DNA of 33,046 nt from a virus. The stretch spans positions 1-33,046 of IMG/VR virus record IMGVR_UViG_3300031772_007669, one strand, 5' to 3'. Every line of letters starts with the position of its first letter. Position 1 is the stretch's first letter. The notes under the pieces were generated by a model. The model ran no database searches. It was not told the DNA's origin and worked only from the letters and a program-made list of their open reading frames with translations. Below are positions 1 to 33,046 of the stretch, piece by piece. The translations under genes were made by a program, and so were the position numbers.

Positions 1-45
1 TAAGTTATTTAATATTTTATACGATTATAAGAAAGGAGAATAGGT

Positions 46-909
46 ATGCACGAAGTAGGTTCATTAACTTTTAAAGCCCCAAGTGGAATGTTAGCTAGAA
101 GGTTTGTTACAATTATTGTAGCTACTGATACTGTTGCTTATACAGCAGCAGCGGCACAACCAGATGCTATTACTTTGGGGGATGAAGATAATTTAGTTAT
201 TAGTGTTGCTCTTTTAACTGATACATCTCGTTCATTTCAATTTGATGCAGCCGGTATAATTGCTTTAGGTGAGTCGGTTGAAGTAGTAGGGGTAGTTGGA
301 AAAGGGACTGTTCAGACAGCTGGCGCAGTAGCTTGTTTATGTAAACTTGCAGCGGTTAATGGTAGTATTTCGGTTGGTTACAATAAAGTAAAAATTATTG
401 TGGCTCCAACTAATGCAGGTGTTGTTGGTGCAGGTGTAACAGCTGTTGAAGCAGGTGATGCTTTTACTCATGTAACAACATTGACAGTTAGTAAAGCAAT
501 GCCAGCTATTGCAGGAGCGGCTAATCAAGGAGTTGGTATTCCAGTATATACCCTTCCTGCAGGAGCAAAAGTAATTAAAACTGCAAACTTTAATTTAGGA
601 CTTACACAAGTTGGCGTTCTGATTGGTGCAGATACACCAGAACTAGGTCTTGGTACAACCATTGGTACCGGTGCACAAGCAACTCTTGGTGCTGTTGGTG
701 CTGGTTGTGAAAATATTCTTCGTGGAGCTTCTACTATTGCTCTAGGTAATTGTACGGGAACTAAATCTCTTGATGGAGCAGTTGTTGACTTATATATTGC
801 AGCTGCTGGTGATCATGTTATTTATGCTAATATAGCAGATGGTTGGGCAGGTGCTGATGCTGGGCCAACTTTAGCTGGTACAATTGTAATTGAATGGGTC
901 TCACTTTAA
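46..909 (+). CDS. Putative capsid decoration/cement protein
   Basis: A 287-residue protein rich in Gly, Ala, Val and Thr, with no signal peptide or membrane segment. It looks all-beta. The N-terminal half has an alternating pattern (AITLGDEDNLVISVALLTD, then GIIALGESVEVVGVVGKGT) of the kind seen in small capsid-cementing proteins. The C-terminal half is a second beta-rich region ending in IVIEWVSL. It lies directly upstream of the major capsid gene, where many siphoviruses keep a decoration or head-fibre gene. The start is supported by AAAGGAG about 8 bases upstream. No catalytic motif is visible. The assignment rests on position and composition, so a scaffold or another head protein remains possible. 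Confidence 0.45.
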   Translation: MHEVGSLTFKAPSGMLARRFVTIIVATDTVAYTAAAAQPDAITLGDEDNLVISVALLTDTSRSFQFDAAGIIALGESVEVVGVVGKGTVQTAGAVACLCKLAAVNGSISVGYNKVKIIVAPTNAGVVGAGVTAVEAGDAFTHVTTLTVSKAMPAIAGAANQGVGIPVYTLPAGAKVIKTANFNLGLTQVGVLIGADTPELGLGTTIGTGAQATLGAVGAGCENILRGASTIALGNCTGTKSLDGAVVDLYIAAAGDHVIYANIADGWAGADAGPTLAGTIVIEWVSL

Positions 910-932
910 GTGAAGAAAGGATTTAAATAACT

Positions 933-1898
933 ATGTCTAAGTATGTTGGTAGCACTAAATTAAGAAGCGATTTGAAAACCCTCATTGAAGCTAGCCCAAT
1001 GGGAACGGTTAATCTTGTTGCTAATAAGATTTTACCTGAAACACCTGTTATTGAAAAAACTGCACAGGTTCCTGAGTTATCTACCGGTGCAGGTATGAAA
1101 TTACTTGATACTAAACGTGCTCCTGATGGTTCATTTAAAAGAGGGGCATGGGTATGGGGTGCGCAAACTTACTATACCTATGAATATGGTTATGAAGAAC
1201 CTGTAGATAATGTTCAAGAATTGTTGAACTCAGATATTTTTTCTGAGGAAACAATATCTGCAATGGTTGCGAGAAATCAATTACTTCTTGCTCGTGAAAA
1301 ACGTGCAGCTGAAGCATTGTTTAATGCTACTACTTTTGCAGCCGGTGCTGATAGTGAAGCAGCAGATGCTGTTTGGAGTATTGCTGGTTCTGATGGTTTT
1401 AAAGATGTAAATGATGCTTATAATAAATTGTTTGCGAAAACTGGTAAGGCAAAAATTCAATGTAGACTTTTGATTAATGAAGTTGTTTTGCGTGAAGCTA
1501 TTCGTTTAACACAAGTAGCTGATGCTGTAAAGTATACTACTCCTATTGAAAATATGGAAGAGAGTATACAAGCAAAATTGCTTGCTACTTTCTTTGGAAT
1601 AGGTGGAGTGGATGTTGCAACATCTTATGCCGATTCTACAGCACTTGGTGTTGATCCAGCTATTTTTAGTCGTTTATTTGCTAATGCTTATGCTTTGTTG
1701 TATTTTCCAACTCCTGCTATTCCTTCTTGGAAGGTACCTGGGATTGGAAGGCAACCTGTTTATACAAAATTTGCTAAAGATTATATTATAGAATCTTATC
1801 CTGAGGAAAGGACTGATTCTACTATTATTCGCGCCAGAGAATTTAGAGGTATTTTCTTAGATACTAAGTATGGTGTTTTAATTACGACTGTTCTGTAA
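933..1898 (+). CDS. Major capsid protein (HK97-fold type)
   Basis: A 321-residue protein that forms the icosahedral shell. The region at about residues 60-130 reads as a capsid P-domain: KRGAWVWGAQTYYTYEYGYEEPVDN, then a long helix with MVARNQLLLAREKRAAEALFN. The pattern of an aromatic-rich strand, a 'PVDN' turn and a spine helix carrying a basic/acidic 'REKRAAE' stretch is typical of phage major capsid proteins. The C-terminus (ESYPEERTDSTIIRAREFRGIFLDTKYGVLITTVL) matches the usual ending, with a receptor-like acidic patch and closing beta strands. The length is normal. AAAGGA lies about 12 bases before the ATG. No separate protease or scaffold gene is visible in the window. Confidence 0.85.
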   Translation: MSKYVGSTKLRSDLKTLIEASPMGTVNLVANKILPETPVIEKTAQVPELSTGAGMKLLDTKRAPDGSFKRGAWVWGAQTYYTYEYGYEEPVDNVQELLNSDIFSEETISAMVARNQLLLAREKRAAEALFNATTFAAGADSEAADAVWSIAGSDGFKDVNDAYNKLFAKTGKAKIQCRLLINEVVLREAIRLTQVADAVKYTTPIENMEESIQAKLLATFFGIGGVDVATSYADSTALGVDPAIFSRLFANAYALLYFPTPAIPSWKVPGIGRQPVYTKFAKDYIIESYPEERTDSTIIRAREFRGIFLDTKYGVLITTVL

Positions 1899-1910
1899 AG
1901 TAAGATAAGA

Positions 1911-1942
1911 TTACTTGTACCTGTAAATACAGGTACAAGTAA
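1911..1942 (+). terminator. Perfect 14-bp hairpin after the capsid gene
   Basis: TTACTTGTACCTGT (1911-1924) pairs perfectly with ACAGGTACAAGTAA (1929-1942) around an AAAT loop. No run of T follows, so it is not a classic intrinsic terminator. A 3' stabiliser or processing hairpin that sets capsid mRNA level relative to the next gene is equally plausible. It abuts the palindromic leader at 1941-1960. Confidence 0.55.
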
Positions 1943-1966
1943 GTTAATTCACCGAGGTGATAAAGT
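1941..1966 (+). repeat. Palindromic leader repeat, copy 1
   Basis: AAGTTAATTCACCGAGGT begins at 1941 and runs directly into the gene at 1967. TTCACC can pair with GGTGA, and GAGGTGA (1954-1960) is itself the Shine-Dalgarno sequence, 6 bases before the ATG. The ribosome binding site is therefore part of a small hairpin. Related copies lie at 4631, 8391 and 12362. Confidence 0.75.
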
Positions 1967-2536
1967 ATGAGAGCAGAATTAATTGGTGCAAAAAAATGTA
2001 TTATGGGTTTAAAAGTTTATAATAAAACTAGAGATAATGAAATAAAAAAGATTATTGCTATTTTTATGACTAAGACAAGAGAGAAGGCTAGAGATTATTT
2101 AATACCCAATTTAACTAATCCTAAAACATATAATCCATATCAAGCATGGAAACAACAACCTTCAACTCCTGGTAGATTAACGTCTAGAACTTGTAAACTT
2201 AAATATATGTTAGGATATGATATACATAAAAATGATTATTTATATGGTTGGGATAAAAAATGGAATAACATTCTTCAAAAAGAAGAGACTATTGGTTTAA
2301 AAGGTCAAATTAGAGAGATGAGAAAATCTACAGAACTTGCTTATATTGGTACATATAGAGTTTTTGTAAAGGAACATTATATTTTAATGAGTACAATGTT
2401 TGGTATGCCTCAAGAAACCTTAAAGTCTTTAGCTATGCGTTTTCAACAGGAATATATGGGCAGACCTATTTTTGCGCCAGTAACTAGTGAGAGTGAACTT
2501 GTGAGTTTATTAAGGAGGTCAGATTGTGTCAGTTGA
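1967..2536 (+). CDS. Putative neck / tail-completion protein (HK97 gp10-like)
   Basis: A basic 189-residue protein between the capsid and tail tube genes. Residues about 60-80 contain PGRLTSRTCKLKYML, which resembles the 'GRLxxRTGxL' segment common in gp10-type head-tail joining or minor tail proteins. The helical N-terminus (residues 20-45) and mixed C-terminus fit a ring-forming neck protein, but no diagnostic residue is seen. The ATG has GAGGTGA 6 bases upstream, inside the palindromic leader. Its last 11 bases overlap the next gene, which suggests translational coupling. Confidence in a head-tail joining role is moderate, and in the exact family low. Confidence 0.5.
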   Translation: MRAELIGAKKCIMGLKVYNKTRDNEIKKIIAIFMTKTREKARDYLIPNLTNPKTYNPYQAWKQQPSTPGRLTSRTCKLKYMLGYDIHKNDYLYGWDKKWNNILQKEETIGLKGQIREMRKSTELAYIGTYRVFVKEHYILMSTMFGMPQETLKSLAMRFQQEYMGRPIFAPVTSESELVSLLRRSDCVS

Positions 2537-3005
2537 AAGACAATTTTTAATAAAATTATTGGCTAAATTAAGAACGTGTACCTATATAACTAGTTCTGCT
2601 AATGTTATAGTAGGAGAAATGTTAGAACATTCTCAATTAGATAATACTATGTTTCCTAGGTTAGAAATTTTAATAGCAAAATCTAAAGAAAATGATTATA
2701 TAGATCAACGTCAAATAGAAAGTGAGTTTAGATTTTCTATAGCGGGTTGGGTAAGAAGAGAAAAATTTAATAATTTAGTAACTGAAGATGATACTTTCTA
2801 TTTGTTGGATTTTGCATATGAAGTAAAAAGATTAGTTAAAAGTTTTAATTCTGATAAAGTAAATGGAATAATTGTTTGTGATGGATTTACACAAGTTTCA
2901 GCCTTTGCTGAGTTATTTTATGAACATGAAATCATAGAAAAACTTGATTCTTTTATACTGATGCATGGAATTGAGTTTACGTTACCCGATACGTATGGAG
3001 GATAA
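2526..3005 (+). CDS. Putative tail terminator protein
   Basis: A 159-residue protein immediately upstream of the tail tube gene, the usual place for the tail terminator that caps the tube. The central segment (MFPRLEILIAKSKENDYIDQRQIESEFRFSIAGWVRRE) shows the pattern of this class: a Pro-anchored strand, a charged loop, then a strand of the type RFSIAGWV. A helix carrying a KRLVKSF stretch follows. The start is GTG, chosen because a strong AAGGAGG (2511-2517) lies about 8 bases upstream and the reading frame overlaps the preceding stop by 11 bases. A head-closure protein is the main alternative. Confidence 0.5.
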   Translation: MSVERQFLIKLLAKLRTCTYITSSANVIVGEMLEHSQLDNTMFPRLEILIAKSKENDYIDQRQIESEFRFSIAGWVRREKFNNLVTEDDTFYLLDFAYEVKRLVKSFNSDKVNGIIVCDGFTQVSAFAELFYEHEIIEKLDSFILMHGIEFTLPDTYGG

Positions 3006-3007
3006 TA

Positions 3008-4633
3008 ATGCCTATTTCAAAGATTTTTCAAACTGCTGCTATGCAATTAGAAGCTGGTAGGAGTGAAACTTTAAAGACTTGTACTTTTCAAGCCGAAGCA
3101 GATGATGATATATTAACAACATCTGTTCAAACTTTTGTAACAGGTGATGCTGGTTATGTTGTTAAAGGTGCTGGTGATCTACCTAATCCAATAGTAGCAT
3201 TAACTCTTTATTATGTAATTGTTATTAATACTACTCATATTAAATTGGCTGTTAATAGGGCACATGCTATTGCTGGTGTTGCTATTAATATTACTACTGA
3301 TGGTGGCGCAGCTAATGTATTTAATGTTACTGGTGTAGCTAGTGAAGGTTGGGGAGATGCTGCTTCCGCTGCTACTTTAGGTGCAAATGATGCTTTTCCT
3401 TATTTATCTTTTTCTAGTAAACTTGCTATTGCTCTTGAAGAAGATGCTAGTGTAACGACTAAAGGATTTAAAGCATTACCAAGAATGATTGGTAAATCTG
3501 TTGATAATCCTTTATCATTTTACGGTCGTTATGCAGGTATGAATAGATTTCATTATTGGATGTTTGGTTTTGAACATGACCCTGGGGGTGTATACTGTTT
3601 TAAAGGAACAGGTTTTGCTACTACTCCTACTGTTGGTGTTGTTTATGTTCAAAGTGGAAAAAATTATACTTATTTAAGAACTGAAACATATCGTTCAGGT
3701 ATGTCATTAGAATATATTTTTGTATTTTCATCTACAGAAGTTGCTCCAACTGTTGCTGGTGAATTGACCAGTGATGGTAAACCTACTTTTACTTATACTT
3801 CTGTTAGTGCTAAAATGTATGAACATACTTATGAAATTGATTCAGGTGCTCGTCATTTCAGAGCTTATACAGCAGCAGAAGATGCAGTTCTTGCTTCAGT
3901 AGAGGTTACCGATAAAAGAAATTTAATGGCAACTATAGGAAAAAGATCTGATGGGTATGATATTAGATATCAAAATTCTATTTGTAAAGGTTTTAATTAT
4001 AAAATCGCAGCAGCAGGTTTAGCTTCTTTTGAAACTAATTTTCTTGCATATTCAGAAGCTAGAGATGATTATTCTTCTTCTGCTTGGACACTTTTAAGTG
4101 GGTTAGGTGATAATCAACTTGTACCTGCTCATTTTGAACACATGGTTTTAATTGGTACAGCTTATGCAATAGGTGCAAATGGTCAATTGAATAGTATGTC
4201 CGAATTGGGTATAAGTAATTTAGACATAGGTGTAGGAATACCTTTACAAAGTATGCAAGATTTTGTTTCAGGTTTATCAATTGCTGAACCTATTATTGAA
4301 AATGCATATGACATTAAAATTAATGGAACAATAAGTAGACATAGTAGTCAAGTATATCAAACTTATAGAGATGCACAAACTCCTATTATTTTAAGGGTCG
4401 CTGCAAATCAGGGTTGGTATATGCAAGAGTGGTTAGTGAAGACAGCTATTCTTAGTGAAGCTGGTATGGATGATTCAGGAGTTGCTCAAGAAGTATTGGC
4501 TATTAACCCGGGATATGTGGAAGGTTCACATCAGTGGACTACGTGGTTGACAGGTGTTACTGAAATTCACAAAGCTCCTATTGTTTTTAGAACTCGTGAT
4601 TATGAATCAGTTAATCAAATGACAGCACAGTAA
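3008..4633 (+). CDS. Major tail tube protein
   Basis: A 541-residue protein at the tail-tube position between the terminator and the assembly chaperone. Residues about 30-112 hold a domain often found in phage structural proteins (TFVTGDAGYVVKG, then LYYVIVINTTHIKLAVNRAHAIAG, then ITTDGGAANVFNVTG), probably beta-rich and displayed on the surface. The rest is beta-rich and ends with GYVEGSHQWTTWL. It is longer than many siphovirus tube proteins, mainly because of the N-terminal insertion. GGAGG lies 6 bases before the ATG. The stop codon is the first triplet of a palindromic leader repeat. The tube role is inferred from size, composition and position. Confidence 0.65.
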   Translation: MPISKIFQTAAMQLEAGRSETLKTCTFQAEADDDILTTSVQTFVTGDAGYVVKGAGDLPNPIVALTLYYVIVINTTHIKLAVNRAHAIAGVAINITTDGGAANVFNVTGVASEGWGDAASAATLGANDAFPYLSFSSKLAIALEEDASVTTKGFKALPRMIGKSVDNPLSFYGRYAGMNRFHYWMFGFEHDPGGVYCFKGTGFATTPTVGVVYVQSGKNYTYLRTETYRSGMSLEYIFVFSSTEVAPTVAGELTSDGKPTFTYTSVSAKMYEHTYEIDSGARHFRAYTAAEDAVLASVEVTDKRNLMATIGKRSDGYDIRYQNSICKGFNYKIAAAGLASFETNFLAYSEARDDYSSSAWTLLSGLGDNQLVPAHFEHMVLIGTAYAIGANGQLNSMSELGISNLDIGVGIPLQSMQDFVSGLSIAEPIIENAYDIKINGTISRHSSQVYQTYRDAQTPIILRVAANQGWYMQEWLVKTAILSEAGMDDSGVAQEVLAINPGYVEGSHQWTTWLTGVTEIHKAPIVFRTRDYESVNQMTAQ

Positions 4634-4650
4634 GTTAATTCACCGAGGTA
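4631..4650 (+). repeat. Palindromic leader repeat, copy 2
   Basis: TAAGTTAATTCACCGAGGTA starts with the stop codon of the tail tube gene. Unlike copies 1 and 4, its GAGGT is too far (about 55 bases) from the next ATG to act as the ribosome binding site. It runs into the large hairpin at 4648-4690, with which AATTCACC (4637-4644) could also pair. Confidence 0.7.
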
Positions 4651-4690
4651 AAAGAATAGGGTGAATTAGAATTCACCCTAATTCTTTTAC
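4648..4690 (+). terminator. 20-bp stem-loop between tail tube and chaperone genes
   Basis: GTAAAAGAATAGGGTGAATT (4648-4667) pairs with 4670-4690 along its whole length, with a two-base loop (AG) and one bulged A at 4680. No T-run follows the stem, although TTTT lies in its 3' arm. It could reduce transcription or protect the abundant tail tube mRNA, so that the chaperone is made at a lower level. Segment 4660-4667 (GGTGAATT) can also pair with upstream AATTCACC at 4637-4644, which gives two mutually exclusive folds. Confidence 0.65.
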
Positions 4691-4704
4691 AAAAAAGGAT
4701 AGAT

Positions 4705-5088
4705 ATGAATTTTAAAATAAATACCATAAGAAAATTTGAGATTGAACATATGTTTGATGATACAGATGTGTGTGTAAAACTTTTTTTTGAAAAAGTAGCA
4801 GTTGAAAATTTAAATTTTGATGAACTTAGAGATAAATTAAATTTGAAAAAAGTAGCAGTTAATAAAGAAGAAGAAGGGCAAGTTAAAGAAGAAGGTTCTT
4901 ATAATGCTTTTCTTTATATGTTAAGAAAATCATTAATTGGTTGGGAAGGTATTGTAGATCAAAATGGAGTTGTTGTTCCTTTTAATGAAAATAATCAAAT
5001 AGCTGTTTTTGAAGAAGTTCAAAAAGAAGTTTCTTTAATACGGAAAATTATAGTTGCCTATTCTGGTATAAATGAAAAAAACTTGTAG
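4705..5088 (+). CDS. Tail assembly chaperone, short form (gpG-like)
   Basis: A 127-residue acidic protein between tail tube and tape measure, the position of lambda gpG and its analogues. These assist tail tube polymerisation around the tape measure and are absent from the virion. N-terminal FKINTIRKFEIEHMFDDTDVCVKLFFEKVAVENLNFDEL is a beta/charged region, followed by a helical C-terminus (EEVQKEVSLIRKIIVAYSG). AAAAAAGGAT lies just upstream of the ATG. The last codons are GAA AAA AAC TTG TAG, placing an A_AAA_AAC slippery site directly before the stop. A fraction of ribosomes should shift to the -1 frame and make the longer form ending at 5444. Confidence 0.75.
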   Translation: MNFKINTIRKFEIEHMFDDTDVCVKLFFEKVAVENLNFDELRDKLNLKKVAVNKEEEGQVKEEGSYNAFLYMLRKSLIGWEGIVDQNGVVVPFNENNQIAVFEEVQKEVSLIRKIIVAYSGINEKNL

Positions 5089-5444
5089 ATTGGTGTGATG
5101 CTTGCATTGATTATGGTTGGTTTCCCCAAAAATGCTTATCATGCCAATTTCAAAAGTCTTGTACTTATTGTTGTTTAATACCTTTATTGGAAATAGATTT
5201 AAAAAATTTAATTATTTATACTAAACTTCCAGAAATATGGAAAATCTTTAATACCGTAATTTCTCTTGGTTCTATAACAGAAAGTGGTTTTTCATTAATG
5301 GGGACACAAGATTTTTTAAGAGATATGCCTATTGATTTGGATGTAACATACGATGAATTTTGGAGAGCAATGTCATATTTTTTATTAAGGTTAAATAGGG
5401 AGGTATTAAAGAATATGGAGACTAGAAGGAGTAAAAATGGCTAG
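4705..5444 (+). CDS. Tail assembly chaperone, -1 frameshift product (gpGT-like)
   Basis: Joining 4705-5082 to the -1 frame from 5082 gives a 246-residue protein: 126 residues of the short form plus 120 from the second frame. The second frame is open from the slippery site to the stop at 5442-5444. It has no credible start of its own, since TTG at 5187 lacks a ribosome binding site. Right after the junction come three cysteine pairs (residues about 131/134, 144/147, 153/156, plus Cys157), spaced like a zinc-binding cluster. A helical T-like domain follows, with a typical end before the tape measure start at 5437. In the lambda model the G part binds tube subunits and the T part binds the tape measure. 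Confidence 0.8.
5076..5148 (+). promoter_or_regulatory. Programmed -1 ribosomal frameshift signal
   Basis: The slippery heptamer A_AAA_AAC is at 5076-5082, correctly phased in the zero frame. After a 6-base spacer that includes the TAG stop, a 12-bp stem forms between 5089-5100 and 5137-5148 (three G-U pairs), with an internal TTGG/CCAA mini-hairpin (5117-5129). Heptamer, 6-base spacing and downstream structure together are the full textbook arrangement for this event in tail chaperone genes. Confidence 0.82.
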
Positions 5445-8388
5445 AGATTTAGTATTACATATATCAATTTATGATAAAGGTAGTGTTGCAGTAAAAGATT
5501 TAACTGCTAAAGTAGAAGGACTTGAGAAAGCTACTTGGAGTCTAGGTAAAACTTTAAATAGAGTATTTGTAGCTTCTACCTTTTTAACGATACTTAATAA
5601 ATTTAAAGAAGGTATTACAAAAACTATAGATGAAGTTACTAAATTCGAAAATACTACTCGTAGAATTGAAGGTGTTGCAGGTATTTCAGGTAAATCTTTA
5701 TCTAAATTAAGTCAACAGTCTATTGATCTTTCTAATGCTACAGAGTTTATGGCGACAGAAGTTCAATCAGCTACATTAGCTTTAGTTAAATTAGGTATTC
5801 CTGCTGTGGCAGCATCTAAAATGTTACCAATTTTAGCAGATATAACAACGGCTACTGGTTTAGAAATGGGTAGAGTTTCTGTTATTGTTTTAGATATAAT
5901 GCGTCAATTTAGTTTAGATTTTTTAAATATGGCAGAAGTACAAAGAACTGCTAATGTTTTATTTCAAGTAGAAGCACAGACTTCAATAGAATCTTTTGAA
6001 GAAATTGCTGACTCTATGAAATATGTTGCAACTGTTGCTAACACAATGGGTTATTCTCTTGAAGAAACTTCTTCTATTTTAGGTATTCTTGCCAATAGAG
6101 GTATTAAAGGTACTCTTGCTGGTAATGCAATGAAGAATATGTTTTTAAATATTTTATCTGCAACTGGTAAGACTAAACAAGTCTTAATTGGTATGAATAC
6201 GGAAACAATGTCTTTTGCAGATATTTTAGCTGAATTAAAGGTTAGAGGTGTAGATGTAACTGGGTTTCTAGAACTATTTAAAAAGAGAGCAGTTGTTACA
6301 TCTTTAGCAGTAGCAGCTAGCAGTAAAGAAGTTAATGAATTTACTAAAGAATTGGAAGAGCAAACACTTAAAGTTTCAGATGTAGCTGCCGTTATTAGGT
6401 ATAGTTGGATTAATCAATTAAAAATATTGGAAAATACTTTTGTTAATTTGGGTGCGACATGGCAATTAATAATGGATAATTCTTTTACTGTTAATCCTGT
6501 AACTCAATTAATAGAATCTTTTATCAGTTTACAAAAATGGATGCTAGAGAATAAGGAATTGATAATTGTTTTTTCAAATAATATAGCAAAATCTTTAAAA
6601 AATGTTGCTGACGTTATTGGTTTTTTAGTTAGTAAAGGTGTTATAAATTTTAGATTTTTAAGTGCAAGTATAAAAATTTTAATTGCTAATTCTATTCTTT
6701 TTAATAAAAATTTTGTTGCTGGTAATAAAGCAATGCTTAAGTTTAATGAAACAGTAAAGGCAACTGGAAAAGGTACGGCTTTAGGTAGTCTTTTAGTTAA
6801 TTGGAATATGTATGCTTTAGCTCTTTTTGGTACGATAGAGATTCTTAATGTGGCATTTGATAAATGGAATGCACGATTAGATAAACAAACTGCAACTGTT
6901 GCAGATACTTCATTAGAAGGTATGAAAAGTAAATTAGCAGCATTAAAAGAATATCAAAGTTTAAAGTATAAACCTGAAGAAAAACAACAATTCATTGGTG
7001 AATTTGGTGATGTATCAAAAAATGCTCAAAAGGCTAGCGCTGAAATAGTAACAATAGCTGAAAAATATAATTTGCCATTAAAGTTTTTTGAAAATATAGA
7101 TTTAATTAAAATAATTCCAGGTTTGGAAAAGAGTATAAAAGAAGTTGAACAAATTATAAAAGATAGTAATGATAGAATAGCGCAAACTAAGTTAGATAAA
7201 GAAAATACTTTAGCTTTACAACTAAAGCAAGCAGCAATAGAGGAAGCAAGAAAAAGAGCACAAGCATGGATAGATGCATACATAGATTATTTAAATAATA
7301 GAAGTGAAGGTATTAAAGATGCTTATGCTAGAATTTTAGCTGGTATTCATCCTATTGAACCTAGACTTTTAAGTGAAGGAGAAAAAACTCAGGGGATAGG
7401 TAAAGAGACTTTAAAAAGTTTAAAAACTAAAGAAGTAGTTGAAGGTAGTAATTTAACTGATATAAAAGATGTAGGTTTAAAAATATCTGATCTACCAAAA
7501 AATATACAAAAACAATTAGAAATGGTTGTTGCAGTTAAATTGGTTTTAGAGGAAAAAGAAATAGAAAAATTAAAGAAGGAAGTAGAAAAATTAAGGGAAA
7601 AACTTGAAGGAAAAAAGGAAAAGGAAAAAGAAGCTAAAGGTAAAGTTGTTGTTGCTCATAAAAAATCACAAGATACTAATAAAGAAATATTAGATATTAC
7701 TTATAAAGATATTTTAGACCATCAAGATAAAGTTGTAGCAGCTTATGAATTAACTGATCAAATAATTACTGGTTTTGATGATCTTAGACACGATAAAATA
7801 ATGAATAATATTACTAAAGAAGAAAATGCTTTAAATAAAAAGTATAGTAAACAGATGGATTTAGCCAAAAATAGTTCTGAAAGACAGAAATTAATACAAA
7901 TGAAATATGATGCAGATATGAGGAAATTGCAAAAGAGAAAAGAAAAAGAAGAGGTAGAATATAAAAATAAAGAAAAAGCTTGGGCTATAATTGATGTATT
8001 GATAAAAGGAGCAGTAGCATTTATTGCTCAATTACAATCTGGGCCGGCAGGATGGGTTTTAGCAGCTTTAACTGCTGCTGCTACAACAGCATCCGCTATA
8101 TTTATTGCAAGTAAAAAATATAGAGAAGGCGGAATGGTTAGAGGAGCAGGTAACGGTACTTCAGATTCAGTCCCAATGTGGGGTAGTAATGGCGAATATA
8201 TGGTAAAAAAAGATATTGTTGATTCTTTAGGTGGTGAGTATGGTGTTAAATCAATGATTGAAGATAGATTAGGAAAAAGTTTTACGAGTAGTAGAAATGT
8301 TAATCTTTATATTGATACGTTGATAGGTTCTCCTGAATATGAAAGAGACTTATTTATAAGATTAAAAAAGGAAGAAAAGAGATGGTAA
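5437..8388 (+). CDS. Tail tape measure protein
   Basis: A 983-residue protein that sets tail length and helps DNA exit. Residues about 1-330 form the conserved N-terminal region of TMP proteins (TRRIEGVAGISGKSLSKLSQQ, then MATEVQSATLALVKLGIPA, then RGIKGTLAGNAMKNMFLNIL). The middle includes hydrophobic stretches around residues 395-475 and long charged coiled coils (about 700-850, with KEKEKEAKGK). Another hydrophobic segment lies at about 850-890 (AIIDVLIKGAVAF, then AGWVLAALTAAATTASAIFIA). The C-terminus has the family motif GGMVRGAGNGTSDSVPMWGSNGEYMV. AGAAGGAG precedes the ATG, which overlaps the chaperone stop by 8 bases. At roughly 0.15 nm per residue it predicts a tail near 147 nm. Confidence 0.92.
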   Translation: MARDLVLHISIYDKGSVAVKDLTAKVEGLEKATWSLGKTLNRVFVASTFLTILNKFKEGITKTIDEVTKFENTTRRIEGVAGISGKSLSKLSQQSIDLSNATEFMATEVQSATLALVKLGIPAVAASKMLPILADITTATGLEMGRVSVIVLDIMRQFSLDFLNMAEVQRTANVLFQVEAQTSIESFEEIADSMKYVATVANTMGYSLEETSSILGILANRGIKGTLAGNAMKNMFLNILSATGKTKQVLIGMNTETMSFADILAELKVRGVDVTGFLELFKKRAVVTSLAVAASSKEVNEFTKELEEQTLKVSDVAAVIRYSWINQLKILENTFVNLGATWQLIMDNSFTVNPVTQLIESFISLQKWMLENKELIIVFSNNIAKSLKNVADVIGFLVSKGVINFRFLSASIKILIANSILFNKNFVAGNKAMLKFNETVKATGKGTALGSLLVNWNMYALALFGTIEILNVAFDKWNARLDKQTATVADTSLEGMKSKLAALKEYQSLKYKPEEKQQFIGEFGDVSKNAQKASAEIVTIAEKYNLPLKFFENIDLIKIIPGLEKSIKEVEQIIKDSNDRIAQTKLDKENTLALQLKQAAIEEARKRAQAWIDAYIDYLNNRSEGIKDAYARILAGIHPIEPRLLSEGEKTQGIGKETLKSLKTKEVVEGSNLTDIKDVGLKISDLPKNIQKQLEMVVAVKLVLEEKEIEKLKKEVEKLREKLEGKKEKEKEAKGKVVVAHKKSQDTNKEILDITYKDILDHQDKVVAAYELTDQIITGFDDLRHDKIMNNITKEENALNKKYSKQMDLAKNSSERQKLIQMKYDADMRKLQKRKEKEEVEYKNKEKAWAIIDVLIKGAVAFIAQLQSGPAGWVLAALTAAATTASAIFIASKKYREGGMVRGAGNGTSDSVPMWGSNGEYMVKKDIVDSLGGEYGVKSMIEDRLGKSFTSSRNVNLYIDTLIGSPEYERDLFIRLKKEEKRW

Positions 8389-8390
8389 CG

Positions 8391-8415
8391 TAAATCAATT
8401 CACCTAGGTGAAAAG
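8391..8415 (+). repeat. Palindromic leader repeat, copy 3 (variant)
   Basis: This is a diverged copy. TTCACCTAGGTGAA at 8399-8412 is a perfect 14-base palindrome, whereas copies 1, 2 and 4 have GA at the centre. It lies just after the tape measure stop and about 20 bases before the next ATG, too far to be the ribosome binding site. The conserved symmetry argues that structure or protein binding matters, not only ribosome recognition. Confidence 0.7.
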
Positions 8416-8432
8416 CAAGGAATAAGATAATT

Positions 8433-8846
8433 ATGGTAGACGTAGTTTTTAATCAAAGTGGAAATGTATGTGGTATTGTTGGAGAAGTGGTATATGCTAC
8501 AGATTTCTGGTTTGAAAAGAATGGTCAAGTTCAATATATAACAGGAGATAGTGCTATAGTAGTTTATGACTACTCAGCACCTGAAATGTTATTTGCTGAA
8601 TTAGTTGTAAAGAATGTATCTTATGCAGACTTTTTACTTTTGCAAACATGGATTAGAGAAAAAGCTTTATACAGATTGAATACTTTTACTATTACTTGTA
8701 ATCCTAATACTTATATAAATTTGGGTTTAGGTAGAGGTGTAAATATAACTAATGCTCATTATAATAAATCTGATACAGAGGGAATATTTAAAATTACTCC
8801 ACCTGGGATATATGAAATTAAATTTCCATTTGTAAGAACTGTATAG
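8433..8846 (+). CDS. Distal tail / tail-tip component, family unknown
   Basis: A 137-residue protein directly after the tape measure, where siphoviruses encode distal tail or tail-tip adaptors. The sequence looks mostly beta: MVDVVFNQSGNVCGIVGEVVYATDFWFE, then IVVYDYSAPEMLFAELVVKNVSYADFLLLQTWI. It ends in a Pro/Tyr-rich strand (GIYEIKFPFVRTV). I recognise no family motif. The gene is close to its neighbours, with the next ribosome binding site overlapping its stop codon. The tail-tip role is inferred from position only. Confidence 0.5.
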   Translation: MVDVVFNQSGNVCGIVGEVVYATDFWFEKNGQVQYITGDSAIVVYDYSAPEMLFAELVVKNVSYADFLLLQTWIREKALYRLNTFTITCNPNTYINLGLGRGVNITNAHYNKSDTEGIFKITPPGIYEIKFPFVRTV

Positions 8847-8860
8847 GAGGATTGAAAACT

Positions 8861-11800
8861 ATGTTTGAAACTAGTACACAAGTAACAATGGGAGTTGTTT
8901 TATATCCAAACATAAGTGATGATTGGAAAATTGATTCTCCTTTTAATGAATTGTTAGAAGAAGCAGAAATTGCTTATGTTTTCAGTCCTTCAATTGATAC
9001 AATATCATCTGAGTTGCATTTAATAAAAAGTATTCTTAACAATGTATCTAAGATTTCTAACAGTATTGATTTTATATCTAAAATAGATGTGGAAAAAAGT
9101 GAAGAACAAATAAGTAATGGTATAGGTGGTATTAGTAGATTAAAAGATTTTTCTTTTACCTTATTATTAAGTATTTCTACCTTAGACTTAATAAAATTTT
9201 ATGGAAGAAAAATAGAAGTTGTTCTTTGGGAAGGAAATGAAATATTAAATGTTACTTCAGGGCAAATTGTTTTTAAAGGTGAAGTTTATAAAATAAATAG
9301 AGATAAGGAAGAAATAATTTTTTCTGTGAGAGAATTATTAAGTAGTTTAAAGACAGAGGTAAAAGGTGCAAGTGTTGTGGATATAGAAGGAGAGATTACA
9401 TATGAACCTATACTTTTAGGTTACAATGAAAATATGAGTCTTTTACCTTTAAAAAAAATAAAAGATCAATATGGTGCAACTGTTTTATCTTTTAGTGAAA
9501 GTGATAAATATATTATTAAAGATATTTATATTAAACAATCTGGTGTAAATGATAAACCTATTTATAATAAAGTATTAAGTGACGCTACAATAAAAGATAA
9601 AATTGTATTCTTTGGGGAGAAGGATAGAATTTTTGCATACACAGCTGAGAGTATTACTTTAGATCAATTTCAAATTGATATACATGATTATTATATTATG
9701 GGATTTTCAAGTGTAGTTCCTTATGTTTTTGCTCCTGATGATTATATAGAAAGACTTAGTCCTCCTCCTATTATAAACACTTCTTGTAAATGGTTATATT
9801 TAAGAAGTGAAGTTATATCTGATAAAACATACTATTTATTTGCGACTGTTTGGGATGCTTTTTATGGTGAGACTAGATTAAACATGGAAACATATTTTGA
9901 GGAAAATAATAATATACCTTTTTGTGTAAATCATAATTTATTAGATAATTTTGTAGCTGATAGTTTTATAGATTATTCAGAAGCTAAAATAAAAAAGGAG
10001 ATTGACGCTGTTAGATTTAGTACGGGTTTAGAGTATGATGCTAACGTGGAACCTTCAGAAATAGCTAATGAGTGGAATCAGTATAAAGTAATGACTTCTA
10101 TTCCTGAGGGAGTTGTAATAAAAATTGATGATGAAGAAATGTTGGTTATTAATACTCAAAAAGTTTATCCATTATTAAATGAAAATGGAGATAACCCAAA
10201 AGTACAAAGAATAACTGTAGAACGTGGTTGGAATAAAACTGTTCCTATAACACATTTAGACAATGCTATAATAAAGTTAAAAACAGACACAAACAGTTCT
10301 ATTATGTATGAATATAATACAGAATTAAAAAATATAACTACTATTAATTCTTATGGAGAAGGTGCACAAACTAATTGGAGAACACAAAATATAAGTAGTT
10401 TTTTAGATGGAACAGGAGATTTAATTGTTTCATCATGGGGAAAAGTATATCAACATTATTTGGGTTTATTTTTTGATATGCCAGATTTAAAGGGTGATTT
10501 AAAAATAGCTAGATTAGTCGGAAGTGCTAAATCAACTATTAATCAATTTCCTTCTTCTCTTGTAAATGAAATTCCACAGTATATATCTGCTTATATCTCT
10601 TTGTCTGGTTTAGAAGGTTGGTTTGATGAAACCAATAAAAGTGATAAGTGGAAATCTTCAAGAGTGTATTTTGGTAGAAATGAAGTACAAAATACTACAA
10701 CTTATCAGATTGGAAATTCATCATTAACTGCTGTTGTTAATTCAGGTATTATTACTAAACAAGAAGGTAATTATAGTATTATATTAAGTGGAGCTTGGAA
10801 GATAGGAGTATTTAAGGATTGTATTGGAATTATACCACCATTTAAATATAATGGTAAAAATATTTATTATGATTTTGCTAATGGTTATGATCAAACATAC
10901 GGTTTATTGAGTTTAAACGATTTAAAAGAAGGAATTTATATTTCTTTTAGAGGTTCAAATTATTATAAATTAAGATCAACTTTTGCTTTAAGTAGACCAA
11001 AACTAAAGTTGGAAATATCTGCATTAGTTAATGAATTAGATTTTTATGCAGATGTAATACCTAAAACTGTTTTAGATGCAGAAAATATATTAGATGAGAT
11101 AGCAACTGGAGATAATCCTAAATTTTTTGTGACTAAGGATTTAGTAAACTTTCCGTATGGTATAGTATTAACTATATCTAGTGATGATACAAAAATTATA
11201 CAAAGTGCCTATGTAAATTTAACAGATGGAAGTCTTTATAATATTAAAGAGTTAGTTGGTACAGCTGTAGGAACTTTAATGTATAGTCCTTTTGACAATA
11301 AATTTAATGGTACTAGTAATTTTATGTATAAAGTTTATAAGTCTGAATTTAAATACCTTAGTTGGAATACATTAACTGGTGTAGAAACAATTGTTTCTAG
11401 TAGTCATCCTCCAACTTATTTAGAAAGAGCAGAATATACTTATTATAAATATGAGAATTTTATATTTGTAGCTAGTGGTAAAAAGGTTTATATTTTAAAT
11501 ACAGCTATTAATTTAGTTAATAATCCTGTTCAAGTAATTAAAAATTTATTGATAGAGTATGCCCCTAAATTAACATTGGATGAAACTTCTTTTACTCAAG
11601 CAACTTTAGCACGAAAACTGTGGCACATGTATAAAATTATTATAAAACCTTTTGGGCTTATTAAATTAATAGATGAAATAGCTAAACAACATTGTTTACT
11701 TTTAGTAGAAAAATTAAATGGTGATATTGCTATTGTTCCATTAAGTGTTCCTGGAAGTTATGCTGCAGAATTGACAAATTCTGAATTTGTATATAATAAT

Positions 11801-12364
11801 GGAGAGATAGCTTATAGGGAAAGTTTTAGCGAATTAGATTATTTAATAACTAAAATGGATGTTAAATATGATGTTGACGCAAATGATGAAGAAAATTTTA
11901 AAGGTCTTATTAAATCAGATGATTTAGCACTTCAAAATTTATTTGATTTAACTAAAGAATTTACCGATAATGAAATATTAGTTAATTTAGAATTAGATAC
12001 TGTATATGAAAAAGCAACTGCCAGGCTTTCAGCAGGTGTTAAAATGCATTATCATTTTATGCCTAATAGAAGTATAGATTTTAATTCAGTTAAACCTTCA
12101 GAGATATGTAGAGATTTAGGTGAATGGGTAAAATGTACTTGCACAAAGATTGGGTATGTAACTGGTAATTTATATTTAATACTGGGTGTTGGTATAACTT
12201 TACCTTTTAGAGAAGAAAATTTTATAGTTGAATTAAATACCTATGAGTGGTTAGGTAGTGCAAATGTAGACTTGGCAATACAAGAAGTACCGGAATCATC
12301 TTTAGCAGATTATCAGGAAACTCATACTGCAGATATTGATATACAGGAGGTTTCAAGTGTGTAA
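8861..12364 (+). CDS. Large tail hub / tip protein (J-like position)
   Basis: A 1167-residue protein. The ATG at 8861 is preferred over an in-frame TTG at 8852, because AGGAGG (8845-8850) is 10 bases from the ATG and only 1 from the TTG. The N-terminal part (residues about 20-160) has strand-rich segments such as LKDFSFTLLLSISTLDLIKFYGRKIEVVLWEG, resembling hub domains that surround the tail channel. Near residues 905-960, ARKLWHMYKIIIKPFGLIKLIDEIAKQHCLLLVEKLNGDIAIVPL resembles the 'helix, then domain sensing the tip' segment of phage tail proteins. The C-terminus is beta-rich. It probably forms the hub linking tube, distal ring and fibre. No lytic or protease domain is visible. Confidence 0.6.
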   Translation: MFETSTQVTMGVVLYPNISDDWKIDSPFNELLEEAEIAYVFSPSIDTISSELHLIKSILNNVSKISNSIDFISKIDVEKSEEQISNGIGGISRLKDFSFTLLLSISTLDLIKFYGRKIEVVLWEGNEILNVTSGQIVFKGEVYKINRDKEEIIFSVRELLSSLKTEVKGASVVDIEGEITYEPILLGYNENMSLLPLKKIKDQYGATVLSFSESDKYIIKDIYIKQSGVNDKPIYNKVLSDATIKDKIVFFGEKDRIFAYTAESITLDQFQIDIHDYYIMGFSSVVPYVFAPDDYIERLSPPPIINTSCKWLYLRSEVISDKTYYLFATVWDAFYGETRLNMETYFEENNNIPFCVNHNLLDNFVADSFIDYSEAKIKKEIDAVRFSTGLEYDANVEPSEIANEWNQYKVMTSIPEGVVIKIDDEEMLVINTQKVYPLLNENGDNPKVQRITVERGWNKTVPITHLDNAIIKLKTDTNSSIMYEYNTELKNITTINSYGEGAQTNWRTQNISSFLDGTGDLIVSSWGKVYQHYLGLFFDMPDLKGDLKIARLVGSAKSTINQFPSSLVNEIPQYISAYISLSGLEGWFDETNKSDKWKSSRVYFGRNEVQNTTTYQIGNSSLTAVVNSGIITKQEGNYSIILSGAWKIGVFKDCIGIIPPFKYNGKNIYYDFANGYDQTYGLLSLNDLKEGIYISFRGSNYYKLRSTFALSRPKLKLEISALVNELDFYADVIPKTVLDAENILDEIATGDNPKFFVTKDLVNFPYGIVLTISSDDTKIIQSAYVNLTDGSLYNIKELVGTAVGTLMYSPFDNKFNGTSNFMYKVYKSEFKYLSWNTLTGVETIVSSSHPPTYLERAEYTYYKYENFIFVASGKKVYILNTAINLVNNPVQVIKNLLIEYAPKLTLDETSFTQATLARKLWHMYKIIIKPFGLIKLIDEIAKQHCLLLVEKLNGDIAIVPLSVPGSYAAELTNSEFVYNNGEIAYRESFSELDYLITKMDVKYDVDANDEENFKGLIKSDDLALQNLFDLTKEFTDNEILVNLELDTVYEKATARLSAGVKMHYHFMPNRSIDFNSVKPSEICRDLGEWVKCTCTKIGYVTGNLYLILGVGITLPFREENFIVELNTYEWLGSANVDLAIQEVPESSLADYQETHTADIDIQEVSSV

Positions 12365-12387
12365 GTTAATTCACCGAGGTGAAAAGT
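12362..12387 (+). repeat. Palindromic leader repeat, copy 4
   Basis: TAAGTTAATTCACCGAGGTG starts with the stop codon of the hub gene. GAGGTGA (12376-12382) is the Shine-Dalgarno sequence for the ATG at 12388, 5 bases away. It matches copy 1 almost base for base, and TTCACCGAGGTGAA can form a hairpin that masks the ribosome binding site. Confidence 0.75.
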
Positions 12388-15048
12388 ATGGCAGAAAATA
12401 GAGAAATTTATTTTTATAATGATATATTGAATAACTTAATGCTTTTATTAAAAGTTAATGAAAGAGGTTTAATAGATGATTTAAATTATAATATAGGTTA
12501 TAAAGATGAGATTAATGATTTTCATATTTGTGCTCAACAAAAATATTATGATACATCTGAATCTGAATGGGTATATCCAACAAATTCTTTTGGTGAAATA
12601 CATATGTATGGTGATGTTATTTTTCAAACAGGATTTGGTTTACAAGATCAATTTTTAGTTGTACCTATTCCTATTAGTGAGGATGGAATTTTAGCGTTAG
12701 ATGAAAGTTTTACTGCTATTTCTTTAGTCGGTTGTTTAAATGAATTAATGAATACTATTGGTTCTTATTGGACTAAGGATGGTCATAATCTTTATCCTAC
12801 AGACTTAATGAATTGCATAGGCATGGGCACAGTCACCCCTCTCCTGAACGTAGGCACCGCAGCGGGTAATTTTTATATTGATGCAGGAACTACAGGTTTA
12901 CATATTAAGAGTAGACAGACAACATTTAATGCTACTGCATTTTTAATTTTAGAAGGATTTGGTGAAGACGCAAATGGGCATGGTGCTGGTCATAATGGAT
13001 CAAGATTTATTATGTGTGGAAGTAATGGTATTGCTGATGACAAAATGATGCAAATAGCATCGGGAGGTTCTATTACTCATTTTGATTCATTAAATGATAA
13101 TATGTCAATAAAAAAAGAAATAATGAGTTTTGATTGGGATGGAACAATAACTTTTAATCAATATGGTGTAGGTATTATCCACAGTTCAGCAGCTGGACTA
13201 CTTTCTTCCAGTGCGATAGTTGCAACAGATATTACCAATAACACGATAACCAATACGCAACTTGCAAATCTTGGTACTGTGGGCACGATACCTAAATTTG
13301 CCGCGACAGGATTGGCTAATAGTGTTCTAGTTGAAGGGTCTAGTGGGCATGTTGGGGTTAATTGTGTTCCTAATGCCAATTGGAGCACAGATGGAAATGT
13401 AAAATCAGTAGTAGAACTTACGTCAAGCGTTGATGATGCCTATAGTATGGCTTTGTCTGGGAGTATAGTAGATTTAGGTATTTATTTTCATTGCCACAAG
13501 AGAAACGGGGGAGATAATATATATAGAAACTTGTTTCCTGGCGCAAGTACTTGGTATCCTATGTACATTGGGACATATGCGAGTTCGTTAGATTTTGCTG
13601 TAGGCCCGGCTGGAACTAATGATATATGGAATAAAGGAGCAAATACAACGAATAGAATGATAATTAATACATTGGGGACACATATCAATATAAATGTAGG
13701 AGATTTTGATACAAATATTTATGGAACCGCAGCAATTCCAAACATTTGTGTAGACGCGGGAATGAATTGCATAGGCATGGGCACAGTCACCCCTCTCCTG
13801 AACGTAGGCACCGCAGCGGGTGATTTTTATACTGATGCAGGAACTACAGGTTTACATATTAAAAGTATACAAACAACATTTTTAATTTTAGAAGGATTTG
13901 GTGAAGGTGCAAATGGTCATTGTAATGGTCATAATGGATCAAGATTTATTATGTGTGGAAGTAATGGTGATGTTAATAGTAAAATGATGCAAATGGTATC
14001 TGGGGGGTGTTTTACTCATTTTGATTCATTAAATGATGATATGTCAATAAGAAAAGAAATAATGAGTTTTGATTGGGGTGGAACAATAGCTTTTAATCAA
14101 TATGGTGTAGGTATTATCCATAGTTCAGCAGTTGGACTACTTTCTTCCAGTGCGATAGTTGCAACAGATATTACCAATAACACGATAACCAATACGCAAC
14201 TTGCAAATCTTGGTACTCTTGGAACAATACCTAAATTTGCCGCGACAGGATTGGTCAATTCCATTCTAATAGAAGTTGCAGGGGGTATTGAAATACCCAC
14301 AGCTAAATATTTTGGACTTGGTGCAGCTAAAGGAAGAATGGTATTTACAGATACAACAATTGATACTATTACTTTTTCTGATTGTCACGTTTACTATGGG
14401 ACATCTGCTTATATTGATTGTATCTATGGTGATTTTCATTCAATTTATTCTGGGGTTGATGCTTGCTTTACTGGTGCTTTTAACGCAGGAGTACCAGGTT
14501 TTGGATCGGTAACCAATAATGATGTAGTCATTTTTTCTAATAGTTTAGAAAGAATGAGAGTTTTTAAGGGCGGAAATATCTCTTTTTCCACCGACGGAGT
14601 GGTTACAAGTTATGGTTTACATAGTGATGTGACGTTGACACATGTACATGATGTAGGACTAAAACTAAAAGCGCCAGCTGCGAATACTGCTCAGTTCCAG
14701 ATTGAACGATATGAAGATGATTCCTATTTATTTTTCGGGAATTTAGCAACAAATGTATGGAGAATAGTAGCTTCTTATAATGTAAACGGATCGTATCAGC
14801 CAATTGCATTTTATACGTCTGCTTCACGAAGGTTGGAATTGTCTGTTGCGGGTAATATCGTTTTAGGTACTCAGGCGGCGCTTGCCACAAATGCTACTGA
14901 TGGATTTACTTATATACCAACATGCGCAGGTACTCCAACAGGAGTTCCTACTGCATACACCGGTAAAGTTGCCATGATCTATGATATGATAAATAATGAA
15001 TTTTATATTTATAATGGGGCATGGAAATCCGGTGCTGCTTTCAGCTAA
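12388..15048 (+). CDS. Tail fibre / receptor-binding protein with duplicated module
   Basis: An 886-residue protein. An in-frame GTG at 12379 lies within the Shine-Dalgarno sequence, so the ATG at 12388 is the start. Residues about 1-140 may attach to the tail. Next come two copies of a roughly 165-residue module starting at about residues 140 and 458: MNCIGMGTVTPLLNVGTAAG, then GLHIKS, then HNGSRFIMCGSNG, and ending ATDITNNTITNTQLANLGT. The linker between the copies and the C-terminal part are unique. The C-terminus (TDGFTYIPTCAGTPTGVPTAYTGKVAMIYD, then EFYIYNGAWKSGAAF) resembles the common closing segment of phage fibres. The Gly/Asn/Thr richness fits a trimeric fibre. The host receptor is unknown. 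Confidence 0.7.
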   Translation: MAENREIYFYNDILNNLMLLLKVNERGLIDDLNYNIGYKDEINDFHICAQQKYYDTSESEWVYPTNSFGEIHMYGDVIFQTGFGLQDQFLVVPIPISEDGILALDESFTAISLVGCLNELMNTIGSYWTKDGHNLYPTDLMNCIGMGTVTPLLNVGTAAGNFYIDAGTTGLHIKSRQTTFNATAFLILEGFGEDANGHGAGHNGSRFIMCGSNGIADDKMMQIASGGSITHFDSLNDNMSIKKEIMSFDWDGTITFNQYGVGIIHSSAAGLLSSSAIVATDITNNTITNTQLANLGTVGTIPKFAATGLANSVLVEGSSGHVGVNCVPNANWSTDGNVKSVVELTSSVDDAYSMALSGSIVDLGIYFHCHKRNGGDNIYRNLFPGASTWYPMYIGTYASSLDFAVGPAGTNDIWNKGANTTNRMIINTLGTHININVGDFDTNIYGTAAIPNICVDAGMNCIGMGTVTPLLNVGTAAGDFYTDAGTTGLHIKSIQTTFLILEGFGEGANGHCNGHNGSRFIMCGSNGDVNSKMMQMVSGGCFTHFDSLNDDMSIRKEIMSFDWGGTIAFNQYGVGIIHSSAVGLLSSSAIVATDITNNTITNTQLANLGTLGTIPKFAATGLVNSILIEVAGGIEIPTAKYFGLGAAKGRMVFTDTTIDTITFSDCHVYYGTSAYIDCIYGDFHSIYSGVDACFTGAFNAGVPGFGSVTNNDVVIFSNSLERMRVFKGGNISFSTDGVVTSYGLHSDVTLTHVHDVGLKLKAPAANTAQFQIERYEDDSYLFFGNLATNVWRIVASYNVNGSYQPIAFYTSASRRLELSVAGNIVLGTQAALATNATDGFTYIPTCAGTPTGVPTAYTGKVAMIYDMINNEFYIYNGAWKSGAAFS
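12807..13278 (+). repeat. Fibre internal duplication, copy A
   Basis: The first copy of the module inside the fibre gene. Its first 61 bases (12807-12867) equal 13761-13821 exactly, and its last 85 bases (13194-13278) equal 14133-14217. The bases between are similar but changed. The offsets of 954 and 939 bases are multiples of three, so recombination between copies would keep the frame. Confidence 0.88.
13761..14217 (+). repeat. Fibre internal duplication, copy B
   Basis: The second copy of the module. It is 15 bases shorter than copy A, losing five codons around the residues NATAF. It carries scattered substitutions in the core while both edges are identical to copy A. The GC-rich edge (GGCATGGGCACAGTCACC) stands out from the AT-rich gene body. 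Confidence 0.88.
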
Positions 15049-15105
15049 ATAAAAAAACATAAGTATATTTTAACTTTAATGTAAATTAATCTTAAGGAGA
15101 TCCAT

Positions 15106-15324
15106 ATGCCTTTCAATGAACTCAGGCCTAAATTACCTTCGCCCGATCCTACGCCTCTCAGCCAAAATCAAACTTTAACCATTTCACAGACTATCGCCCT
15201 GCTCTCTGCTAAATTCGACGAAACTAAAAACCTCGCTCTCGAAGCCATTGCACAACTCGAATCCCAACTCGTATCTTTAAGCAACTCTATAAAAAAGGAT
15301 CAATCAAATGCCAACCCCGGATAA
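15106..15324 (+). CDS. Small helical/coiled-coil protein, function unknown
   Basis: A 72-residue protein. The Pro-rich start (LRPKLPSPDPTPLSQNQ) is followed by a long amphipathic helix (residues about 24-66, LLSAKFDETKNLALEAIAQLESQLVSL), probably a coiled coil. AAGGAGATCC lies just before the ATG. The stop overlaps the spike start by 17 bases, so the two are likely co-translated. A chaperone or attachment peptide for the spike is possible but not shown. This is the first gene after the switch to C-rich composition. Confidence 0.6.
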   Translation: MPFNELRPKLPSPDPTPLSQNQTLTISQTIALLSAKFDETKNLALEAIAQLESQLVSLSNSIKKDQSNANPG

Positions 15325-17134
15325 TGGTAAAAATATCATCTCTTCCCTTAATTGCTCTCTCTTGTTCCTGCAGTACCTCCTGCACAATGCAAGATTCGCC
15401 GTCGTCGCCCTCGACGGCACCGGCAACTATTCCTCAATCCAAGCCGCAGTCGCAGCTAATGAAAAAACTATTCTCGTCAAACCGGGCACTTATTCCATTA
15501 CCTCCGACCTGGTACTCGTCGGCCAATCCCTTATCAGCCTCTCTCCCTCCGATACTATCCTTAATCTTACTAACGCCACTATTGAGCTTTTTACCCATAC
15601 CGCAGCCGACTCTTATAACACCGGTTCCTGCACCCTTACCAATAACTCCGTTAATGTAACTGGTATAGCTACAGCCTGGGACACCGGCGCTAATGCCCCC
15701 TCTACTTATTCAAATCCCTGGCTCATTGGTCAAGGGCATGCCCTTAAAGTAGCGTCCGTACTAAATGATAACACCCTGGTTCTCGAAGATCAATACCGCG
15801 GCTCCACTCTCACCATGCTCTACTTTCTCGTAGACCTCAAAAACTTCAATTCTGAAATCTCAGGTTTCAACATAGTCCATGAACCCACGGCTCCCAGACC
15901 CTGCATTAAAGTTTCAGGTATCGGTAATGTCGTCAAAGATAATTATCTCCGCTGTGATCGCGTTAATACCTCTATCGGCATTCAACTCGGCGCTGCAGCT
16001 ATCTCTGTTGCACACTCATGTAAAATAATTCATAATTCAATTAATTCAGGCGTTATCGGAATTGAACTTAAAAATTCTCATGCTTGCTTTGTTTCCGAAA
16101 ACACCCTCCAAAACCAAACCGCCAGCGTTATTGCCACAAATACCACCGATGGCGATTGCTGGCTTAACAAAATTACCTTTAACAATATTCTCTCTGCCTC
16201 CGCAATTGCCTGCGTCCTCGCTTATGGCTCAAATTATACCGAGTTTTCGTTTAATAAATTAGTCAACTGTAGAAATCATGCCGTCAGCATCGAAGAATCC
16301 CATTATTGCAATATCTCAAATAATACTCTCGATACCATCGCCACAACATTTTCACTGATCTCAGCCACTCCCCTGCCTTCTAATTATCTAACGTTCTCCT
16401 GCAATCAAGCCTCCCAAGACATAGAAATCTATTCAAATTATAGCACCTTCTCCTATAATCGTATGGTTGCAGTCTACCTTGACGGTAGCCATAATTCAAT
16501 TTGCTCCAATTACTTCCAGAGCTTTTATGCCCTTGGCAGCTATAACGCCATCTCAGCTAATAACTCCTACGATTCCCCCACTGCCGCAATTGAAGTAGAT
16601 GGCTCTTTCTGCACCATCACCGCTAATACTATTTACAAAGGCACCGATTACTCAATTATTCTCAATGGCACCGGCTCTCATACCTGTAACTCCAATACTA
16701 TAGATTCTCCTACCGGAGCAGCTATATTTGTCAATGCTCCCTGCTGCTCAATCACAGGTAATAATACAAAAAACGGTGGATCAGCCCCCTTTCCTGCCGC
16801 TATCATCGTTGACCCCGCCTCAACAAATTCCATTATTTCAAACAATAATATTGCAATCCCCAATCAACACGGCATCTATTGCGAAGCATCTGACTCCATT
16901 ATTTCTGATAATCTTATCACAGACTCCGACAATGGCGCCGGAATTTATCTTGAAAACGGCGACAGAGTCCATATCACCGGAAACCATTGCATTACAAATA
17001 CCACCTATGGCATCTTTGTCGCAAATACCTCCGACCGAATCGTTATAACGTCAAATATTTGCCTTAACAATATTACCGCCCAAATAACTAATAATGGCAC
17101 CAATACAGAAGTCGCTCATAATATTATAGCCTAA
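15308..17134 (+). CDS. Right-handed parallel beta-helix tail spike
   Basis: A 608-residue protein. Residues about 33-75 (VVALDGTGNYSSIQAAVAANEKTILVKPGTYSI) match the entry segment of pectate-lyase/pectinesterase-like beta helices. From about residue 170 there are many short helix rungs with the Asn-ladder pattern (for example GIELKNSHACFVSENTLQNQ, SNYFQSFYALGSYNAISANNS, HGIYCEASDSIISDNLI), as in NosD/CASH-type repeats. Such proteins are phage spikes that bind or cut surface polysaccharide. No catalytic pair can be assigned by eye, so enzyme activity is uncertain. AAGGA lies 7 bases before the ATG. There is no clear signal peptide. Confidence 0.75.
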   Translation: MPTPDNGKNIISSLNCSLLFLQYLLHNARFAVVALDGTGNYSSIQAAVAANEKTILVKPGTYSITSDLVLVGQSLISLSPSDTILNLTNATIELFTHTAADSYNTGSCTLTNNSVNVTGIATAWDTGANAPSTYSNPWLIGQGHALKVASVLNDNTLVLEDQYRGSTLTMLYFLVDLKNFNSEISGFNIVHEPTAPRPCIKVSGIGNVVKDNYLRCDRVNTSIGIQLGAAAISVAHSCKIIHNSINSGVIGIELKNSHACFVSENTLQNQTASVIATNTTDGDCWLNKITFNNILSASAIACVLAYGSNYTEFSFNKLVNCRNHAVSIEESHYCNISNNTLDTIATTFSLISATPLPSNYLTFSCNQASQDIEIYSNYSTFSYNRMVAVYLDGSHNSICSNYFQSFYALGSYNAISANNSYDSPTAAIEVDGSFCTITANTIYKGTDYSIILNGTGSHTCNSNTIDSPTGAAIFVNAPCCSITGNNTKNGGSAPFPAAIIVDPASTNSIISNNNIAIPNQHGIYCEASDSIISDNLITDSDNGAGIYLENGDRVHITGNHCITNTTYGIFVANTSDRIVITSNICLNNITAQITNNGTNTEVAHNIIA

Positions 17135-17147
17135 AAGGAAAAATCCT

Positions 17148-18050
17148 ATGCTCACCGACATCTCGTCAATTAAAAATATCTTTCAACTTGGCCAAGCATG
17201 GATTCCCATGGTTATGAACGAGAGAATTACCCTTAACCTGTCTCAGTTCTCTCAACTCCAAAATCGTCCCATCATCCCTGAATCAGTCGTTTGCAAAAGA
17301 ATAACTTCCTACCTGCCTGTTATCGATCCATCTTCACCTCTACCACTCACCAATGTAAATACCTTTGATCTCGCTTACCAAAAAATAATCTGGAATACCG
17401 TAACCGTCTCAGATGATGCAATCCTTACCACTATCTACCTCGAAAACGTCGATTATATCATAGACTACGTTTATGGCACGATCAAAAGAACTACGTCTTC
17501 CGCTATCCCCAGCGCCTCTTCAGTCTATGTCTGGTACCAATTTTTCGACGTTATGTCCGAAGACCTCGACTATACCATTGACTATGCAAACGGCCAAATC
17601 AAACGCAAAGGCTCCTCTATCCCAAATGACTCCACCGTTTACATCGACTACTCGTATTCACCCGTCCTCATGACCGATGAACTCATTCTCGAAATAATCA
17701 AAGAAGCCGAAAATTATCTTCTCACAAAACTCAAATCACCATACACCCTTTCCTCGAGCGATGAACCGCTAAAATCAGCGGCAACCAACTTCTCTCTTTA
17801 CCTGCTTTGTCTTGCACAATCAGCGAAAGAATTATCCTCTTCCGGAGAAAATTCTTCTTCTATTTCTCGCGAATGGATTTCACTATCCTCTAAATATCTT
17901 GAACTCGCTAAAACTATGTTTATGCCATATTCAAACGTCAATGCCCTTCTCGACGTCCCTTCGGGCGGCCTTATTCAAAACCGTTTCTCTTCTTCAAGGA
18001 CGAAATCTTCATCCTCCCCTACGGTTTCACCCTTCACCAGAAAGTATTAA
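17148..18050 (+). CDS. Putative head-tail connector with duplicated N-terminal domain
   Basis: A 300-residue protein just upstream of the terminase genes. Residues about 85-130 and 137-175 carry two copies of a short beta unit: YIIDYVYGTIKR, then VYVWYQF, and YTIDYANGQIKR, then VYIDYSY. This is a common phage structural repeat. From about residue 180 a helical part (TDELILEIIKEAENYLLTKL, later LAKTMF) resembles gp6-like connector proteins that form a ring under the portal. A Ser-rich basic tail ends in SPFTRKY. AAAAGGA precedes the ATG. The connector role is inferred from helix pattern and position. A minor head protein is the alternative. Confidence 0.45.
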   Translation: MLTDISSIKNIFQLGQAWIPMVMNERITLNLSQFSQLQNRPIIPESVVCKRITSYLPVIDPSSPLPLTNVNTFDLAYQKIIWNTVTVSDDAILTTIYLENVDYIIDYVYGTIKRTTSSAIPSASSVYVWYQFFDVMSEDLDYTIDYANGQIKRKGSSIPNDSTVYIDYSYSPVLMTDELILEIIKEAENYLLTKLKSPYTLSSSDEPLKSAATNFSLYLLCLAQSAKELSSSGENSSSISREWISLSSKYLELAKTMFMPYSNVNALLDVPSGGLIQNRFSSSRTKSSSSPTVSPFTRKY

Positions 18051-18058
18051 TTTACTCC

Positions 18059-18511
18059 ATGCTACATAAAGGCCACTTTGATGCGTCTACCGGCGTATCC
18101 TCTCTTTGCAAAATATGTACGTCCAAACACTGTGACGCCATCAATAAACTTATCGTTCAAGGTCTCACACTCAAAAAAATTCAAACTGAAATCTCTAAAA
18201 CCGATCCGAAATTTAAACTCTCCGAATTCTCCCTCAGAAGACATAAAAAATCACATATTCTTCAACTTATTCTAGGCGGTAAAAAAAATTCGGACCCCAC
18301 CGAAATACAAATAAAAAACATGACGGAATTCCTTGACCTCATCATTGAAAAAGTTTATGCAGACCTGCAGTCGGGTAAACTCGTACCATCCATTTCTGAT
18401 GCAGTCAAAGCATCCGAAATTAAATCTAAACTCAAAGAAGATAACAAATTCACGTCTGAACTCAAAGATTACTTTTTACAAGTGAGCAATGTAAGTGGAT
18501 ATCATCGTTAA
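18059..18511 (+). CDS. Putative small terminase subunit (DNA-binding)
   Basis: A basic 150-residue protein directly before the large terminase, overlapping it by 17 bases. Residues about 17-25 have CKICTSKHC, a possible zinc-binding knuckle. An HTH-like region follows (INKLIVQGLTLKKIQTEI, then SEFSLRRHKKSHI); such 'S-RHKKxH' segments are common in zinc/HTH phage DNA-binding proteins. The C-terminal half is helical and could oligomerise. In phages the small terminase recognises the packaging site and activates the large subunit. No strong Shine-Dalgarno sequence precedes the ATG, so coupling to the upstream gene is likely. Confidence 0.55.
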   Translation: MLHKGHFDASTGVSSLCKICTSKHCDAINKLIVQGLTLKKIQTEISKTDPKFKLSEFSLRRHKKSHILQLILGGKKNSDPTEIQIKNMTEFLDLIIEKVYADLQSGKLVPSISDAVKASEIKSKLKEDNKFTSELKDYFLQVSNVSGYHR

Positions 18512-19925
18512 ACCGGATTTTAAAGATCAAATCAATAAAGGCTATGAAAGCATTTCATACTATGCAAAATATATTCTTGAACTCGATATCCACGAACAAG
18601 AAGAAACCGCTCTTAACCTCTGCAGACTCAGAGATGAATTCGCAATTACCTCCGGGAATCGATGGGGCAAAGGCTTCCTCGCAATGATTATCGGCTCCTG
18701 GATCGCTTCCTATAAACCCGTTCAACCCTCACAAAAAGATAAACCATGCTTAATACTAAATACCTCCATCTCACAGGATCAGGCAAATATAGTATTTGAC
18801 AAATTCAACGAACACTTATTGGAAAAACCGAAATTTTCATGGCAAATCAAAGATATAAAAAAAAGCCCATTCCCCCATATCGTCTTTAGAACAGGCGTTA
18901 CCTGGTGGTTCCGCAATGCATCCCTCAACGGCAAATTCCTCGAAGGCCGCTCCTATCTCTGGACAAACTTCGACGAAGCCGATCTACAAGATGACTTCTC
19001 CACCTTCATTGATGATGTCCTTACTCCGCGCTTATGGGATTATAATGGCATGCTTGTCTGGATGACTACACCTCGCCGCGGCAAAAGAAATGCATATAAA
19101 AGATGGGATTTCTTACAAAAAAAATCCAAACTCGATTCAACTAAATTCTCTTGCTTCCAAGGCGATTCCAGACAGAATAAATTCCTCCCCAAAGCCACAA
19201 TTGAAAAAATGAATTCCCTGCCTACCAGACTCCTAAATAAAAATGTCTGCGGCGTATACGATGACACGGTAGGCGTAATCTCCGATGAAACCTGCAGCTT
19301 CGCTCAATTAGTTTCCACCGGCCTGCGCCGTGAACCGGAAATCGGTATCAGATATATCAACGTCTGGGACTTCGCCCGATCCAGCACTTATAATGTCGGC
19401 CTCACTATCGAACTCGGCTCCGTCATGCAATTACGCAGCTGGGAACGCACCCAGGATGATAAAAAAAACCGTACCCGCTCCTACTGGCAAATTATCTCAA
19501 ATAACGTCAAAATGCGACAAATGAAATGGCACGGCATTACTCTTATAGATGCCACCGGTCTTGGTGACGTCCTTGATTCTTTTCTCAATTCTAACGATAT
19601 TATTCCCATCAAACTCAACTCAACTAATGAAAATGAAATTATCGAATCCGGCCTCACATCTTTACAACTTGGCGAAATCGGCCTCCCACTCTCCGATATC
19701 ACTCAAACCCTCAATGGTGAATACTGGTCACTCAGAGATGAACTCGTAGACTTTGAACCCGACGCCAAAAATTCAATAATATGGGATTTCGTCTGCGCTC
19801 TCTTCATGGGCATATGGTATGCCAAAGGTCATTATAATCCCGATTCTAAAAAACGAATCTTCTCCCCTCAAATTTTACCTCTTCTGAAAGGAATAAATCG
19901 TCATGATATGGCCATTCACAGGTAA
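18495..19925 (+). CDS. terL: Terminase large subunit
   Basis: A 476-residue DNA-packaging motor with ATPase and nuclease domains. The Walker A-like P-loop is SGNRWGKG (residues about 53-60) and Walker B with the catalytic Glu is LWTNFDEAD (155-163). TTPRRGKRN at about 191-199 looks like the coupling motif. The C-terminal RNase H-like nuclease shows acidic residues in NVWDFARSS, TLIDATGLGD and SIIWDFV. The P-loop has Gly where Ser/Thr usually follows GK, which is unusual. The start is GTG at 18495, overlapping the upstream gene. No strong Shine-Dalgarno sequence is seen, and the start could be a few codons off. The portal gene overlaps its end by 23 bases. Confidence 0.9.
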   Translation: MDIIVKPDFKDQINKGYESISYYAKYILELDIHEQEETALNLCRLRDEFAITSGNRWGKGFLAMIIGSWIASYKPVQPSQKDKPCLILNTSISQDQANIVFDKFNEHLLEKPKFSWQIKDIKKSPFPHIVFRTGVTWWFRNASLNGKFLEGRSYLWTNFDEADLQDDFSTFIDDVLTPRLWDYNGMLVWMTTPRRGKRNAYKRWDFLQKKSKLDSTKFSCFQGDSRQNKFLPKATIEKMNSLPTRLLNKNVCGVYDDTVGVISDETCSFAQLVSTGLRREPEIGIRYINVWDFARSSTYNVGLTIELGSVMQLRSWERTQDDKKNRTRSYWQIISNNVKMRQMKWHGITLIDATGLGDVLDSFLNSNDIIPIKLNSTNENEIIESGLTSLQLGEIGLPLSDITQTLNGEYWSLRDELVDFEPDAKNSIIWDFVCALFMGIWYAKGHYNPDSKKRIFSPQILPLLKGINRHDMAIHR

Positions 19926-21243
19926 ACAAAATCCAAACAAACAACTTCATAAAGGCTCGTTCGCCTCCTTTCCTTTTAAGAATAAAATCCCATTTCAAAA
20001 AATGGAAGTTTCAAAAAAGGATTTCTATAAATTATTCACACCGGCAAACTCGGTTTCCACCCCCCTGTCTGACCTCATGCCTGACGGCTCCCCATTTCCC
20101 AAACAATTCTACCGACTCATTTCACATTTTTATCCCATGGCCTCCAACGCTATCTGGGTCTGGAAAAACCTTTGCTCCTCACACCAACACACGGATTTCT
20201 CCGGTGGATCCGACGCAACACGTTCACTCGCCAAACAACTTACGCTCGATCTCGATTCCCGCATCTCTACTATGAAATTCGTCCAGGGCGGCGGCATGGA
20301 TTTCCTTATCAACCAGTTCTTCGATTCAGTCTTTACTTATGGCAAATTTGCCGGGGAAATAGAACTCGACCCCAATCTTGACAAGATAAATTCCGTAAAA
20401 ATCCTCGATCCCTTTTCCGTCCGCTTCGCAAACAACTCGCAACGCACCCCATACATCCGTGACCCACGAAGCCACGTCTTCTATAAAGTTAATGAAAATA
20501 CCTTCTTTTACTACGCTCTCGATATGTCACATGACAATCCGGCAGGCTCCGCCATGCTCGACTCCTGCTGGTCCCTTATGAAAACCGCCGAAGATATGCT
20601 CGAAGATATGAAACTATCCTCCGCAAATGCCGGCACCCCACGATTGCATATCAAAATCAAACAACCCCCCATCGTTGAAGGTGAAACTATCGAAAACTAC
20701 TCCACCCGGTGCGCTTCTTATTTCGATTCTTATATGTCACAATTTCAGGAAATATCCGCAGATGATAACTTTTATTCCTGGGATGATCTCACTATCGGCT
20801 CCGTCGGCGGCGCTAATAATCAGGGATTCGTCTGGAAAATCAACAGACAGGTGATCGATGAAGAAATTATCTCCGGCTTCCACCTCTACCCCTGGGTACT
20901 CGCAAAATCCTTCTCCACCACCAAAAACTGGGTCCGATCCCAATTCGATCTCATTATGGCTCAGGTAGAATCCGTCCAATCCTCCGCTAAAAGATTCTCC
21001 GAATGGATTCGCAACACTAACCTTAAACTTGCAGGAATCACCGACTGCACCGTACATCATTCATTTTCTACGGTCAGAGATCCTGCAAGAAAAGATATCG
21101 CTATCGCAGACTCGTTCGAAATCGCAAATGTCGAAAGAAAAACCCGTGACGGTTTTATCAGCCCCGATGACGCAGCGCGCGAACTCGGCTACCAAAAATC
21201 GTTCAATCCCGACATTTTCCCTTTCCCTTTACCCAAACAGTAA
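19903..21243 (+). CDS. Portal protein
   Basis: A 446-residue protein that should form the dodecameric DNA gate at the capsid vertex. It follows the large terminase. Typical parts are the N-terminal wing (SHFYPMASNAIWVWKNLC), a middle segment with GGGMDFLINQFFDSVFTYGKFAGEIEL, then KILDPFSVRF, and the long crown/stem helix FSTTKNWVRSQFDLIMAQVESVQSSAKRFSEWI. The C-terminal part FISPDDAARELGYQ is also usual in portal proteins. The length is normal. GAAAGGA lies 11 bases before the ATG, which overlaps terL. Confidence 0.85.
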   Translation: MIWPFTGKQNPNKQLHKGSFASFPFKNKIPFQKMEVSKKDFYKLFTPANSVSTPLSDLMPDGSPFPKQFYRLISHFYPMASNAIWVWKNLCSSHQHTDFSGGSDATRSLAKQLTLDLDSRISTMKFVQGGGMDFLINQFFDSVFTYGKFAGEIELDPNLDKINSVKILDPFSVRFANNSQRTPYIRDPRSHVFYKVNENTFFYYALDMSHDNPAGSAMLDSCWSLMKTAEDMLEDMKLSSANAGTPRLHIKIKQPPIVEGETIENYSTRCASYFDSYMSQFQEISADDNFYSWDDLTIGSVGGANNQGFVWKINRQVIDEEIISGFHLYPWVLAKSFSTTKNWVRSQFDLIMAQVESVQSSAKRFSEWIRNTNLKLAGITDCTVHHSFSTVRDPARKDIAIADSFEIANVERKTRDGFISPDDAARELGYQKSFNPDIFPFPLPKQ

Positions 21244-21260
21244 TATCGGAGTAATTAAAT

Positions 21261-22079
21261 ATGTCCTACATAATACTTTTCCCCGCTGCCAACAATGTAG
21301 TCCAACATACCCCTTTTCCGGCCGCAGGTTCTAATTTCAATGTGGTTAGTAACTATCCAATAGAACCCGAAGACTTCTCCTATGTAGAAAATGCCGCAGC
21401 CCCGGGCACACATCAAGATTCATATACAAGAGCGCCTCTTCTCGTTCTCAATCTCGATATTAACTCTATCGAAGTCATAGTCTCCGCCAAACGGTCAGGC
21501 GCAGCAGCAGGCGCATACACCTGCTCCCCTCTCTATATCGCAGGCGGCATTACCACCTACTCCCCAGCACCCCTCCTTGTTCCCTATACCTCCTATTCAT
21601 GGCTCTCTTATCAATTCCTGCTTAACCCAGTGACCGGAAAAAAATGGAATATTACTACCGCAAACCTCATCACCGCCTTCGGCTTTAAAAATATCACCAC
21701 AGCCGCGAATACCATTAAAATTAATAATGCGTACCTTAAAATCAACGTATCGGTACTCGGAGAATATGTCTCTAATTTCTCTCCATACCTCAATGATACT
21801 ATACAACCCAATCAGGATTTTTCCATCATCGCAGACTCACCCGGTTCCCGCAACCTCCTCAGATGCACTGATCCTAAAATATTTTATAAATTACCCTCTG
21901 GCGTCGAAAGCTCTCTCGACGCCTCAATCATTGATGAAACTAAACTTATCGCCAAAATGCCTGCAGCTACCAATACTATGGCTGGAAAAATAATGTTTAA
22001 ATTAATATGCACTCTCCCAAGCGGCCAAATCCTCGAAGGCAACCCGTTCTTTACCAATGTAATTTCCCGCTGGGTGTGA
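21261..22079 (+). CDS. Beta-rich virion protein, function unknown
   Basis: A 272-residue protein after the portal gene. It is poor in charge and rich in Asn, Ser, Thr, Pro and Ala. Residues about 70-175 form an apparent beta sandwich (LNLDINSIEVIVSAKRSG, then TITTAANTIKINNAYLKINVSVLG). The C-terminal region (about 180-272) looks like an Ig-like domain ending in NPFFTNVISRWV. No known motif is recognised. The GGAG ribosome site and an 18-base gap from the portal gene suggest the same operon. A capsid surface or head fibre role is a guess. It is the last gene before a structured terminator. Confidence 0.45.
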   Translation: MSYIILFPAANNVVQHTPFPAAGSNFNVVSNYPIEPEDFSYVENAAAPGTHQDSYTRAPLLVLNLDINSIEVIVSAKRSGAAAGAYTCSPLYIAGGITTYSPAPLLVPYTSYSWLSYQFLLNPVTGKKWNITTANLITAFGFKNITTAANTIKINNAYLKINVSVLGEYVSNFSPYLNDTIQPNQDFSIIADSPGSRNLLRCTDPKIFYKLPSGVESSLDASIIDETKLIAKMPAATNTMAGKIMFKLICTLPSGQILEGNPFFTNVISRWV

Positions 22080-22120
22080 TGCTTCCTTTTTATCGTCTTT
22101 AACTTATATTTATAGATAAG

Positions 22121-22196
22121 TGCCCGTTACTTTAACTTCAACTCTTATGCAAGCGCCCCTTGCTTATGAAGACTGTTAAGTATCGGGCATTTTTTT
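22121..22196 (+). terminator. Structured intrinsic terminator ending the packaging operon
   Basis: TGCCCG (22121-22126) pairs with CGGGCA (22184-22189), followed by seven T. The stem continues inward with TACTT/AAGTA and AAC/GTT across one mismatch and a bulge. A second hairpin, GCAAG-CGCCC-CTTGC (22149-22163), sits inside. The base-paired closing stem plus T-run is a good terminator. Its length (about 76 bases) and branched shape also allow a small structured RNA. Confidence 0.7.
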
Positions 22197-22219
22197 CCTT
22201 AACAATTAAATGAGCACTT

Positions 22220-22405
22220 ATGCAAAAAAAAAATTGCTTCAAAACTCTTACCTACCTTGAAATTATTCACGATACCGGCATGGCAGTACTCATCAACTTT
22301 GGCAAATGCGTCGTCTGGCTTCCAAAATCCCAAGTCTCAATCTTCCCTCTAAAAAAAATTATCCTCATTCCCTTCTGGCTTTCATACAAACACAATTTGA
22401 AATAA
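22220..22405 (+). CDS. Small hypothetical protein (WxPKSQ type)
   Basis: A 61-residue ORF. The segment GMAVLINFGKCVVWLPKSQVSIFP resembles a widespread short phage and bacterial family that carries a 'vWiPKSQ' signature in a small beta fold. This gives some reason to think it is real despite the weak context. No good Shine-Dalgarno sequence is seen (an A-rich run follows the ATG). Function is unknown. It sits alone between the terminator and a long non-coding stretch. Confidence 0.45.
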   Translation: MQKKNCFKTLTYLEIIHDTGMAVLINFGKCVVWLPKSQVSIFPLKKIILIPFWLSYKHNLK

Positions 22406-23354
22406 TTTGAAATTTCTCTTTTATTCTTATCACCCCATACCCCTTAAAAGGGGAGTCTTGTTGTAGTTCCAAAACAAAAAAAAGAAAACAACTACGGTAT
22501 GTCCGTTCTTTGCGCTTTCATTCCACTTCTGCCGCTTTGGGGGCGTTCAGCCACCATGCAGTCAAAACGCAGCGTTCCATTACAGTATGCAGTCTCAAAT
22601 TGACCACTAGTCTTATATGCAATATCCGCAGTTTTTTTCTCTTTTCTTTTTTCTGTTTTTTTTCTCTGGTTTTCATCAGGTTTTCACTCTCAATCAAAAG
22701 GCAATCAAATGCAATCAAAGCCAATCTCTTTCTCGGGGTCTCGCCATTTGTCTCTCTCCAGTCCTGCAGCTCAACTCATCATCCCATCTCTCTGTCTCCG
22801 CTTTGCCCGTTCCGGCATCCCATTGGCAACCGGCTGCTGTCCCACTGGGGCAGATCTGGCCGTCCGTCAGTTTTGCACCTCTTCCCAAATCCCCCTTGCT
22901 GTTTTCACTGCAGCTTCCCGTGCCCCCGCCCATCTCCGCGCCCGCACTGTGTCCCTAATTTCCGCTTCTTCTCTCGTTCTTTCGTTTCCATTCTCCACCT
23001 CTGTGCCACACTCCGGTTCCTGGCTGGCTGCTTTTTCCGCAGTTCGCGCCGGCGTCTCCTGCCTTGTCTTCCTGCCTGGCGTTCCTCTGTCCTCTCTCCC
23101 GCTCTGTAGTGGCGTCGTATCCTGGCGCCATATCTATTTCTGCGGGTTCAACTTTTTCCAGCCGGTCTGTTCTCAATTGGCTCTGGGGTTCTAATTATGT
23201 TTCTCTTCCGTCAATTCAACCGCTTCAGGCATTCGCTCTCATGTTCCAGTGTCTTTTTTTATCGTTCTCAAATGTCAATTCTTTTTCTTTGTTGTCAATG
23301 TCTTTTTTCCGTTTCTTTGCTTTTAAATTATCTTTTAATTTATCAAAATAATCC
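22406..23354 (+). other. About 950-base non-coding stretch, C/T-rich on + strand
   Basis: I see no convincing gene on either strand. The open frames here (for example 22510-23109) are biased low-complexity translations rich in Ser, Phe, Pro, Cys and Arg. Recognisable items are a CCCCTTAAAAGGGG hairpin near 22441, T/C runs around 22630-22670, CAATCAAA direct repeats at 22691-22726, and an AT-rich end from about 23250 that leads to a promoter. A replication origin or a decayed gene region fits. Confidence 0.5.
22691..22726 (+). repeat. CAATCAAA iteron-like cluster
   Basis: CAATCAAA occurs at 22691, 22702 and 22712, with a partial CAATC at 22722. The spacing of 11, 10 and 10 bases puts the repeats on one face of the helix. 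Such phased direct repeats are typical of initiator or repressor binding sites. Confidence 0.6.
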
Positions 23355-23384
23355 TTGACTTTCCTTATGCTTTAATAGTATATT
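23355..23384 (+). promoter_or_regulatory. Sigma70-type promoter for the accessory operon
   Basis: TTGACT (23355-23360) and TATATT (23379-23384) are separated by 18 bases in an AT-rich zone just after the non-coding stretch and about 60 bases before the ATG at 23442. This is the best promoter seen in the window. Confidence 0.6.
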
Positions 23385-23394
23385 TAATTATACA

Positions 23395-23437
23395 GACCTT
23401 CCGGCGGGATCCACCGGCAATCTTAAATAAAGGGGTG
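23395..23437 (+). repeat. GACCTTCCGGCGGGATC leader, copy 1
   Basis: GACCTTCCGGCGGGATC, then ACCGG, AATCTT and AAAGGGGTGA lie in the 5' leader of the gene at 23442. CCGG at each end can pair across a short loop. The same order of elements recurs at 24114-24156. AGGGGTGA is the likely ribosome binding site. Confidence 0.7.
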
Positions 23438-23441
23438 ATGT

Positions 23442-24092
23442 ATGATTATAATTAATAAAATCAGCGATGCAAAAAAACTGCACTGCCACTATGACCGCCA
23501 GACCAATGCACAGGACATATACGTTGAATTAGATTGTAGAAATGAAACGCTCGGAGTGAACTATAATGGCGAGATCGGGAACGCAGTGCCATTTAGCGTA
23601 TACCACGGGCACGAACAACGTTTTGGTATTCCGCTACTGACAACAGACGCTACGAATAGCCTGCTGGATGAAATAGCTCCTATTGCAGAGCGGGTAGCTG
23701 CTGGTTATGCGTCTGTATGGGATGGGAATAATAATGTGGCGAGGTTTAACGATGACGCGCAGGAGGCGATAGAGGAAATTGGGGCGCTGTGTGACGCCGC
23801 CTTTGAAAACGCAGACGAATCGGATATTATATCAGAATGGAACGCAGGAGACTGGCTGGCAAATACTACATATTACCGCGACGAGAATAAAAAACAATGC
23901 AAATGGAATAGTATGGTATCGGCTGAAATCGAGGGTTTCGGCACGATTACAGCAGACACCACGGATGATGAAATCAGCGCTATGACGGATGAAATTGACG
24001 CAGACGCGGATAGCAACAATATAATTATTACCGGGGTGGACAAATATTTAACAGATATACGGGACAATTGCAAGGAAAACGCAGAGGAATAG
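23442..24092 (+). CDS. Highly acidic accessory protein, possible DNA mimic
   Basis: A 216-residue protein with about 44 Asp/Glu against 14 Lys/Arg (my count), so net charge is strongly negative. The central segment (YVELDCRNETLGVNYNGEIGNAVPFSVYHGHEQRFGIPLLT, then EIAPIAERVAAGYASVWDGNNNVARF) resembles uncharacterised proteins carried on phages and plasmids, but I cannot name a family. The C-terminal third is almost wholly acidic (DEIDADADSNN). Antirestriction proteins such as ArdA are similarly acidic, so DNA mimicry is a reasonable but unproven idea. Codon and base use (G about equal to or above C, purine-rich) differ from neighbours, which suggests acquisition. Confidence 0.55.
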   Translation: MIIINKISDAKKLHCHYDRQTNAQDIYVELDCRNETLGVNYNGEIGNAVPFSVYHGHEQRFGIPLLTTDATNSLLDEIAPIAERVAAGYASVWDGNNNVARFNDDAQEAIEEIGALCDAAFENADESDIISEWNAGDWLANTTYYRDENKKQCKWNSMVSAEIEGFGTITADTTDDEISAMTDEIDADADSNNIIITGVDKYLTDIRDNCKENAEE

Positions 24093-24113
24093 CAGAGCCA
24101 CGGGCACCATGCC

Positions 24114-24156
24114 CGACCTTCCGGCGGGATCACCGGAGAATCTTTTTAAAAGGGGT
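24114..24156 (+). repeat. GACCTTCCGGCGGGATC leader, copy 2
   Basis: A near copy of the 23395 leader before the gene at 24162, with one base fewer in the loop (GGATCACCGG for GGATCCACCGG). It is preceded by GGGCACCATGCCC (24102-24114), which forms a further small hairpin. The AAAAGGGGTGA end supplies the ribosome binding site. Confidence 0.7.
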
Positions 24157-24161
24157 GAAAC

Positions 24162-24539
24162 ATGAATCTTAAAAATTTTATCAGCAAACAGCAAGGACAG
24201 TGCTTAATAACAGCCTGCAAAGGGGAGGAAAAAGAAGGATTTCAAAAAATGATGGTGGATTTAATATCTAAAATCGAAGCTATGCCAAAAACCTACGAAA
24301 CGGATGGGCAAGGTGAAAAGGCAACTGCGCACCTACATTATTTTAATGGCGGATCAGATTGGTATATCACCGAAAAAGACCAAGAAAACGAACAGCAACA
24401 GGCTTTTGGCCTTGCCTGCTTAAATGGTGATATTGAAAATGCAGAGATTGGATATATATCTATCCAAGAATTAATTGAAAACAATGTAGAGCTTGATTTA
24501 TACTGGACACCAAAAACAATCGAAGAATTAACCGCATAA
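24162..24539 (+). CDS. DUF2958-like acidic protein
   Basis: A 125-residue acidic protein (about 22 Asp/Glu against 10 Lys). The core (HLHYFNGGSDWYITEKD, then QQAFGLACLNGDIENAEIGYISIQELIE, then VELDLYWTPKTIEEL) follows the DUF2958 pattern: 'F.g..dWYitE.d', 'aFGLv', 'ElGYisl.EL' and a closing 'leldl.w.P'. The family is common on mobile elements and has no established role that I can state. It shares its leader sequence and composition with the gene at 23442, so the two probably moved together. AAAAGGGGTGA precedes the ATG. Confidence 0.6.
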   Translation: MNLKNFISKQQGQCLITACKGEEKEGFQKMMVDLISKIEAMPKTYETDGQGEKATAHLHYFNGGSDWYITEKDQENEQQQAFGLACLNGDIENAEIGYISIQELIENNVELDLYWTPKTIEELTA

Positions 24540-24563
24540 ACGCTCGTTGAATAACCGAACAAC

Positions 24564-24579
24564 CTGGGAGCGATCCCAG
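24564..24579 (+). promoter_or_regulatory. GNRA-tetraloop hairpin before small zinc protein
   Basis: CTGGGA (24564-24569), GCGA loop, TCCCAG (24574-24579): a six-pair stem capped by a GNRA tetraloop. It lies 4 bases upstream of the GAGGAG ribosome binding site of the gene at 24592. It may stabilise the mRNA or tune initiation. Confidence 0.5.
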
Positions 24580-24591
24580 AAATGAGGAGTT

Positions 24592-24756
24592 ATGAGCCTT
24601 GAACCAAATCGCCTGTGTGGCAATTGTAAACGATCAAGAGCGTGTTGTATTAACTCACCCCCCTGTGATTCCTGCTTTTTCCTTCGTGATGACAATGGCA
24701 TGCGGACCAAGCCTTCTTTCAAACCCAAAAAGAAAAACTATAACAAAGGAGCTTAA
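24592..24756 (+). CDS. Small cysteine-rich (zinc-binding?) protein
   Basis: A 54-residue ORF with a near-ideal start: GAGGAG then ATG. It reads MSLEPNRLCGNCKRSRACC, then SPPCDSCFFLRDD, and a basic tail (KPSFKPKKKNYNKGA). Cys9/Cys12 and Cys25/Cys28 form two CxxC pairs, with Cys18-Cys19 between, fitting a small zinc ribbon with a basic nucleic-acid-binding tail. The stop overlaps the next start (TAATG), a sign of coupled translation. The family is unknown to me. Confidence 0.7.
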   Translation: MSLEPNRLCGNCKRSRACCINSPPCDSCFFLRDDNGMRTKPSFKPKKKNYNKGA

Positions 24757-24932
24757 TGGCTACTATAAATACTATACTTTCAGCACTCAAATATAAGGCT
24801 CAAAAATGCTACCCAGGTAAAAAAATTGAGCCCACCTGGACCAGTAAAAAAATTAAATCCTGGCCTGAGTGCATTCTCGTCACCGATTCCCATTACCAAC
24901 CATGGTTCAATTCACTTGGTACAAATACCTAA
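24756..24932 (+). CDS. Small hypothetical protein
   Basis: A 58-residue basic protein beginning MATINTILSALKYKAQKCYPG and ending QPWFNSLGTNT. Its ATG shares the A of the previous stop (TAATG), and AAAGGAG (24745-24751) lies 4 bases upstream, so the start is well supported. It has four Trp, including WPECILVTD and QPWF. No recognised family. The gene after it begins 23 bases further on in the same direction. Confidence 0.6.
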   Translation: MATINTILSALKYKAQKCYPGKKIEPTWTSKKIKSWPECILVTDSHYQPWFNSLGTNT

Positions 24933-24955
24933 ACCATTTTCCGAAAGGATTCTCC

Positions 24956-25273
24956 ATGATTAAGTGGCGTTCGAAAAATAACTATACGCATCCCAAACAA
25001 AGTATCCCGGGTTACATTGTCAGAAATTCTATGGGAGTATTCGCTTTCCGCTCTGACTTAGGTACCCTTTCATGCTCCCAGGAATGGGCCGCTAAAATTT
25101 ATGCTCAAGAGCATTTCAATATTCGCTTAGGCCGGCCTCCCATTGGTTCTGACACTCTACCCGCAATCCGGGTCCCCGAACAACTCCGGGTTTCCCTTTT
25201 GAAAAAAGCTCTCGAACTCGGCTTATCGTTTCCTGATTCACGCAGAGAGGCGTACAGGAAATTTATACAATAA
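24956..25273 (+). CDS. Putative ribbon-helix-helix-type small protein
   Basis: A 105-residue protein. The ATG at 24956 has GAAAGGA (24943-24949) upstream; reading further upstream would cross into the previous gene. Residues 1-60 are a basic beta-rich part (GYIVRNSMGVFAFRSDLGTLSCSQEWAAK). The C-terminal part (LPAIRVPEQLRVSLLKKALELGLSFPDSRREAYRKFI) has the strand-helix-helix pattern of CopG/Arc regulators ('aiRVPeeLr...l..A...G.s.sd..ReA'). A DNA-binding regulator is likely. The leader CATTTTCCGAAAGGATT is repeated before the recT gene at 26965. Confidence 0.6.
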   Translation: MIKWRSKNNYTHPKQSIPGYIVRNSMGVFAFRSDLGTLSCSQEWAAKIYAQEHFNIRLGRPPIGSDTLPAIRVPEQLRVSLLKKALELGLSFPDSRREAYRKFIQ

Positions 25274-25304
25274 TTTTTCAAATATTACACTAAGGAGATA
25301 TATT

Positions 25305-25520
25305 GTGAACGAGCACGAGGATGAAATACTCTTTCATATAGATTATAACCGTTTTATCGAATACAATTTTAATATTCAGGAAATGCTCATTATCCTGATG
25401 CTTCTCGATGGCTATTCTATCACAGAGATTTCAGAGAGAAATGCCCTGTGCAGAGTGCATACTACTCGTCTAGTTAAACGTATTCGGGAAAAGTTTTCTT
25501 CATTCTTAGGTTTCACTTGA
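25305..25520 (+). CDS. Small helix-turn-helix regulator (sigma region 4-like)
   Basis: A 71-residue protein starting at GTG, with AAGGAG (25293-25298) 6 bases upstream. The acidic N-terminus is followed by IQEMLIILMLLDGYSITEISERNALCRVHTTRLVKRIREKF, a helix-turn-helix of sigma-70 region 4 or LuxR type (helix, 'GYSITEIS' turn, recognition helix 'RVHTTRLVKRI'). A transcriptional switch for phage genes is plausible. An intrinsic terminator follows at 25566. Confidence 0.6.
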   Translation: MNEHEDEILFHIDYNRFIEYNFNIQEMLIILMLLDGYSITEISERNALCRVHTTRLVKRIREKFSSFLGFT

Positions 25521-25565
25521 CGTGTATTTTATTTATATTATCTATTGTCTAAATGTTTTTCCTCT

Positions 25566-25605
25566 GCCGCCTTCTTTCAGTCCCGAAGAAGGCGGCTTTT
25601 TTTTT
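25566..25605 (+). terminator. Strong intrinsic terminator or attenuator
   Basis: GCCGCCTTCTT (25566-25576) and AAGAAGGCGGC (25586-25596) form a perfect 11-bp stem around TCAGTCCCG, followed by nine T (25597-25605). The next gene's ribosome site (GGAG, 25606-25609) starts right after the T-run, so the replication operon must be read through this terminator or started independently. Confidence 0.9.
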
Positions 25606-25616
25606 GGAGTTTTTTT

Positions 25617-25904
25617 ATGTCCTGGTTCACATTATACCAATACGCATCACTTAAAAATTGCAATAAACCTCTGCTTAGAGGCGTTGCCTTCCCTGTCGTA
25701 GCCTGGGAAATCTCCAACGACAATTTACATGTTCTAGCAGTTAAATTAAAAATGTCCGACTCTTCTCATGATTTCAGATGGTTCACCATAGGCGAAGTCG
25801 ATCTTTTTAAATCCTGCAAAGAATACACTTTGCTTTTTTCCGGCGATCTTTCTCCTACGCTTTTTGATAAATTATTAAAAAAATTACACCTTTCAAGGGG
25901 ATAA
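25617..25904 (+). CDS. Small hypothetical protein before YqaJ
   Basis: A 95-residue protein. The ATG at 25617 is chosen because GGAG (25606-25609) is 7 bases upstream and the terminator occupies the frame before it. The sequence MSWFTLYQYASLKNC starts a mixed alpha/beta protein with IGEVDLFKSCKEYTLLFSGDLSPTLFDKLLKKL at the end. No family recognised. It is 1 base from the YqaJ gene (TAAATG), so it probably works in or regulates the recombination operon. Confidence 0.6.
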   Translation: MSWFTLYQYASLKNCNKPLLRGVAFPVVAWEISNDNLHVLAVKLKMSDSSHDFRWFTIGEVDLFKSCKEYTLLFSGDLSPTLFDKLLKKLHLSRG

Positions 25905-25905
25905 A

Positions 25906-26919
25906 ATGCCAAACATTTTTGAAAACATTACCGGTATCACCGCTGAACGTGCTTTCAGCTTTTCCGACGATCCTGAAATGAAAAATCCTGCAACCAAGCA
26001 GGAATGGTTAAAATTCAGACGGTCCGGTATCGGCGCCTCCGACATATCTGCTATAGCAGGTATCAATCCGTGGCACTCACCAATCGATGTATATCTGGAT
26101 AAAAAGGGCCTTTCCAAAGACCAAGGCAATGAAAAAATGAAATGGGGCAATCTCCTGGAGCAACCAGTAGCAGATGAATTCGCTGTCCTGGAACAAGTAA
26201 AAGTCCAACGTGTTAATGCAATTCTCCGGCACAAAGAAAAACCTTTCCTTTTAACCAGCCTTGACCGTGTTATCCGGCAGAACGGTTCTCCGCTGCCTAT
26301 TTTCGCAGAGCATGGCAATGGCGCACTTGAAGTCAAAACCACAGGTTGGGGCCAGTCCTGGGAAAACGGTAATGTTCCTGATTATTATTTTATCCAATTA
26401 CAATGGGAACTCCATATTTCCGGTCTGCAGTGGGGCCGGTTTGCAACCCTCATCGGTGGCCAAGAACTTTTAATAACCCCTTTCATTATGGCCGATAACC
26501 AGGTTGCTGAAAAACTGCAATACCTAGCAGAGAAATTCTGGCACGACCACGTTGAAAAAAGCGTCGTTCCCGAACCCTCTTCACCAGCAGACCTTGAGAG
26601 CGTTAAACAATTATGGGATAAAGACCTCGGTACAACCATTACATTCCCCTCTGATTTTGACATTGTACTCTCAACCAGGGCAGCTTGCGCTGCTCAGATA
26701 GACCAGCTGGATGATAAGCGCAAAATTCTCGATGCGCAGATTCTCAATAAGCTGGGTAACAACAAATATGGCATCGGCAGCAAATTCAAGGTCACAAAGG
26801 TCATTAAAAGCTCATTAAGACTCGACAGCAGCCAGATAAAAGAAAAGTATCCTGCTGCATATTCTGAATGTTTAGTGCCTTCCAATGCCGTCTACACTCT
26901 TCTAAAGGCAATTAAATAA
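25906..26919 (+). CDS. YqaJ-like viral recombinase/exonuclease
   Basis: A 337-residue protein of the YqaJ family, 5'-3' exonucleases related to lambda Exo that make 3' overhangs for RecT. Residues about 34-80 contain WLKFRRSGIGASDISAIAGINPWHSPIDVYLDKKGL (family signature), then KMKWGNLLEQPVADEF with a catalytic-type Glu. Further on are LTSLDRVI (metal-binding Asp) and GALEVKTTG, the ExK core of the PD-(D/E)XK fold, then YFIQLQWELHISG with the helical Gln. All active-site parts are present. The C-terminal part is helical. CAAGGGGATAAA precedes the ATG. Confidence 0.9.
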   Translation: MPNIFENITGITAERAFSFSDDPEMKNPATKQEWLKFRRSGIGASDISAIAGINPWHSPIDVYLDKKGLSKDQGNEKMKWGNLLEQPVADEFAVLEQVKVQRVNAILRHKEKPFLLTSLDRVIRQNGSPLPIFAEHGNGALEVKTTGWGQSWENGNVPDYYFIQLQWELHISGLQWGRFATLIGGQELLITPFIMADNQVAEKLQYLAEKFWHDHVEKSVVPEPSSPADLESVKQLWDKDLGTTITFPSDFDIVLSTRAACAAQIDQLDDKRKILDAQILNKLGNNKYGIGSKFKVTKVIKSSLRLDSSQIKEKYPAAYSECLVPSNAVYTLLKAIK

Positions 26920-26964
26920 TTACGATTCTTATAAATTTCAATCATTTTCCGAAAGGATTTTTTT

Positions 26965-27825
26965 ATGAATCAAACCACTACCCCTAAATCCACCTCTCCC
27001 GTTCCTGACAAAGCTGCAGCTTTAAATGAAGTTCTCGACAAACGTTTAACGGTTACGTCAGATCCCAAAGGAGAACTTACAAAACCTGCTACAAAGTACG
27101 ACACGTTCAAAAACCTTATCGAAAAATACAAATCGGATTTCGCAATGCTTGTTCCAAAAACCATGGACCCGGAAAAAGTATTCCGTCTTGCAATATCCGC
27201 AGTCCGACGCACTCCTAAATTACTCGAATGCGACCAACTAACGATCGTCGGCGCTATGCTTGAAGCCACAAGCTGTGGCCTTGAAGTCAATACACCTATG
27301 AAAGAATCCTTTCTTATCCCCTTCCAAAACAACAAGACCGGAAAATTGGAAGCCCAACTAATCGTTGGGTATCGTGGATATATTAAAATGTTTCTTAATT
27401 CACCCCGCGGTGTTACCATCTTCGGCGCCGCCGTAAGGGAACATGATATCTTCGATTATTCCTATGGCACTTCTGAATTCCTTCTGCATAAACCCGTTAA
27501 ATCAGGTAAATCTGTCGACCGCGGTCCTATCGTAGCTTTTTACGCTTACGCTCGTATGGATCAAAACGCTTACAGATTCATCGTTATGTCAGTCGAAGAC
27601 GTTAATATTATCCGTGACACCTACTCTGCAGGCTATAAGTCCGCCCACGAACGTAACAAAGACGATGAATCCCCTTGGGTATCAAATTATGAGGATATGG
27701 GTATTAAAACCTGTATTCGCGGTCTTGAACCCTTCATCCCGAAATCAGCAGAAGTTCAGCGCGCTATCCATGCCGATATGACCAGCATTAACCCTTTGGA
27801 TGCAGATTATATCGACGTACTCTAA
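26965..27825 (+). CDS. recT: RecT family single-strand annealing protein
   Basis: A 286-residue annealase, the partner of the upstream YqaJ exonuclease. After a Pro/Thr-rich N-terminus (about 45 residues) comes the RecT core: FKNLIEKYKSDFAMLVPKTMDPEKVFRLAISAVRRTPKLLECD, then TIVGAMLEATSCGLEVNTP, then LIVGYRGYIKM, and VEDVNIIRDTYSAGY. It anneals complementary single strands during recombination-dependent replication. The ATG follows CCGAAAGGA within a 17-base leader that also precedes the gene at 24956. The C-terminus is short and acidic (DADYIDVL). Confidence 0.92.
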   Translation: MNQTTTPKSTSPVPDKAAALNEVLDKRLTVTSDPKGELTKPATKYDTFKNLIEKYKSDFAMLVPKTMDPEKVFRLAISAVRRTPKLLECDQLTIVGAMLEATSCGLEVNTPMKESFLIPFQNNKTGKLEAQLIVGYRGYIKMFLNSPRGVTIFGAAVREHDIFDYSYGTSEFLLHKPVKSGKSVDRGPIVAFYAYARMDQNAYRFIVMSVEDVNIIRDTYSAGYKSAHERNKDDESPWVSNYEDMGIKTCIRGLEPFIPKSAEVQRAIHADMTSINPLDADYIDVL

Positions 27826-27877
27826 ATCTTTTTTTTAACTTTAAAAATTTTAACTTTTACCTATATTGAGGCTCTTT

Positions 27878-28345
27878 ATGACTACAGAATTTTTTTACTT
27901 CCTTGCTATTGTTGTATCCAATGTCCTCCGTCTCTCAAAAACCAATCATACACCTTCAGTCGCGTTTCAATGCCAACTCCTACATGACATCTCTAAAACT
28001 CCGTGCTCGTCTTTTGTTGCAGGCTCTACCTTGTATGGCGATCTTTACCTCTCACCTGCAGCTATCAATAAATCAATCGAAACCCTCAAAAATGTTTTCG
28101 GCTGGCAGGGATCTTCTATTTCAGAGCTCAATGAACCTATCCTTGCCGGTAAAACTGTTAAACTCGCCTGCTCCCTTGACGACTCCGGTAAATTGAAAAT
28201 CAATTTTTTTAACAAACCTGGTCTTTTTAAACCTATGTCAGCAAATGAACTCTCTGAACTCTGCTCATCCGTCGACGTCCTGTTAAATGACGTAATCTCA
28301 AAAAATTCAGACAGCGAAATTGCTGAAGAAAGTTTGCCATTTTAA
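27878..28345 (+). CDS. Putative single-strand DNA-binding protein (DUF669/SSB-like)
   Basis: A 155-residue protein. The ATG at 27878 is preferred to a TTG at 27866, since GAGG (27868-27871) lies 6 bases upstream of the ATG. After a hydrophobic N-terminus, residues about 50-125 (LYGDLYLSPAAINKSIETLKNVFGWQGSSISEL, then LAGKTVKLACSLDDSGKLKINFFNKPG) match the pattern of phage SSB-like OB-fold proteins. The C-terminal tip SEIAEESLPF is acidic and ends in LPF, like the SSB tail that recruits partner proteins. It lies between recT and an ATPase gene, which supports a recombination role. Confidence 0.6.
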   Translation: MTTEFFYFLAIVVSNVLRLSKTNHTPSVAFQCQLLHDISKTPCSSFVAGSTLYGDLYLSPAAINKSIETLKNVFGWQGSSISELNEPILAGKTVKLACSLDDSGKLKINFFNKPGLFKPMSANELSELCSSVDVLLNDVISKNSDSEIAEESLPF

Positions 28346-28346
28346 C

Positions 28347-28658
28347 ATGTCAATTATCATTAATATCTCTAAATCCCAGAAAAAAATTATCCCTTCAATT
28401 ATTCAAACCGAAATCTCTAAATCTTTTTCTTCACATCCATTACTCAATCATCCCCCCATACTATTTATCAAATACCACCAATCACTTTCAATGGCATGCC
28501 TGGCTACCGTTTTCAACTCTCTTGCTTCAGCTTTAGGTAAATACAATCAACCCAGAATTATTTATGCCCGCACTGTAAATAATCCACTTACCTACATAAT
28601 TATCAACCTAACTTCTCTAACCGAACTAATCGAGGAATCCAAACATGAAAATATTTAG
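28347..28658 (+). CDS. Hypothetical protein in recombination operon
   Basis: A 103-residue basic protein starting 1 base after the previous stop (TAACATG) and overlapping the next gene by 14 bases, so it is probably translated by coupling. It has many Ile, Ser and Lys, and segments SIIINISKSQKKIIPSIIQ and LATVFNSLASALGKYNQ. It does not match a family I know. Its tight placement argues that it is real. Confidence 0.6.
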   Translation: MSIIINISKSQKKIIPSIIQTEISKSFSSHPLLNHPPILFIKYHQSLSMACLATVFNSLASALGKYNQPRIIYARTVNNPLTYIIINLTSLTELIEESKHENI

Positions 28659-29892
28659 TCTTTCTATCAATAATTACAAATCCATCAAAACGTTCAATCT
28701 TGAACTCGCCGGTAAGAGCCTTATAGTATCCGGCCCCACCGATACCGGCAAAACTACCGCTATCTCTACTCTATGGGATATCATCGAAAAAGTAGGCGAA
28801 CCCGTAACCCATGGCGAGAAAAAAGGTCTGATTTCACTCACCCTGCATGATGGAAAACAAAAGGTTTTTGCAAAACGTGAATTTACCGAAAAAACAAATA
28901 CCATATCAATTCTCACCTCCGAAGGCGAAAAGATTTCGGCGGCGCAATTCAAATCATGGATACATGCGCAGTCTGTCGATCCTCATAAGATACTCGACCT
29001 GGGGCCACTGGAACAAACTAAAGTTCTACTCTCTACAGTCCAATTGCCGGAAGGCGTCGATCTCGATAATCTTGCAAGCCGGCGGGAACTCATTGAGCAA
29101 CAAAGAAAAACCATAGCCGCTCAGAAAAAATCCTTTGGCGTTCCCGAAGTTAAAAAAGAAGCTTACGAAATTCCCATTGAGCAGCTTCAGAGCGAACTCA
29201 ATGAAATCAACAAAACCGCCAATTACAGAGGAGACTTAGACCGTGCAATATATAAAACCGAAGATTTAATACAAAACCTTACTAATAATCTTTCTGCATT
29301 AAATACTGAAATGGAAATCAAATCTAAAGAACGTTTAACAATATTAAAATCTCTCGCCGAACTTAAATCTGAAAGGGATAATATTCCTGTAACTAATCAA
29401 AATGACCTCTCCAACCGTCTTTCAGAAGCAATGCTCTCTAACCAAGCAGCTAAAGAGTATCAGGAATACCTTTCGCATTGCGACCAACTCAAAAACTTCG
29501 ACAAACAACTCGAATCTCTCGAAAATGAATTATCCAATATCGAATCCATTAAACTCGACGCGCTCGAAAAAGCTGTCTGGCCCATGCCCGGTCTATCTGT
29601 CCGTAATGACTCAATATATCTCAATGAAACGCTTTTGGAAAACTGCGGGACCTCCGAAAGAATGCTTGTGTCAGCCGTGCTTGTCGGTCATGCTGTAGCA
29701 AAGTCACCGGTCAAAGTGGTTCGCATGGACGGAATTGAATCCATGAGTAAATCAGACTTCCTGACCATGATCGACGTGTTCGACAAGCTGGGTGTCCAGG
29801 TGCTGGCATCGAAAGTTATCGACGAAGAAAGATCTGAATCAATCTCCATCGAAGAATCTAAAGAGCCGTTCTTTTCCGTTTCCTTACTTTAA
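28645..29892 (+). CDS. RecF/SMC-like AAA ATPase
   Basis: A 415-residue ABC-type DNA repair ATPase. The N-terminus MKIFSLSINNYKSIKTF is followed by Walker A GPTDTGKTT (residues about 30-38). The middle is a long coiled coil (about 160-310). The C-terminal half of the ATPase has LLENCGTSERMLVSAVLVGHA, which serves as the signature motif, and VKVVRMDGIESMS as a Walker B-like strand. Its short coiled coil puts it near RecF/SbcC-like phage ATPases, probably partnering with the nucleases around it. GAGGAA lies upstream of the ATG. It overlaps its neighbour by 14 bases. Confidence 0.8.
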   Translation: MKIFSLSINNYKSIKTFNLELAGKSLIVSGPTDTGKTTAISTLWDIIEKVGEPVTHGEKKGLISLTLHDGKQKVFAKREFTEKTNTISILTSEGEKISAAQFKSWIHAQSVDPHKILDLGPLEQTKVLLSTVQLPEGVDLDNLASRRELIEQQRKTIAAQKKSFGVPEVKKEAYEIPIEQLQSELNEINKTANYRGDLDRAIYKTEDLIQNLTNNLSALNTEMEIKSKERLTILKSLAELKSERDNIPVTNQNDLSNRLSEAMLSNQAAKEYQEYLSHCDQLKNFDKQLESLENELSNIESIKLDALEKAVWPMPGLSVRNDSIYLNETLLENCGTSERMLVSAVLVGHAVAKSPVKVVRMDGIESMSKSDFLTMIDVFDKLGVQVLASKVIDEERSESISIEESKEPFFSVSLL

Positions 29893-29908
29893 TTTTTGGT
29901 ACTCACTT

Positions 29909-30562
29909 TTGAATAAAAAAATCCAAACCGATCTCTTCCCCGGGCAAGTCCTTAATGAAATCTCTCTCTCAGATTACCGCTCCTCCTTAACTCGTAAACC
30001 TCAACAACATGAAAAAAAATTCATGGATGATCTTATGAATGTCGCCTTCTCTATGGATCTTCCCTGTATTCATATAAAACAGTTTTGCGGCAATACTTTC
30101 ATTCCATCATGCTCCGGGTCAAAATTCCATCCCCACTCGCCTTCTCTTGCGACCTGCAATATTTGTCACCAACCTATCAAGGCTGTTTGCTGCAAACGCA
30201 CAAATTCGCACCTTACAGGTCATTGGGATATAATAGGCATTAGCTGGGCCATTGAAACGAAACACAAGACTAACGTAGGTCCCCAAGTCGCTATGCTGTC
30301 CCCTGGACAACAGTTCAAAGGACTGCTCTACAAAATAACCGATATCCCTGCCATAGTTGTCAATGAGTCTCAGAACCTGGATGCTTATACCTTCCTCCGT
30401 GATCTGGCAAACTCAAAACATTACTCCAGCGCTCTATTCTCAATAAAAGAAATCGAATCCGTGCTTACTAAAATATTAAAAGACCCAGGTGGGGCCTGCG
30501 GCCTTACCGAACCGGATGTACCTTATATTATTGAACGGTTAAAGGAGAAAAAGAAGAAATGA
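29909..30562 (+). CDS. VRR-NUC-like nuclease with zinc-ribbon insertion
   Basis: A 217-residue protein if it starts at TTG 29909, which has only a weak ribosome site. No better start exists after the upstream stop at 29892, so the start is uncertain. Residues about 50-140 include a catalytic-type pattern GHWDIIGISWAIETKHKTN (Asp and ExK), then LSPGQQFKGLLYKITDIPAIVVNE. This fits the PD-(D/E)XK VRR-NUC fold. Before that Asp there is CNICHQPIKAVCC, which could hold a zinc ion. Such nucleases act on branched DNA. The end overlaps the next gene by 4 bases (ATGA). Confidence 0.7.
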   Translation: MNKKIQTDLFPGQVLNEISLSDYRSSLTRKPQQHEKKFMDDLMNVAFSMDLPCIHIKQFCGNTFIPSCSGSKFHPHSPSLATCNICHQPIKAVCCKRTNSHLTGHWDIIGISWAIETKHKTNVGPQVAMLSPGQQFKGLLYKITDIPAIVVNESQNLDAYTFLRDLANSKHYSSALFSIKEIESVLTKILKDPGGACGLTEPDVPYIIERLKEKKKK

Positions 30563-31233
30563 AATCAAAAATAATCAAACTTGCCTTCATCGATACCGAA
30601 ACAACCGGCCTCGATCCTATCCTCAATGATCCCGTTCAAATTGCTATCGTTTATAAAGAGCTCATTCTACATCACTCCACGCTCAACCGTTTCTCATTTT
30701 CTTTTACCCCTACCACCGATCATAAAGTCTTTTATCTTAAACCCATCAACTTTGATTCTGTATCCCAAAAAGCTCTCGATATCAACGGCTTTTCCATAGA
30801 AAAACTCAACACTTTTCCCGATGCAAAAATCGTATTTACCGAACTGATCGCATTCCTGGACTCTAAAGTCAAAAAATACGACAAAACCGATAAGTTATTT
30901 CCAGCCGGCTATTCCGTTAAATTCGATATGGATATGCTTTTCTCATTGGCAAATAAACTCCACTTTAACTATTTAGGATCCTACTTTAGCAGAAAAACTA
31001 TCGACGTCTATGATCATTTCCGACATCTTTCACTTCTCTTCCCTAGCGCTTTCAATGATGATATAAAACTCAAAACCGTATGCGAAATATGTTCAGTCCC
31101 CCTTGTCTCCGCTCATGACGCACTATCAGATATCACAGCATCTATTTCCCTTTTCACGGAAATTATGCTTCCTCAATTATCCCTTATTCAAAATTCGGAT
31201 TTAAAAATTATGGGCAAATTCAAATTTCTTTGA
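30559..31233 (+). CDS. DnaQ-like 3'-5' exonuclease
   Basis: A 224-residue protein with the DEDDh exonuclease fold. Exo I is FIDTETTGLD (Asp12 and Glu14), Exo II lies in AGYSVKFDMDML, and Exo III in SAHDALSDITASI with the expected His and Asp. DnaQ-type enzymes proofread or trim 3' ends. Here it closes the recombination operon, so processing of replication or recombination ends is likely. The AGGAGAAAAAGAAGAA leader and the ATGA overlap with the nuclease gene support the start. Its last 14 bases overlap the convergent ASCH gene. Confidence 0.88.
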   Translation: MKSKIIKLAFIDTETTGLDPILNDPVQIAIVYKELILHHSTLNRFSFSFTPTTDHKVFYLKPINFDSVSQKALDINGFSIEKLNTFPDAKIVFTELIAFLDSKVKKYDKTDKLFPAGYSVKFDMDMLFSLANKLHFNYLGSYFSRKTIDVYDHFRHLSLLFPSAFNDDIKLKTVCEICSVPLVSAHDALSDITASISLFTEIMLPQLSLIQNSDLKIMGKFKFL

Positions 31234-31765
31234 ATCTGGAATCTGTCGTCTTGAAATCTGAAATCTCAAAACTCTGCAAGCCTAAAGAAATCGAATAATC
31301 ATATAAATTATTAAGGCTGATCCTATCTTCTGTAGAAATCTGTTGCAACTCTATTTCTGGATGAAATATTCTTTGTTTCCCCTTGCATGGAATTGGATTC
31401 TTAAATTTAATCGGATTGCTAAACCAAATATAATTCTGCCCCACCTGGCACCAATCCGACAAATAATATTGATCGCTCCCCGTTATTATTACGGCACCTA
31501 TCACCGCAGAATATACCCATGGCGAATGTCCACTCCTGGCTATATTCAACATCGCCAACTTCTTCCTTGCCATATGTAATGCTTCTTGCCCTAACCCCTT
31601 TTGCCAATCATCGTCAAATTGTTTTGACGCATGTATAAGTAGCACTCCCCGGAACCCACACTGCCATGACCTGTTTTCCACCGGCTTTATCCCTTCTAGT
31701 ATAAAATACGCCCAAGGATTCTTTATCGTTATTGCAAATAAATTATTTCCCCTTCCGTCTTTCAT
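31220..31765 (-). CDS. ASCH domain protein
   Basis: A 181-residue protein on the minus strand. Residues about 8-50 (LFAITIKNPWAYFILEGIKPVENRSWQCGFRGVLLIHASK) are the ASCH signature: 'PWA..I..G.K.vEnR.w', then 'RG.llIHaS'. ASCH proteins are thought to bind RNA or modified nucleotides; the exact phage role is not established. The C-terminal tail (SISLGLQSFEISDFKTTDSRF) is translated from a degenerate 'gaaatct' repeat and is probably an extension outside the domain. The ATG has GGAAGAG upstream and lies directly after the HNH gene's stop. It may be a counter-defence or DNA modification gene. Confidence 0.85.
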   Translation of the reverse strand: MKDGRGNNLFAITIKNPWAYFILEGIKPVENRSWQCGFRGVLLIHASKQFDDDWQKGLGQEALHMARKKLAMLNIARSGHSPWVYSAVIGAVIITGSDQYYLSDWCQVGQNYIWFSNPIKFKNPIPCKGKQRIFHPEIELQQISTEDRISLNNLYDYSISLGLQSFEISDFKTTDSRFKEI

Positions 31766-32125
31766 TTATCTCTTCCTTTCATTTTTCACAACCTTTTTCT
31801 CAAAATAAAATATTACCGGTCTACATGTAATTTCTAATAGCCCATACCGCAGTGCCCTATCAAATTGTGATACTCTTTTTAGCCGGCTTACCTGCATTTC
31901 CAGCTCATGACGGAATTTTTCAATATCCCACCTGAATTTGAAATTGTTGCATTTCCGGCAAGCCGGATTCCGATTGTCTTCCCTATCAAGATCAATGCCG
32001 GGATATTTATAACTATCAGCTACCGGTATGATATGATCCATATGCATATTTTTAATCGTGATTTCTTCCCCGCAGTATGCACAGTGCCCGTTGTATTTTT
32101 GCCAGACTTTTTGACGATTAATCAT
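31766..32125 (-). CDS. HNH endonuclease
   Basis: A 119-residue protein if it starts at ATG 32125. The frame stays open to a TTG at 32218, so up to 31 more residues are possible. CAYCGEE, then MHMDHIIPV (catalytic His pair), then NRNPACRKCNNFK give the HNH fold with two CxxC zinc-binding pairs. HNH proteins near terminase genes can aid packaging, but here the gene is on the other strand next to ASCH, far from terL. A homing or defence role is equally likely. GGAGGAG lies about 12 bases upstream of the ATG, so the start is not certain. Confidence 0.85.
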   Translation of the reverse strand: MINRQKVWQKYNGHCAYCGEEITIKNMHMDHIIPVADSYKYPGIDLDREDNRNPACRKCNNFKFRWDIEKFRHELEMQVSRLKRVSQFDRALRYGLLEITCRPVIFYFEKKVVKNERKR

Positions 32126-32288
32126 GATCTCAAGACGCTCCTCCGCTACACTTTCCCCATCCACAAAATTGCACACTGAATAAATGCCGCTCCCGTCCAA
32201 TACAACGCCCTGGGCCAATTCCGTTCAATAATACACGCGATAAATATAATGGCATATTCTACCAGTAACAGCTTTATTAAAAATGTAC

Positions 32289-32588
32289 TCATAACTTTTT
32301 AATTTGCGGAAAATCTTCATAAAGGACCCGTAAAACCTCCGAAGTTAATATCACTCCCGCAGCCCTCAACTTCTTTACCAAACCCAATAACTCTTCGCTA
32401 GGCTCATTAGCAATCCCCGTTGCGTTATTTTTTAAAAATTCTGCAGCTTGTATCCCTATCTCATAGTATTTTCTCAATTCCCTCCCCCTCTTTCCCTTAC
32501 ATACCTTTCCTACTATTTGTATCACTGCAATAATTTCATTGCAACACCCGATAATTCGCTCTTTCTCTATTTTTTCCAATTGATCCAC
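32289..32588 (-). CDS. Small helical protein, function unknown
   Basis: A 99-residue, mainly helical protein. The start is GTG 32588 or TTG at 32579. AAGGAGA precedes, very close to the GTG but about 10 bases from the TTG, so the TTG may be the true start. Helices include IIGCCNEIIAVIQIVGKVC and LRKYYEIGIQAAEFLKNN. It does not resemble a family I know. It is upstream of the HNH and ASCH genes on the same strand and probably in their operon. Confidence 0.5.
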   Translation of the reverse strand: MDQLEKIEKERIIGCCNEIIAVIQIVGKVCKGKRGRELRKYYEIGIQAAEFLKNNATGIANEPSEELLGLVKKLRAAGVILTSEVLRVLYEDFPQIKKL

Positions 32589-32668
32589 TCTCCTTCCTTT
32601 TACGGATTCATCCCCACCACGTAAGTTTTTTTCTATCTAACCGTGGTATCTTTTCCATACCAAGCGGT

Positions 32669-32929
32669 TTAATTTTCATTGGCACCTGCCCGAAGTTGCG
32701 CTATGACCGCATTCAACCTTTTCTTGGTGTCTTTATTGTCTCGCAATGGGTGCCCATAACTACTGAAACAATCATCGATACATTCTCTTAGAACCAAAGC
32801 AATTTCTAACATAGCTGTGTTGTCTGATGTGTGCTGAGTACCACCTTCTTTGGCGGCACGCCCCAAATGAACCGATACCGTTTTTACATCATCACAACCA
32901 TTTTTACACCGATTATATGTTGGCCCCAT
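32669..32929 (-). CDS. Small hypothetical protein
   Basis: An 86-residue protein and the first gene of the minus-strand cluster. The start codon is ATG 32929 with AAAGGCGG upstream. The N-terminus has CKNGC, and the rest is helical (MLEIALVLRECIDDCFSSYG, then TKKRLNAVIAQLRAG). No family recognised. The 11-bp inverted repeat at 32978-33023 lies 49 bases upstream and could control it. Confidence 0.5.
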   Translation of the reverse strand: MGPTYNRCKNGCDDVKTVSVHLGRAAKEGGTQHTSDNTAMLEIALVLRECIDDCFSSYGHPLRDNKDTKKRLNAVIAQLRAGANEN

Positions 32930-32977
32930 AACGCCGCCTTTACAATAAATTTAAGAAGACCATTTTAGACAATGTGC

Positions 32978-33023
32978 GCCCTATGGTGAAGTGTACTCAT
33001 TTACGAAGTGGACACCATAGGGC
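32978..33023. repeat. 11-bp inverted repeat upstream of minus-strand cluster
   Basis: GCCCTATGGTG (32978-32988) and CACCATAGGGC (33013-33023) are perfect inverted copies around a 24-base spacer that also holds AAGTG twice. It may be an operator for the minus-strand genes or an attachment-type site. The window ends 23 bases later, so the right side cannot be judged. Confidence 0.6.
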
Positions 33024-33046
33024 TGTTGGTGGATGTAAACCGCGCC

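Follow-up and report, generated by a model that had tools for sequence, protein, structure and literature searches.

How are two overlapping, coding-like reading frames expressed when they sit between a candidate major tail protein gene and a tape measure gene? The question is raised by a locus in a viral sequence of 33,046 nucleotides (IMG/VR record IMGVR_UViG_3300031772_007669, analysed over its whole length and hereafter called the window). The gene directly downstream of the two frames (5437..8388, plus strand, 983 aa) is assigned with certainty to a tape measure protein on the strength of its matches to PhageMin_Tail (1.2e-25) and phrog_28 (1.2e-31), and the gene directly upstream (3008..4633, plus strand, 541 aa) probably encodes the major tail protein, an identification made by position, its library matches being weak. 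A terminator scan placed a hairpin with a T-rich tail at 4657..4680 on the plus strand, between the major tail protein candidate and the chaperone genes, and returned two terminator-like sites in all (one hairpin read on both strands) against 0.3 expected. The locus thus lies where the original prediction had put it, at the tail-chaperone position of the genome, as defined by a neighbour recognized by position on one side and by Pfam and PHROGs on the other.

This position invites comparison with the G and T genes of lambda. The two lambda products, gpG and gpGT, arise by a −1 frameshift and are needed in a low ratio of 30:1 (Levin 1993, Xu 2004, as reviewed in PMC5009743), and G-T frameshifting is widely conserved (PMC5009743). 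As in lambda, the window carries a gene ahead of the tape measure gene, a predicted −1 shift late in the first open reading frame (ORF), and the potential for a short and a long form. The heptamers differ, the lambda slip site being G_GGA_AAG and that of the window A_AAA_AAC with a predicted 12-bp hairpin. Gene position, heptamer, frame logic and coding character support the lambda-type reading that had been proposed, and we conclude that the product of the window locus is very probably the tail assembly chaperone of a long-tailed phage, made in two forms by a lambda G/GT-type programmed −1 frameshift.

Slip site, reading frames and downstream structure

The zero-frame ORF (4705..5088, plus strand) encodes a putative gpG-like tail assembly chaperone of 127 aa, carries the motif LIGWEGIVDQNGVVVPFNENN, begins with an ATG preceded by AGGA and matches a chaperone family. 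In the phase set by the ATG at 4705, its 3′ end reads GAA AAA AAC TTG TAG. The heptamer A_AAA_AAC therefore stands in phase at 5076..5082 on the plus strand, a single TTG codon separates it from the TAG stop (5086..5088, plus strand), and the 6-nt spacer at 5083-5088 has the stop inside it; the heptamer, its phase and the spacer had all been called correctly beforehand. The same heptamer is found in L018, BcepGomr, Loki and other phages discussed below. Only four in-phase copies of A_AAA_AAC or G_GGA_AAC occur in the window's 23 main genes, so that chance placement of one of them in the final codons of the gene that precedes the tape measure gene is unlikely.

The −1 frame (5082..5444, plus strand) begins with the codon CTT at 5082, stays open for 120 codons and stops at 5442-5444; its last 8 nt also belong to the tape measure gene, which begins at 5437. 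When 5082-5441 was shuffled 20,000 times with dinucleotides preserved, the frame was never left open, and over this interval the two remaining forward frames contain 13 and 9 stops. When codon usage was scored with the other left-half genes of the window as the training set, the −1 frame reached −3.75 per codon, within the range of the called genes (−3.4 to −3.8) and above that of the other five frames (−4.19 to −4.87). Just 6 nt before the slip site the frame is closed by a TGA, and the earliest start-like codon, a TTG at 5187, lies 35 codons in, past all of the cysteines, with no Shine-Dalgarno sequence found ahead of it. The frame is accordingly hardly reachable except by a shift, which bears out the earlier description of a second frame open from the slip site to 5444 and lacking a start of its own.

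These properties also bear on the reading of the second frame as a gene in its own right, translated from an internal start or by re-initiation and never fused to the first. Many annotators do list two distinct genes at such loci, and the −1 frame of L018 has an ATG soon after the stop of its first ORF. In the window, however, the frame lacks stops and has the character of coding sequence from the slip site onward, and its first start-like codon comes after the cysteines and without a Shine-Dalgarno sequence, leaving a separate gene very improbable. The frameshift reading instead predicts products of 127 aa and 246 aa (126 + 120), the latter a gpGT-like fusion spanning 4705..5444 on the plus strand, as deduced from both frames and the slip site. 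Both lengths are those originally proposed, and the predicted fusion, reading ..INEKN-LVDWC.., contains the junction of NEKN to LVDWC given then.

Downstream of the heptamer, a putative stimulatory stem-loop (5089..5148, plus strand; minimum free energy −17.8 kcal/mol) comprises a 12-bp stem and a small inner stem. Folding of the RNA from 5083 to 5150 returned exactly the 12 pairs that had been drawn by eye, 5089-5100/5137-5148, three of them G-U; the stem can be extended to 14 bp (5087-5100/5137-5150) through A5087-U5150 and G5088-U5149, which would bring it into the stop codon. The stable predicted structure begins about 6 nt after the heptamer, within the canonical distance of about 5-8 nt for a stimulated −1 signal. 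Folding-energy z-scores were −2.9 for 5083-5150 and −3.4 for 5076-5160. A helix of at least 12 bp starting 3-9 nt past the heptamer arose in 10 of 3000 dinucleotide shuffles, and an energy at or below that of the window stem was reached by 19 of 3000 shuffles that preserved dinucleotides and by 7 of 3000 that exchanged synonymous codons. As 21 of the 406 60-nt windows in 1-15000 (about 5%) have a z-score equal or better, the stem is uncommon, less striking by itself than the other elements, and suggestive rather than proven. A search of Rfam found no known RNA family. Among 17 relatives from the chaperone family, the region after the heptamer varies in predicted structure, with z between −4.0 and +1.4 (about five at −2 or below). 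Of the "complete" frameshift signal that was first described, the heptamer, its phase, the spacer and a predicted stem are therefore present, while completeness is in part an extrapolation, given the variable structure in the wider family.

From this arrangement we infer how the locus would work, including the slippage itself, its efficiency, the part played by the hairpin and the binding partners. The majority of ribosomes would terminate at the TAG at 5086-5088 and release the 127-residue gpG-like protein. A minority, with AAA paired to tRNA-Lys and AAC to tRNA-Asn, would shift backwards by one base at A_AAA_AAC, aided by the hairpin that begins about 6 nt downstream, and would then read the −1 frame to 5444 to yield the 246-residue gpGT-like fusion. 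On the lambda model, the first domain, common to both forms, would coat the tape measure protein, and the extension would recruit the major tail protein during tube assembly. A_AAA_AAC has been reported for HCTV-2, and in E. coli it is far less shifty than A_AAA_AAG (PMC5009743). Such poor shifting would suit a lambda-like low ratio, if behaviour in E. coli is a guide to that in the window's host.

Distant relatives and conservation of the slip site

Whether the slip site is maintained in other phages could be asked only through distant relatives. Single-sequence searches of viral contigs with either chaperone half, the major capsid protein, the portal or the tape measure protein gave no match, nor did tblastn searches of phages with the terminase, the major capsid protein and the fused chaperone, nor scans of genome contigs with the major capsid protein and with a chaperone alignment. 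With direct searches by chaperone, capsid and terminase all empty, the window phage is an orphan. A tape-measure profile proved more productive: a six-sequence alignment contained no usable stretch, and the three-sequence version used in its place retrieved 80 viral loci, among them L018, a metagenomic phage (IMGVR_UViG_3300035698_009438). Further chaperone scans of viral contigs returned the L018 contig and no other.

The L018 gene before the tape measure gene aligns with the window chaperone at 37% identity over 38 aa (3e-7, pairwise), and its first domain is assigned to phrog_313, a family of tail assembly chaperones (1.3e-9). Its 3′ end reads GAA AAA AAC TAA, with the same heptamer and frame relation as in the window, and its −1 frame extends for 120 codons from the heptamer, contains two CxxC pairs and ends in ..NG over the tape measure start. 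The two loci therefore share A_AAA_AAC, nearly the same lengths (128 + 120 residues in L018, 126 + 120 in the window), the paired cysteines and the ..NG end, but differ in overall sequence (24% identity) and in the genes upstream. By these comparisons L018 is the nearest syntenic relative. Vibrio pYD38-B and 2E1, which match L018 very weakly (E 0.9 and 7), have no canonical heptamer at the gene end.

The wider family was reached through the first domain. The 127-aa window protein alone matches phrog_313 weakly (hmmscan, E 0.013); against a five-sequence profile it scored 5.8e-6, and against a 17-sequence family profile 1.7e-5, ahead of all 263 decoys, which supports placing the domain in the GWE-motif tail-chaperone family phrog_313. 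One family member, BcepGomr (L095), carries AAAAAAC immediately before the chaperone stop, and a search with its fused protein yielded 370 phage records. Fourteen family phages were fetched irrespective of slip site, a set that includes close kin (PSA20 and YuA do not differ at this locus) and so does not amount to 14 independent events; in all 14 the first ORF ends with A_AAA_AAC or G_GGA_AAC, followed by an open −1 frame of at least 99 codons that begins with Leu, and the stop mostly lies directly after the heptamer. In half of the family relatives it is G_GGA_AAC that occupies the equivalent codon position. A joined CDS is annotated in two records, those of RcRudolph and Loki, and the publication on Loki identifies AAAAAAC as the motif beside the chaperone stop (PMC5313236). 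Loss of the slip site and stem from relatives had been named at the outset as an observation that would count against a frameshift; of the two, the slip site is kept in L018 and in 14/14 family phages.

This conservation also weighs on two explanations that turn on the run of seven A residues at 5075-5081, which the heptamer overlaps. One holds that the run was misassembled or missequenced, the real genome having one more A and encoding, without need of a frameshift, one uninterrupted protein of about 247 aa. Homopolymers are typical sites of indels, the junction falls in this one, and the window sequence comes from a single viral contig record. Yet the independent L018 contig breaks frame at the same heptamer, the frame is broken likewise in family phages sequenced in many laboratories, half of them with G_GGA_AAC, and a proper stop at or just past the heptamer recurs throughout the family. 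The other would have RNA polymerase, rather than the ribosome, slip on the A run to produce the fusion, as polymerase can on long A runs, of which seven residues is the low end. G_GGA_AAC, by contrast, is a classic ribosomal heptamer without a long homopolymer, and the window has a predicted hairpin at ribosomal distance. Because half of the family uses G_GGA_AAC, we regard an error in the homopolymer and polymerase slippage as both very unlikely, and retain ribosomal slippage as the preferred reading.

Survey of the family also turned up extensions that have escaped annotation. In Roseobacter phage RDJL Phi 2 (L009, 3575-3958) an unannotated 125-codon −1 extension follows A_AAA_AAC ahead of the tape measure gene and matches Phage_TAC_18 (1.1e-9), the public record giving the first ORF only. 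In Pseudomonas phage YuA (L110, 908-1240) the −1 chaperone extension after G_GGA_AAC carries no gene annotation, and the record places a high-activity −24/−12 promoter feature over its 3′ part.

A probable divergent chaperone pair with a cysteine-rich extension

Among the closest counterparts is the pairing of phrog_313 with phrog_3817/Phage_TAC_18, which includes BcepGomr, Septimatrevirus, Yuavirus, Loki and others. The window shares with the phrog_313 family the first-domain GW motif GWEx(V/I)xDxxGxx(V/I)xF, a heptamer of the form X_XXA_AAC, and a −1 extension that begins with Leu and is about 100-140 aa long. It departs from the pair in having a Cys-rich extension with no detectable similarity to Phage_TAC_18, in placing the stop one codon past the heptamer, and in lacking a small additional gene that often precedes the tape measure gene in family members. 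Acinetobacter phage vB_AbaS_Loki (gp12/gp13) resembles the window in the exact AAAAAAC at the chaperone stop and in an annotated terminator between the major tail protein and chaperone genes, but is very distant in sequence and has a second domain of the BcepGomr type.

The 120-aa extension occupies the gpT-like position and opens with the Cys-rich stretch WCDAC..KCLSC..SCTYCC, its layout and Cys pairs being as in L018. It gave no significant family match in Pfam or PHROGs, Phage_TAC_18/phrog_3817 included. Homology to Phage_TAC_18, considered as a candidate, is unsupported: the library searches were empty, and in a profile test against Phage_TAC_18/phrog_3817 the extension ranked 53 of 267. 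Its likeness to the second domain of L018 is marginal by global alignment (6/2000 shuffles), and local alignment of the two second domains found no significant similarity; the L018 domain itself has a sub-threshold match to DUF1799 (0.013), a lead only. With family matches absent and the resemblance to L018 marginal, the window's second domain is classed as a T domain on the grounds of position and coupling rather than of tested homology. A search of solved structures gave no match, and AlphaFold2 models were of low confidence (mean pLDDT 43 and 47), too poor for fold comparison.

It is tempting to speculate that the extension represents a new Cys-rich type of T domain, possibly binding zinc through its CxxC..CxxC pairs and so far seen elsewhere only in L018, although we hold this idea to be doubtful. 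If it were true, the family would have swapped its tube-recruiting half and kept the slippery heptamer at the joint. The window is otherwise an ordinary and well-supported new example, if a very divergent one, of a known type of frameshift; it extends a well-known case of recoding to a very divergent phage and leaves understanding of the mechanism unchanged. Its practical use follows from the slip site and frame logic having outlasted a protein similarity that has nearly vanished, which makes the frameshift a usable marker when chaperones are annotated in orphan phages.

Other features of the contig

The composition of the contig breaks abruptly near 15050. Between 1-15050 and 15100-33046 the GC content passes from about 0.25-0.39 to 0.39-0.47 and the GC skew from about +0.25 to −0.3, though the main genes lie on the plus strand on both sides; C occupies 4% of third codon positions to the left and 36% to the right. 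The head and tail genes lie left of the break, and the portal, RecE and RecT genes right of it. The break could reflect a replication-strand effect, or the contig could be chimeric or mosaic.

Two families of short repeats were also noted. A 30-nt element, AGTAAGTTAATTCACCGAGGTGAAAAG.., occurs in four copies (1938-1967, 4629-4658, 8389-8418 and 12360-12389), each at or just past the end of a gene and close to where the next one begins. At its core is the inverted repeat TTCACC-GA-GGTGAA, which includes a Shine-Dalgarno-like GAGGTG, and the element is possibly one of translational control. A second leader repeat, GACCTTCCGGCGGGATC..GGGGTGA, is present at 23395-23465 and 24115-24185, before two neighbouring genes of the right half. 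Finally, the gene at 12379-15048, which codes for a candidate tail fibre of 889 aa, contains an internal duplication (12807-13237/13761-14176) in which 121 nt match at 96% and 300 nt at 91%.
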